The translations under genes were made by a program, and so were the position numbers. Below, in pieces: positions 1-64,000 of a stretch of DNA of 64,000 bases (position 1 is its first letter; each line of letters begins with the position of its first letter). Source of the DNA: Hanleya hanleyi (lineage: Eukaryota; Mollusca; Polyplacophora; Lepidopleurida; Hanleyidae); the NCBI GenBank assembly GCA_036873755.1, contig JAVTVY010017394.1, positions 1-64,000 of the forward strand, in the 5' to 3' direction. The notes beneath the pieces are model-generated. The model saw only the letters and a program-made list of their open reading frames with translations. It did no database searches and had not been told where the DNA came from.

Positions 1-700
1 CCATTCTACCCCCACTACCTCTGCAAACTTTATGCGTTTTTTTTCTGCTACTCCCCGAGCGCGCATGGGGGTATCACACCCAGGCTGACTCTACGCGATA
101 CGAGCTTCGATAGAATACCGAGCACAACGCATTTGGACCACGGATGGCCCACAACTCGCTTATAACTCTCTAATGAAAAGCTCTTTCTAACTTTCTCCAC
201 TACTGCGCGACTACACATATGCACCGTGTCTTCAGTTCCAATTAAATAAAGCCAGTCTGATTCTACACATTAGCGCTTCAATATCTTATTCTGCATGGCC
301 CATTGGACCACGGATAGCTCACCTATACCCCCAGAACATACAACACAGGCCTTCCTGCCAAAGGCACATGCTAACGCTGTATTTACCGGCGAATCTCAAC
401 CAACTGCCCGACTCCCCCTCCCCCCAAGTCGTAAGCTAAATTGATTAAATATCCACGCTCTGTATTTTGTTTAAAGAAAAAACAAACATTATCACTACTT
501 CTATATGCTTCTACCCGAAACTGCCTCTTTCTACTATTTTCAGACCGCGAATGCTCAGATTGACATTATTTTCGGTGAGAACCCGACAAAAGCTTCAAAA
601 TAATACCTTGCACGACTCATTTGGGCCACCTATACCCAGAACATCCACTCCAGTCCTTTCTGCCGAGTGTGCATGCGCACCATGATTTTACCGGTGAATT
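1..700. repeat. diverged Polinton-TIR-type repeat, right-end orientation
   Basis: About three degenerate units recur every 170-300 bases. Each has a gcttc-a-atacc block, then a cattcggacca-like block (near 130, 300 and 620), then a catgcgc-like block. The same order and orientation are found in the right TIR of the Polinton at 43,087-45,260. No AGTAGTATA-type terminus was found, so this is probably a decayed fragment whose element lay to the left of the window. No gene is seen here. Confidence 0.5.
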
Positions 701-1341
701 TCAACTAATGGCCCCTAGATCCTCCCACCGTATTCTGCAGCGTTAGGCAAACCGACCAAATACCCACACTGTTCTTCAAAATAATAAACTGCCATGGTGT
801 GTCCTTCGTAAGATATCATTCCATCTGGTTCCCCACATGCCATATGCTTGCCATATTGTCGGAGATAGTGTCGGGGACCTGATTTTGCCCTTCGCATAAA
901 TTGATGACATGACCGGACCTTACCGGAGATTGACGTGAAGAGAAAGCAGGGGCAAAACCGGTAGCGCAGAGTTATATCGCCCTAGTTCTGGGTTCTGCCG
1001 AAAAGGACGCAGCAATAAACCATAACAGTTTTCCTCTTTCTCTATTCAGGGGTCCAACTCCACGGTCTAGCTCAAGTGGATACATTGCTACACCTGTAAG
1101 TATCGATTCATGATCCTCACAATTCATCACGTGACAGTTCTATGGAACCATATTCAAATTAAGACGAGATATTTTATTATTGGAAAATACGTTTCTTGAG
1201 TGCTCTGAATTTGCTTCAAATATCTGTTGTTTCAGCGTAAATTAGCGACACACAATCTTTCATTTAATCATATGATGTTACCATATTCCAGGTACCATTT
1301 TCGAACTATGGGGTTTCCCGCTATAGACGTTTCACTCTCTG

Positions 1342-2165
1342 TTGATGACCTTGTACTTTCGAACTTCTCCACGGCTCCATAGAAAGCATGAAGTATGGGA
1401 ACGCATCCATTCTCATAGATGGAAGCGTTTAGCCAAAGTGATTCTGAGATTATTCGGGATCTCTCGGGATCGGGATATATGCAGCTCCGGGGCTGATTGT
1501 TTTTTTAGAAAGGTGATTTCTGGTCATCAAATCCACGCCGAGGCTGGACAATGACGCGCCGATCTGGAATATTTTTCCATCTAACCATGCAGTTTAATAT
1601 CGAATGGGAGTTCACTATAGCTAAATATACTCCATGAAGAGCTGATGTGCATATAACAATATTAATTGACAACTTATATCAGGATATATTCACGTGCGAT
1701 GGCAAAACATGAGACTTGCCATTTTTAATGGGAACAACTCAAGCTGCACGCGTCTGAAAATGCGAAGGTGGGAGGTCTAAATTGGATTCACGTTTGGTGA
1801 AATGAACTTATCTTCCTGAATTTCCTTTACCTATCTGAAACTCGACGGTATTCTTGACTTGGGACTATTATTCAGTTTACGAAATAGATAGCAAGATTCG
1901 AAGATAATATATTGCAGTGATTTTTTTTTATTTATTGATTTTTTTTTCATTTTTAGCCGCCGTGTAACGACGTGCTATTGGGATCGTTTCCAGAAAACTG
2001 TTCACTGGCCAATCAGGACAGCCCCTGCCGACGTTCGCGCTTGACTACCCGACCAAGATGTCATTCCGACAAAATAGTTCCGTGTTGTTTTTGATAAAAA
2101 TGGACAACTGCAGGCTTTCATTCTATCCTCTTTTGGCAGACAGGAATTACGGTCCTGGAGCATCG
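1342..2165 (+). pseudogene. decayed copy of the two-exon candidate at 54,969-55,762
   Basis: The same two blocks seen in duplication copy 2 are present. The splice donor of copy 2 (CAG followed by GTAAGA at 55,134) is replaced here by a T-rich stretch near 1,498. The second block, after a pyrimidine-rich acceptor-like tract ending near 1,956, is shifted out of frame near 2,050. If the copy 2 blocks are real exons, this copy is a pseudogene. No known family was recognised. Confidence 0.3.
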
Positions 2166-3423
2166 CTTAAGATTGTATCCTTCCAATGTTATTTCTTACG
2201 TCCTAAGAATACTTTTCAATCGTTGATACAAATCAGAGAAAGAGAAAAGAGGTCAATCTTCACAACACTTCCAATCATGTTAAAACATAAATGTCCGACT
2301 GCGACATTATAGACTGGTTGGCTCCCTTGGTATTCCATACAGGAAGGAATACATATGGAGGCAACCAGTCGATACGACTGCAGCAGAGATGGAGATGACT
2401 GTGTTTTCATGCGAGGAGAATGATTTCCCCAGACGTCATTTTCTTCAACAACAACAATATCAGTCTCACTTTGCTTTGTTTTACCTTGATTTACTGCAGT
2501 TATATTTTATAATATATGCCATTGTCATAGTCGAAAGGTCACGATTCGATCGCTTGAACGTGAGGAATTTAGCCTCGACCGAAGTTACAATAACAACACA
2601 AGTCAACAGTGGTAACGGATAACGGAGAACATCAACAACAGTCCCAACATTTGCATTCCGCCTGAACAGACGTCGTTTTTTATTTATTACTTGGACTTTT
2701 TAACTTGGAGACATCTTGGAAATTGAAATAAAGTCGACTTGGTGTGACATCTGGTAGATTGAATCTGATCATTGGAATCTTGGAGATGATCATTGGGAAT
2801 TGATTTGCTGACTTAAAAATATTTTTTTAATTGGTGATACTTTGGCCCGTTACTGTTCACTATAGTAGAGGGATTCTCACCAAACATTGATTTGTTGATA
2901 ATCTAATTATTTTGATAAACACGTATTTAACTTCCGTTAAAGTCTGCCATAGTCTTCAGCTCAGATATTTTGCCTGTCAAAATACAAAGATTCAAAGCTG
3001 CCAGAGGCAAAGTAAGTTTTGGATTGGCAAACATGGACATTGATTTCAAGCAAGTTACAGTAAGATTATAGTGGGAACTTTCGCTCCTGTAGTGAACCAC
3101 ATTCTGTTAAAGAAAGCAACTCAGTATAAACAATTTTATACCCTAAAGCTGAAATTAAAAATTTGAGACATTCACCTATTTCTTCACTTTGATTTTGTGT
3201 ATTTTCCTCCAGTCTGCATATGTTTCCAATGGTTACTGTGTTAAGCCAACAACATTCAGTTCAAGATATACTGGCACAACTGGTCAAATCGGTTGACAAT
3301 ACAGAAACCTGTAACACTATGAATATACTCGTTTAATTCTTTCCAATGATGTGGAACTAAATCCTGAACCATGCTATGGTCGGTCACCATCAGTCATAAT
3401 TTCTGCAGATTATCACCAGGGAA

Positions 3424-3819
3424 GTGATTGCGTCTCAGCGGATTCCAGTGGACATCAGTGTCCTTGTAATTGTTTTTTTTTCTGCCGGAGAGCATCCATG
3501 CAATCCGAAACACATGGACTTGAACACAATTTTGCACTGTGATGATGGATTGTATAGGGTTGTTCTTTTCTCTGGTACAAGACATTCACCATACCTTCTT
3601 CCAAGCGATGTTCCTCAATATTTCAACATTAATTTCAGACATGCTCGTACAAGATGGGATAGTTGTTCCTTCGGATACCTTGACCATCTGAATAGTGCAC
3701 CTAATCAAGTCGGGTACAGCCTTGAGTACTCTCTTAATTTAGCGTTAGCTTCATCATTGCCACCATTGCTATCGTTTGCTGTGCTTATCAACATCAGTTT
3801 CTTCAATTTCATGTTATAA
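3424..3819 (+). CDS. uncharacterised open frame kept in both copies of duplication C
   Basis: This frame of 131 codons has a counterpart at 59,255-59,653. The central part, about 70 residues including RHSPYLLPSDVPQYFN and RTRWDSC, is nearly the same in both copies, while the N-terminal and C-terminal parts differ through small indels. I recognise no domain, and an open frame on the other strand overlaps it, so it may be a chance frame within a repeat. Its only support is conservation between the two copies. Confidence 0.15.
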   Translation: MIASQRIPVDISVLVIVFFSAGEHPCNPKHMDLNTILHCDDGLYRVVLFSGTRHSPYLLPSDVPQYFNINFRHARTRWDSCSFGYLDHLNSAPNQVGYSLEYSLNLALASSLPPLLSFAVLINISFFNFML

Positions 3820-4030
3820 CTATTATCATAACGCAATTGAGCTAGAATTTCACATATTTTCTCTTGCCATTACATTAAAACAAATCTATTTTGAGGACAT
3901 TTAATATTTCGATTTCAACTGCACCACGTATAGGCCATAATCTCACCTTATCATACAGAGTAATACGAACGCCTTTAAAGTTTATCGTGTCTCAACACAT
4001 ATATAATTCGCACGGACACTCACGAAGGAT

Positions 4031-6704
4031 GGAACGAAACCCTTAGTGACACCACCTGCATGCAGACCTAGGAACAGTCCACAGAATACAACCCATAGGA
4101 ACAGTCCACAGAATACAACCCATTTTAAAGTTTCCCGGCCGCACTGCGCCGGTGGGCAAAAACGAATCCTCCACGTAGATTTTCATCAACAAGGCCGCCA
4201 CAGCGACATGTTTTGATCTCAGTTCTTTGTTATAGTACTTGTCAGTAGTTCACATCTGAAGTTTCATTTCACAAAATGCAAAAGTCGTCTTTTCAACTCT
4301 GACTCGCTGTCTCCGTCTTCCACAGCTACCCAGTAGACAAACAGGGTTATCCCCCCTTATCCCGATACAGAACAGTTCGGATAATCACGCCCTTTTAATC
4401 TCCGTCAAAGGTTACATGGCTGTGCAGAGAAAGCCAGGGCGTTTTTTTCGCCCTCTATAAGTGACAATTTTCATACAAAGCTACAACCCTACATTTATAG
4501 CTCATATTATTTATTATTTTGGGCATGAAAATGTCTTTTGACACTCTCCGCTCAGGTCTATTCTGATAAATGACTGCGGGGAGCTGCCTAAACTCACAAG
4601 ATTTCCTGAAGTATTTTGCTAATTAGGCAGCACTGAATCAGGCAGCACAATTGGGCCTAATTCCTTAGGCGTAAACGAACCCATAATTTAGTCCGCGTTG
4701 TTAAACAGCAAACGGAATTGGATTTTTTGAACAAAAAACTTCTGAACACCCTTTTCAAAAGAAACTAGAACTCGCGGACTTCGGAAGGCTGCCGTTATCT
4801 GTGTGCATTTTATGGCTTTGATGTTTGACTGCGATCTGCAGAAATACTTAGTTTTTCCTATTTCACAAAATTGGGTCATGCGTATAGTGTTGTGTTATGT
4901 GTAATGCTTTATTTACCTCTGTCAGTCATAACATGATGAAATGTACAATAATTTAGTAATTTATTCCATTAATTAATTTGGTGGTTCAGAGAAAATTTTA
5001 ACGAAAACCGACGTTGAAACCACTTATTTGGCTTGGAACCTTAACATTCAGTATCCAGCATGGAAAGCAATCTCGAGTAAGATACCGTGGTAAGCTAACC
5101 ACATACCAAAGTTGGAAAGAATCCGTTCAGGTTTCGAGAAGTTACAGTCCAGAAAATAAATTTTAACTTGGGCCCCAGGTGGCACCACATATAGGCAGAT
5201 CACTGTTAAAAACAAACCCAAGAGAGATCTTGATGTGATGTCCTCACATAACAAATTTGAAAAGAATCAGTTCAGTTTTTTGGAAGTTATTGTCCGGACA
5301 CACGGATGGATCCCAATTCCCCCTTTAGCCCATTCGGGGGGCAGTTTTAGACGGAAAACATAATGAATGTATCGCTGCAGTTCCAAGTTGAGGAAAGTTT
5401 TGTCATACGATTCGTGCACCCTATGCAATCTATCGCTTAAATAATGGTTACCTGCATGATGTGAAATAATATTTTGTAAAAACTGGATATTATGGAATGG
5501 CAAACATGGTATTGAAATGAAATTTTAAAGAAAATCTTGACCAAAAATAGGACCTTTTGTATCATTGACAAAGTTCACAGATGTTTTTAAGCATCTTCCC
5601 TATTGAAATATTCACCGGTTTTGCATATTATCATATAAGTGTAACCTGAAGTTTCAGGTTGCTGTGATGTGCTATTTTCAAATTATTACAACATTTTCAA
5701 GAGCGACACCAATTTGCAACAACACTTTCCCACTGGCGAATATAAAAATGAATAAAACATTTTTTCTCCGAGTCTTTCTGCTTATTTGCAACATCAACAG
5801 TTTCACACTGGCGGATATAAAAATGAACAAAACATTTTTTCTCCAAGTTTTTCTGGTTAAACTGCTGCACGTGATATGCCACATATTGCTATTTATGTAT
5901 TCCTAAGCATAAGAGAACAAACAGCATTGTGGGAATATATCACCATGCGATTTTGTCGTGCAGCACCAGTGAAAAATACCCATCGAGTTAAGAGTGGATT
6001 AACAGATAAAGAACAACAAATTTTATGTAAATCGTCCAGTCAGTCAACGTGTGTACAATCCAGCAAAAACAGGAAATTAACATGAGGGTGAGACTCGCAA
6101 AACCCCTCGGCTTCCCCGGGCAATTAAGAAATAATATGCTGAGAATGTGCAATATATTATGGTTACAGGGCCTGATCTAGATTTTTATTTTGGACACCTA
6201 TGCATGCTGCAGAGTGTGATAAATTATAATAAAATAGGCCATGATGTTGGACTGTCGAAGCCCATGTAAGCTGTGGGAGTACTAAATGATCTAAATAGTC
6301 TGATACAATGTAACTTAATATTTGGCAGCAGTATACTTGTATTAGTATTGGTTTCAGCCTGACGAAGACGAAGACTTTACTTTTGGAGGTATTATTTTCC
6401 TGACCAAATGCATTTTTATATCGTGAAATTCACTGATATGTTAGTAAATTTTCATTTATGACACCTCTGAAATATCAGGATGTGTATGGGCAGAAATGTC
6501 ATCTCCCGTCGAGGTACAAGGGCGAACGATGACGACTTACAACTACAACATAAATTGAAACACAGTTACCTATCGTGACAGACTCTTCCGTTCAGCAAAT
6601 AACGATCAAAATTCGCTTTATATTATTCGTGGATATTATGAAGAGATACGTAGCTCTATTTTTTTTTTTAATGTTGATAAAAATCCCTCAATCCATTGTT
6701 CAAC
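4031..6704. other. no recognised gene; two small tandem duplications
   Basis: No gene is recognised here. A 27-bp unit is duplicated head to tail at 4,069-4,122. A unit of about 76 bp that includes the block atataaaaatga is duplicated at about 5,711-5,856. The rest is AT-rich and appears non-coding. Confidence 0.5.
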
Positions 6705-6747
6705 AGTAGTATATAAACCGCAAATTGGAGCTTATTTTGGGCGGGGC

Positions 6748-6862
6748 ATGCGGAGCTCTCGTCCAATCAGAAGCGAGTATTTCAAATCCGTCACAGAGCT
6801 CTCGTCCAATCAGAAGCGAGTATTTCAAATCCGTCACAGACCTCTCGTCCAATCAGAAGCCG
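6748..6862 (+). repeat. CCAAT-box repeat, 2.5 units of about 42 bp
   Basis: Three copies of a unit carry gagctctcgtccaatcagaa followed by gcgagtatttcaaatccg, the last incomplete. CCAATCAG matches the NF-Y (CCAAT-box) consensus. The same unit is found in the Polinton TIRs (33,318-33,390 and inverted at 43,435-43,505), and single copies occur near 9,047, 31,750, 60,775, 61,470 and 63,715. Confidence 0.7.
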
Positions 6863-7115
6863 TCAAATCTTCGGTAATGTTCGGTCATCTCCGGCAATGT
6901 CCGACCCTCTCTGGGACAATAGATAGCCTTTATCTGCCCTTCCGAAGCATCATTGGCCTGTACAGGGTCCCCGACAATATCGCCATCTATTTGCCCATGT
7001 TAAATGGCAAGTGGGGAACCCTCGGTTTCACCATACAATGAAAGGGTCCTACTGGGAATTGAACTCGGGTCGCTTTATCAAGAGGCAGACACGTTATCCA
7101 TTAGGCTACGAGTCA
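6863..7115 (-). repeat. possible tRNA-derived SINE
   Basis: Read on the minus strand from about 7,113, the sequence shows TAGCCTAATGG, which fits the tRNA A box, and 40-odd bases later GAGTTCAATTCC, which fits the B box. The acceptor and anticodon stems do not pair well, so this is not a functional tRNA. A body of about 180 bp follows. It interrupts the relic left TIR. The 3' boundary is not certain. Confidence 0.35.
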
Positions 7116-7194
7116 TATGATACAAACCAAGGTTGAAAATAGCATATATATGTCTACTACCAATGTTAATGTATACGGGGAATACCTAAATAGA

Positions 7195-8460
7195 CGTTTT
7201 GTCACCTAGGGGCGGGGGGGTCCCTAGTGGACCGATTGGGTCGAGTGAGGTATCAAAGTGAAGCATTCGTGAAGGGGCATCTCATGGGCTGGGTGTGGGG
7301 TTGAAATATCGGCATTCTACGCATGCGCGGTGGCCAAAGGGTATGGAAATAGACGTTTTGGGGTCTACGGGAGCCCCTAGTACACCGATTGGGTTGAGTG
7401 AGGTATCATTGTGAAGCATGCGTAAGGGAGCATCCGACGGGCTGGATATGACTTGAAACTGACGTCATTCAGTGCATGCGCAGTAGACAAAGGGTATGGA
7501 TATAGACGTGTTGGGGCCTAGAGGGGTCCCTAGAGGGCCAATTGCATCAAGTGAGGTATCATTCTAAAGCATACGCGCATGCGCAGTAGACAAAGGGTAT
7601 GGAAATAGGGTTTTGGGGGTCTAGATGGGCCACTATTGGGCGGATTGCATCGAGTGAGGTATCATTGTAAAGCATACGTGAGAGAGCATCCAGCAAAATG
7701 GCTGAAATGTGCAAGTGAAGTCAATCTGCGCCTGCGCAGTAGACAAAGACTATGCAAATAGACGTTTTATGGCCGAGAGGGGCCACTATTCGTTCGATTT
7801 GGTCGAGTGAGGTATCATTGTAAAGCATACGTGAGGGAGCATCCGAAGTAAGGGGTGAGACGTGGAACCGACGTCAATCTGCGCATGCGCAGTGGGAAAA
7901 GCGTATGGAGATAGACGTTTTGGGGTCTAGGTGGACCACTAGTGGTCCGATGGAGTCGAGTGAGTTATCAATGTAATGCATGCATGGAGGAGCATGCGCC
8001 TGTTTTCATCGTTCTGCGCATGCGCAGACAGGGAATTGTGGGAAAATGGTATGGAAATAGACGTTTTGGGGTCTAGGCGGACCACCAGCGGTCCGATTGC
8101 ATCAAGTGAGGTATCATTGTAAAGCATATATGAGGGAGCATCCGAGGTAAGGGGTGTGACGTGGAACTAACGTCATGCTGCGCATGCGCAGTAGAGAAAG
8201 GATATGAACATAGCCGTTTTGGGCCGAGATGGGCCACTATTGGGCCGATTGGGTCGAGTGAGGTATCATTGTAAAGCATACGCGAGGGAGCATCAGATGG
8301 TATGGCTAAAACGTAAAACTGACGTCATTCTGCGCATGTGCAGTAGACAAAGTGTATGGGCATAGACGTTTTGGGATGTAGGGGAGCCCCTAATGGGCCG
8401 ATGGAGTTGTATGAGGTATCAAAGTGAAGCCTATGTGCAGGGGCATCCGGTCATGGGTGG
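7195..8460. repeat. 155-bp tandem array of TIR type with GCGCATGCGC cores
   Basis: About eight units run head to tail. Each carries gacgttttggg, a tggtccgat block, gtcgagtgaggtatca, and a palindrome like TGCGCATGCGCA. The last matches the NRF-1 consensus YGCGCAYGCGCR, with some copies degenerate. Unit order and orientation equal the left TIR of the complete Polinton (32,400-33,310). Short open frames in the array are repeats of the same unit and are not genes. Confidence 0.8.
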
Positions 8461-9282
8461 GTGCATGTAAAATTAGGATTTTGTTCGAAAATATAAAAAG
8501 CGGAACACGGACTTTACCCCTAAAATAGCGGAAACCACCTATCAACCTTATCCCAATCTTGGAGCTCCAAGAGCTCCGGAGCTCCGAGTTCTCTTGTAGC
8601 AACGCCCGCCAACGCCAAGCTCAACGCTTCAACGCCCTGGTGAATGAGCCCAAAAGCTGATTTTTCTAGACACTAATTCATTGGAAACGCAGTGACGTCC
8701 GTCAACGTTCGTCGGTACGCCCTAGCATAACGCCTTGACGCCATGATGTAGATAGAAGAGAGAACAACAACAACAAAGATGAGAGAACAACAACAAGTTT
8801 TTTCATGTGGTTTATTTTCCCCTCCATCTACGTGTGTATTCCGTGATAAGTACTGTTCTGATTGGTTAGTCCAAAAAGAGAGCAACAACAACAACTACAA
8901 CAGCATAGATTACAGGTCAATCCTTTTATTAGCCCCTCCATCACAGCACATCCACGCTGGGGGAATCGCTATGGGTGTGTTTGCAATTCACTTATGCTAT
9001 TGTCCGTGTATTCAGAAGTTCACTGTGCTGATCTCAGACTGCTCTTGTCCAATCAGAAGCCGACCCTCAGAATAAGTATAGGTCATGTTGAAGGATGGAA
9101 CACAAACTGTAGACGTCTTTCGGATTGATGGGGATCAACTGACTGTGGAGTCTGAAGACTCGACTGCAATGCTGGCATTCGTGGCTGGGTGCCTTATGTA
9201 CCGACCGTTGATGTCGCCGTAAATTATCCTTACGATTAAAGGACTTCCTGCAGGTCGAACACGTATACTCGCCAACAGCACC

Positions 9283-9594
9283 TTAAAAAGTAGACTCATG
9301 GATGGGGTCAAACATCACGGGTCCCTCAACCCTCAAGCGTGCATGTCCATGGATTACACGTTGGTGAGATCTCAACCGGCTGTGTAGTCTGAAGCGGTGT
9401 CCACAATCCCCACATTGATGCCTGGATGTCTCATGGAGACACCGTTCATGGCGGTGTAAACTATCCAGGCGATTGAATGTATCCCCACAGGTCTCGCAGG
9501 TATACTGGGCAGTAGCGTCGTCGATACTAGACTCATGGCGTTGTAAGTCGTGCAAGCGTGTAAATGACTTGGAGCAAGTGGTACACGTGAACAT
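9283..9594 (-). CDS. small C2H2 zinc-finger protein
   Basis: The 103-residue product has three C2H2-type units: CTTCSKSFTRLHDLQRHESS (final histidine missing), CETCGDTFNRLDSLHRHERC followed by LH, and CGDCGHRFRLHSRLRSHQRV followed by IH. C2H2 fingers normally bind DNA or RNA, so a nuclear role is likely. The frame is intact from ATG to stop. A minus-strand TATA box lies about 50 bases before the ATG, the same short leader spacing seen in the complete Polinton. The gene sits just inside the left TIR of the relic element, on the minus strand. That is the place and direction of the finger-bearing PolB-N fragment at 33,936-34,661. It may be what is left of a Polinton finger/PolB gene or a captured finger gene. 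Confidence 0.7.
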   Translation of the reverse strand: MFTCTTCSKSFTRLHDLQRHESSIDDATAQYTCETCGDTFNRLDSLHRHERCLHETSRHQCGDCGHRFRLHSRLRSHQRVIHGHARLRVEGPVMFDPIHESTF

Positions 9595-9645
9595 CGTGTC
9601 GTGAGTGGTTGAACGAATGTCTGCTGAAAGTGTCAGACCGCTTCC

Positions 9646-9653
9646 CTTTTATA
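9646..9653 (-). promoter_or_regulatory. TATA box of the zinc-finger gene
   Basis: The minus strand reads TATAAAAG, about 50 bases upstream of the ATG at 9,594. A promoter role is inferred from sequence and spacing alone. Confidence 0.45.
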
Positions 9654-9853
9654 GCAAGCTAGCTGTTGATCTATTTTTACACCAGGGGTACAGGGTGCAC
9701 CAGGTACGTCTGCCCAGTGGTAAATTGCGCGCACGGGTCAAAGGTCAGTTCCGGTCACGTGAACGGCAGAGGAAGTGACCTCACAGAGGTCATATGCTCT
9801 CGGTCCTCGACTTGGGAGTAGTTAAACTGAGTGTTCTAAAAATAGATCAACAG

Positions 9854-11150
9854 CACAATCGATGATGCCCTGATCTTTCTCATACTTTTTTTCTCTTTCA
9901 GTTGATGATATCCACCAGCCTGGTTGTTTAAAAACAGTTATTCCAAATTTTGCTGATAAATTATATTTTCTAATTTACCAGCATTATTGTAATGACGCAT
10001 CAAATCACAGTTTATTGTTTGTCAAACGAAACCACATGTGTCTCTGTCCCAATTCCCATTTCAAAAGTTCATCCCCCAGCAGCATACATGTCAATTAACA
10101 TTTCAATACACTGAATTAAAAATTACTTCTTGAACCTATCAAATTACCTTGCCTCAGGATACCATTCTCAGCTTTACAGTCCATTTGAAATGAATGAGTG
10201 AAAACAGTTGAATAATGGTTTGATTTTGCAGAAGCCCCAAATTGATCTACCTGCGTGAGTCTGTAAACTTATTTAATAAAGCTGATAAATAATATACATA
10301 TACTTTTTGTTTGACAACATTGTAAACCGTTTCTTTTCATTTATCTTGAAAGTTTAATGACATCCACATTGTGTGCTGTGAGACTTGTTGATGAAAAATA
10401 ATCTGCTTGTTACAACCTGATATTCTGAAAACTCATTCTGAATTGTAGTTGAAACAAAGGAGTGTCTACATTCCACATGTAGGCCTACATTATTGAGATT
10501 TTTGACTGATAGCATGGATGGAACCTTTCTCAATTTTGTTTTGTAGTTTTAAGCCCTGGACATACCACTGGGCATTTATTTGCCATACGATCACATTTCA
10601 CATGCTTTGTTCAGCCCCCGTGATCTGGAACCAAACAGACACTATCACGAGATGAAAGAAGGAGATCATGATATACATTTCAGGTTTTACCGATGCCAAA
10701 TGACTTGAACAGAAGACAATTAGACAAAAAGAAAATCAATAAATATATCAATAAATAATAAATTACATAGAAATTTTCTTGTCTTTGCAAGGGGGACATC
10801 AGACACACTGACAACACAGACCATTCATTCAAATTTCACCTTCCGTTGGGGAGACAGAAATATTCCTCAAACACAGTATACGTATTCTCTTTTGTGATCT
10901 AATTTTCGTTTGTCAAAATATTGCTCCATAGAGAAGTTACTGATATAAACAATCCTGTTCTAGATTATAATATCCTGGATTCTTATCATGCATTGCTCAT
11001 GCCACTAACATGAACTCCAATCCAACCAGTGGTCAAGATCCATCATCGTTCTTCAGGATTCATATTATTGATCACTCATAGATTGGATTAAGTTCTCATA
11101 GTACTCAGTTCTCATTTCATACTTTTGCAAATTAATGTAACATGGTCAGG
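9854..11150. other. AT-rich interior of the relic element, no gene seen
   Basis: I see no capsid, integrase, ATPase or protease similarity in this stretch, although its position inside the relic would predict it. There are many stops in all frames. At the left edge (9,680-9,800) the sequence resembles the hairpin at 11,159-11,284, including gggtcaaaggtca. Confidence 0.5.
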
Positions 11151-11158
11151 TCCCAGTA

Positions 11159-11284
11159 GGGCATAGGGTACACCAGGGTACCAGGAACTGACCTTTGACC
11201 CCTGCGCGCAATTTTTATCCGGTATTGTTAGCGCGCGCAGGGGTCAAAGTTCAGTTCCTGGTACCCTGGTGTACCCTATGCCCC
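11159..11284. repeat. long inverted repeat (hairpin) with DR1-like half-sites
   Basis: Arms of about 51 bases (11,159-11,209 and about 11,234-11,284) pair almost perfectly around a spacer of about 24 bases. Each arm holds GGGTCAAAGGTCA or GGGTCAAAGTTCA, which matches the DR1 nuclear-receptor element (AGGTCA repeated with one-base spacing). A GCGCGC run borders the spacer. Parts of the arm recur near 9,690-9,750 and 11,286-11,390, so it is a dispersed repeat. No target duplication was identified. Confidence 0.75.
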
Positions 11285-11307
11285 ACGGGCTATAGGGTAC
11301 AGGGTGC

Positions 11308-11925
11308 ACCACGTATGTGTGTGTGTGTGTGTGTGTGTGCCTGCGTACGATGACGTCACTTCCGAGGAGCGCAGGGGTCAAAGGTTACTTCCGGACTATA
11401 GGAACACTTGTGAACGTGTAGGTCTTTCTTCCTCTCATCTGTCTGTATCATGGCACACGCGGACAGACACACCTACACACAGACGTATACATACACATAT
11501 GCTGCATACACACACACGCACACCCACACACACACACACGCATACACACACATGCATACACACATGCATACACACACGCACACGCACACACATGCATACA
11601 CAGACGCATATACACACGCACGCATACACGCACGCATATACACACGCGTGCACACACTCGCAATCACACACACATACACAAAGAGACACATATACACATG
11701 CATACACACACACGCACACGCAGGTATACAGACACGCACACACACATATACACATACACAGAGACGCATACACATAGACTCATACACACACGCACACACA
11801 CACGCGTAAACACACTCGCAAGCACACACACACATACGCACACTCGCACACGCACATGCACGCATACGCACACACACACACATACACACACACACAAACG
11901 CACACACACGCGCGCATACTCTCAT
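11308..11925. repeat. CA/TG-rich microsatellite
   Basis: A short (TG)n run is followed, from about 11,455, by about 470 bases of (CA)n broken by CG and TA steps. The long open frames on both strands, made only of Thr/His or Cys/Val, come from this simple repeat. Confidence 0.9.
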
Positions 11926-11959
11926 TGGGCCTTGTGCCGCTAGGTCAAAAGGACTCGAA

Positions 11960-12720
11960 ATGCGCTTTTATACTACTAATCCTTCCTTCACTCCCCTAAA
12001 ATGCCCAGTTTCGCTACTACTCGGACTGATGACGTCACCGATGACGTCACAGATGCTGTGGACATCTCTCAAATCGTGGTCTACACGCCGAGAGCTACAA
12101 GATGACACCCCCCACGACGCATTCGGACCAAGGATGGTCCATCCCTACCCCAAATCCCTTTCTTCACCGCCCCAAAATGCCCACTTTCGCTACTACTCCT
12201 ACTGATGACGTCATCAATGACGTCACAGATGCTGTGGACATCCATCAAATCGGGGTCTGCACCCCGAAGGCTACAAGATGACACCTCCCACGACACATTC
12301 GGACCAACGATGGTCCATCTCTACCCGAAATACCTTCCTTCACTGCCCCAAAATGCCCACTTTCGCTACTACTCGTACTGATGACGTCACCAATGACGTC
12401 ACAGATGACGCGAACATCCCTCAAATGGGGATGTACACCATGAAAGCTACAAGATGACACCTCCCACGACACAATCGGACCAAGGATGGTCCCTCTCTAC
12501 CCCAAATACCTTCCTGCACTTTCCTAAAATGTCCACTTTCGCTACTACTCGTACTAATGACGTCATCGATGACGTCACAGATGCTGTAGACAGCCCCCAA
12601 ATCGGGGTATACACCCCGAGAGCTACACAATGACACCTTCCAGGACGCATTCGGACCAAGGATGGTCCATCTCTACCCCAAATACCTTCCTGTACTGCCC
12701 CAAAATGACCACTTTAGGTA
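11960..12720. repeat. 176-bp tandem repeat, two CRE palindromes per unit
   Basis: Four units start near 12,028, 12,203, 12,380 and 12,556. Each begins with two TGACGTCA sequences about 12 bases apart (in unit 1 at 12,030-12,037 and 12,042-12,049), the full CREB/ATF site. The rest of the unit carries cattcggaccaaggatggtc, a diverged form of the TIR repeat in right-end orientation. It is part of the relic right TIR. Confidence 0.8.
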
Positions 12721-13019
12721 CTACAACCAACTGCGCATGCGCAGATTGACGCGACTTGCATTTAAAAACACGCCATTCTGACTCTACCCAACACAGACTT
12801 CACTTTGACACCTTCCATGACCCATTCGGACCCATAGCGGTCCATCTCTACCCCAAACACGCACCCACATACCCCCAAAATGCCTGCTTTCTATAATACG
12901 GGCCATATTGCGCGTGCACAGAATATCGAAAACGGACGAAATATTAGTCCAGTCGGATGCTCCTCCACGAGAGCTTCCATATAAGACCTCACACGACACC
13001 ATAGGATCATTAGGGGCTC

Positions 13020-13820
13020 ACCTAGACCCCAAAACATCCACCCAGTATGGGCCTATACCCCCATAGCCACGCAGTATAGGCCTATGGGCTTACCCAGGCC
13101 TCGGTGAACTTTTTCCAAAAATTTCACCGTTTCGTTTCGAAACCCTTCCCATCGTGTTCTGAATGACGAGACGTGAAAAACAAGACCAAACAACCCATAT
13201 CACAATGAACGTGTGTGAATTTCCCAGGTTGAACCTATATCCCCATATGGCCAGTATGGAGCTATATGAGCCTATATACAGGCCTACTCGGTACTTTTCG
13301 AAAAATTTCACCATTTCGCTTCGAAACCCTTCCCATCGTGTTCTAAATGACGAGACGAGGAAAACAAATCCAAACAACCCATATCACAATGAACGTGTGT
13401 GAATTTTCCAGATTGGAGCTATACCCCCATATAGCCAGTATATGGGGCTATATACCGGAGACTTTTTCCAAAAAATTCACCGATTCGCTCCGGGACCCTT
13501 CCCATTGTCATTTTCTTGGCGAGACGAGAAAAACGAGACCCCACAACCTATAGTAAAGCAAAAAAAAAAAAAAAATTGACCACCCCTCCCCTCATATAGC
13601 CAGTATATGGGGCTATATACCGGGGACTTTTTCCAAAAATTTCACCGATTCGCTCCGGGACCCTTCCCATTGTGATTTTCTCGGCGAGACGAGAGAAACG
13701 AGACCCCACAACCCGTGGTAAAGCAAACGAAAAAATTGACCACCCCTCTCCATACAGCCAGTATGGAGCAATATGGGGATATATCCATACAGGCATTTCC
13801 CCGTATATTGTATAATACAG
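13020..13820. repeat. about 170-bp tandem repeat, four units
   Basis: Units start near 13,104, 13,290, 13,461 and 13,627. They share actttttccaaaaatttcac, cgggacccttcccat and a block with the palindromic text ccatatagccagtatatggg. Open frames on both strands follow the repeat period and are not considered genes. Confidence 0.7.
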
Positions 13821-13831
13821 ACCCCTATTGT

Positions 13832-14195
13832 AGGGTAAAGTCCGAGTTCCGCTTTTTATATTTTCGGAAAAAATCATAATTTTACATGCACCCACCCCAT
13901 TGACTTGACAGGCAGGCCCCGATAAGCCCGGGGACCGATATCAGCCCTTTTGGCTAGAGGTGATAGGGGTTTTCCCTATTTTAGGGGTAAAGTCCGTATT
14001 CCGCTTTTTATATTTTCGGGAAAAAATCCTAATTTTACATGCACCCACCCCATTGACTTGATAGGCAGGTCCCAATAAGCCCGGGGACCGATATTAGCCC
14101 TTTTGGCTAGGGTTGATAGTGTTTTTCCCTATTTTAGGGGTAAAGTCCGGGTTCCGCTTTTTATAGTTTCGCGAAAAAATCCTAATTTTACATGC
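13832..14195. repeat. about 150-bp tandem repeat, three units
   Basis: Three units hold ggtaaagtccg, gttccgctttttatattttc and ttttacatgcaccca. The same unit appears inverted and in three copies at 60,985-61,370, inside the left end of the next Polinton, and once at 8,460-8,530. It is a recurring subterminal module of this TIR family. Confidence 0.75.
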
Positions 14196-14558
14196 ACCCA
14201 CCCATGACTGGATGCCCCATTCACGAATGCTTCACTTTGATACCTCACTCGACCCAATCGGACCATGCAGCGTATTTGAAGTCTGGGGACTACTTTTTCT
14301 CCGCGGAAGCTTTCTTCCGCGAACGCATTACCGCCAGACCGCATCACCGCGAAAGAATACATGCCCAAGGGCCCTTTGCCGGAACAATAGTGATCCGGAG
14401 TTACCTCCCCCTAGATTGGAACTCTTCTGTGTTGGAGGTAGTTTTTGGTCTCTTGTGCCTTGATCACGTGATCGCCCCGTGACCTTGACCTCCTCAAATC
14501 CTCCCGGGGGAACAAATAAGTAGGTCAATGCGACCTTAAATGCTTAGACTATACTACT

Positions 14559-15479
14559 CAGACGCCACGCAGATGGGATATCTTTTGATTTTGCCGCGGT
14601 CCAGCCATCGTGTCTTCATAATCCGAGGTAGATATGTGGTCTTTCGGTAAGAGTAAACGGAGACGGCGATTCTATCCCTCCTCTACGACTGCAAGTGAAT
14701 TAGTCCAAATACGGCCGTGATGTCATAAGGCTGTTAATGCATGGGCCCTCGGAACACCAAGTCCAATTGAAATAAGTAAGGTTCTATATAGCGGCATATA
14801 GGATTGGGGAGCATTGATATGATATTAATTTATTAAGATTGCCAGCCCTGCATGTAGATGTGAGCAGTACAGCTATTACTCGAACCGTCCGTTTAAAAAG
14901 AGAGCCACTGAACGGACGGCGTTCGTGTGTGATACGCCACCTTTTGACGAAGGCCTAGTTTATGCGGAGAAAAGGATGGAGGACAAGCCCTTCGAAGTTC
15001 CTAGAGTATACTGCATCGCGGGTCTCCAAAGTCAAAACAAATATACGGAGACGAACACGTAACTTCAAACAAAGGAGGCGAAATATGCAACACATTGGCC
15101 AAGTAATCGTTTCAATTTGCATATATAATTCAATATAATATAATTATTTGCATATCTTTGTACTGTGTACGTTATGCTGTGCCATAAGGGCCTGTCCTAT
15201 TAGCAATATCTAATGTCCACAAACGGTAAATATAATAGCAAATGTATGGCGCATATAAGTGAAATATATGGCAAATGATGCACATTTACAAACGCTGGCA
15301 AATAATGAAGCAACGATATTTATTTACCACAGTAGGTAATACGATATCATACCATATATGTTCTGTGTTGACCTGTCGTTTAAATACATTTGTCTATATT
15401 TGTCTTTCCATTGAAACACCATACGTACACCATGGCCCTGATGTGTATGTTAAAAGCATGCAAATTATATCCACATATG
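14559..15479. other. no gene seen; one half of a dispersed repeat pair
   Basis: The stretch 14,868-15,000 (ctactcgaacc-like start, tgaacggacggc core, ttcgacgaagg-like end) resembles 18,395-18,560. Nothing else is recognised. Confidence 0.4.
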
Positions 15480-15900
15480 TTAATATTTACAGGTCCGTTT
15501 AAACTTTGCGAATATAACAGTTATATTCACCTTATATTTAGTGTTAATATCAAATAATATAAAATCAAGATTTTCGTGTAGCGTTGGTGGGGGGACGATG
15601 TCATCTATCCACGCATGCGCAGTAGAAAAATATACCATTTGTATGTTAGTATGAGTATTATTAGCTGCTGTCACAATACGATCCAAAAAGCTAGGTTCTT
15701 CCTCAGCCAGGCTTTCCTGTGGCGTAGCGTGACTATCTGAGATCACGCTCTCCATATCAGTAGACTTTCAGCAGTCTCTGTTTCGGTATCTCTGTTTCGG
15801 CGGACTCTCAGAATCTGCTGGCATATTCTCAGCATCTGCATCGGATTCTTGTGCCTTGGTTTCTTCAATCCCATGTATATTTTTCCATTGTGCTACAAAA
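15480..15900 (-). pseudogene. possible decayed C2H2 zinc-finger gene tail
   Basis: The minus-strand text at about 15,790-15,880 (aatatacatgggat, then gatgcagatgc, then gagagtcc) lines up with the tail of the zinc-finger remnants at 47,446-47,700 and 53,366-53,620. In this copy the frame is interrupted. It is followed by an open frame of 91 codons (15,755 to 15,480) rich in Ser and Glu at its start. The finger cysteines are not seen. The function is unknown and the relation is inferred from about 80 bases. Confidence 0.25.
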
Positions 15901-17239
15901 AGGTGCTACTACCATGTGCACTCAGCCCTGATTTTCTGTTATTAATGTCAATCTGCTCCTCTATTCGTTACCTGCGGCTGGGGGTCTCATGACCCGGCCT
16001 AACCAATGAAAATACTTAGTTTTAGCGGCAGCCATCCCAGCATGCTGCCAGGGGCGCTGATGACAGACTTTTTACAAAACAACAATCAGTGATTCCAAGG
16101 TAATTATACAGAGTATAATAACAATTTAATGATATTTCGGATGACGAGTTGTTCAAGATTTAGAAAAGGTCAATAAAATCGCATAAAATATTTTTATAAA
16201 GTAATTCTGACGAAAATTGTTTCACCGGCAGCCTGCTGTTGGAATGCCAGCATGGTGCTGGCATGTTATATCCCCTATGCATGTGGATATTTCCACAAGT
16301 AAAGCAGCCAAAAGGGGATGCCTATATTTCTCAAGAAATAAGTATAAAACAGATAGTTCCGATTTAATTTACATATTTTCCATAAAGTCAGAATAGTTAT
16401 ACTAAATATTGATGCAGTCAATCATCACTTTTAAATAATAGATAAGCAGGATTATGTTTATGTTTCCCGCTGTCTGGCGTCACTTACCCAGGGTGCGATC
16501 CACACCTAAACAGGCATGGGCTCTTCGGTCATAAAGAGTTGTAAAAATCTTCAACAAAAACCGTGTAAAAGTATATATTTTCTGAATGGTCATTATTTCA
16601 GTAGACAGGTGAGCTATTAAAACTGAAAGGCAATACGCGCAAATCCTCCTTAAACCTCATTCAACTTTTCTGGAAAGCTCCATGAAATATATGAAATTGT
16701 GTCAAATTCGTCCCACCACCCACGAAAACGTATGAAATGATTTTCTTGTTTTGCATGTGAAAGTTTTTCATGTCCAACGGGAAGTTTAGAAAAGCGAACA
16801 AAATAGGGGGACGACCTACTCGTTTTCTGGAAAATTTTCAATCGCCATAAAGGAATCATTTTCACACCCCGAAAAAATGCAGATTTTGACCAGCCAGATA
16901 TTCACTTCCCGGCACGATTAACTTTGTAGTGGCGCGTGAAAAAGGGTGGAAGAATTATCATGTTGTCAAAAACGGGCGGCCTTCGTCATTATGAAATTAG
17001 GAACCGTGGCAAGTGTAGGCTTCATCCATAGATCTTCGAGAGAAAAGCTGTGAATAACCCGGGACCATACGCACGAAAATAAAGTGCGACATCCAAACTG
17101 CTACTACCGGTACAATAGTTTGAAAAATCTAATTCACGTTAATTACCTAATACTGAGCAATATCGAAAACCAAGAACTGTTCACTTCATACGTCTTTGCC
17201 AAAAATAAAAACATTTGACCACATGATCACTATTTGAAG
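15901..17239. other. no recognised gene
   Basis: Frames are short in all readings and no repeat of note is seen. The last 20 bases lead into the possible first exon at 17,240. Confidence 0.4.
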
Positions 17240-17366
17240 ATGGCGGGAGCTATGATCGGCAAGAGACCGGCTGTCAGTAAATCCAAAAAATTTCACGTTC
17301 TCAGGGTTCGTAATGTTTCATACGCTGGCATGATGAAGCAATGCTACAGGCGTACACATATCACTG
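17240..17366 (+). CDS. possible first coding exon of a host gene
   Basis: The ATG lies in gaagATGGCGGGAGC, a context that matches the YY1 site often found at animal gene starts. The exon would code for 42 residues starting MAGAMIGKRPAVSKSKKFHV, rich in basic residues. It is followed directly by GTGAGT, a full splice-donor consensus at 17,367. Without splicing the frame stops six bases later (TAA at 17,372). No downstream exon was recognised and the family is unknown. The reading rests on start context plus donor, so it may be a relic or a chance match. Confidence 0.35.
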
Positions 17367-17599
17367 GTGAGTAACTATAATTTTAATGTCCAAACGAGAA
17401 TAAAGTCGCAAGTTCAGGTCAACCGACTGTCATAACCTGACCAAGAAACTTGTTCATATTGTCTTTGAAAGTCTGTCGTTGTGACGCATGCACATCGCCA
17501 AACTTCAGAGCAGGCACAACAGTTAACATTTCGGTATGTCACAGAAATTAATACATAGAATCAAATATATTTCCACGATGAGAGAGCTTGATGTAAGAC

Positions 17600-17880
17600 A
17601 CTAGAACACAAATTTATCGAAAAAATCAGGGGCACCTGGATTACAGTATTGTAGAGCAATGTGTGCACAGACATAGGACATCCTACTGAGGCTGTGTGCA
17701 CATACATAGGACATCCTACTGAGGCTGTGTGCACAGACATAGGACAACCTACTGAGGCTGTCCATTTCATCCCAGAAATCTCCAATCGACGCCATATTGC
17801 ACACGGTTCTCTTCGAAGGAACCCCGCAAATAAATTATCAGGGGTCGACTCAATTCCCAATCGGAAAATTTGACGGGTGA
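17600..17880 (-). pseudogene. C-type lectin domain fragment with a triplicated 33-bp end
   Basis: The minus strand resembles the 3' half of the lectin domain in the neighbouring gene at 18,789-19,823, including a SYVCAH end that corresponds to SYVCEH there. The 33-bp segment coding for that end is repeated three times (17,661-17,759). Other blocks match in different frames. There is no signal peptide or complete domain. It is probably a duplicated and broken copy of the lectin gene. Confidence 0.6.
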
Positions 17881-17919
17881 AATCTTCACCAATTAATCTT
17901 CCTCTTCAATAAACTTATG

Positions 17920-18620
17920 ATTGGTCTCCCGCCACTTACATTTTTTAGGGCAATCAGCCCCACCCCTCTCTTCAATTCTCCCGGAGAAACATACTACCCC
18001 TCCAAAATACGAGTGCCATCCAGCTCCCCCCCCCCCTCACCCCCGTTCATCCCACTCAACATTTTTCCGGTTAACATACCCTCTCCAAAATGATAAAACT
18101 ATCTTCAGGGGTACTTATTAAAAGAAAAGGAAAGTTCTATTCCCCAATGCCCACAATATTTATCCAGTGCCAAAAAGATTGAACATGAATATAGTGTACT
18201 ACAGGATTACTGAGATTTCAATGTATTTAAATAAAAACTTCAGTTGATTGGTTAAAAAAACTGCATTATTTCCAATGGCTTGTGCATGTTGTATGTATAT
18301 TTAAACGACAAGTCAGTAATTATTAAGGTCCATGCATCCTCCATCATGCCGGTGTGTTTAATCTGTACCAGTCCTGCATTCAGATGCAGGCTCTACGGCT
18401 ACTACTCGAACCGTCGGCTTGAAATAATAGACAGTGAACGGACGGCATTTGGGACAATGTACAACCTACGTGGGATCTCGGTATATTTCGACGAAGGTCG
18501 AGTTCATACGAAGAAAAGCTGGATGACAAACTCTTTCATGTTGCAGAGGGAAATTCAACACAAGCAGAAGGGAAGAAATAAATATATACAACAATGCTTT
18601 CAAATATGGGCATATTCGAA
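17920..18620. other. intergenic; includes the second half of a dispersed repeat pair
   Basis: The part 18,395-18,560 resembles 14,868-15,000. An open frame at 18,280-18,630 spans it, but I recognise no domain. A C/T-rich run lies at 17,950-18,060. Confidence 0.3.
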
Positions 18621-18788
18621 TAGGTCATAAGGCCAAGAATGCGTTTCGGAATGTTTCATAATCAAACGGCTCGTAATCTTTGTGGCATATAAGATCGACG
18701 TCATGGTACGGGTTTGATGGACGAGCCATGTCTGGGGAAGATGGGTCCATGGCCAATATATGAGACTTTTTGTATTCTATATTTAAGG

Positions 18789-19823
18789 TTACATGGCTTT
18801 CCAGAGGCCCCATCCCACTTTGGCAATCATCTCTCCGGGTTCGGGGTCGGTGGTGTCGTACAATCTACATATTCTTTTCTGCTGATGGATATTGAACATG
18901 GTACATACGAACTGGGTTTGTCGGAGACAATGTACGGCACATTCCCCACTTGAGCGTGTATTTATTGTATCGATAGGTTCCGATATCAGCCAGTTATCTT
19001 CGTCGCCGTTAGAACTCCGGATTCGGTTAAACTGGCCTCGCCTCTTTTCGGCACCGACTCTCTGGATTTTTTTGGATGGGCCTTGTGTCAAACTTGGAGA
19101 GCGTTTGGCGCTGACTAGACCATTGATTTGCTTAGTCACAGAGGTGACAGAGGATGTCATTTCGGTAATACCGGACGACATATATTTGTATTGTACAGCA
19201 CCCCTTGAAGTCATTTCGATAAGTTCAGACGATATAAGATCGGACCGTACAGCACTCTTTGTCGTCAGTTCACTAACGGTTGACGATTTGTGATTGTATT
19301 GTACAGGAATGTGTTCACAGACATAGGACATCTTAGCGAGACAGTCCACTTTTTTCCAGGAACCAAATATCTGAAGCCGATGACGCGACATTGCGCACGA
19401 TTCTGTTGAAAGCAACCCGAAAGTCAATAAAGTAGTCAGGTCCTCACCATATAAATAGTCAGTGAAATCCCAATCAGAGAATATGACGGGTTCCCCATCG
19501 GACCAGTACCATTCTCCATCCCTTTGTTGGGCACCAATCCAAAACATGTCCCACTCCAGTTTGTCAAAGAATTGGTTGAGATCCTCAGTAGTAATTTTAA
19601 CCAGTTTTCCCCCGTTCTCCTCACAGAATGTAACGGCGTATTTCCAAGTATTTGGATCACGGTTGTGATAAGAATAGCAGACTCCATGAAAAACCACAGC
19701 ACTTAATTCGCTCACGACCATTTTTTTTATCCACTCTGGGCATATGTATGGATCTTTACCGTTATCGAATGCATTCACCATTGAGGTGACGTTCAGCAGA
19801 ATTAAGAGAATTGTGGTGAACAT
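18789..19823 (-). CDS. secreted C-type lectin-like protein with C-terminal PAN/apple-like region
   Basis: The single frame of 344 residues begins with a hydrophobic signal peptide of about 18 residues, so the product is probably secreted. Residues of about 28-170 form a C-type lectin domain with paired cysteines, the WIGAQQRDGEWYWSDGEPV core and the SYVCEH end. The usual calcium/sugar motifs (EPN or QPD, and WND) are not seen, so a canonical sugar site is doubtful. A Ser/Thr-rich linker follows (about 175-270). Residues of about 290-344 carry CAVHCLRQTQFVCTMFNI and CRLYD, which resembles a PAN/apple domain. Such proteins act in recognition or matrix contacts. No intron is seen, which is unusual for this class and may point to a retrocopy. 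A broken copy lies at 17,600-17,880. Confidence 0.75.
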   Translation of the reverse strand: MFTTILLILLNVTSMVNAFDNGKDPYICPEWIKKMVVSELSAVVFHGVCYSYHNRDPNTWKYAVTFCEENGGKLVKITTEDLNQFFDKLEWDMFWIGAQQRDGEWYWSDGEPVIFSDWDFTDYLYGEDLTTLLTFGLLSTESCAMSRHRLQIFGSWKKVDCLAKMSYVCEHIPVQYNHKSSTVSELTTKSAVRSDLISSELIEMTSRGAVQYKYMSSGITEMTSSVTSVTKQINGLVSAKRSPSLTQGPSKKIQRVGAEKRRGQFNRIRSSNGDEDNWLISEPIDTINTRSSGECAVHCLRQTQFVCTMFNIHQQKRICRLYDTTDPEPGEMIAKVGWGLWKAM

Positions 19824-20049
19824 TTTCTTCTGGATAATACTGTTTCGTTAACGAACATTCGAAGTCCACGAACTGAAATCCACTGGCATAAGTCTACATA
19901 GCGTTGTGCTTCGAAACACACTGGATGATTAATCCTATGGGAAGCAAGCCAAGTCGAGAGAAGGCCCTCTACTCACCGGTACATTTCTATATTGATGAGC
20001 TGTGTCTATCAAATAATAGCAATCGATCGATGTCAAAATATATGGTGGA

Positions 20050-20357
20050 TGCTTTATGTCTTATCATTCTCTGATCGGTACAAAGATCAGATGTCAACAG
20101 CCGACATTACTATTACTGTACGATGGCATCCTGTAATATCACAGTGGGAAGATTAACATGTAGTAATTATGCCCTATACGCTCTTAAAATGTTTTTAGAA
20201 AAATTCCTGAATCTCTGAATAATAGAGGCTACAGACTGCAATTTAATTGTAGGGATTTCCCCTGAATTGGTTTTGGGATTGGTTTTCCATGATAAAAACA
20301 TATATATATATATGGGTCTCCTCCAAAGGCAAACTGTATAAGAACACACACACACGT
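20050..20357. repeat. third, older copy of a duplication A/B segment
   Basis: The stretch from ttatgtcttatcatt to the (CA)n run matches 29,485-29,805 and 50,003-50,333, but with more differences than those two show to each other. It ends just before the left LTR of the gypsy element. Confidence 0.7.
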
Positions 20358-21940
20358 GTAACGTGTACGAGCAGGGCCAGTCGTGGTGTTTACGTGAAAA
20401 CGAATCAATAGCCGGGATTGCCCACTGGCATTCTGGCCGTCACGGTAGTTAACCCCTTCACTGGTAGAGATCCGGGGATCGAAGAGATGATCACAACCCT
20501 ACAAGGATGACTGACGCTGATGTAAAGGCCTATCATGGTATATTCTGCACAAATAGTATACGCGATTACAGATAATAGCGTAGAACCGCGTGGCTGAGAC
20601 AGAATGTCTAAGGAGATGTAACGTTATGCAGTAGAATAATATTTACATATATGTGCAGACACTAGGAGAGTGTATGCAAATAAACTTGATGTCATATACA
20701 AATAATATAAGAGAGTGTGTGCATATAAATTTACAGTTACAGTTATGCTTTAAATATGTATGGGTACGCGATAAGGGCGGCCTGGTTGCTGGCCCTTCTC
20801 TTCTGGGTATAAGGGCGGCCTGGCTGCTGGCCCTTCACCTCTCCCATCACACGTAATCAAGGCGGCCTGGTTACTAGCCCTTTCCCCACACGATAACTGT
20901 ATTTGCGATCCTCTGCGACCCGGTAGCAAGCCTCTGCGACCTTCTGCGACCCGGGCGCAACCCGTCTGCGACCTTCTGCGACCCGGTCGGAAGTCGTCTT
21001 CTTCCGTCGTTGGAACGTTACGGCTGTAACGCTCTCTCAATACACGACACCCAGTCGTTGGAACCTCTCCAAGGATGTGGCAGCCCGTCGTCTTCTTCAC
21101 CCCGAGCCGTCGGAACGTTACGGCTGTAACGCTCTCTCAATATACGCGCTCTCTCAGTCGTTGGAGCCTCTCCACGGATGTGGCAGCCCGTCGTCTTCTT
21201 CACCCCCAGTCGTCGGAGCCTGACCCTAACTTGACTAACCAGTCTGCTCCCCGCAAAGGTAGGTATAGCACGGCGTCTCAACTCTTACGGCTGCTGCGAC
21301 CCGTCTATAGACTCGACCCGTGGCTACACAACTTCACGACGACTCCTCAGGTAAGAAGCACGTACAGCTCGTCCTCCGTGGCCGTCAGGACAACTACCTG
21401 GATATATATTGTGTTATCATTTCATCTGGTACCGATGTAGCATCATTACTGTCTGTAAACTGTCGATGGCGACTCTCTGCGACCCTCTGCGACCCGGTCG
21501 CAAGCCTCTGCGACCCGGTCGCAATCCGTATGCGACCTTCTGCGACCCGGTCGCAGGTTTGTCAGATTTCACGGTTTATCGACGTTTCTCGGGAGAAGAA
21601 GGCCGTCTGTGCTGTGCATTGTCTCTTCTGTACTGTCTGTAATCTTTGTGGTCTCTTTCGCACCCGTACGGCGTCTATACGACCGTCTGCGACCTTCTGC
21701 GACCCGGTCGCAGGGCTCTCCGATTCCACGATTTATCGACGTTTCTCAGGAGAAGAAGCCCGTCTGTACTGTGCCTTGTCTTTTCTGTACTGTCTGTAAT
21801 ATCTGTGGCCTCTTTCACACCGGTACAGCGTCTATGCGACCGTCTGCAACCTTTCTGCGACCTTCTGCGATCCGGTCGCAGGGCTAACGGGCTGCACGAT
21901 ATGTCGTCGAATAACGGTAAGAGAGATTGGCTCTATTATC

Positions 21941-24325
21941 AATCAATCAATCAATCAATCAAAATTTATTTATTGTCGGTTTTGTATAATACAGTCATGA
22001 GCTACAATAGCTACTTTTCACCGACATGTAACAATTAAAACAAATAATATACATATTGAATTAAAACATACATATCACATGAAATGGTATTATATACAAT
22101 ACTAAGAATTTCATAGCACTCGATATTTATAAAAATTTCTAATGAATTATCACAGATAGTAAAAAATGTTTATTTGCTACCAGATCTGGGAATATATATA
22201 AATATATCTATTTTTTTATAAGATGTAACTTAAAAGTGTTTACACACGGCACATTTACATGTGTCAAAACCTTTCCATTGCTTGATAAGTTTTCTGAATG
22301 TTCTTAAGTCATTTGCCTGTCTGGCATCACTGGGCAATGAATTCCATATTTTCGGAATCAGGTACGTCAAGCTTTTCAGGCCGTGGTTAGTTTTATTAAC
22401 TCTGGGAATGTTGAGGGTATTACTATTCCTTAGATTGTAGGAATTGGTGCGTCTGGTTAATAACTCGCCCACATATGGCGGAGAAAGATTATTTAGAGAC
22501 TTGAAACTCTCTATGGCAATTTTCCTTAATCGTCCCATTTCCAAAGTAGTCTCCCCTGCTCTGGCTAAGAGATCGACATGGGAAGATTTGAAGTCGTCAT
22601 AGACAAAGGCTAGCGCCCTTTTCTGAATTTTCTCTATTTTGTGTGAGTTAACGGTGGAACAGGTGTGCCACACAGTCGAGCAATAGTTAAAATTACTAAG
22701 AATAAAAGATTTATAAATCATGTGTTTGGTTTTTTGGTCCAAATATTTTGACAAACGAGCTAGAACATTCAATTGCCGTCCAGCTTTACTGCAGATTCGT
22801 TTGATGTGTTCATTAAAAGATAAATTTCTGTCTAGACAAACCCCCAGCAGATTGACCGATTTTTCGTTTGTAATGTTCACATCTCCTACATTTAAGACTA
22901 CATCGTCATCGTCTTGACCACTTATCATGCATTGAAATTTATCAGGATTTGCCTCCATTTTGTTGTTACGAAACCATTCTACGGCCATGTCTGTTTCCAA
23001 CTTTAAAATCCGTTTGACTTCATTTGCGTTTTGGCCTATGGCTAAAATGGTATTATCGTCTGCAAAGTTAAACAGTTTACCTTCGGTTATGAAGTAAAAT
23101 AAATCATTTATAAATAAGTTAAAAATAGTTGGTCCCAGTACAAACCCTTGAGGGACCCCTTTAATTAGATCTCTCCAAGTACTAGTAACAGATCCTAGCT
23201 TTACCCTTTGCTTCCTATTTTTAAGGTAAGAAACAAGCATTTTTACTGCTTGATCTTGAAAACCATATGCTTCCAATTTTGCTGCAAGCAGAGTATGGGG
23301 AATACAGTCAAAGGCTTTGGATAGGTCCATCAGGACCACTCCAGAGCACTTTGACTCGTCAATTGCCTGCTTCCAGTCCTCCACTAGGCGAATGAGCAAA
23401 TGCTCACAACTATATCTCTTTCTATATGCTGATACATAGTCGTTGAGAATATGCGACATGAAGTGTTCCAGCTGCTCATGCAAAATCTTTTCAAATACTT
23501 TGGATACTGATGTAAGTATACTAACTGGTCTGTAATTTTTCTTGAGAAGATTATCATTCTTTTTGAACACTGGGACAACTTCAGCTAACTTAGCAGATTC
23601 AGGAAAACTGGACTGCTTTATCATACAGTTGAATATTTCGGTGAGAGGGGAATAAATATATTCAGTGCTCAGCTTGAGAGCCTTAGCTGGAATTTGGTCA
23701 TAACCAGTTGACTTTTTAGTATTTAGATTCTCTAAAACCTTTTTGACTGTCGACTGGTGTACACAGTTGAATGAAAACTGATTATGATTACTGTTTTCCT
23801 GAATCTTTACAATACTAGGATGATGCTGATGCTCTGCTGTTGATATCTGTATGTATTCATCAGTAGTTGTGGTTCCAGAAATATATAAATCTGGTCCACC
23901 TATTTCATCAGCTATAGTTACATAATATTGATTGAGAGAGTCACCCACCTCTAGCGGTTTGGTAATTAGTTTATTATCATCCTTCAATATTATGTCATTC
24001 GTTGATGATGAACCTTTTTCAGTTAGAAACGGTTTTATTACATCCCAAAATTCCTTGTTGTTTTTCGGACCACCATCACACTTATCTCCAAAATAGGTCT
24101 TAATTGATTTCCTTCTGATATTGGTTGTTGTATTTCTCTGAGCTCTATATTCTTCCCAGTTCCGTTTTGTCGGGTACTTCTGATATTTGTTATATAGGTG
24201 TTTTTTCTTTCTAATTGCATTTTTTAGCTCTGAATTCATAAAAGGGGGTTCTTTGGCCCTCATTTTCTTCTGTTTGATTGGTGCATGCTGGTCTAAAACT
24301 TCATTGAACAGCTTATTAAATGCCC
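21941..24325 (-). mobile_element. 5'-truncated non-LTR retrotransposon inside the 3' LTR
   Basis: The element is flanked by the hexamer ATTATC at 21,935-21,940 and 24,326-24,331. The other LTR has the single, uninterrupted hexamer at 28,558-28,563. On the minus strand it ends in a (GATT)n tail (21,941-21,961) after a 3' untranslated stretch of about 270 bases. The endonuclease region is missing, as is usual for 5' truncation. Confidence 0.9.
22230..24263 (-). CDS. non-LTR reverse transcriptase (ORF2 part)
   Basis: An uninterrupted frame of 677 codons runs from an internal ATG. The frame is open further upstream to the truncation at 24,325, so the true start is lost. The reverse transcriptase shows NYRPVSIL, motif A GVVLMDLSKAFDCIPHTLL, motif B GVPQGFVLGP and motif C NFADDNTIL, where the usual YADD is FADD. 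The C-terminal part has the conserved IPKIWNSLP block. The enzyme copies its own RNA at a nicked target. The lack of the endonuclease domain fits a dead-on-arrival copy. Organisation and the short-repeat tail suggest a CR1/Jockey-like clade, but the clade is not certain. The absence of stops indicates a recent insertion. Confidence 0.9.
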   Translation of the reverse strand: MRAKEPPFMNSELKNAIRKKKHLYNKYQKYPTKRNWEEYRAQRNTTTNIRRKSIKTYFGDKCDGGPKNNKEFWDVIKPFLTEKGSSSTNDIILKDDNKLITKPLEVGDSLNQYYVTIADEIGGPDLYISGTTTTDEYIQISTAEHQHHPSIVKIQENSNHNQFSFNCVHQSTVKKVLENLNTKKSTGYDQIPAKALKLSTEYIYSPLTEIFNCMIKQSSFPESAKLAEVVPVFKKNDNLLKKNYRPVSILTSVSKVFEKILHEQLEHFMSHILNDYVSAYRKRYSCEHLLIRLVEDWKQAIDESKCSGVVLMDLSKAFDCIPHTLLAAKLEAYGFQDQAVKMLVSYLKNRKQRVKLGSVTSTWRDLIKGVPQGFVLGPTIFNLFINDLFYFITEGKLFNFADDNTILAIGQNANEVKRILKLETDMAVEWFRNNKMEANPDKFQCMISGQDDDDVVLNVGDVNITNEKSVNLLGVCLDRNLSFNEHIKRICSKAGRQLNVLARLSKYLDQKTKHMIYKSFILSNFNYCSTVWHTCSTVNSHKIEKIQKRALAFVYDDFKSSHVDLLARAGETTLEMGRLRKIAIESFKSLNNLSPPYVGELLTRRTNSYNLRNSNTLNIPRVNKTNHGLKSLTYLIPKIWNSLPSDARQANDLRTFRKLIKQWKGFDTCKCAVCKHF

Positions 24326-24510
24326 ATTATCTCTGTATTTATAGTACATTTGCATATAATCTGAGGGTGGAGGGAGTCCCTTATTACCGTCATATACCGC
24401 TTCACGACCGATGACACCGACACATAAATAATACTGACCACGTCTCAGTGCCCGGGCTGTTCAGCAAAACAGTGCGATATCATACAATCTACTGGTATTG
24501 ACCTATATCC

Positions 24511-25200
24511 TCCACCCACTTCGTGAAATAGTCACAGATGACCACAATATGCAGATTTCCTCTCGTTGTCAGGGAGAGAGGGCCCATCAAGTCCACGGCG
24601 ATACGTTCTCCGGGGCATCCCGTCATCATCCCGCGGTGTTGTCCTCGGGGTTTCTTCCCGGCCTGCTTCCTCCGGCTGCACGTGTCGCAGCTCCGACACC
24701 ACTGTCGACCCAGGCCGACCCAGGTGTACGCTTGTCCCACCTTCTTTAATGTCTTGAACACACCGAGGTGTCCTCCGGTCGGGCTGTCATGACACTCCTT
24801 GAGTATCCTCTTGTGAAGGGCCCTCGGGACCACCAGTAACTTGGCCTTCTCCCGGCCTCGCACGTCATAACAACGTCGCACCAGGAGGACTCCTTCCAGG
24901 GTCAAGGCGTCGTAGGCTCCCCACAGCGCTTTCGTCACCCCACTGTGTTGACAGACTAGGTCCAACCGAGGTCTGGTACCAGTCGTCACCCACTCAATCA
25001 CCGGAAGTAGCTCGGGGTCTGCAGCCTGGGCCTTGACAAAGTCTTCGTTGGGTGGAGATATGGTCACAGCTCTGGCCGCCGCAGTCTCCCCGTCTCCGGT
25101 CTCGGAGGAACGACCACACTGCTTACACGGACGTCTGCGCATCCCGTCAGCATTCTGATGCTTACAGAGCCTGAATCCATCTTGCGTGTTGACCCTCCGG
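24511..25200 (-). pseudogene. gypsy integrase, N-terminal part
   Basis: The frame from 25,142 keeps the zinc-binding HHCC region (HKRILKECHDSPTGGHLG followed by CRSCDTC) and the first strand of the catalytic core (ERIAVDLMGPL, with its Asp). It breaks off after DYFTKWVE at the LTR border, so the second Asp, the Glu and the C-terminal domain are gone. Upstream, the linker from RNase H (NADG before RRRPCKQCGR) is out of frame after a small deletion near 25,160. The product cannot integrate DNA. Confidence 0.8.
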
Positions 25201-25735
25201 CTCTTTGAATCTCATGAGCCACCTCAAGGATCCGTGGTCGGTGCGCAGGAGAAACTTCTTCCCGTAGAGATAATGTCGGAACGACTTAACGAAGTGGACC
25301 ACCGCCAGGAGTTCGCGCCGGGTCACGCAATATGCCTTCTCAGCCTTGTTGAGTACCCTGCTGCCATAGGCCACCACTCTCTCCTGTCCGTCGACCTGTT
25401 CGGACAAAACGGCTCCGATGCCCCAACCGCTGGCATCCGTGTCCAGGATAAACGGTTTAGACATGTCAGCCATGTTCATGATGGGCGCCGCTATCATCTT
25501 CTCCTTCAGTGTCTCAAATGCGATCTGACAATCGTCGGTCCACACAAAGCTCTTCTCCTTCTAAGTAAGTTGATGCAGGGGCGCCGCCACTGTCGCAAAG
25601 TCTTTGACGAACCTCCGATAATAGCTACATAATCCGAGGAAACTCCGTACCTCGGTCTGGGAGACTGGCCTGGGAGACTGGGTTGGGCCAGTCTCTCACA
25701 GCCTGGACTTTCTCTGGCTCCGTCTCGATACCAGC
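25162..25735 (-). pseudogene. gypsy RT connection and RNase H remnant
   Basis: The minus strand carries the end of the reverse transcriptase (TEPEKVQAVRDWPNP near 25,720 and GLCSYYRRFVKDFATVAAPL near 25,600, in shifted frames with a stop near 25,563). Then comes an RNase H domain in a clean frame from 25,545, with PFILDTDASGWGIGAVL and LLRTDHGSLRW. The polymerase active site and the protease are absent. The RT connection follows a gag zinc-knuckle-like CWRCGE almost directly, so one internal deletion near 25,740 removed protease and most of RT. Confidence 0.75.
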
Positions 25736-25956
25736 GCCTCTCCGCACCTCCAACATTCCCGGCGTGGTTGCCGTCTCGTCCTCTGCCCCCGCCTTGAACT
25801 TGAGCGTCCCCGTCCTGGGAAGCGCCTCTTAAATTCTTCCATCAGGGTAGCAATCTCTGCTCAAAGTCGGGCCTCTTCGACCTCATCATCCTCTGGAACG
25901 ACAGCCGGCATGTCATCCCCTGCAGCGGCCCTTGCCGTTGGATCAGGACGTCGCCG

Positions 25957-26957
25957 CTAGGCGTCTTGGAAGGCCTCTACTTCCACTGCGGCATGTACAG
26001 CCTCGCCTAAGGACTTCGGGCGGCACTGCCAGACTTTAAACCGTGAGTCTTCTCCAATTGCCTCAAAGAATTGGTCACGGGCCAGGGTGTCTTGGACCTC
26101 ATCCCCGGTGTCTGGGTAGGCCATCTGGCTGAGTCTCACCAGAGCTTGGCCCAATTCGGGTAGACCTTCTCCCCTCTGTCGTCGCCTTGACGTCAGCTTG
26201 GACTTATACAGCTCGGCTTGGTTAGGCGGAGCGAAGCGTCTATCCAAGGCATCACGTAGGCAAATGAAATTTGCCTCCCCTGGTTTCATCTTCAGACTGG
26301 AGAGAACCTGTTGTGATGGCCCCCGCAGGGATACAGCCAAGTGCTGTCCCTTCTCTTCTGGCGTCCACCGGTTCAAGGCTGCGCAATGCTCAAAATGTAC
26401 CAGGTGATCTGTCCAGGGCGTACTCCCATCATAGGTCGAAGCCTTAACCAACGTCTTACAGGGACGGTCTTGACTGTGGCCTTCTGGCGCCCTTCTGCGA
26501 CCCGGTCGCGACCCTCTGCGACCCGGTCGCCAGCTTCTGCGAACCGGTCGCGAGCTTCTGCGACCCGGTCGCAAACCTCTGCGACCCGGTCGCAAATCGT
26601 CTGTTCCCGTACAGGCTGGTCTATGGGGGTTCTGACAGTACCCTCCTCTTCGACCCTGGTCCTGGACGTGTGCGCTGGGGCCCCCATCGTCGTCTGATCG
26701 AAGGTCGCCTGTATCGTCTGCATCTGTGCTTGTAAGCTCTTGAGACCCTCTAGTATCGTTCGGATGGTCGACGGAGTCTCGATCCCGACGACGGCGGGCG
26801 TTGAAAGCTCGGACTGTGCTTCGATCGGACTCACGTCTGCTATCGTCGCCAAAGTCGCGGGAGCAGGTGACCCCATCCTCGATCGCTCTCTCCCCTGTAG
26901 GATAGCCCGTAGACCCGTCAGATCCGGACGTCTCAGTGGTGTCGCTTGGGAACTCAT
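25957..26957 (-). pseudogene. gypsy gag with in-frame 21-bp repeats, frameshifted
   Basis: The ATG at 26,957 lies about 40 bases inside the primer binding site. The N-terminal part ends in a repeated heptad, CDRVAEV/ARDRFAEA/GDRVAEG, encoded by five 21-bp repeats of TGCGACCCGGTCGCA on the plus strand (about 26,495-26,600). Near 26,450-26,500 the frame changes. The downstream frame (to 25,957) has the gypsy gag core with STPWTDHLVHFEHCAALNRW and LPELGQALVRLSQMAYP. Gag forms the particle. The repeat that codes for the heptads is the same one that fills the LTR. Confidence 0.7.
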
Positions 26958-26994
26958 GGTTAATGGCCTTATCGGCACGTCGTTGTCAGGCCAG

Positions 26995-27012
26995 ATCCCA
27001 CCGCTGCCACCA
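26995..27012 (-). other. primer binding site complementary to tRNA-Leu
   Basis: The minus strand reads TGGTGGCAGCGGTGGGAT, six bases inside the LTR end at 27,019. The plus strand (ATCCCACCGCTGCCACCA) equals the 3' end of an animal tRNA-Leu with CCA added, so tRNA-Leu is the likely primer for minus-strand cDNA. It fixes the inner border of the 5' LTR. Confidence 0.85.
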
Positions 27013-27018
27013 GTTTTC

Positions 27019-28743
27019 TGTTTACGTGAAAACGAATCAATAACCGGGACTGCCCACTGGCATTCTGGCCGTCACCGTAGTTAACCCCTTCACTAGTAGA
27101 GACCCGGGGATCGAAGAGATGATCACAACCCTACAAGGATGACTGACGCTGATGTAAAGGTCTATTATGGTATATTCAGCACAAATAGTATAAGCGATTA
27201 CAGATAATAGCGTAGAACCGCGTGGCTTAGACAGAATGTCTAAGGACATGTAACGTTATGCAGTAGGATAATATTTACATATATGTACAGACACTAGGAG
27301 AGTGTATGCAAATAAACTTGATGTTATATACAAATAATATAAGAGAGTGTGTGCATATAAATTTACAGTTACAGTTATGCTTTAAATATGTATGGGTACG
27401 CGATAAGGGCGGCCTGGTTGCTGGCCCTTCTCTTCTGGGCATAAGGGCGGCCTGGCTGCTGGCCCTTCACCTCTCCCGTCACGCGTAATCAAGGGCGGCC
27501 TGGTTGCTAGCCCTTTCCCCACACGATAACTGTATTTGCGACCCTCTGCGACGCGGCCGCAAGCCTCTGCGACTTTCTGCGACCCGGTCGCAACCCGTCT
27601 GTGACCTTCTGTGACCCGGTCGCAAGTCGTCTTCTTCCGTCGTTGGAACGTTACGGCTGTAACGCTCTCTCAATACACGACACCCAGTCGTTGGAACCTC
27701 TCCACGGATGTGGCAGCCCGTCGTCTTCTTCACCCCCAGTCGTCGGAACGTTACGGTTGTAACGCTCTCTCAATATATACCCCCAGTCGTTGGAGCCTCT
27801 CCACGGATGTGGCAGCCCGTCGTCTTCTTCACCCCCAAGTCGTCGGAGCCTGACCCTAACTTGTCAGCTCACCAGTCTGCTTCCCGCACAGGTAGGTATA
27901 GCACGGCGTCTCAACCCTCACGGCTGCTGCGACCCGTCTATAGACACGACCCGTGGCTACACAACTTCACGACGACCCCTTAGGTAAGAACCACGTACAG
28001 CTCGTCCTCCGTGGCCGTCAGGACAACTACTTGGGTATATATTGTGTTATCATTTCATCTGGTACCGATGTAGCATCATTACTGTCTGTAAACTGTCGAT
28101 GGCGACTCTCTGCGACCCGGTCGCAAGCCTCTGCGACCCGGTCGCAATCCGTCTGCGACCTTCTGCGACCCGGTCGCAGGTCTGTCAGATTTCACGGTTT
28201 ATCGACGTTTGTCGGGAGAAGAAGCCCGTCTGTGCTGTGCCTTGTCTTTTCGGTACTGTCTGTAATCTTTGTGGTCTCTTTCGCACCCGTACGGCGTCGA
28301 TGCGACCGTCTGCGACCTTCTGCGACCCGGTCGCAGGGCTCTCCGATTCCACGATTTATCGACGTTTCTCGGGAGAAGAAGCCCGTCTGTACTGTGCCTT
28401 GTCTTTTCTGTACTGTCTGTAATATCTGTGGCCTCTTTCACACCCGTACAGCGTCTATGCGATCGTCTGCGACCTTTCTGCGACCTTCTGCGACCCGGTC
28501 GCAGGGCTAACGGGCTGCACGATATGTCGTCGAATAACGGTAGGAGAGATTGGCTCTATTATCTCTGTATTTATAGTACATAAGCATATAATTTGAAGGT
28601 GGAGGGAGTCCCCCATTACCGTCATATACCGCTTCACGACCGATGACACCAAAACATAAATAATACTGACCACGTCCCAGTGCCCGGGCTGTTCAGCAAA
28701 ACAGTGCCGATATCATACAATCTACTGGTATTGACCTATATCC
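27019..28743 (-). repeat. 5' LTR, uninterrupted
   Basis: It is the partner of the split LTR at 20,387-24,510. It carries the single ATTATC site (28,558-28,563) where the non-LTR element entered the other LTR. The inner border is TGTTTACG on the plus strand. The outer border is less certain because it lacks the usual CA. Near-palindromes TGCGACCCGGTCGCA occur at least six times. Confidence 0.85.
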
Positions 28744-29044
28744 TTATTCTATACTGACGTCTGATCATGATTACCGGAATGTGCTACGCGGTAATACATG
28801 CCATGTTACAGTATTATAGAATACCCCCACACTACAATAAACACGCCAGTCGATCTTCCCACTCTGTCGTGTTCCCTATACTATAATACAACACACAAAC
28901 ACGGTTCCATACTGAAAATGCAAGCCGGCAAATTCGCATTGGATTGACGTGTTTTCACAGGTTGCACTAGCTACAGGATCTACAATCTTTTAGACTCCCA
29001 GGCCAATACAATTGCATTTGCGACCCGGTCGCAAATTGCGCCAA
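28744..29044. other. no gene; one isolated gypsy-type palindrome
   Basis: A solitary TGCGACCCGGTCGCA within a 21-base perfect palindrome is centred near 29,025, outside the LTR. Nothing else is seen. Confidence 0.5.
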
Positions 29045-31675
29045 AACCACACAATTCAGGCTGCGTGCTTTCTCCAGATCTGTCTTTTCGGTCTGCCCCC
29101 GCTGGAAATGTCTGCACCTCAATATATAGTGTGCACTCTCCACACCCGAAAACTCCCCACCGGAAGTGTCCTCGCAAACGGAGACGTTTCGCCTGCAATG
29201 AAAGATCGTCTCTCACAGCGAAATTACAGTTCATAGTCCATAAACTAGAACGGCATCCCAATCTAGAACCTGTAGAGAATATTTCACGTAAATGGCAACT
29301 CCTATCTTGCTCTGGTAAGCGAGAAATACGGGGGAATCCATTTCCGTACACTGCCTTGTTCCTCGCTGACGATACATGTCAAGGTCGTTCCCCGCATTCC
29401 ATTCTGGGTCACCCTCCATATTCAAACTGTTCTCTACACAAACGGTTAACCGTTACATACGCACACTCACCATTGTCTTATGTTTATGTCTTATCATTGC
29501 CTGATCGGTACGAAGACCAGATGTGAACACCCGATATTGCTGTACGATGGCATTCTGTAACATCATAGTGAGCAAGTGTAGTACATGTAATTATATAGGC
29601 TCTTAAAATGTTTGTTTTTTTTAAATTCCTGAATTTCTGAATAATAGAGGCTACTAACTACAACCTAATTTTAGGCATTTTCCCGGATTGGTTTTGGGAT
29701 TAGTTTTTCCTGATGAAAAAAAAAGAAAATACAAAGGTATGGGCCTCCTCCTAAAGAAAATATAGAAAATCACCTCCTAAGGCAAACTGTATAAGAACAC
29801 ACACACGCACACATCCACACACACAAACACACATCACCGCCATACATCACCACCACAACCGCCTAATCCCTCCACGACACATTCACAAACATCCACCCAA
29901 GCACACACATCGACCAGGTAGCCAGATCGAACATGGTCCACAAACGCACTCTTGTGCATCCACAAAACTACAACACAGTGGGAACTTACAAGAAGTTCGG
30001 TGCAGAGTAACTCAAGATATCTTTCCGCTAAGGGACGGACATGCGGACGGACGAACAACGCAAAAACCATAATGCCACCTCGAAAAAAGTCGACTAGGTA
30101 TAACAATAAAATCCGTGCCTGATCAGTTCTGTGGAGACCAAAGGATCAAACCTGTCCCTTCACATGTGCACTTGATTGGTGAAATGTTTTTAAGGATACG
30201 TATCCCTTCTGAGACAGTTTTGTACACCTCTTGATAACCGGTCTTCTGTGGCAATAAATATTCATCGAAACAATAATAATGTGTATATTTTATGAATGCC
30301 TGAGCAATTCACTTATGTGATTTACAAAACACTCGCTACTAAAGATTACAAAATACTCAAAATGTGAAAATGTAAATGTAGATAAAATGAAAACAATAGC
30401 CTCCATCTTTCAATTGAAATTTCATGAAACCTTTCAACATATTTAAAAGTTGATGGTATACCTAGATCAAAGACAGCTAGAACTAGTAAACGGCGTCGCA
30501 GATTTTTCTAATTTCTGCCTAGTTCTATTGTTATAAAATGAATTCACAAAAACCTTACAAGTTGAATACTAAGCCGAAGAATTTCACAAGAGTAGCTCAT
30601 ATACTTTTCGAGAAATACGAGTTCAAATCTTGAATTTTTTCAAAACATGAAACTGCTTGAAATCAGTCAAAAATTGCTCGGCTATACAATTGAAGGAACA
30701 ATCCTAATATTTCTCATGAATTCTGTTACAAAATACATTTTGCAACCTGCCATATTTAACCTAGTCCCCAGCCTACCTACTCCAGACTATCTTTTGTACA
30801 AAATATATTCACTATAGTGGTTCAAATCCGATTTAAACTTAAACAATTAGCAAAAATTTATTAGGCTGGAAATTATCTGTTGTTCGTATGCGCCACAGCT
30901 TATCAAAACATTCTAGTATGCCTGAGCAAAAACATGTATAGTATGCGGAGAAATATAGAATTAACCATCAATATTGTATAAATATTCTCTTAGTGAATTA
31001 CATAAATAAATAGTTACATTTGTACATTTTAATGTCCTTTTATGTACCTGCAATTGTCATGTACCTCATATACATGTACAACAAAAGTGGTTTGGGTGCA
31101 GTTTAATTCAAGTTTATGTTGAAATTGTAATCGACGATATATATTATTGGCACCTGACAAAGCACTGTTTTTAACTCATTAAATCAGGCCGCGTTAGACA
31201 TCCTCGAGGCAGAGCTACATTGTGGCTGGATCGTCCAATCTAGATACACTCGAGGCCCATGGATTTTATGATTTGTCTCGTCGAAAGAGTATCAGTTTTC
31301 GGTGTATCAAACGAATTCCAGCGGAAAATTTCAATAGTTCTGTCAAAATCAATCTGTGCCTTTCCTTTAAAATAATGACGTTTTGTGCCAATCCATTTCA
31401 ATACATGCTCAGTTATTGTCGTTTCTCTCCACAAGCTTTCTCAGTTCCTCAGAAAGTGAAAACAGAATGGATGTCTTCTCGTCGCGCGAGAACTATCTCG
31501 AGCGTGACCTCGACGCTGGATCGAGAATGATCTATTGACTTACGGCATTGTGAAGAGCATTTGGGAGCTGTGCTAATTTGCACGGAAACTGTTTCCATAC
31601 GTTTGTGTGGAAATAAAGTGGATAAATAGCCAAATAACAAATTAATCTGGATATATGATGACACGGCAAATCGTC
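29045..31675. repeat. duplication A, left part (flank of the Polinton)
   Basis: It matches 48,558-51,958 closely (a few percent difference by eye), with several small indels. It continues across the Polinton into 45,261-48,254. No gene of a known family was recognised. Two open frames seen in both copies (minus 29,834-30,106 and plus 31,222-31,530) have no recognisable domain. Confidence 0.9.
31670..31675. repeat. target-site duplication ATCGTC, left
   Basis: ATCGTC directly precedes the Polinton terminus AGTAGTATAC. The same hexamer follows the right end, and is present once at the unoccupied site 51,953-51,958. Six-bp duplications are typical of Polintons. Confidence 0.95.
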
Positions 31676-32539
31676 AGTAGTATACAAAGCGTAAATTGAC
31701 GCATATTGACCTCAGAAATTTGCATAATTGAGGAGGAAATGAGGAGGTGACAGCCAATCAGAAGCGAGTAAAATTTGACCTCAGAAATTTGCATATTGGG
31801 GGCGGCCACGGGGCGGCTCTCGTCCAATCAGAAGCCAGTAAAATTTGACTGGATATATTCCTCCACGGTGATGCGGTCCTGGCGGTGATGCGGTCTGCCT
31901 CCGCGGAGAAAAAGTAGTCCCTAGAGTGGAAATACGCTGCATGGTCCGATGGGGTCGAGTGAGGTATCAAAGTGAAGCTTATCGGTTGGTGTGAATGAGG
32001 CGTGACCTTTGGACATGTATAGACTTGTTTGTCTGGGTTTTTTCCCCATGCCGCCATTGACTCCCAAACTGGTGGGTTCCAATGGCGGCATCGAGTGAGA
32101 GATCAAGGCATGTCCTGACTTGTTCTGCGTTGTACAGTTCTGCCATGCGGAGGATGGGTACTAGGATTTCGCTGACGTCCTAGTAATAAACATAATCTAT
32201 AGGTGTTGTACCGTGTTAATAGGATCAGTCTAGCATCTGTACCACCCTAGGGTCGAGCGTTTATTGTCCCGTGTATCTCCGCAGAAAATCAACAAACAAA
32301 ATGACGGCTCCAGGATGGTGTGGGGACGCCCTTTCCACATCACGGCGTCGATCCAAACCATAGCGCCATCTGCACACATTGACGCAAGGGAGACAACTCG
32401 TGTGGACCAAGGGTATGGAAATAGCCGTTTTGGGATCTAGGGGAGTTACTACTGGTCCAGTGGGGTCGAGTGATGTATCAATGTGAAACATTCGTGAAGG
32501 AGCATGTAATGGGCTGGGTGTGGCATTGAAATAGTGGCA

Positions 32540-33310
32540 TTCTGCGCATGCGCGGTGGCCCAAGTGTATGGAAATAGACGTTTTGGAGCTAGCGAAGCCA
32601 CTAATGGTCCGATGGGGTCGGGTGAGGTATCAAAGTGAAGCTTATGTGAAGGGGCATCTTACTGGACTAGCGGGTTGAAATAGCGGCATTCTGTGCATGC
32701 GCGGTGGCCCAAGGGTATGAAAATAGCCGTGTTGGGATCTAGGGGAGCCAATAATGGTCCAATGGGGTCGTATGAGGTATCAAAGTGAAGCTGATGTGAG
32801 GGGGCATCTGATGGGCTGGATGTGGGATTGACATAGTGGCATTCTGCGCATGCGCGGTGGCCCAAGGGTATAAAAATAGCCGTTTTGGAGCTAGGGGAGC
32901 CCCTCATGGTCCAATGGGGTCGAGTGACGTATCCATGTGAAGCCTAGGTGAAGGGGCATCTGACTGGACTAGCGGCTTGGGCGTTGTCACCATTCTGCGC
33001 ATGCGCGGTGGCCCAAGGGTATGAAAATTGCCGTGTTGGAGCTAGGGGAGCTAAACATGGTCCAATGGGGTCGAGTGAGGTATCAAAGTGAAGCTGATGT
33101 GAAGGGGCATCTGATGGGCTGGGTGTGGGGTTGAAATATCGGCCGTCTGCGCATGCGCGGTGGCCCAAGGGTATGGAAATAGACGTGCTGGGAGCTAGGG
33201 GAGCTACTAATGGTCCGATGGGGTCGAGTGAGGTATCCAAGTGAAGCTTATGTGAAGGGGCATCTAATGGGCTGGGTGTGCGGTAGGAATATCATTCTGC
33301 GCATGCGCAG
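32540..33310. promoter_or_regulatory. array of NRF-1-like palindromes
   Basis: Six sites of the form TGCGCATGCGCG/A occur about 150 bases apart (first at 32,543-32,554, last near 33,297; the one near 32,692 has one mismatch). The NRF-1 consensus is YGCGCAYGCGCR. The right TIR holds about seven. Binding is inferred from sequence only. Confidence 0.55.
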
Positions 33311-33317
33311 ATGCAAT

Positions 33318-33455
33318 GCGGAGCTCTCGTCCAATCAGAAGCGAGTATTTCAAATCCGCCACGGAGCTCTCGTCCAATCAGGGAGTATTTTGACCCGGTG
33401 CATTATGGGACATATCCAAGATGGCGGCACGTATGTTCAAGATGGCGGCACATCT
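33318..33455. promoter_or_regulatory. NF-Y and YY1 motif cluster at the inner TIR
   Basis: Two GTCCAATCAG boxes (near 33,329 and 33,372; NF-Y) are followed by two AAGATGGCGGC sequences (33,418-33,428 and 33,439-33,449; YY1). The cluster lies about 480-600 bases from the first internal gene on this side and has an inverted twin at 43,370-43,505. A promoter role for both ends is inferred. Confidence 0.5.
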
Positions 33456-33935
33456 GGTGTCGAAAACTGGCCATTTTTGTCGGGATGTGGTCACCTAGTG
33501 TCGAAAACGGGACCCTGTATGGGTCCCATGTCACTTCTGGTTTTCACTAAAACTACCTCCAAACCCAGAAGAGTTCCAACGTTCAACCCTCCGGGGTGTT
33601 TTCCCGCCCCCGCCCCGGCGCCCCGCAGCGCGCGCGCGGGTACTCCGGCCGCAGCGCGCGCGTCATCCCCGGCAGTGCCCACGCAGACGCATGTCAGGTC
33701 AAATGGTCACCTCCAGGTCAGACGGTCCAATATGAATAACGACAAGTTCAGCAATGTTCATACAGTTTATTATCCCCAATGTTACATCATACCCAGGCAG
33801 CAAAACAAATTGAAATATCAAACACCATGTTTTATTATTTAACGCACCGTCACATTAGCTACAAGTGTTTACTGAGCTCAAGTCAATGATCAGCATGTAG
33901 ACATAGAGAGTATGTACGGCATGTTATGGTATTCA

Positions 33936-34730
33936 TCAGTGCACGAGTGACGCATTCAACCGATGGCGGTGGTGAATCACCTTGGTAAGGAAAAATGTAA
34001 CATTGGTCACCCTCTTCACTGTCCACTTGGTGTTGGGTCGTTGTTCTTGGGCCCATCCCAAGACATCCAATTGTTCCACTTGGTCCAGCATCATCTCTAG
34101 TGACCTCCGGTTAATGATGGTAAACGGTTGGTCGTACACTGGGTGGAGGGCACTCGAATAGAAATAGCGCAATTCACCCGTCATCTTATGGCATAAGATG
34201 TACCCAAATGCTACATTTAACGTGAAGGCCGTAGGTTGGTCATTGAAGATGGTTTCCACGTAGCTGCGTAGACGGATGAGCTTGGTCAGTGGGAAATTGT
34301 AGATATCTTGAATAGGGCGATGACGGTGGAAACAGTGCCGTGTCATGGTCCAATGGCGCCGAGAGATGTCACTCTCTGGATCATATTCGGGTAAGAGATC
34401 GCTAGGAACATTTATGGGCTCGTCCAGAAAATGTTCGATGTATGGCGTATGACTCGAAACCGTAACGGTGAAGTCCGGTTGGAAATCCAGGCTCTTCCCA
34501 ACTGTGGGTGTAGGCGGGCTCTCCGTCATCGCATCACCAGTGGCGTTCGTCTCCCCGGACTTATCTTCACTGGGTCTGACCTTCCGCGGCTCCTCTTCAG
34601 TAGCAAGTTGTCGCCAAAACCGTGGAGACGGGGCATGAATCAAACGCTGATGCCGTCTCAACTGACTGCGTCGTTTGACCTCGTGACGTCTGGACCAAAT
34701 TTCAACGGGTGTTGAGCGGCGAGCTCGATG
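33936..34730 (-). pseudogene. truncated Polinton PolB N-terminal-extension gene with zinc-finger remnant
   Basis: The open frame runs from about 34,730 to a stop at 33,936. It has no ATG where a start is expected; the first possible start is a TTG at 34,661. The first residues include LRRHQRLIH, the second half of a C2H2 finger whose cysteines are lost. The last 130 residues (FTLNVAFGYILCHKMTGELR, RYFYSS, EQRPNTKWTVKRVTNVTFFL) resemble the region that precedes the polymerase in invertebrate Polinton PolB genes. This family link is from recall of the pattern and was not searched. The frame stops where polymerase sequence should follow. An AATAAA follows on the minus strand near 33,835. The 5' end abuts the broken PC4-like gene, so a deletion probably removed both starts. 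Confidence 0.55.
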
Positions 34731-35043
34731 GACACGTCACCCACATAGACAATGCCATCTACGTATACCGTGGACGTTTCTTCCCACGTCTGGGCCGCTA
34801 CCAAGATCCTACGCGAGGCTTCACCCTAGTCCCGATCTGTGGACAGCCTTGGAGAAAGTGGTGCCTATTGTGGACCATCTGTTTACACCGGACGAGCGAT
34901 CATCAGACCAGTTGGGGTGGGCTCGTGCTATTCAGGACGCGCTGGCTGAACCCCATGAACAACTGTCTAGCCATGAACCCGACGACGACGATGCCATTGA
35001 TTACCCGGCTAGACTCAGCCAGCCCAGTGACATGACCACCTGA
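34687..35043 (+). pseudogene. PC4-like gene, copy 1, 5'-truncated and frameshifted
   Basis: It matches copy 2 (35,116-35,585) from VWTKFQRVLSGELDG onward, and lacks about the first 55 residues. The order RGRFFPRLGRY, PTRGFTL, DLWTALEKVVPIVDHL fits the strand-then-helix pattern of PC4/p15 single-stranded-DNA-binding domains. The frame changes by one base (downstream frame minus 1) at about 34,825-34,835. An acidic tail ends at 35,043. The 5' end joins the truncated minus-strand gene head to head. Confidence 0.5.
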
Positions 35044-35068
35044 TCCTTTGATATCACGGGGTTGTCCC

Positions 35069-35076
35069 TATAAATA
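35069..35076 (+). promoter_or_regulatory. TATA box of PC4-like copy 2
   Basis: TATAAATA lies 40 bases before the ATG at 35,116. The same octamer stands 37 bases before the integrase ATG (35,570-35,577), which supports its use as a core promoter with a very short leader. Confidence 0.6.
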
Positions 35077-35115
35077 CGGGAGACAGTCCACTCTGGTACC
35101 ATTCACGTACTGACC

Positions 35116-35585
35116 ATGGCGGAGCATATAATACTGGCGTATCTCAGCTTGACCCCCGAGGTTTTCCTGCACGTGTATGCGGATAAGGTCGATATCATGG
35201 AGGAGGTGGGGGACATCTGTGATGCGGACCCTACACAACCGTGCCCGGCTCACATTCGTCTGTCCCGAGAGGGCTGGACCAAATTCAAACGCGTGTTGTC
35301 TGGTGAACTGGACGGCGATCTCATCCACTTGTGTCACGATGTGTATATCCGACGCGGCCCTTTCTTTGCTCAATTGGCTCGGCTAGATGGGGTACAGTGC
35401 ATTTTACCCTTCACCCTGATCTATGGTCTGCATTGGAAGATGCCGTGGTAGATGTGGATGAAGTGCTTATCAAGCGGTCATCAGACGAGTTGGACTGGTC
35501 ATTGACCATGGACACTGTGGAAGCCCACGAAGAAAATCAGAAAGAAACTCCGGCCCAAGATATATCCGTTATAAATAAGCGATAG
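35116..35585 (+). CDS. PC4/p15-like protein, copy 2, with one frame change
   Basis: The first frame (35,116-35,451) codes for MAEHIILAYLSLTPEVFLHV and a PC4-like segment with LSREGWTKFKRVL, HDVYIRRGPFFAQLAR. The continuation with FTLHPDLWSALED and an acidic tail is in the minus-1 frame and runs to 35,585. The switch lies near 35,380-35,410, around a GGGG run. PC4-type proteins bind single-stranded DNA and act in transcription or replication, which would suit an element with protein-primed replication. The assignment is based on pattern, not a search. Copy 1 also changes frame, but at another point, so a programmed frameshift is unlikely; a base loss or assembly error is more likely. Confidence 0.45.
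35570..35577 (+). promoter_or_regulatory. TATA box of the integrase gene
   Basis: TATAAATA lies 37 bases upstream of the integrase ATG at 35,614 and overlaps the last codons of the PC4-like gene (stop at 35,583-35,585). Confidence 0.6.
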
Positions 35586-35613
35586 AGCCAGGGTCCATCA
35601 TCATTGTGCCACC

Positions 35614-36686
35614 ATGAAGCGCTGGGAGAAGGTGTTGGATAACTTATACTACAGTCCCGACAGTCCGGCGGCCTATAGTGCATTGTCGGCTCTCTATCGA
35701 GCGGCCAAACCCCAGGGGATACAACGTGCCCAAGTCCGAGATTGGTTAAGAAAACAAGACACCTATACCTTACATGGATCTGTCCGTCGCCATTTTCTAC
35801 GGAACCGGGTCATCGTGGGAGGAATAGATGCCCAGTGGCAAGCGGATTTGGTCGATATGAGCGCCTTTGCCAAACACAACGATGAGAATCGGTATATCTT
35901 GACGTGCATCGATATCCTATCAAGTATGCGTGGGTGGTACCCATCCGGACGAAAACGGGGGCGAATCTCATAGCGGCGTTCAAAGACATCTTCAAGACCG
36001 GGCGCAAGCCTTTGTATTTGCAAACCGACGAAGGCACGGAATTCCCCAACAGACCGTTCCCAGCCTTTCTCAAGAAACAGAAGGTGTTTTTCTTCCATAC
36101 GTACAACGAGACCAAGGCTTCCGTGGTGGAAAGGTTCAACAGGACATTCAAAGGCCGCATGTATAAATATTTCACCTATAAGAATACAAGGCGGTACATC
36201 GATGTTCTCCCGAAACTGGTGAGGGGTTACAATCGAGCCTATCATCGGAGTATAGAGAGAGCCCCCATTACCGTGACCCAACGCAATGAAGCCCATGTCC
36301 GGCGTGTCTTGTACCCCAGGCCATCGCAGCGAACGACGAAGGCGGTGTACAAGGTCGGGGACCCTGTATGGATCAGTAAAGTCAAGGGCAAGTTCGAGAA
36401 AAGTTACTTGCCCAACTGGAGCGATGAGCACTTCCTGATTAAACGGCGCCTACCCCGACAGCAGCGAGTCTATGAACTGGAAGATCTTCAAGGGGAACCG
36501 TTGCTAGGGACGTTTTACGAGACGGAATTACAGCCTGTCGTAAAAACACAGCAAGACTACTACACGGTGGAGCAGATTTTGAAAACGGAACGTCGACGTG
36601 GCAAACTGTTTCATTTCGTCAAATGGCAAGGCTGGCCCAGTTCCTTCAATTCCTGGGTCGCTGCCAACCAGGTGAAACGACTATAA
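35614..36686 (+). pseudogene. Polinton integrase (RVE/DDE) with C-terminal chromodomain, one frameshift
   Basis: The first part (119 codons from ATG 35,614) holds the N-terminal helical region and the first catalytic Asp (ADLVDM, residue 78). A single-base loss near 35,920 moves the rest to the minus-1 frame, which runs to 36,686. That part carries the second Asp (LQTDEGTEF) and, 33 residues on, the Glu (ASVVERFNRT), the spacing usual in Polinton integrases. A chromodomain follows at the end (DYYTVEQILK, HFVKWQGWPSSFNSWV). The enzyme inserts the element and makes the 6-bp duplication. The chromodomain may steer it to marked chromatin. The break is minimal, so an assembly error is possible. 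Confidence 0.9.
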
Positions 36687-36688
36687 AG
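36682..36688 (+). promoter_or_regulatory. TATA-like box before the membrane-protein gene
   Basis: TATAAAG overlaps the integrase stop codon and lies 49 bases before the ATG at 36,737. Confidence 0.4.
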
Positions 36689-36736
36689 CCAGACACCACT
36701 GCCGTCATCCTTCATTCCACGTCCGACCACAGTGCT

Positions 36737-37315
36737 ATGGACCAACAGCAGCTGCCTCTGAAGACAGCGTCTCCCAAAACGCGCAAAGCGCAAGTGGGTT
36801 TTGTGGTGATAGTGCTAACCCTGCTGAGTGTGTTGTACGGAGGTGTGTTTTACGACGTCGCCTATGTCAGCACGTTACTTAACCAGCTGAGAACACCAGC
36901 CACCAGCGAAACCGGTCTCCAGAGAGCACCAGTCGTATCGAGCCCAGTCACCACCACCACACCCCGTGTACAAGCCACGTCGAGTGTAAGCTCTACACCT
37001 ACACCAAGAACACTCACTACGTCTCAAGACCCACCGGATTTCATCCCTCACAGTGAACAGACAACGACCACCGACGTTGTACCCACCCCCATCATCATCC
37101 CTGACAGTGTACAGACAACGACGACCGACGTTGTACCCACCACCACTCCAGTTCACTCGTACCAAATTTACAAAAGCGGGTTACCACGACAACGGATACA
37201 CCTCGAACCATGGACCCCCGTTGGCAGCATCCCTTCACGTGTCTCATCGCAGGACCGACGGGTTCCGGCAAAACGCACTTCGTCAGGAAGCTCCTTCAAC
37301 ACGCCGACAGCATGA
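36737..37315 (+). CDS. type II-like membrane protein with Ser/Thr/Pro-rich stalk
   Basis: The 192-residue product has a basic N-terminus (TASPKTRKAQ), one transmembrane segment (VGFVVIVLTLLSVLYGGVF), then about 120 residues rich in Thr, Ser and Pro with a repeated TTTTDVVPTP motif (two to three copies), a composition like a mucin stalk. The orientation is inferred: short cytosolic tail, extracellular or lumenal stalk. The last 35 codons overlap the start of the ATPase gene in another frame. I know of no named family; a virion or host-surface role is only a guess. The start is the first ATG after the TATA-like box. Confidence 0.6.
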   Translation: MDQQQLPLKTASPKTRKAQVGFVVIVLTLLSVLYGGVFYDVAYVSTLLNQLRTPATSETGLQRAPVVSSPVTTTTPRVQATSSVSSTPTPRTLTTSQDPPDFIPHSEQTTTTDVVPTPIIIPDSVQTTTTDVVPTTTPVHSYQIYKSGLPRQRIHLEPWTPVGSIPSRVSSQDRRVPAKRTSSGSSFNTPTA

Positions 37316-37818
37316 TCACCCCACCCACTGCCCGAGTCGTGTGGTGTTACGGAGAATGGCAGGCAGCGTATGCAGCAATGCCCCACATCACGTTCGTGGA
37401 AGGCCTACCCAACCTGGCCGATTTGGAACCCGACACCTTGGTGGTTCTGGATGATCTCATGGCGGAGACGGATGCGCGGGTCACCCAACTCTTTACCAAA
37501 GGCAGCCATCATCGACGGCTCAGCATCATCTACATTGTGCAGAATCTGTTCAGTAAAAACAAAGAACATCGGAACATCAGCTTAAATGCCCACTACCTGG
37601 TGGTCTTCAAAAACCCGAGAGATACCACTCAACTGCTGCACCTGGCGAGACAGATATATCCCGGCCGCACACCGTTTGCGTTGGAAGCCTTTAAAGATGC
37701 CACAACCCCTCAGCACGGGTATATGCTCTTCGACCTCAAACAAGCCACCCCCGACCACCTTCGACTACGGACCGGCATCTTTCCCGGAGAGACCCACCAC
37801 GTGTACTTGCAAAAATAA
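37210..37818 (+). CDS. FtsK/HerA-type genome-packaging ATPase
   Basis: The 202-residue protein has Walker A GPTGSGKT (residues 15-22) and Walker B LVVLDD (77-82), with a later NAHYLVVFKNPRD block. These are the marks of the A32-like packaging ATPases of Polintons and related double-jelly-roll viruses. It would drive DNA into the capsid. Length is normal for the family and the frame is intact. It starts inside the membrane-protein gene (106-base overlap), so the two are probably expressed from different transcripts or by leaky scanning. Confidence 0.9.
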   Translation: MDPRWQHPFTCLIAGPTGSGKTHFVRKLLQHADSMITPPTARVVWCYGEWQAAYAAMPHITFVEGLPNLADLEPDTLVVLDDLMAETDARVTQLFTKGSHHRRLSIIYIVQNLFSKNKEHRNISLNAHYLVVFKNPRDTTQLLHLARQIYPGRTPFALEAFKDATTPQHGYMLFDLKQATPDHLRLRTGIFPGETHHVYLQK

Positions 37819-37964
37819 TGTAAATACACCCACAGTGGCTCCCCCAGCTGGGATGTGTTTGATGATGGAGATAATAAAAAGAATGAATACCACAGCAGGG
37901 TTGACTTTGTCTCTGAGATAGATCAAAAGAGCAGAGTTGTGGGTTCTGGCATTAGTTGTACAGG
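37819..37964 (+). other. spacer with AATAAA signal
   Basis: AATAAA at about 37,873-37,878 could end the upstream transcript. It is also AT-rich enough to serve as a weak TATA element for the next gene (ATG 37,965). Confidence 0.3.
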
Positions 37965-38306
37965 ATGTCTGCGCGAGTACGGAAGCACGCTCCCACGCTC
38001 CGTGTATTGAAGACGGCCCCACCCGAGTTGGTCCGAACCATTGTACGCGGTGCGGACCCTGACCGTGTTCGCTGTCTGTGCGAGATCGGGTACAACCTGT
38101 TAAAAGGCAACGTACCACTCACTCCGGCTCAGAAGACCAAGTTGGCCAAGCATAAGACAGGTCTCCGAACCCTAGTCCGGAAGCGGGTCCCTCAAACACA
38201 AAAGAAAAAGGTGTTACAGAAAGGCGGCTTTCTCGCGGCCATCTTAGCACCGTTGGCCGCTTCCGTGTTGGGTCCAGTTTTGGGTGGACTCTTCGGCCGA
38301 CAATGA
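37965..38306 (+). CDS. small basic core-like protein with C-terminal hydrophobic Gly-rich segment
   Basis: The 113-residue product begins MSARVRKHAPTLRVLKTAPP. The middle has a conserved NLLKGNVPLTPAQKTKL block and many Lys/Arg; the end is KGGFLAAILAPLAASVLGPV, a small-residue hydrophobic helix like membrane-active peptides. Proteins of this layout are common beside the ATPase in Polintons, by recall. A DNA-condensing or membrane-active virion role is an inference. The ATG at 37,965 was chosen over an in-frame TTG at 37,956. The stop overlaps the next start (ATGA at 38,303-38,306). Confidence 0.65.
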   Translation: MSARVRKHAPTLRVLKTAPPELVRTIVRGADPDRVRCLCEIGYNLLKGNVPLTPAQKTKLAKHKTGLRTLVRKRVPQTQKKKVLQKGGFLAAILAPLAASVLGPVLGGLFGRQ

Positions 38307-39067
38307 ACCACACGAAAAAAATGGTCCTCGTCGAACCACGGTTCCTGCAAAACCTCCAATCACCCTACCCTGTCCCACCTACGGTGAAGACCATAAACAC
38401 CCTCGATGGAGAGATGCAACAGATCTTACAGAGACCGGGGTTAAGCGACAGTGAGTACAACGGTACAATGAGACGCTTCAACGGTACATGACGTTCATGG
38501 ACCAATACAAAACCCTGTCTACCCCCCCACCACCACCACCACCACGTGACAGACCGCCGACCTCAGCACCGCTCCAACAGCCACCATTACTAGTGGTACC
38601 ACCCCCAGCCCCACAGTGGGTGGAAGACGAAGTCCTGACGAGTGTACCTGCCTCGTTCAAGAAACAAGGTGGCCTGGTATTACAACGGATGAAACAGAAT
38701 CCTAACATGACTTGGAATGATAAAGGCGAACTCCTGGTACAGAATCAGGTGGTCCCGGGGACCCACATGACGGATTTAGTGAATGATCTGATGCGTCAAC
38801 GCAGGTCGCACACCGACCCAGCGCTGGGCCTTTATGCAGCGAACCCAGCAATCGCCGAGTGGCCCACTACCTTCTTGGGAAGCCGACTGGGAACCGGAGT
38901 CACCCCCCAAAACTCCACCACCACCACAACGGGCACCTTCTTTTCAAACCTTTAAAAAAGCACCCTCGATCAGGACACCCCACATATCCAGAGCCATGAC
39001 ACGTAGCAAGTCAACCCGACGAACACGACGCCGGACACAACCGCCCAAGGCCTGGAACACCTATTAA
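38303..39067 (+). pseudogene. conserved Polinton structural-region gene split over three frames
   Basis: Three open frames in a row look like one ancestral gene: 38,303-38,491 (KKMVLVEPRFLQNL, then VKTINTLDGEMQQIL), 38,488-38,955 (FMDQYKTL, a proline-rich stretch, then MTWNDKGELLVQNQVVPGTH and VNDLMRQRR), and a frame ending at 39,067 (basic tail TRRTRRRTQPPKAWNTY). The first change lies at about 38,455-38,470, where a tacaacgg motif is repeated, the second at about 38,790-38,830. The pieces resemble a conserved gene of unknown function that often sits next to the penton gene in invertebrate Polintons. The proline run PPPPPPPRDRPP may be a late-domain-like motif. Confidence 0.55.
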
Positions 39068-39100
39068 GACCAAAAGCAGCGGCAGGACAGCTCAGTCGCC

Positions 39101-39889
39101 ATGTTTTACCTCACCCTACCCAGTAACAGTTCACTGGATGTGTTTCCTGACAACACCGTCGCCAAGTATGTGACTCAATTACCACAAACGTTACATTTAC
39201 CTGGCCGGTGGGAATGTGGACTGGTGGATATTCAGTACCCTTACTCACGGTACAACGTGCGAGCCAATGAAGTGTGGTACGAGGTGACCTACGAAGGCAA
39301 AAACACCCGACTCACCCTGCCCGAAGGCCAATACGATACCCCCAAGGAGTTCATGGGTGGGCTGACAAGACTGTTGCATTATAAGGCTCTACGGGAGGTC
39401 ACGAATACTTCAAAACCCATCAAATCCTTTCCCTTCAAGAATAAAGTGGACTTCGATTACAACGCACACAACGACAAGGCACAGCTTATCGTCACCGACA
39501 AGGCGAGTGTCGTACTGAGTCCTATCCTACAGCATATGCTGGGTTTCGATCTAAAGACGTTCGCTGGTCCCACCGAACACCATGGCGAGATCCCGATGGA
39601 TATGAAGTCGGGTATGTACGGACTCTACGTCTACTCGGACGTGGTGGGCAACCACATCGTGGGCGATATCAACACACCTCTGTTACGGGTAGTCCCCATT
39701 AAAAAGACGTATGGAGATCAAGTCACCCACAGTTTCACCCACATGCTCTACTTGCCCGTTCGACAAACCGACATCAACACGATCACGGTGGATATAAGAG
39801 ATGACACGGGACGACCGGTGGCATTCGAACGCGGGAAAGTGGTGCTGACACTTCATTTTCGACAAGCACGTGCTCCCCACTTTGCATAA
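39101..39889 (+). CDS. penton-like minor capsid protein (single jelly roll)
   Basis: The 262-residue frame begins MFYLTLPSNSSLDVFPDNTV, then LPGRWECGLVDIQYPYSRYN, both typical for the Polinton minor capsid protein that forms the vertices. LSPILQHMLGF and the strand-rich C-terminus also fit. Length matches the family. It is intact and begins 33 bases after the previous stop. Its stop overlaps the next start (TAATG at 39,887-39,891). Confidence 0.9.
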   Translation: MFYLTLPSNSSLDVFPDNTVAKYVTQLPQTLHLPGRWECGLVDIQYPYSRYNVRANEVWYEVTYEGKNTRLTLPEGQYDTPKEFMGGLTRLLHYKALREVTNTSKPIKSFPFKNKVDFDYNAHNDKAQLIVTDKASVVLSPILQHMLGFDLKTFAGPTEHHGEIPMDMKSGMYGLYVYSDVVGNHIVGDINTPLLRVVPIKKTYGDQVTHSFTHMLYLPVRQTDINTITVDIRDDTGRPVAFERGKVVLTLHFRQARAPHFA

Positions 39890-40296
39890 TGAAAGTACCT
39901 TACGAGTGCGATGCACGCAGCTATATGGACTATTATGCCCAACAGGCCGGAGGTGGCTTTCCGGTCTTTAGCGGTGCACGCATGCAACGAGGACATGGAC
40001 TAGGGAGCATACTCGGCAGCATCGTCAAAACGTTCCTGCCCTTGGTGACGCGTGGGGTGAAAGCAATGGGTAAACAAGCGGTACGCAGTGGACTGGAAGT
40101 GGCCGGTGATGTCTTGGGAGGTACGGCACCCAAAGAAGCCTTGAAACGGCGGGCCAAAGAAGCGGGAGGCGTCTTGGTGGCCAAAGCACAACGCACCGTA
40201 GGGAATAAAAGAGCTGCCCCACCGAGACCACGCACCAGTCGACGACCGACCCAGCGACGACGCACATCGAAGAAGACAAAGGATATCTTTTCTTAA
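39889..40296 (+). CDS. pVI/pX-like basic virion protein
   Basis: The 135-residue product has a short head (MKVPYECDARSYMDYYAQQA), a GGGFPVFSGARMQRGHGLGS region, a hydrophobic amphipathic stretch (ILGSIVKTFLPLV) and a long Arg/Lys tail (RRPTQRRRTSKKTKD). This layout recalls adenovirus-type cement or membrane-lytic precursors, which the viral protease cuts near Gly-rich sites; no exact cleavage consensus could be confirmed here. Its place between the capsid genes supports a virion role. The start overlaps the stop of the minor capsid gene by one base. Confidence 0.65.
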   Translation: MKVPYECDARSYMDYYAQQAGGGFPVFSGARMQRGHGLGSILGSIVKTFLPLVTRGVKAMGKQAVRSGLEVAGDVLGGTAPKEALKRRAKEAGGVLVAKAQRTVGNKRAAPPRPRTSRRPTQRRRTSKKTKDIFS

Positions 40297-40299
40297 AAC

Positions 40300-41610
40300 A
40301 TGTCCTTGATCCACGCCGAGTCCTGCCCCTCCACCAACAGTGAATTTGATTTGTGGACCGTGCCGCCCACACAGACCAGTGCCGAACAAGGATTATGGGT
40401 GGAGCATCTCCCGCTCTCCAGCATCAACGAAACCGGGCCCATCGAGTTCACCATCAGTAATGCGGATACGGCCTATGTGGATTTAGCCCATACATACTTG
40501 TATGTGAAAGCCAAGGTGGTCAGTGGGGATGGCACCAGAATCGTCCAAGCTGCAACGGTGGGCCCGACGAATCTCTGGCTGCACTCGATGTTTCAACAGG
40601 TGGATGTTTTTCTCAGCGACAAACTCATCAGTGACTCGACCAACACGTACCCCTATCGAGCCTACATCGAGACCCTGTTGTCGTATGGCCGAGAGGCTAA
40701 AAAGTCTCAGCTGACAGCCGGTTTATTCTACCAGGACACACCCGAGCACATGGACACGGTGGACAATGTGGGATATAACAAACGGAAGGCTTTCACTGCG
40801 AACATTGCCTCGGTGGATATGATGGGTCGGCTGCACTCAGACATGTTCAAGCAAGACCGGTACCTCTTGAACAAGATCCCCATCAAAATCCGACTGATAC
40901 GGGCGCCTCCGACTTTCGCCTTGATGGCCACTACCGTAGACGGGCATGCAGCGGACTATAAGATTGTCATCCAAGAGGCAGTGCTGTATGTCCGAAAAGT
41001 GAAACCGAATCCAGCCGTTCAATTGGGACACATGAAAGCCTTGGAAACAAAACCAGCCCAGTACCCTATCCGACGTGTACAAACCAAAGTGTTCTCTGTG
41101 CCTGCTGGAAATATGGGCGCCAACAAAGAAAACCTGTTCCTGGGGGAACTACCCAAGCGATTGATCCTGGCCTGTGTGGAAAATACCAGTTTCAGCGGAG
41201 CCTACCCAGAGAATCCGTTTGACTTTCAACATTTCGGCATCAATTTTGTGGCCCTGCATGTGGATGGACAACAGGTCCCAGCTACGGCCTTAACACCGAA
41301 CTTTGGGCGGACGAATTTCATTCGAGCCTATCAGAGCCTGTTTACAGCCATCGGTCAAATCACCCAGGACGAAGGGAATTTCATCAGTCGGGAGCACTAC
41401 GCGAACGGATACACGTTGTTCTGTTTCGATCTGACCCCCACCTTAGAGAACGACCATCAGCTGGCCCTGGCCAAGCAAGGCAATTTACGGGTGGAAATCC
41501 ACTTTGCACGAGCCCTGGCGACCACTGTCAATGTGATCTGCTACGCCGAGTTTGACAACATCATTCAAGTGGACAACGCGCGCAACGTCCTGTGTGACTT
41601 CTCCACCTAA
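40300..41610 (+). CDS. major capsid protein (double jelly roll, hexon-like)
   Basis: The 436-residue frame is intact. The early block with GPIEFTISNADTAYVDLAHT and YLYVKAKV, followed by the LWLHSMFQQVDVFLSDKLIS block, is characteristic of Polinton major capsid proteins. The C-terminal TVNVICYAEFDNIIQVD block is also typical. These proteins form the trimeric capsomers of icosahedral particles. The gene starts three bases after the previous stop and ends one base before the protease ATG, so the four capsid-module genes are nearly contiguous. Confidence 0.92.
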   Translation: MSLIHAESCPSTNSEFDLWTVPPTQTSAEQGLWVEHLPLSSINETGPIEFTISNADTAYVDLAHTYLYVKAKVVSGDGTRIVQAATVGPTNLWLHSMFQQVDVFLSDKLISDSTNTYPYRAYIETLLSYGREAKKSQLTAGLFYQDTPEHMDTVDNVGYNKRKAFTANIASVDMMGRLHSDMFKQDRYLLNKIPIKIRLIRAPPTFALMATTVDGHAADYKIVIQEAVLYVRKVKPNPAVQLGHMKALETKPAQYPIRRVQTKVFSVPAGNMGANKENLFLGELPKRLILACVENTSFSGAYPENPFDFQHFGINFVALHVDGQQVPATALTPNFGRTNFIRAYQSLFTAIGQITQDEGNFISREHYANGYTLFCFDLTPTLENDHQLALAKQGNLRVEIHFARALATTVNVICYAEFDNIIQVDNARNVLCDFST

Positions 41611-41611
41611 C

Positions 41612-42085
41612 ATGGATACAGACCAGATAACCACCGTGCTGGAGAATGACCCAGAGACACGTATGGTCTTTCAAGGGGTGTTCGCCCGACATGTGTTCCC
41701 ATTAGACCGTATGTATCCTGCTGCTTACGTTCTCAACACGGACCCGATGGATCGACCCGGTGAACATTGGGTGGCCGTGTACTTGACAGAACAGCAGGGC
41801 GAATACTTTGACCTGTACGGCCTGCCACCCCTCCATCCCGATTTAACAGACTTCATGGATCAAGGCACAGAGACGTGGTGTTGGAACAGTCAAACGTTGC
41901 AAAGCCTGACCAGTAGCGTGTGCGGACAATATTGCTTGTTTTACCTGTACCATCGATGCCGGGGAAGACCCTTATCTACCATCGTACAGATGTTTGACGA
42001 GTACCCCAAGGCCGAGGACCGCGATGTACTCGTCTATGACTGGGCCGCCCATCATTTCAATGTACAAGCCCCGTTCTGGGCTTAA
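41612..42085 (+). CDS. adenain-like cysteine protease
   Basis: The 157-residue protein shows GEHWVAVYL (His52), an acidic FDLYG (Asp67), Gln97 seven residues before the nucleophile, and SSVCGQYCLFYL (Cys104). This is the order and spacing of the Ulp1/adenain (C5-type) proteases that mature adenovirus and Polinton particles. The frame is open further upstream, but the ATG at 41,612, one base after the capsid stop, is the natural start. The 3' end of the gene (VQAPFWA) has been duplicated downstream as a chain of small hairpins. Confidence 0.9.
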   Translation: MDTDQITTVLENDPETRMVFQGVFARHVFPLDRMYPAAYVLNTDPMDRPGEHWVAVYLTEQQGEYFDLYGLPPLHPDLTDFMDQGTETWCWNSQTLQSLTSSVCGQYCLFYLYHRCRGRPLSTIVQMFDEYPKAEDRDVLVYDWAAHHFNVQAPFWA

Positions 42086-42210
42086 GTTAATTACAAGCCC
42101 GCTGTTCTGGGCTTAAGTTTACAAGCCCCCTGTTCTGGGCTTCAGTTTACAAGCCCCTTGTTCTGGGCTTCAGTTCTTTCAATGTACAAGCCCCTTGTTC
42201 TGGGCTTCAG
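42063..42210. repeat. five tandem AAGCCC...GGGCTT hairpin units
   Basis: The last codons of the protease (TACAAGCCCCGTTCTGGGCT) are the first unit. Four more follow at about 42,091, 42,120, 42,147 and 42,184, each able to form an AAGCCC/GGGCTT stem with a loop of about 6-8 bases. The fifth is preceded by tttcaatg as in the gene itself. They lie between the stop and the AATAAA at 42,249, so they would form stem-loops in the mRNA 3' end. Function unknown. Confidence 0.85.
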
Positions 42211-42248
42211 TTTTCACGTGGTTGTTCTCACGTTGTTGTTCTTCACTG

Positions 42249-42254
42249 AATAAA
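42249..42254 (+). terminator. polyadenylation signal AATAAA after the capsid module
   Basis: AATAAA lies about 165 bases after the protease stop, downstream of the hairpin chain. A TGTGTTTTATT stretch that may serve as the GU-rich element follows at about 42,290. Confidence 0.55.
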
Positions 42255-42371
42255 AAACAAAATGAGATCTCACCAAAAAAACCTGTCTTGTGTGTTTTAT
42301 TCATAATGCATCAATGCCCAATGTGGAGATTCAGTCAAACTGAAATAAGTGGTGTAGGATGGGGCCAAAAT

Positions 42372-42745
42372 GTAACCCATCAATGTTAGAATGCAAGAGC
42401 ACTATAGTAAAAATAGAGAGCCAATGAAATCAGCCTACAGACCAAGTACGTGTTTTTGGTCTAGGTTTGGAGCGGGCATTTCATTGAGGTACATGTATAC
42501 GGTGAGTGAAGAGACTCGTCCAACACGTATAGATTAAGTTTATGACTATAAGTTCTATGTAACCCATCAAGGTTAGAATGCAAGAGCACTATAGCAAAAA
42601 TAGAGAGCCAATGAAATCAGCCTACAGACCAAGTACGTGTTTTTGGTCTAGGTTTGGAGCGGGCATTTCATTGAGGTACGTGTGTACGGTGAGTGAAGAG
42701 ACTCGTCCAACACGTATAGATTAAGTTTATGACTATAAGTTCTAT
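42372..42745. repeat. 187-bp tandem duplication
   Basis: Two near-identical units start at 42,372 and 42,559 (gtaacccatcaatgtt and gtaacccatcaaggtt). A third, short start (gtaacccatcc) appears at about 42,814. The unit has no open frame of note. Confidence 0.85.
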
Positions 42746-42907
42746 GAGCATAATGCATGAAACTGGCTTTGAACACCGTATTAGCCAATCAGTGGCCTAG
42801 AATGGAGCCAAAGGTAACCCATCCATGTCCAGAAAACATTACCTGGGTGTACAAGAACCCAGATGTAGGCGCGGACGTTAGCGAAAGCACACCGTGAGTA
42901 CCCCAAT

Positions 42908-42990
42908 TCGATTGGCTGATTGTTCGACCGCTGATTGGTTCTTTTTCTCGACCGCTGATTGGCTCTTTTTTCTCGACCACTGATTGGTCC
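42908..42990 (-). promoter_or_regulatory. four CCAAT boxes about 24 bases apart
   Basis: ATTGG (CCAAT on the minus strand) occurs at 42,911, 42,934, 42,958 and 42,983, each in a tcgaccgctgattgg-like unit. The cluster lies just inside the right TIR. No gene starts nearby on the minus strand, so its target is unclear. Confidence 0.5.
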
Positions 42991-43086
42991 AAATGGACCT
43001 GCCCATATTTCCCAGGTTCATTTACAATCCCCTTTTTGGGGTTCAAGCTCTGACTATAGCGATGCCGCAACATTGTCTCATTGGAC

Positions 43087-45260
43087 ATTGGACCGTTTGA
43101 CCTGGAGGTGACCATTTGACCTGACATGCGTCTGCGCGGGCACTGCCGGGGATGACGCGCGCGCTGCGGCCGGAGAACCCGCGCGCGCGCTGCGGGGCGC
43201 CGGGGCGGGGGCGGGAAAACACCCCGGAGGGTTGAACGTTGGAACTCTTCTGGGTTTGGAGGTAGTTTTACTAAAAACCGGAAGTGACATGGGACCCATA
43301 CAGGGTCCAGTTTTCGACACTAGGTGACCACATCCCGACAAAAATGGCCAGTTTTCGACACCGGATGTGCCGCCATCTTGAACATACGTGCCGCCATCCT
43401 GGATATGTCCCATAATGCACCGGGTCAAAATTCTCGCTTCTGATTGGACGAGAGCTCCGTGGCGGATTTGAAATACTCGCTTCTGATTGGACGAGAGCTC
43501 CGCATTGCATCTGCGCATGCGCAGAATGATATTCCTACCGCACACCCAGCCCATTAGATGCCCCGTCACATAAGCTTCACTTTGATACCTCACTCAACTC
43601 CATCGGACCATTAGGAACTCCCCTACATCCCAAAACGTCTATGCGCATGCGCAGAAGGGTGACAACGCCTGAGCCGCTAGTCCAGTCAGATGCCCCTTCA
43701 CATAAGCTTCACTTGGATACCTCACTCGACTCCATCGGACCAATAGTAGCTCCCCTAGCTCCCAACACGTCTATTTCCATACCCTTGGGCCACCGCGCAT
43801 GCGCAGAAGGCCGATATTTCAACCCCACACCCAGCCCATCAGATGCCCCTTCACATCAGCTTCACTTTGATACCTCACTCGACCCCATTGGACCATGAGT
43901 AGCTCCCCTAGCCCCAACACGGCTATTTTCATACCCTTGGGCCACCGCGCATGCGCAGAATGGTGACAACGCCCAAGCCGCTAGTCCAGTCAGATGCCCC
44001 TTCACCTAGGCTTCACATGGATACATCACTCGACCCCATTGGACCATGAGGGGCTCCCCTAGCTCCAAAGCGGCTATTTTCATACCCTTGGGCCCCGCGC
44101 ATGCGCAGAATGCCACTATGTCAATCCCACACCCAGCCCATCAGATGCTCCCTCACATCAGCTTCACTTTGATAACTCATACGACCCCATTGGACCATTA
44201 TTGGCTCCCCTAGATCCCAACACGGCTATTTTCATACCCTTGGGCCACCGCGCATGCGCAGAATGCCGCTATTTCAACCCGCTAGTCCAGTAAGATGCCC
44301 CTTCACATAAGCTTCGCTTTGATACCTCACCCGACCCCATCGGACCATTAGTGGCTTCGCTAGCTCCAAACCCTTGGGCCACCGCGCATGCGCAGAATGC
44401 CACTATTTCAATGCCACACCCAGCCCATTACATGCTCCTTCACGAATGCTTCACATTGATACATCACTCGACCCCACTGGACCAGTAGTAACTCCCCTAG
44501 ATCCCAAAACGGCTATTTCCATACCCTTGGTCCACACGAGTTGTCTCCCTTGCGTCAATGTGTGCAGAGGGCGCTATGGTTTGGATCGATGCCGTGATGT
44601 GGAAAGGGCGTCCCCACACCATCCTGGAGCCGCCATTTGGTTTGTTGATTTTCTGCGGAGATACACGGGACAATAAACGCTCGACCCTAGGGTGGTACAG
44701 ATGCTAGACTGATCCTATTAACATGGTACAACACCTATAGATTCTGTTTATTACTAGGACGTCAGCGAAATCCTAGTACCCATCCTCCGCATGGCAGAAC
44801 TGTACAACGCAGAACAAGTCAGGACATGCCTTGATCTCTCACTCGATGCCGCCATTGGAACCCACCAGTTTGGGAGTCAATGGCGGCATGGGTAAAAACC
44901 CCAGACAAACAAGTCTATACATGTCCAAAGGTCGCGCCTCATTCACACCAACCGATAAGCTTCACTTTGATACCTCACTCGACCCCATCGGACCATGCAG
45001 CGTATTTCCAGTCTAGGGACTACTTTTTCTCCGCGGAGGCAGACCGCATCACCGCCAGGACCGCATCACCGTGGAGGAATACATCCAGTCAAATTTTACT
45101 GGCTTCTGATTGGACGAGAGCCGCCCCGTGACCGCCCCAATATGCAAATTTCTGAGGTCAAATTTTACTCGCTTCTGATTGGCTGTCACCTCCTCATTTC
45201 CTCCTCAATTATGCAAATTTCTGAGGTCAATATGCGTCAATTTACGGTTTGTATACTACT
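43087..45260. repeat. right terminal inverted repeat of the Polinton
   Basis: It is the inverted copy of 31,676-33,731, ending CGGTTTGTATACTACT at 45,260. It holds about seven NRF-1-type palindromes (first near 43,508, last near 44,382), the YY1 and NF-Y sites, and one more 150-bp unit than the left side, which explains the length difference. Confidence 0.95.
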
Positions 45261-45687
45261 ATCGTCCATGACCTTCATACGTCCATGTGGCTATGTCACT
45301 TTGCTCTATCGCCGATTGTCATCTTGTGGTGATACCTGGCACGGGGTGGGATGGATCAATCTCAGTAAACTAAGACGCAATATCAAGGAGTGGAACATTA
45401 TATCTTACACCAAAGCAACCTTAATCCCGTGCGAGATAAGCCAGTTAAAAAAATAAACCCTTCGTCCCAAACAGGTGGTGATACAACACATAAATATCAC
45501 CCCTTGTAATTACAGACAGGATGAAAATAGATAAACAATATCCAAATAAGGATTTGCTGGCACCGATTACTCAGCTTGTATTGGAACAATAGACCATCTC
45601 GCGCAAATTATACATATATCTCAGGAGCCGCGGAGGACTTTTGAAAGTGGGGAGGGCGGGGGGGAGGGGGGTTGCTGAACTCTATAC

Positions 45688-46430
45688 TATGGTGTTCTAT
45701 TTGTGCCAAGTTTCCGTCGCCTTTTAAAAACGCGACGTCGCCTTTTAAAACGCGACGTCGCGTTTCTTTCCTATGTTTTTGCGTTGTAAAACTCGACAAC
45801 GGAACTCGACGTCGCGTTTCAAAGGCGACGTCGTGTTTCACCCGTCTTGTTTGGCAATGTTAAAAGATAGGAAAGAAACGCGACGTCGTTTAAAGAGCGA
45901 CGTCGCATTTCAAAACGACGTCGCGTTTCCACGCGTCGCCTTTGAAACGCGACGTCGCCTTTCGAACGCGGCGTCGCCTTTCGAATCGCGTTTCGAAAGG
46001 CGACGTCGCGTTTCGAGAGGCGACGTCGCGTTTCGAAAGGCGACGTCGCGTTTCGAAAGGCGACGCGTTTTGAAACGCGACGTCGCCTTTTGAAAACGCG
46101 ACGTCGCCTTTTAAAAAACTCGACGTCGCGTTTTTAAACGCGACGTCGCGTTTCTTTCCTATCTTTTAACATTGCCAAACAAAACGTGGGTGAAACACGA
46201 CGTCGCCTTTTGAAAACGCGACGTCGAGTTCCGTTGTGTCGAATTTTACAATGCAAAAACATAGGAAAGAAACGCGACGTCGCGTTTTAAAAGGCGACCT
46301 CGTGTTTTCCAAAAGGCGACGTCGTGTTTTAAAAACGCGACGTCGCGTTTCGAAACACGACGTCGCGTTTCAAAAGGCGACGTCGAGTTTTGAAAAGGCG
46401 ACGGAAACTTGGCACAAATAGAACACCATA
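45688..46430. mobile_element. 743-bp foldback/MITE element made of CGACGTCG repeats
   Basis: The ends TATGGTGTTC and GAACACCATA begin inverted repeats of at least 40 bases. The hexamer CTATAC stands on both sides (45,682-45,687 and 46,431-46,436) and is single at 52,371-52,376 in the copy without it. The interior consists of dozens of aaacgCGACGTCGcgttt-type palindromes in both directions. Open frames rich in Arg/Asp/Val/Ala/Phe run through it and reflect the repeat. No transposase is present, so it would be mobilised in trans, if at all. Confidence 0.9.
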
Positions 46431-47445
46431 CTATACCGGCCATGTTAAATGTTGGACTGGTGCTATCTAAGATAGGACTTATAACATTGCGGTCCTAAAA
46501 AGTGAGCCGCCCGCTTCGCGGCCCCTCTATCTGATTTTATGCACGTTATATTGTTAAAATAGCACGAAATATATTCATAAACGGTTCGTTTTCAGCGGAA
46601 TTGAAAGTCGAATCAGCTATATCCAATAAAAATTTCTTAACTTGCAAAGAACACGACTGCACTGTTGGTGTCATAGGGGCTGCCATTTTGGATATTCTCT
46701 ACGTTTCTTGCGAGATCTTGATGCAGAGATAGTCTGAGGTAAGTTTCGGCTTCCTAGGCTGAAGTTTATGAATATATAGGGGCAGAATCAGTGAGCTCAC
46801 CCCCCTGCAGGCTGCGATTAAATTCGCCCGTATCCAGTCCTCAATCGCTCAGTGGACATATAGGGTTTCATCATATATTTGGGTAAGTGTAACAGCTCGG
46901 AGCAGTTCTGAGTATTTTACCCGGATTTATGTGCACATTCCTGATATGGCAATCGGGAAATTATACGTGAGTTATATATATGTATATCGGAGTATACTGT
47001 ACTGTAAAACTGCGACAAAATAGAGAATTGTATACTGGCTCATAACAGGACGTTGAAAGACCACTCGGGTGTGATTATCGAATCCTTTATAAGATAATTC
47101 ATATGCGACAATAGATCAAATCTACTGGAAACACAGAGATCAACATGAATCATCCTTCAAATCTTAAAGGTATAACTTATATCAACATGTGTGCTGAATA
47201 GCCGTCCATTCGTTCTGGTCCATCCTTAAGCGATCCAGGATGTTATATTGGCAACATATCCTAGAACAGTTGTTTCCTTAGTCTGATTGCATTGTCAGGG
47301 CCTCTATGGGCGGTAACCCCATATACTCTTCCAAGTGACGTTTGATCTTCATGGCGGACCTTCGCGTGGGATCTTCCTTCATTTCAAGCGGCAGCCGGCT
47401 ATGCTCTTCATAGATCGCCATGCTTGTTTTTCTGATGTTGAAGTG

Positions 47446-47700
47446 CTATTGAATGTAAGTCTCTTGCAAGTTAGCCTGTTTGTCACTGAGTTTTCTCTTG
47501 GTTTTCGTGGATAGACTTTCAACAATCTCTGGGACATTATCTGCATCAGCGGGATCATCTGATTCTAGCCACTCGGTCTCTCTGTTCCAATGTATATTCC
47601 TCTCGTGCCGCATCGCATCGTAGTGTCTAGTAAAACGTTCGCCCGCACTCAAAACCACAAGAATCCAAGTTGACGGCTAAACGTCATATTTTGGGTACGG
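47446..47700 (-). pseudogene. C2H2 zinc-finger remnant, copy A
   Basis: The minus-strand frame has GERFTRHYDAMRHERNIHWN, the second half of a C2H2 finger, then an acidic tail (ESDDPADADNVPEIVESL). The cysteine half (SCGFECG) is directly upstream but out of frame by one base near 47,640. The matching copy is at 53,366-53,620. Confidence 0.5.
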
Positions 47701-48208
47701 TTGATATTATAAACGTAACACAGTAACGCCCGTCAATAGGCCTCAGGCTCCTAATTAAAAAAACGTAATCTCTGCCAAAGACCAGAATTTTGCCGATTTT
47801 TTTCCGCCTTCGTTGCAACGATTAATAGAAAGCCGTTGGTACCACTGGCAAGTATTGTATTTGTTCTATTCAGCTACAAATTTTATTTCGATTCACTGCT
47901 CGATAACATGCCTCGCCGGGGCACTATTTGCAGGGCCTAGGCACTGCTTTCAGCAGGCAGAGAAAACAGCGAAATGAGCACCTCATGTGTAGAGGCGCGC
48001 ACAGCTTAAAATTTTGACGGTAAAAGTTTGACAAGAAGTTGGTCACCTTGTAGCGCTTGAAATAGACTACTTCCTGTCGAAAGATGAATGTCTAAACTTA
48101 ATTAGGGAACCAGCGAGGTACAGTTTTGTTAATACTGCCGAACGTGTAAATTATTTAGGAGTCTGATGCCAATACCTACACCACAGCGTTAGCGCATCAC
48201 TGCTAAAT

Positions 48209-48320
48209 CCAATTATCAAAAAGGGAGACAAATCTAATGTGGAGAACTACAGGCCTATTTCAATTTTAAGTGTTATTTCTAAAGTAATTGAAAGGCATGT
48301 GTTACGTCTGAACGATGATA
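48209..48320 (+). pseudogene. non-LTR reverse transcriptase fragment
   Basis: About 37 codons read NPIIKKGDKSNVENYRPISI followed by LSVISKVIERHV, the conserved start of the RT fingers region. The fragment has no neighbours from the same element. A shorter version ends at 53,739 in duplication B. Confidence 0.75.
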
Positions 48321-48617
48321 GAAAAACGCAACAGAAAGAATTTATGTAGTCGAGTATTAACAGTAAAATATTTATTTACAATACTAAAATCATATACAAA
48401 TTAAGTTAGGTCAATATAGCAAACAAATGTCAAATAAAATCTTACTGTTCAATGTTATACCTGTATATCTCTCAGAGTCCGTATCAACGTGCTAATCTCT
48501 ATCCGTGGTGAAATCGCGTTCCTGTATTTCCACAGTCAATCACGCTCAGGTGTTCAGAACCACACAATTCAGGCTGCGTGCTTTCTCCAGATCTGTCTTT
48601 TCGGTCTGCCCCCGCTG

Positions 48618-49124
48618 GTCAGTCAGTCAGTCAGTTTTGAATTTGGATGGCGCATGCAATCCGTTAGGATTATGCGCGCCAGTGTCATTGCATTGAGTTG
48701 AAAAAATAAAACAGATTTTAAAAACACAATATAAAGTGTTAAAAACGGTGTGTTAAAAACAATAACGGAGGAAATATATAAGGAAACTAGACAGATGTAT
48801 GTATAAGAAAAGAAAATTATATATAATTGACTAGATATTAATTTAAATATGGTATTAAAAAATAACATATAGAAAAACCGACCCCAAAGGCGTTATTTAT
48901 AGACATAAACGGAAGGGGAAATAATCGTAACAACAACCATAATACACCAACGACCCTAAAATAATATACAACTAAATTAAAAAAGGCCAATATGGTACAT
49001 GCATATTTCGTTTTTGACTAACTTGATTTAACTCAATATATAATTAAGATGAATAGGTGGATAATTCAAAACAATAATCGGTATGGTGAATAAACATCTA
49101 TGCTCATCCTGATGAAGACCGTGT
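48618..49124 (-). mobile_element. 507-bp retroelement 3' end with (CTGA)n tail
   Basis: The heptamer CCGCTGG is present on both sides (48,611-48,617 and 49,125-49,131) and only once at the matching place in copy A (near 29,098). The plus-strand left edge is (TCAG)4, that is a (CTGA)n tail on the minus strand. No open frame is seen, so it is a 5'-truncated LINE or a SINE. Confidence 0.75.
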
Positions 49125-49338
49125 CCGCTGGAAATGTCTGCACCTCAATATATAGTGTGTGCGCTCTCCGCACCCGAAAAGTCCCCACAGGAAGTTTTCT
49201 CGCGAACGGAGACGTTTCGCCTGCAATGAAAGATCGTCTCTCACAGCGAAATTACAATTCATAGTCCATAAACTAGAACGGCATCCCAATCTAGAACCTG
49301 TAGAGAATATTCCACGTAAATGGCAACTCCTATCTTGC

Positions 49339-49872
49339 TTAGACTGTATTACTGTCAGTTAATTTAGGTATTTAACAGACAGTGATAGTGTACCAGAGCT
49401 CCGCCAGCAATTGGTCGTTCGATCCGCGCCATTTTGGATCGAGACCAGCTTTCTCATTGGCTCGCTATTTTTAGGATAAAAGGGCTTCCCTCAAACAGCA
49501 ATCATGGCGACCGACGATATCAGGACGCATGTGATGTTGAAGCGAGCTCTTGCTGTTGTCAATCAAACACAAGATCTGCCCTTCAGTTATAATAAATTCT
49601 CCAATTTCTTCTTTTTCCCTGCCTCTGATTGTATTAAAAAAAAATTTTTATTCCCACAGCAAATGCACACATTCTTTTCCCGAACTTTCAGCGGAGTTGG
49701 CATCTCTGATCTCCGCCATGCTGGATCTGTCAGAAATCCCCGAAACCACGTGTGTCCGGTCCCGTGACGTAAGCATGGCCTCGTTCTCGATCTCAAAATC
49801 TGCCGTCAAACACGTCCCTTGGATTAGCCAGACATTGGCCCTCCGAAGCAGGGCCCAATGCTATAGGCTATC
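49339..49872. other. sequence present only in duplication B; short open frames
   Basis: Copy A has only about 35 unrelated bases here. A CATTGG box, GGATAAAAGG (TATA-like) and a clean ATG at 49,504 stand in promoter order, and the frame runs 87 codons to 49,767. A minus-strand frame with NVCICCGNKNF, like half of a zinc-binding motif, overlaps it. Neither is assigned to a family. Confidence 0.25.
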
Positions 49873-51952
49873 CATTTCCGTACACTGCCTTGTTCCTCGC
49901 TGACGATACATGTCAAGGTCGTTCCCCGCATTCCATTCTGGGTCACCCTCCATATTCAAACTGTTCTCTACACAAACGGTTACCCGTTACACACGCACAC
50001 TCACCATTGTCTTATGTTTATGTCTTATCATTGCCTGATCGGTACGAAGACCAGATGTGAACACCCGATATTGCTGTACGATGGCATTCTGTAACATCAT
50101 AGTGAGCAAGTGTAGTACATGTAATTATATAGGCTCTTAAAATGGTTTTTTTTTTAAAGTTCCTGAATTTCTGAATAATAGAGGCTACTAACTACAACCT
50201 AATTTTAGAGATTTTCCCGGATTGGTTTTGGGATTAGTTTTTCCTGACGAAAAAAAAAGAAAATACAAAGATTTGGGCCTCCTCCTAAAGAAAATATAGA
50301 AAATCACCTCCTAAGGCAAACTGTATAAGAACACACACACGCGCACACATCCACACACACAAACACACATCACCGCCATACACCACCACCGCCACCACCA
50401 CAACCGCCTAATCCCTCCACGACACATTCACAAACATCCACCCAAGCACACACATCGACCAGGTAGCCAGATCGAACATGGTCCACAAACGCACTCTTGT
50501 GCACCCACAAAACTACAACACAGCTGTGAACAAGAAGTTCGGTGCAGAGTAACTCAAGATATCTTTCCGATAAGGGAGGGACATGCGGACGGACGAACAA
50601 CGCAAAAACCATAATGCCACCTCGAATAAAGTCGACTAGGTATAACAATAAAATCCGTGCCTCATCAGTTCTGTGGAGATCAAAGGATCAAACCTGTCCC
50701 TTCACATGTGCACTTGATTGGTGAAATGTTTTTAAGGATACGTAGCCCTTCTGAGACAGTTTTGTACACCTCTTGATAACCGGTCTTCTGTGGCAATAAA
50801 TATTCATCGAAACAATAATAATGTGTATATTTTATGAATGCATATGTCCTGAGCAATTCACTTATGTGATTTACAAAACACTCGCTACTAAAGATTATAA
50901 AATACTCAAAATGTGAAAATGTAAATGTAGATAAAATGAAAACAATAGCCTCCATCTTTCAATTGAAATTTCATGAAACCTTTCAACATATTTAAAAGTT
51001 GATGAGAGCAAAATGAATTCACAAAAACCTTACAAGTTGAATACTAAGCCGAAGAATTTCACAAGAGTAGCTCATATACTTTTCGAGAAATACGAGTTCA
51101 AATCTTGAATTTTGGCAAAAAATGAAACTGCCTGAAATCGGTCAAAAATTGCTCGGCTATACAATTGAAGGAACAATCCTAATATTTCTCATGAATTCTG
51201 TTACAAAATACATTTTGCAACCTGCCATATTTAACCTAGTCCCCAGCCTACCTACTCCAGACTATCTTTTGTACAAAATATATTTACTATAGTGGTTCAA
51301 ATCCGATTTAAACTTGAACAACTAGCAAAAATTTATTAGGCTGGAAATTATCTGTTGTTCGTATGCGCCACAGCTTATCAAAACTTAGAATTAACCATCA
51401 ATATTGTATAAATATTCTCTTAGTGAATTACATAAATAAATAGTTACATTTGTACATTTTAATGTCCTTTTATGTACCTGCAATTGTCATGTACCTCATA
51501 TACATGTACAACAAAAGTGGTTTGGGTGCAGTTTAATTCAAGTTTATGTTGAAATTGTAATCGACGATATATATTATTGGCACCTGACAAAGCACTGTTT
51601 TTCACTCATTAAATCAGGCCGCGTTAGACATCCTTGTGGCTGGATCGTCCAATCTAGATACACTCGAGGCCCATGGATTTTATGATTTGTCTCGTCGAAA
51701 GAGTATCAGTTTTCAGTGTATCAAACGAATTCCAGCGGAAAATTTCAATAGTTCTGTCAAAATCGATCTGTGCCTTTCCTTTAAAATAACGACGTTTTGT
51801 GCCAATCCATTTCAATACATGCTCACTTATTGTTTCTCTTCACAAGCTTTCTCAGTTCCTCAGAAAGTGGGAAAAGAATGGATGTCTTCTCGTCGCGCGA
51901 GAACTATCTCGGCCAAATAACAAATTAATCTGGATATATGATGACACGGCAA

Positions 51953-51958
51953 ATCGTC
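51953..51958. other. unoccupied Polinton target ATCGTC
   Basis: The sequence ggcaaATCGTCcatgacc is continuous here. In copy A the same text is split by the Polinton with the hexamer on both sides. Confidence 0.95.
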
Positions 51959-52370
51959 CATGACCTTCATACGTCCATGTGGCTATGTCACTTTGCTCTA
52001 TCGCCGATTGTCATCTTGTGGTGATACCTGGCACGGGGTGGGATGGATCAATCTCAGTAAACTAAGACGCAATATCAAGGAGTGGAACATTATATCTTAC
52101 ACCAAAGCAACCTTAATCCCGTGCGAGATAAGCCAGTTAAGAAAATAAACCCTTCGTCCCAAACAGGTGGTGATACAACACATAAATATCACCCGTTGTA
52201 ATTACAGACAGGATGAAAATAGATAAACAATATCCAAATAAGGATTTGCTGGCACCGATTACTCAGCTTGTATTGGAACAATAGACCATCTCGCGCAAAT
52301 TATACATATATCTCAGGAGCCGCGGAGCACTTTTGAAAGTGGTGGGGGGGGGGGGGGGGGTTGCTGAACT

Positions 52371-52376
52371 CTATAC
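52371..52376. other. unoccupied foldback-element target CTATAC
   Basis: The sequence gaactCTATACcggcc is continuous here. In copy A it is split by the 743-bp element at 45,688-46,430. Confidence 0.9.
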
Positions 52377-53365
52377 CGGCCATGTTAAATGTTGGACTGG
52401 TGCTATCTAAGATAGGACTTATAACATTGCGGTCCTAAATAGTGAGCCGCCCGCTTCGCGGCCCCTCTATCTGATTTTATACACGTTATATTGTTAAAAT
52501 AGCACGAAATATATTCATAAACGGTTCGTTTTCAGCGGAATTGAGAGTCAAATCAGCTATATCCAATAAAAATTTCTTAACTTGCAAAGAACACGACTGC
52601 ACTGTTGGTGTCATAGGGGCTGCCATTTTGGATATTCTCTACGTTTCTTGCGAGATCTTGATGCAGAGATAGTCTGAGGTAAGTTTCGGCTTCCTAGGCT
52701 GAAGTTTATGAATATATAGGGGCAGAATCAGTGAGCTCACCCCCCTGCAGGCTGCGATTAAATTCGCCCGTATTCAGTCCTCAATCGCTCAGTGGACATA
52801 TAGGGTTTCATCATATATTTGGGTAAGTGTAACAGCTCGGAGCAGTTCTGAGTATTTTACCCGGATTTATGTGCACATTCCTGATATGGCAATCGGGAAA
52901 TTATACGTGAGTTATATATATATATATCGGAGTATACTGTACTGTAAAACTGCGACAAAATAGAGAATTGTATACTGGCTCATAACAGGACGTTGAAAGA
53001 CCACTCGGGTGTGATTATCGAATCCTTTATAAGATAATTTATATGCGACAATAGATCAAATCTACTGGAAACACAGAGATCAACATGAATCATCCTTCAA
53101 ATCAACATTTGTGCTGAATAGCCGTCCATTCGTTCTGGTCCATCCTTAAGCGATCCAGGATGTTATATTGGCAACATATCCTAGAACAGTTTTTTTCTTA
53201 GTCTGATTGCATTGTCAGGGCCTCTATGGGCGGTAACCCCATATACTCTTCCAAGTGACGTTTGATCTTCATGGTGGACCTTCGCGTGGGATCTTCCTTC
53301 ATTTCAAGCGGCAGCCGGCTATGCTCTTCATAGATCGCCATGCTTGCTTTTCTGATGTTGAGGTG

Positions 53366-53620
53366 CTATTGAATGTAAGTCTCTTGCAAGTTAGCCTGTT
53401 TGTCACTGGGTTTTCTCTTGGTTTTCGTGGATGGACTTTCAACAATCTCTGGGACATTATCTGCATCAGCGGGCTCATCTGATTCTAGCCACTCGGTCTC
53501 TCTGTTCCAATGTATATTCCTCTCGTGCCGCATCGCATCGTAGTGTCTAGTAAAACGTTCGCCGGCTCTCAAAAGAACAAGAATCCAAGTTGACGGCTAA
53601 ACGTCATATTTTGAGTACGG
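53366..53620 (-). pseudogene. C2H2 zinc-finger remnant, copy B
   Basis: It keeps the GERFTRHYDAMRHERNIH half-finger and acidic tail of copy A. The second cysteine codon is changed, so the finger cannot form even if the frame were corrected. Confidence 0.5.
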
Positions 53621-53739
53621 TTGATATTATAAACGTAACACAGTAACGCCCGTAAATACCTACACCACAGCGTTAGCGCGTCACTGCTAAATCCAATTTT
53701 CAAAAAGGGAGACAAATCTAATGTGGAGAACTACAGGCC

Positions 53740-54337
53740 AACGGTAATGTCCAGTTATGCACCCAATAGAAATCGTTCGAATCTCATCCTTGATCACTAA
53801 AATTCGAGCAATTTATACTTTTATCGGGAATTCGAGATTATTCCATCAGATCAAGAAACTTCCATCGGTATAACAATGACGTAAGATTTAACCCAGATAC
53901 GATTACAACAGCTACGAGAAAGTTCGACATAATTAACCCAGATAAACAAGTGCTTTCTCATTCCAGAAACGTCCATAGTAAACAACTCTATGACAGTCTA
54001 TATGTGCAGATGGCGCTCAAGTATAACTGCCGGCAATATCCTGGGCTCTTGATGCATGGACAGATGGCGCTGTGTACTAAAAACTCGGGTCATACGGGGC
54101 TGTTCGTAGAGCGGCCATTTGCAATCACAGAATCCTCGAGAAAACACTAGACGGATGACACATAATTCACTCACGATAAATCGGTCACGATTACCAGAAA
54201 ATTCTATATCATATCCACAGAACAGTAGGTTAACAAGTCCACCTCAGTTCTACAATTCTATAGCTATATATCTTCAGTGTCTAACTTTATACTGCAATAC
54301 CATGACACATGTCCTCCATGAGGCTGTCACTCCACCG
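53740..54337. other. no gene seen
   Basis: Unique, moderately AT-rich sequence between duplications B and C copy 2. Short frames only. Confidence 0.4.
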
Positions 54338-54968
54338 GGTTCCCCACATGCCATTATGGTTGCCATAGTGTCGGAGATAGCGTCGGGGACCTGATTTTGC
54401 CCATCACATAAATTGATGACATCACCGGAACTTACCGGAGATGGACGTGAAGAGAAAGCAGGGGCCAAACCGGTAGCGCAGAGTTATATCGCCCTAGTTT
54501 TGGTGTCTGTCGAAAAGGGCGCAACAATAAACCATAGCAGTTTTCCTCTATCTCTGTTCAGGGGTCTCGATATCAGCAGAAGAAAAGGGCGCAGCAATAA
54601 ATCATAGCAGTTTTCCTGTCTCTGTTCAGGGGTCTCGATATCAGCAGAAGAGCTTGTATCCATTTTCCACTTTCACGGTCTAGCTCTCAGTGGATACATT
54701 GCTACACCTGTAGGTATCGATTCATGATCCTCACAATTCATCACGTGATAGTTCTATGGAACCATATTCAAATTAAGACGAGATAGTTTATTATTGGTAA
54801 ATGCTTTTCTTGAGTGCGATGAATTTGCTTCAAATGTCTCTCTGTTGTTGCAGTGTAAATTAGCGACACACAATCTTTCATTTGATCATGTGATGTTAAT
54901 CAGGTTACCATATTCGAGGGAACATTTTCGAACTACGGGGCTTTCCGCTATAGACGTTTCACTCTCTG

Positions 54969-55762
54969 TTGATGACCTTGTACTTTCGAACTTCTCCACG
55001 GCTCCATAGAAAGCACGAAGTATGGGAACGCATCCATTCTCATAGGTTGAAGCGTTTAGCCAAAGTGATTCTGAGATTATTCGGGATCTCTCGGGATCGG
55101 GATATATGCAGCACCGAGGCTGATTGGTTTCAGGTAAGAAAGTTGTTTTCTGATCACTGAGGCTGGACAGTGACACGCCGATCTGGACACTTTTTTTTCA
55201 TCATACAGTTTAATATCGAATAGGAGTTCAGCTAAATATACTCCATGAAGAGCTGATGTGCATATAACAATATTAATTGACAACTTATATCAGGATATAT
55301 TCACGTGCGATGGCAAAACATGAGACTTGCCATATATAATGGAAACAACTCAAGCTGCACGCTTCTGAAAATGCGAAGATGGGAGGTCTATATTGGCTTC
55401 AGATTTGGTGGAATGAACTTAGCTTCTTGAATTTCCTTTGCCTATCTGAAACCAGACGGTATTCTTGACTCGGGACTATTATTCAATTTACGAAATAGAT
55501 AGCAAGATTCGGAGATAGTTTTTTTTTTATTTTATTTTTTTTTCATTTTTAGCCGTCGTGTAACGACGTGCTATTGGCATCGTCTTCAGAAAACTGTTCA
55601 CTGTCCAACCAGGACAGCCCCTGCCGACGCTCGCGCTTGACTACCCGAACCGACCCGTCATTCCGACAAATCTGTGTTGTTTTTGATAAAAATGGACAAC
55701 TGCAGGCTTTCATTCTATCCTCTTTTGGCAGACAGGAATTACGGCCCTGGATCATCGCTTAA
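54969..55762 (+). CDS. possible two-exon gene fragment
   Basis: A frame from 54,969 ends at a CAG|GTAAGA donor (exon end 55,133, phase 0). A long pyrimidine tract and AG end at 55,552, and the frame from 55,553 continues in phase 0 to a stop at 55,760-55,762 (QICVVFDKNGQLQAFILSSF near the end). Splicing would thus give one open reading. Both signals are damaged in copy 1 (1,342-2,165). Against it: other frames on both strands of the first block are also open, and I recognise no family. Confidence 0.3.
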
Positions 55763-56186
55763 GATTGTATCCTTCGAATGTTGTTTCTTAAGTCCGAAGA
55801 ATACTTTGCAATCGTTGGTACAAATCAGAACAAGAGAAAAGAGAAAGGGGAAAATAGTACCTTGGGGTCATACTCCACAACACTTCCAATCATGTTAAAA
55901 CTTAAATGTCCGACTGCGACATTACTGACTGGTTGTCTCCCTTGGTATTCCATACAGGAAGGAATACATACGGAGGCAACCAGTCGATACGACTGCAGCA
56001 GAGATGGAGATGGCTGTGCTTTCATGCTAGGAGAATGATTTTCTCAGACTTCATTTTCTTCCACAACAACAATTTCGGTCTCACTTTCTTTCGTTGTACC
56101 TTGGTTTACTGCAGTTATATTTTATAATATATGCCATTGTCATAGTCAAAAGGACACGATTCGATCGCTTGAACGTCAGGAATTTA

Positions 56187-56378
56187 CTCTGAAAAAACAG
56201 TTGTGTACAGAATTGCACATCTACAAAAATGTGTATCAGGAGTACACAATCTGTGTACTTTTTCGACACAAATTGTGTATCACAGCTACACAGTGATTGT
56301 AGGTGTTCAATTTTGTTACAGCGATGTGTACCGAGGGTACACAATTTGTGTACTTTTGGTACAAAACTGTTTTCAGAG
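56187..56378. mobile_element. 192-bp MITE-like foldback element
   Basis: Ends CTCTGAAAA and TTTTCAGAG are inverted repeats of about 20 bases. The inside has many gtacacaa/ttgtgtac inverted motifs. Copy 1 (near 2,570) lacks it and reads straight through. The target duplication is unclear. Confidence 0.7.
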
Positions 56379-56511
56379 AGCAGCCTCGACCGAAGTTACA
56401 ATAACAAAACAAGTCAGCAGTGGTAACGGATAACGTAGAACAACAACAATCCCAACATTTGCATTCCGCCTGAACAGACATCGTTTTTTATTTGTTACTT
56501 GGAACTGATTT

Positions 56512-58525
56512 TTTAGCCCACCATGATGATGGTGGGCTGTTCAAATCACTTTTTGTCCGTCGTCCGTCGTCCGTCCGTCCGTCCGTCCGTCAGTCCGTCA
56601 GTCCGTCGTCCGTCCGTCTGTCCGTCCGTAAACAATTCTTGTTATCGCGATTTCTCAGGAAGTACTGCATGGATCTTTCTCAAATTTGGTACACAGGTTC
56701 CCCTTGGGGTGTACTTGTGCAAGAAACCTTTTTTGGTCCGATTCAAAAATCCAATATGGCCACCAGGCAGCCATCTTGGATTTCCCCATGAAACCTTGTT
56801 ATCGCGATTTCTCAGGAACTACTGCATGGATCTTTCTCAAATTTGGTACACAGGTTCCCTTTGGGGTCTAGTTGTGCAAGAAACCTTTTTTGGTCCGATT
56901 CGAAAATCCAATATGGCCACCAGGCAGCCATCTTGGATTTCCCCATGAAACCTTGTTATCATGATTTCTCAGGAACTACTGCATGAATCTTTCTCAAATT
57001 TGGTACACAGGTTCCCCTTGGGGTCTAGTTGTGCAAGAACCCTTTTTGGTCCGATTCGAAAATCCGATATGGCCACCAGGCAACCATCTTGGATTTCCCC
57101 ATGAAACCTTGTTATCGCGATTTCTCAGGAACTGCTGCATGGATCTTTCTCAAATTTGGTACACAGGTTCCCCTTCGGGTCTAGTTGTGCAAGATACCTT
57201 TTTCGGTCCGATTCGAAAAACCAATATGGCCACCAGGCAGCCATCTTGGATTTCTCCATGAAACCTTATCACGATTTCTCAGGAACTACTGCATGGATCT
57301 TTCTCAAATTTGGTACACAGGTTCCCCTTGGGGTCTGGTTGTGCAAGATAAATTTTCTGGTCCGATTCGAAAATCCAATATGGCCACCAGGCAGCCATCT
57401 TGGATTTTCCCATGAAACTTCGTTATCGTCATTTCTCAGGAAGTAATGTATGGATCTTTCTAAAATTTGGTACACAGGTTCCCCTTGGGATCTAGTTGTG
57501 CAAGATACCTTTCCTGGTCCGATTCGAAAATCCAATATGGCCACCAGGCAGCCATCTTGGATTTCCCCATGAAACTTTATCGTCATTTCTCAGGAAGTAC
57601 TGTATGGATTTTTCTCAAATTTGGTACACAGGTTCCCCTTGGGATCTAGTTGTGCAAGATACCTTTTCTGGTCCGATTTGAAAAACCAATATGGCCACCA
57701 GGCAGCCATCTTGGATTTCCCCATGAAACTTTATCGTCATTTCTCAGGAAGTACTGTATGGATCTTTCTCAAATTTGGTACACGGGTTCCCCTTAGGGTC
57801 TACTTGTGCAAGATACATTTTTCGGTCCGAATCGAAAATCCAATATGGCCACAAGGCAGCCATCTTGGATTTCTCCACGAAACCTTGTTATCGCGATTTC
57901 TCAGGAACTACTGTATGGATCTTTCTAAAATTTGGTACACAGGTTCCCCTTGGGGTCTAGTTGTGCAAGATACCCATTACTGTGCAGACCGGATCCCTTC
58001 AGTATTTAGTATTGTACCATCTTACTATTTTCGAGCATGGTATTTTAAAAGAGATATCTCAAAATAGCCCAATAAACAGAACAGAATTAGCATTCGTTCC
58101 TGGTTATAAAATCTTAAGTATGTTTCATAGCTCATGCCAAAGTGTCAAAGAGATTGGTCTTCGCTTCCAGTACCCAATGATGACACGTGCAAAAAAATAA
58201 ATAAAAAAATACTACAAAACAAAGGCGAAGGATCCTCCGTACATGTACATTCACTTTCAGACTAACTTTGCTCATTTCTCTTGTATTATAACAACCGACA
58301 TAAGTACAGTTTCTAGAAATCTTGAAACTCCTGAAAACTTAGATTATATCTTGGTGTTTTTCAGTGGCCTTTTTCAATCTTTTTCGCTCAGATTCGAAAT
58401 TCTGTAAACAAAATTACAAATCAATCGTTTGTTCTTAGTAACAAATGGACAAAAAGTTCCTCTAGTCATTAGCTTACAATTATCGGACAATGGTGGGCGC
58501 CAAGATCCTTCAGGATCTCTCGTTT
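56512..58525. repeat. 2-kb insertion: perfect palindrome, CCGT microsatellite and nine 156-bp units
   Basis: A 24-base palindrome (AGCCCACCAT, gatg, ATGGTGGGCT) at 56,515-56,538 is followed by (GTCC)n, then nine units with gatttctcaggaa, aaatttggtacacaggttcc and aatatggccaccaggcagcc (starts near 56,641, 56,799, 56,957, 57,112, 57,268, 57,423, 57,581, 57,738 and 57,889). A non-repeated stretch follows from 57,975. Copy 1 of duplication C has none of it (junction near 2,695). Open frames over the array shift with the unit and carry no known domain. Confidence 0.8.
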
Positions 58526-59254
58526 TTTTAACTTGGAGACATCTTGGAAATTGAAATAAACTCGACTTGGTGTGATATCTTGGAGATTGAATCTGATTAT
58601 TGGAATCTTGGAGATGATCATTGAGAATTGATTTGCTGACATGAAAATATTTTTTTAAATGGTGATACTGTTGCCCGATACTGTTCACCATAGTAGAGGG
58701 ATTCTCACCAGACATTGATTTGTTGATAATCTAATTAATTTGATAAACACATACACAAGTCTGCCATAGTTTTCAGCTCGGATATTTTGCCTGTCAAAAT
58801 TCAAAGATTAAAAGCTGCCAGAGGCAAAGTAAGTTTTGGATTGGCAAACATGGGCAATGATTTTATGCAAAGTTACAGTAAGATTATAGTGGCGACTTTT
58901 GCTCCTGTAGTCAACCACATTCTGTTACAGAAAGCAACTCACTATAAATAATTTTATATCCCAAAGCTGATGATTAATATGTTAAGCCAACAACATTCAG
59001 TTCGAGATATACTGGCACAACTGGTCAAATCGGCTGGCAATACAGAAGCCTGTAACACTATGAATATACTCGTTTAATTCTTTCCAATGATGTGGAACTA
59101 AATCCTGAACCATACTATGGTCGGTCACCATCAGTTATAATTTCTGCAAACTATCATCAGGGAAGTGATTGCATCTCAGCGGATTCCAGTGGACGTCAGT
59201 GTCCTTGTGATTGTTTTTTTTTTTGCCTGAGCGCATTCATGCAATCCGAAACAC

Positions 59255-59653
59255 ATGGACTCTAGCACAATTTTGCACTGCGGTGACGAATTGTATAGGT
59301 GTGTTGTTTTCTCTGGTCATGCTGGTACAAGACATTCACCATACCTTCTTCCAAGTGATGTTCCTCAATATTTCAACATTAATTCCAGACATGCTCGTAC
59401 TAGATGGGATAGTTGTTCCTCCGGATACCTTGACCATCTGAATAGTGCCCCAAATCAAGCCGGGTATAGCCTTGAGTACTCTCTTAATTTAGCTTCATCA
59501 TTGCCACCATTGCCATCTTTTGCTGTGCTTATTTTTAACACAACATCAATTTCTTCAATTTCATGTTATAACTATTATCATAACGCAGTTGAGCTAGAAT
59601 TTCACATATTTTCTCTTGCATTTTACATTAAAACAAATTTTATGACATTCTAA
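59255..59653 (+). CDS. uncharacterised open frame, partner of 3,424-3,819
   Basis: 132 codons. The central residues match the copy 1 frame, with a few substitutions and a short in-frame insertion (GHAG). No domain recognised; could be a chance frame. Confidence 0.15.
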   Translation: MDSSTILHCGDELYRCVVFSGHAGTRHSPYLLPSDVPQYFNINSRHARTRWDSCSSGYLDHLNSAPNQAGYSLEYSLNLASSLPPLPSFAVLIFNTTSISSISCYNYYHNAVELEFHIFSLAFYIKTNFMTF

Positions 59654-59800
59654 TATTTCGATTTCAACTGCACCACGTATAGGCCATAATCTCACCTTAT
59701 CATACCATTTCCTTTCAAGAGTAATATGAAAGCCTTTCAAGTTTATCGTGTCCCAACACTTATATAATTCGCACGGACACTCACGAAGCCCTTATAAAAA

Positions 59801-59990
59801 AGTACCATGGTACATTTTTACCATGGTTATTTGACCATGGTTTACCATGGTAATCAATGGTATAAATTTACCACGGTTTGCTGTACCATGGTAATTGCAT
59901 GGTAAACCATGGTACATTTTTGCCGTGGTTATTTTTCCCATGGTTTACCATCGTCATCCATGGTACACAATTTACCATGGTTAGCTTTGG
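59801..59990. repeat. array of ACCATGGT palindromes
   Basis: About ten ACCATGGT or close variants lie in 190 bases, spaced 10-25 bases, many as tttACCATGGtta or gtACCATGGtac. It starts where duplication C ends and is missing at copy 1. Probably a small palindromic mobile repeat. Confidence 0.75.
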
Positions 59991-60637
59991 TTGAGAGTTT
60001 CATCACACCCTCAACATGACGTAAACACAACTTAAATCAAGTACCCGTTAATCCTACTCTCAGCAATTTCACGTTCACTACCGACCACGATCCCCGACTC
60101 CACCACCACCACGATCCCCGACTCCACCATCACCTTGATCCCAACTCCTCCACCGTCATCTCCATCTCCCTCACCAATACAACCATCCACAGAGATGCAA
60201 ACATTGGGACTGGTCGCTCCATCACTTGGACCACAGAACACGGGGACACCACACGACTCCATGGTAAAATTATTTGCCATGTGACTTTTCACAATTTTAT
60301 TTACTTACTGGCCTGTGTTGCAACATCAACACGTCATACAATTCGAGTTGCACACAACATATGTTCTATGAAGGAGAGCATGTCCTATTCCATGCGATTA
60401 GAATGCAGCAAAGAACGGGATTTCTCTTTGGAATTGTTACACTGTGAGAATGTTAACTCACCTTAAATATACACAGCATGCAGTCTAAGAAAACAATGAT
60501 ATTTTTCCATGAGCCTTATTTCCAAACTCTTAAATATCAAGAACTGTCCATCCTACTGTATATGTTCATCAAATTATTTATGTCATGTTTTTAATTTTGC
60601 AGAAACCGTACAGAAGTTTTTTAAAGAAAAAACTGTG
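59991..60637. other. no gene seen; short variable-number repeat
   Basis: A ccccgactccacca unit is repeated about three times at 60,085-60,150. The minus-strand open frame across it is Gly/Val-rich repeat translation. Confidence 0.4.
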
Positions 60638-63600
60638 AGTAGTATAGAAAACATATTTAAGGTCCCATTGACCTTTGACCTCAAAAATTTGCATATTTCC
60701 GTGATGCAACACCAAAGGCCATTGAATGCAAGTGTACTGCTCTGTATCATATCCAATTGTGACCTTTAGACATCCAATCAGAAGCGAGTATTTTGACCTC
60801 GAATTCCTCCGCGGTGATGCGGTCTGGCGGTGATGCGGCCTGTTTCCGCGGACAGAAAGTAGTCCCAAATACGTGGGTTTTCGTGAGAGTGTCCGGCAAT
60901 CTCCAGGGACGATAGAGTCCCCTATTACACCGATTGGGTCGAGTGAGGTGTCAAAGTGAAACGCTCGTCCGGGGCCATCATGGCTGGCTGTATGTAAAAT
61001 TAGGATTTGTCCCGAAAATATAAAAAGCGGAACAGGGACTTGATCCCTAAACTAGGAGAAAATTCCTATCAGCCCTATCCAAAAGGGGTCATATCGGTCT
61101 CCGGGCTTATCGGGGCCTGCCTATCAAGTCATGGGTGGCTGTATGTAAAATTAGGATTTGTCCTGAAAATATAAAAAGCGGAACACGGACTTTATCCCTA
61201 AACTAGGGAAAAACTCATATTAGCCCTATCCAAAAGGGGTCATATCGGTCTCCGGGCTTCTCGGGGCATGCCTATCAAAGCATGGGTGGGTGCATGTAAA
61301 ATCAGGATATTTCCCGAAATTGAAAAAAAACGGAACACGGACTTTACCCCTAAACTAGGGGAAAACCCCTATCAAGAGCGTATATTGACTCCCATTGACC
61401 TTTGACCTCCAGCATTTAGTGCGTATATTCACTACCATTGACCTAACAAATTTGCATATCGTGACCTAGAACAGCCAATCAGAAGCGAGTATTTTGACCT
61501 CGTCTGACTGTATGGAATGCATGTACTGACTTGGTTCTGGGGTTTTTTCCATCACGGTTGTGCGCAGGTGTGTGTTATGACATCACTTCCGGTCTGCGTG
61601 AATCGGGCGTGACCTGGGTATATGGGATGCATGTACTGACTTGGTTCTGGGGTTTTTTCCATCCCGGGGAGGTCACGTGATCAGTTCAAGGTCATATCCA
61701 ATATAGAGTGCGTATATTCACTACCATTGACCTTTGACCTCAAAAATTTAGATATCGTGACCTTTGACTAGCCGATCTTGGTCAAATTCCTTGGGGTGTT
61801 ATGGACACTGCAAACGATGCTGACCAGGCATGGGGCCTGTTTAAACAACTGTTTGTGCCCATATGTGATAACCATGCCCCTACTGTGCAAATAAGAGTCA
61901 AAAATCGAAACCCTGAATGGATGAACGATGAATTCATATCTCTAATGCACGAGCGTGACTACTATCACAGTAGGGCGCAGAAATCAAACGAGCAATGTGA
62001 CTGGAAAAATGCCAAACGTTTAAGAAACCAATGCAATAATTTATGTAAAACTTTTAAGAAGGAGTATTATGATAATCTGATAACAGAGAACAAAAACGAC
62101 TCTAGGGAGCTCTGGAAAACTTTGAAAACAATACTTCCAACAAAGTCTAAATGTAGCGCTGTCAATGGCGTCAAATTGGATGATGAAGTAATCACTGACC
62201 CGAAATCTGTTGCGAATGCATTTAATGCTTTCTTCACAAATATTGGAACAAAGTTAGCTGCTGTTTCTGGGCAAACCAGAACAGCTGCTGCAGATTTTCG
62301 TGAGAGTGAAAATGGCATTCACTGTGGTTTAGTACTGAATTTACTTTCAGACAGTTGCGTACATTATCTGTTGTTAAGGCCACTGGACTTGATGGCCTGG
62401 GCAGTAGGCTCTTGAAAAGTGCTGCACCATGTATTGCTGCACCACTAACCAACATTTTTAATCTGTCTCTGAAAACTGGAACTCTCCCTGAAGATTGGAA
62501 ACAGGCCAAAGTCACACCAGTACATAAGGATGGTGACAAAGATAACATGAACAACTATAAACCTATTTCAGTGTTGTCAAACATAATCTGTTAAAGAAGG
62601 TTCAATCAGGTTTCCGACCCAAACACTTCACTGCTACCGCTCTGTCGGATGTCGCGGATTATCTGCTCGAAAACATGGAAGCTGGCCTCCTAACTGGTGC
62701 TGTTTTTCGGGAATATGTCTTGAATATGGAAATGACAATTGTAAGTGAATGGTTAGCTAAAAACAGACTCAGTTTAAATATTAATAAAACCAAAACTATG
62801 CTATTTGGGACCAGTCAAAGACTGACTGGGGCCGGAAATATGGAGATTAAGGTCAACGGAGAACCACTGGAAAATGTCGATTCTTTCAAATACTTGGGTC
62901 TTTGGATTGACCCACAGCTCACACGGAATATTCACATGAGCAAACTAACCAGTAAGATTTCCCAGCGTATTGCTGTTCTGGCACGAGTCAGAAAATACCT
63001 AAGTCATCGTGCTTTGCTTACTGTGTATTACACGCTTATCCTCCCTCACTTCGACTATTGTGACATAATCTGGTCTAATTGCTGCAAGACCTTACACTCC
63101 AAACTGCAGCTTCTGCAGAATAGAGCAGCTAGAGTAATCCTTCATGAGGGCAAACGTGCCCACATTGATGTTATGTTGAGACAGCTTCACTGGCACAAAC
63201 TCTCTAATAGACAAGATTTTCATGTGTGCCAGTTTGTATATAAGTGTGTTAACGGAGAAGGTCCTTCGTATTTGAATAGTAAGTATACTAGAGTTATGGA
63301 GTTACTACAATACAAGATCGGCAGCAAATGGCCTGTTATCACTCACTCAGAACCATCTTGAAACAGGGAAACGTACTCTGAATTACAGAGGTGCCATGTT
63401 GTACAATTCCGTGCCTCTAGTAGTTACACAAGCTACATCTGGTCATTTTAAAAGATTATATTTTAAATTTTTAAATGCCCCTTAAAAGGATCATCGGACT
63501 AATGGGGTATCAATGTCTGTATATAGTTCTGTGTCATATTCTTATGGTGTATTTTTATGATATTTTTACATAATTCTGTGATAGTGTTATAGTTTATTAC

Positions 63601-64000
63601 TGTGGTGTGGCTGTGAGCATGTAACAGGGCCCTGTGGGAGATCAGTGTTTTTCACTGAACAGGCTACCCTGTATGAATATGGTCAAATAAAATAAAATAA
63701 AATAAAATTGACAGCCAATCAGAAGCGAGTATTTTTACCTCGTTTGACTGTCTGGTATGCATGAACTGACTTGGTTCTGGGGTTTTTCCATCACGGTTGT
63801 GCGCAGGTGTGTGATATGACCTCACTTCCGGTCTGCGTGAATCGGGCATGACCTGGGTATATGGCATGCATGTACTGACCTGCTCATTCATCCGGGGACT
63901 TGTTTACATCCGGGTCATTCATTGTGGTGGGCCTGAGCAAGTGCGTGACGTCACTTCCGGTTTCACTAAAACTACCTCCGAACACAGAAGAGTTCCAATT
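60638..64000. mobile_element. left end of another Polinton-family element, running out of the window
   Basis: It begins AGTAGTATAGAAAAC, the Polinton terminus. Then follow, in left-TIR order: ttgacctcaaaaatttgcat, a CCAAT unit (60,775), the gcggtgatgcggtc block, gtcgagtgaggtgtcaaagtg, three 150-bp tacatgtaaaattagg-type units (60,985-61,370), and at the window edge ttcactaaaactacctccga and agagttcca, which match the inner TIR at 33,541-33,575. A non-LTR fragment has been inserted (about 61,785-63,708). Three perfect TGACCTTTGACCT (DR1) sites occur at 60,669-60,681, 61,396-61,408 and 61,728-61,740. Internal genes would lie beyond 64,000. Confidence 0.75.
61785..63708 (+). pseudogene. non-LTR retrotransposon fragment with internal deletion
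   Basis: Frames at 61,801-62,415, 62,355-62,594 and 62,675-63,361 make up one RT-type ORF with frameshifts. The first holds the pre-RT region (WMNDEFISLMHERDYYHSRA). The second has NIFNLSLKTGTLPEDWKQAK and NNYKPISVLS. The third goes from a start of the palm straight to the post-catalytic region (LSLNINKTKTMLFG, then HFDYCDIIW). Motifs with the catalytic Asp residues are deleted near 62,700, so it is inactive. The element ends in an (AAATA)n tail at 63,685-63,708. The organisation is CR1/Jockey-like. It sits inside the TIR of the Polinton-family copy. Confidence 0.85.

Follow-up and report, generated by a model that had tools for sequence, protein, structure and literature searches.

Animal Polintons, or Mavericks, have been described as integrated proviruses (PMC8097293, PMC4028283, PMC11071308). 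As far as the account in PMC8097293 goes, their end motif is (AGT)2//(ACT)2, and among vertebrate copies 96% are classed as defective; in what PMC11071308 sets out on a Stylophora Polinton, that element reportedly has a separate terminal-protein gene. The window analysed here, a stretch of 64,000 nucleotides from the mollusc Hanleya hanleyi (contig JAVTVY010017394.1), contains an element that is very likely an integrated, replication-defective Polinton, of the type of marine invertebrates. Its features are listed in Table 1.

Table 1. Features of the element and of the surrounding duplicated region, in window positions.
Feature	Position	Strand	Basis
Copy A of duplicated region, element inside	29,055-48,254	+	
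Left target-site duplication ATCGTC	31,670-31,675	+	Flank comparison
Left terminal inverted repeat (TIR), begins AGTAGT; tandem array of ~153-bp units at 32,402-33,308	31,676-33,731	+	
Terminal-protein (priming) domain of Polinton pPolB; 266-codon open frame (197 codons counting from first Met, 34,529)	33,939-34,736	-	
Partial first copy of gene X, over two frames	34,679-35,043	+	
Second copy of gene X	35,074-35,451	+	
Integrase with Chromo domain, two frames (35,575-35,973 and 35,886-36,686)	35,575-36,686	+	
Open frame	36,476-37,315	+	Single match, E 0.35, not meaningful
Packaging-type ATPase	37,105-37,818	+	60% identity to L029, E 8e-81; Pfam matches under curated cut-offs
Small conserved open frame	37,956-38,306	+	L030 46%, E 1e-24; L029 38%, E 1e-15
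Small conserved open frame	38,455-38,955	+	L030 32%, E 5e-18; L029 30%, E 2e-16
Putative minor capsid protein, name from position	39,068-39,889	+	L031 43%, E 5e-65; L029 37%, E 8e-52
PW-like open frame, name from position	39,805-40,296	+	L029 45%, E 3e-19; L030, L031, L032 also match
Major capsid protein, uninterrupted	40,297-41,610	+	
Adenovirus-type cysteine protease, uninterrupted	41,537-42,085	+	L029 42%, E 6e-33; Peptidase_C5 17.4 bits, cut-off 21.3
Right TIR, terminates ACTACT	43,087-45,260	-	
Right target-site duplication ATCGTC	45,261-45,266	+	Flank comparison
Copy B of duplicated region	48,558-53,739	+	
Single ATCGTC in copy B, unoccupied site	51,953-51,958	+	A/B comparison

The element is 13,585 bp long (31,676-45,260); it starts with AGTAGT, ends with ACTACT, and is bordered on both sides by the 6-bp duplication ATCGTC, present as a single copy in copy B. 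The TIRs, of 2,056 and 2,174 bp, were aligned in opposite directions (31,676-33,731 with 45,260-43,087), and both contain tandem arrays with a unit of about 151-153 bp. The AG...CT ends, the TIRs over 2 kb and the ATCGTC duplication reported in the first-pass annotation were all recovered, and both ends are fixed to the base, as also claimed there, by the two copies of the duplication and the empty site.

Copies A and B have the same orientation and are separated by 303 bp. When their flanks were aligned, the bases next to the junctions proved identical, 45 of 45 to the left and 100 of 100 to the right of ATCGTC; an ungapped comparison of 100 bases on the left gives just 58 identities, because A carries an additional stretch of roughly 128 bp (about 31,502-31,630) that is absent from B. 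In this alignment copy B runs continuously through 51,953-51,958, and no deletion scar was found there. By this comparison, copy B shows the pre-insertion state of the landing site, which is how its lone ATCGTC had been interpreted at first pass. If copy B had once been occupied, perfect excision of the element would likewise leave a single ATCGTC. No evidence supporting such an event was found; there is no footprint, and the flanking bases are intact. Integrases of this type are not known to excise precisely, and this explanation was rejected as highly improbable.

The flanks of A and B diverge by 1.75% (66 mismatches in 3,766 aligned sites, three stretches summed), the TIRs by 2.06% (42 mismatches in 2,039 sites, counted over aligned blocks of at least 30 bp). 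Since the second value is not below the first (Fisher p = 0.42), the data do not place the insertion well after the A/B split. Insertion around or after the split is most likely, and the earlier proposal that the insertion post-dates the split, or is polymorphic, stands to that extent. There is about an even chance that A and B belong to a single locus whose two haplotypes the assembler joined in tandem, with the element polymorphic between these haplotypes and not between duplicated loci, an arrangement compatible with a defective Polinton. It is suggested by the common orientation, spacing and flank divergence of the two copies, by several large insertions that distinguish them, private ones being present in both, and by the spacer, which has no strong match elsewhere in the window; a recent true tandem duplication, however, predicts much the same pattern.

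The core genes are homologous to those of Polinton contig L029 and of L030-L032. An RVE-type integrase is recognised by homology (48% identity to L029, E 2e-59), though its reading frame is broken by a frameshift. The packaging ATPase, the cysteine protease and the capsid proteins are all present in uninterrupted frames, the Pfam scores of the first two being below cut-off, and the major capsid protein has 1,652 relatives at E <= 1e-3. Searches of PHROGs and NCBIfam gave weak integrase and ATPase matches only.

The protein-primed DNA polymerase B (pPolB), required for a complete, self-synthesising Polinton, is represented by its N-terminal priming domain only; its vOTU, exonuclease and polymerase parts are absent from the element. 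The priming frame matches the N-terminus of the 1,409-aa polymerase of L029 (tblastn, E 5e-25). When this polymerase was searched in 14 pieces, 12 had no match in the window at E <= 1e-3, and the other two matched at 33,969-34,355(-) only, which also led to the rejection of a polymerase in another strand or frame of the window. In the same search, 8 of the 14 pieces detected polymerase remains in L031 or L032. Residues 301-1,409, covering the vOTU and polymerase parts, had no match in the window at this threshold. Among 25 of the 26 Pfam families matched by 98 open frames there is no polymerase, while DNA_pol_B_2 is detected by Pfam in L029 (E 2.9e-9). The possibility that the priming frame is fused to the C-terminus of the polymerase itself was considered and rejected, the last residues of the frame being, by eye, unlike the L029 and L032 C-termini. 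The description of the element as a complete Polinton therefore had to be abandoned, as pPolB is reduced to its priming domain and the integrase is split; because the protein-primed polymerase is lacking, the element is, on its gene content, classed as a defective derivative by descent.

In the predicted model of the priming domain, strands and helices follow the order reported for Polinton priming domains, and the best likeness is to the little fingers of Y-family polymerases, a likeness already reported for these domains. A single-sequence fold of the whole frame (pLDDT 41) was discarded, and a sequence search of the PDB with the frame gave no matches at E <= 1. Relatives of the element were not obtained from the viral collection in the relative searches. 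There, a degenerate DNA pattern representing the final part of the priming domain selected 28 contigs, none of which was accepted (best tblastn E 0.90). Two viral protein searches with the priming frame, over a length range not extending to full-length polymerases, yielded no acceptable match: none of the 124 candidates in the first reached E <= 1e-3, and none of the 5 in the second reached E <= 10.

The priming frame might instead be a complete, stand-alone gene, the element being a satellite-like Polinton of the split terminal-protein lineage, with its own terminal-protein and virion genes, copied and inserted by the polymerase, perhaps also the integrase, of a helper Polinton. We regard this as unlikely. 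In its favour, the frame runs for 197 codons from its first Met and ends about 10 residues past the aligned domain in a double stop, with AATAAA about 100 and 165 nt beyond on the same strand; moreover, the clean ends and target-site duplication show that the element moved, and the Stylophora gene provides a precedent. Yet signs of damage are seen in its zinc-finger-like start, without the cysteines of L029 (in a weak alignment), and in its leader, which overlaps the partial copy of gene X. Further, the integrase is broken too, the Stylophora element retains a polymerase gene, and no second copy of the same structure was seen, in searches that lay outside the host genome.

That the element is in reality complete, and lacks its polymerase only through a collapse or mis-join of the assembly close to the tandem array of the left TIR, is still less probable. 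The gap adjoins a tandem array, where assemblers fail, and a base-calling error could also explain the integrase frameshift, but the priming frame is separated from the TIR by some 0.2 kb of unremarkable sequence that includes AATAAA signals, and a different kind of rearrangement is seen in the partial duplicate of gene X.

The alignment shows that the element, with its AGTAGT...ACTACT ends, entered copy A, duplicating ATCGTC, while copy B kept the original site. In a working relative, according to the cited literature, the repeated end motif would be where the terminal-protein domain primes replication, and insertion of the linear DNA by the integrase would create a 6-bp duplication. The present copy is presumably unable to replicate and insert by itself. 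About 3.5 kb of pPolB would have been lost beside the left TIR, probably together with a rearrangement nearby that affected gene X; the loss may have occurred before insertion, making the element helper-dependent, or after it.

With its occupied and unoccupied versions next to each other, the site offers an exact reference for an animal Polinton insertion, covering the ends of the element, the 6-bp duplication and the target. In this element the priming domain still has an open frame, although the ends are clean and there is no replicase. Were the pPolB deletion shared by other copies, there would be relatives of Polintons that depend on a helper; otherwise, this is one more decaying provirus.

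Among the literature matches listed, covered mostly by titles and the starts of abstracts, none describes a Polinton that lacks the polymerase but has the priming domain. With the animal proviruses, as far as described in PMC8097293, PMC4028283 and PMC11071308, the element shares the 6-bp target-site duplication, the (AGT)2//(ACT)2 ends, the TIRs, and the integrase, packaging ATPase, protease and capsid genes; unlike them, it has no vOTU, exonuclease or polymerase, and its integrase is frameshifted. Its TIRs exceed 2 kb, against the 46-1,447 bp given for intact vertebrate elements in the account of PMC8097293, and its integrase precedes the ATPase, whereas that of L029 lies between the ATPase and the minor capsid gene. 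It resembles the defective vertebrate Mavericks, in what that account tells of them, in being integrated with a broken replication gene, but differs from them in its intact ends, target-site duplication and virion gene frames, and in a polymerase cut to the priming domain. With the split terminal-protein Polinton of Stylophora pistillata, to the extent that PMC11071308 describes it, it shares a terminal-protein domain encoded apart from the polymerase; the Stylophora type, however, pairs the separate gene with a retained vOTU-pPolB gene, of which this element has none.

The element, a Polinton (Maverick) within copy A of two near-identical duplicated copies, and its unoccupied site in copy B are listed below, together with other features of the window. 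The element starts with AGTAGTATAC and ends with GTATACTACT, each found only once on the plus strand of the window, and both of its TIRs contain tandem arrays with units of about 151-153 bp. When the flanks in A were aligned with B and a deletion scar was sought at 51,953, continuity proved clean, with 45/45 identical bases on the left of the ATCGTC site and 100/100 on the right. An ungapped comparison of the 100 bases on the left gives only 58 equal positions, because A contains, farther left, an extra segment of about 128 bp absent from B. The ends, the two ATCGTC copies and the single one in B support a clean insertion with its exact empty site, as the first-pass annotation had proposed.

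Coordinates of the element, its empty site and other features of the window
Feature	Position	Length	Description
Polinton	31,676-45,260	13,585 bp	between two ATCGTC copies
Unoccupied site, copy B	51,953-51,958		one ATCGTC, sequence continuous
TIRs	31,676-33,731 vs 45,260-43,087		gapped alignment
Gene X	34,679-35,585		two copies, first partial and frameshifted
A-only insert	45,687-46,430	~744 bp	20-bp palindromic units, inverted ends; CTATAC on both sides, single in B
B-only inserts	48,619-49,124; 49,340-49,865	~0.5 kb each	first flanked by CCGCTGG
TIR-like stretches	7,188-8,556; 13,822-14,362; 60,773-61,375		62-84% identity to TIR and TIR arrays (longer matches); partly inverted relative to one another; probably relics of related Polinton ends
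Direct repeats beyond A and B	1,061-4,027; 54,674-59,788		88-90% identity
Tandem array	56,638-57,974		~155 bp unit, within repeat copy 54,674-59,788
LTR-like direct repeats	20,387-28,563		95%; enclose integrase zinc-binding domain and reverse transcriptase frame
Lectin/PAN frame	18,789-19,847 (-)		C-type lectin and PAN domains in one open frame; perhaps a host gene

A and B have equal orientation and are spaced by 303 bp, for which no strong match was found elsewhere in the window; a tandem duplication and joined haplotypes are both possible. Insertions private to A are the element, the palindrome-rich insert and smaller pieces. The insertion had been placed after the A/B duplication, or regarded as polymorphic. 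Because B is empty, it cannot predate the separation of A and B, barring an element that was already polymorphic by then, and to this extent the earlier reading stands. Within aligned blocks of at least 30 bp, the TIRs differ at 42 of 2,039 sites (2.06%) and the A/B flanks at 66 of 3,766 (1.75%, total of three stretches), with no significant difference (Fisher p = 0.42). These divergences fit an insertion near the split, or TIRs already unlike at insertion; they do not show that it occurred much later.

The description of the element as complete had to be abandoned, since polymerase matches are confined to 33,969-34,355 (-) and the integrase is frameshifted. The 1,409-aa polymerase of L029, a comparison contig with Polinton genes (DNA_pol_B_2, E 2.9e-9), was divided into 14 overlapping pieces, each compared with the entire window at E <= 1e-3. 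Only pieces 101-300 and 201-400 matched, solely at that location; the remaining 12 gave no window match at this threshold, their top score (E 0.046) falling at 24.8 kb, within the retroelement region. As a control, 8 of these 14 pieces did detect polymerase remains in L031 or L032, two other comparison contigs. When 98 open frames of 50 aa or more (33,700-43,200) were searched against Pfam, 26 families scored E <= 0.05, and the 25 of them listed include no polymerase.

The surviving match lies in a minus-strand frame (33,939-34,736) with the terminal-protein (TP) domain. That the polymerase was already lost before insertion, leaving a helper-dependent element, is possible but unproven: the frame is open and terminates near the domain border, and a double stop and AATAAA come after it on its own strand, but its zinc-finger-like start is devoid of cysteines and it overlaps the partial copy of gene X, which point to damage. 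A Stylophora Polinton is reported to encode its TP in a gene of its own (PMC11071308), but, unlike the window element, it keeps a polymerase gene. Gene X, without assigned function, gave no Pfam match for the tested frames and none in the four comparison contigs (L029-L032); its copies reach 56% identity in their best stretch, 39 residues long.

The plus strand encodes integrase, ATPase, two small frames, a putative minor capsid protein, a PW-like frame, major capsid protein and protease, the minor capsid and PW names being suggested by the gene order in PMC8097293. Pfam support is thin, with Chromo (E 4.9e-7) exceeding its cut-off and rve (E 0.04), ATPase families and Peptidase_C5 scoring under theirs, whereas other Polintons show strong homology. 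The integrase is spread over two frames, equivalent to residues 8-128 and 127-375 of the 381 in L029, owing to a frameshift. The core gene set is entire in L029 and partial in L030, L031 and L032; in L030, a Bathymodiolus-associated contig, integrase similarity (4,427-5,412 and 7,595-8,532) lies on both sides of the ATPase, preceding it as it does in the window and recurring behind it.

The major capsid protein has 1,652 relatives at E <= 1e-3; among the 120 listed, the best-scoring is 58% identical, and the few species-named ones come from marine invertebrates (Littorina, Pecten, Patiria, Liolophura, Lytechinus). The F54H12.2-like protein of such records we take to be the major capsid protein. 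By scanning a 24-sequence capsid alignment against prokaryote genome contigs, 39 stretches were matched, 4 of which encode a relative, in MAGs of an Escarpia tubeworm endosymbiont (2), a Bathymodiolus symbiont (1) and Breoghania (1); these would represent animal or environmental DNA.

Judging from anatomy and literature, a working relative would use its TP domain to prime replication at the AGT-repeat end and its polymerase to copy the linear genome; the ATPase would pack this genome into a capsid that the protease matures, and insertion by the integrase would give the 6-bp duplication. The window copy cannot replicate alone.

According to PMC8097293, Polintons have 6-bp TSDs and the end motif (AGT)2//(ACT)2, intact vertebrate elements measure 12,723-24,620 bp with TIRs of 46-1,447 bp, which those of the window element exceed, defective copies make up 96% of those in vertebrates, and some hosts are named with broken polymerase genes in every copy. 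Polintons described in PMC4028283 shed capsid, protease and ATPase genes jointly, the reverse of the pattern seen here. The integrase precedes the ATPase, and survival of the priming domain is unusual; both the kind of element and its state are known ones.
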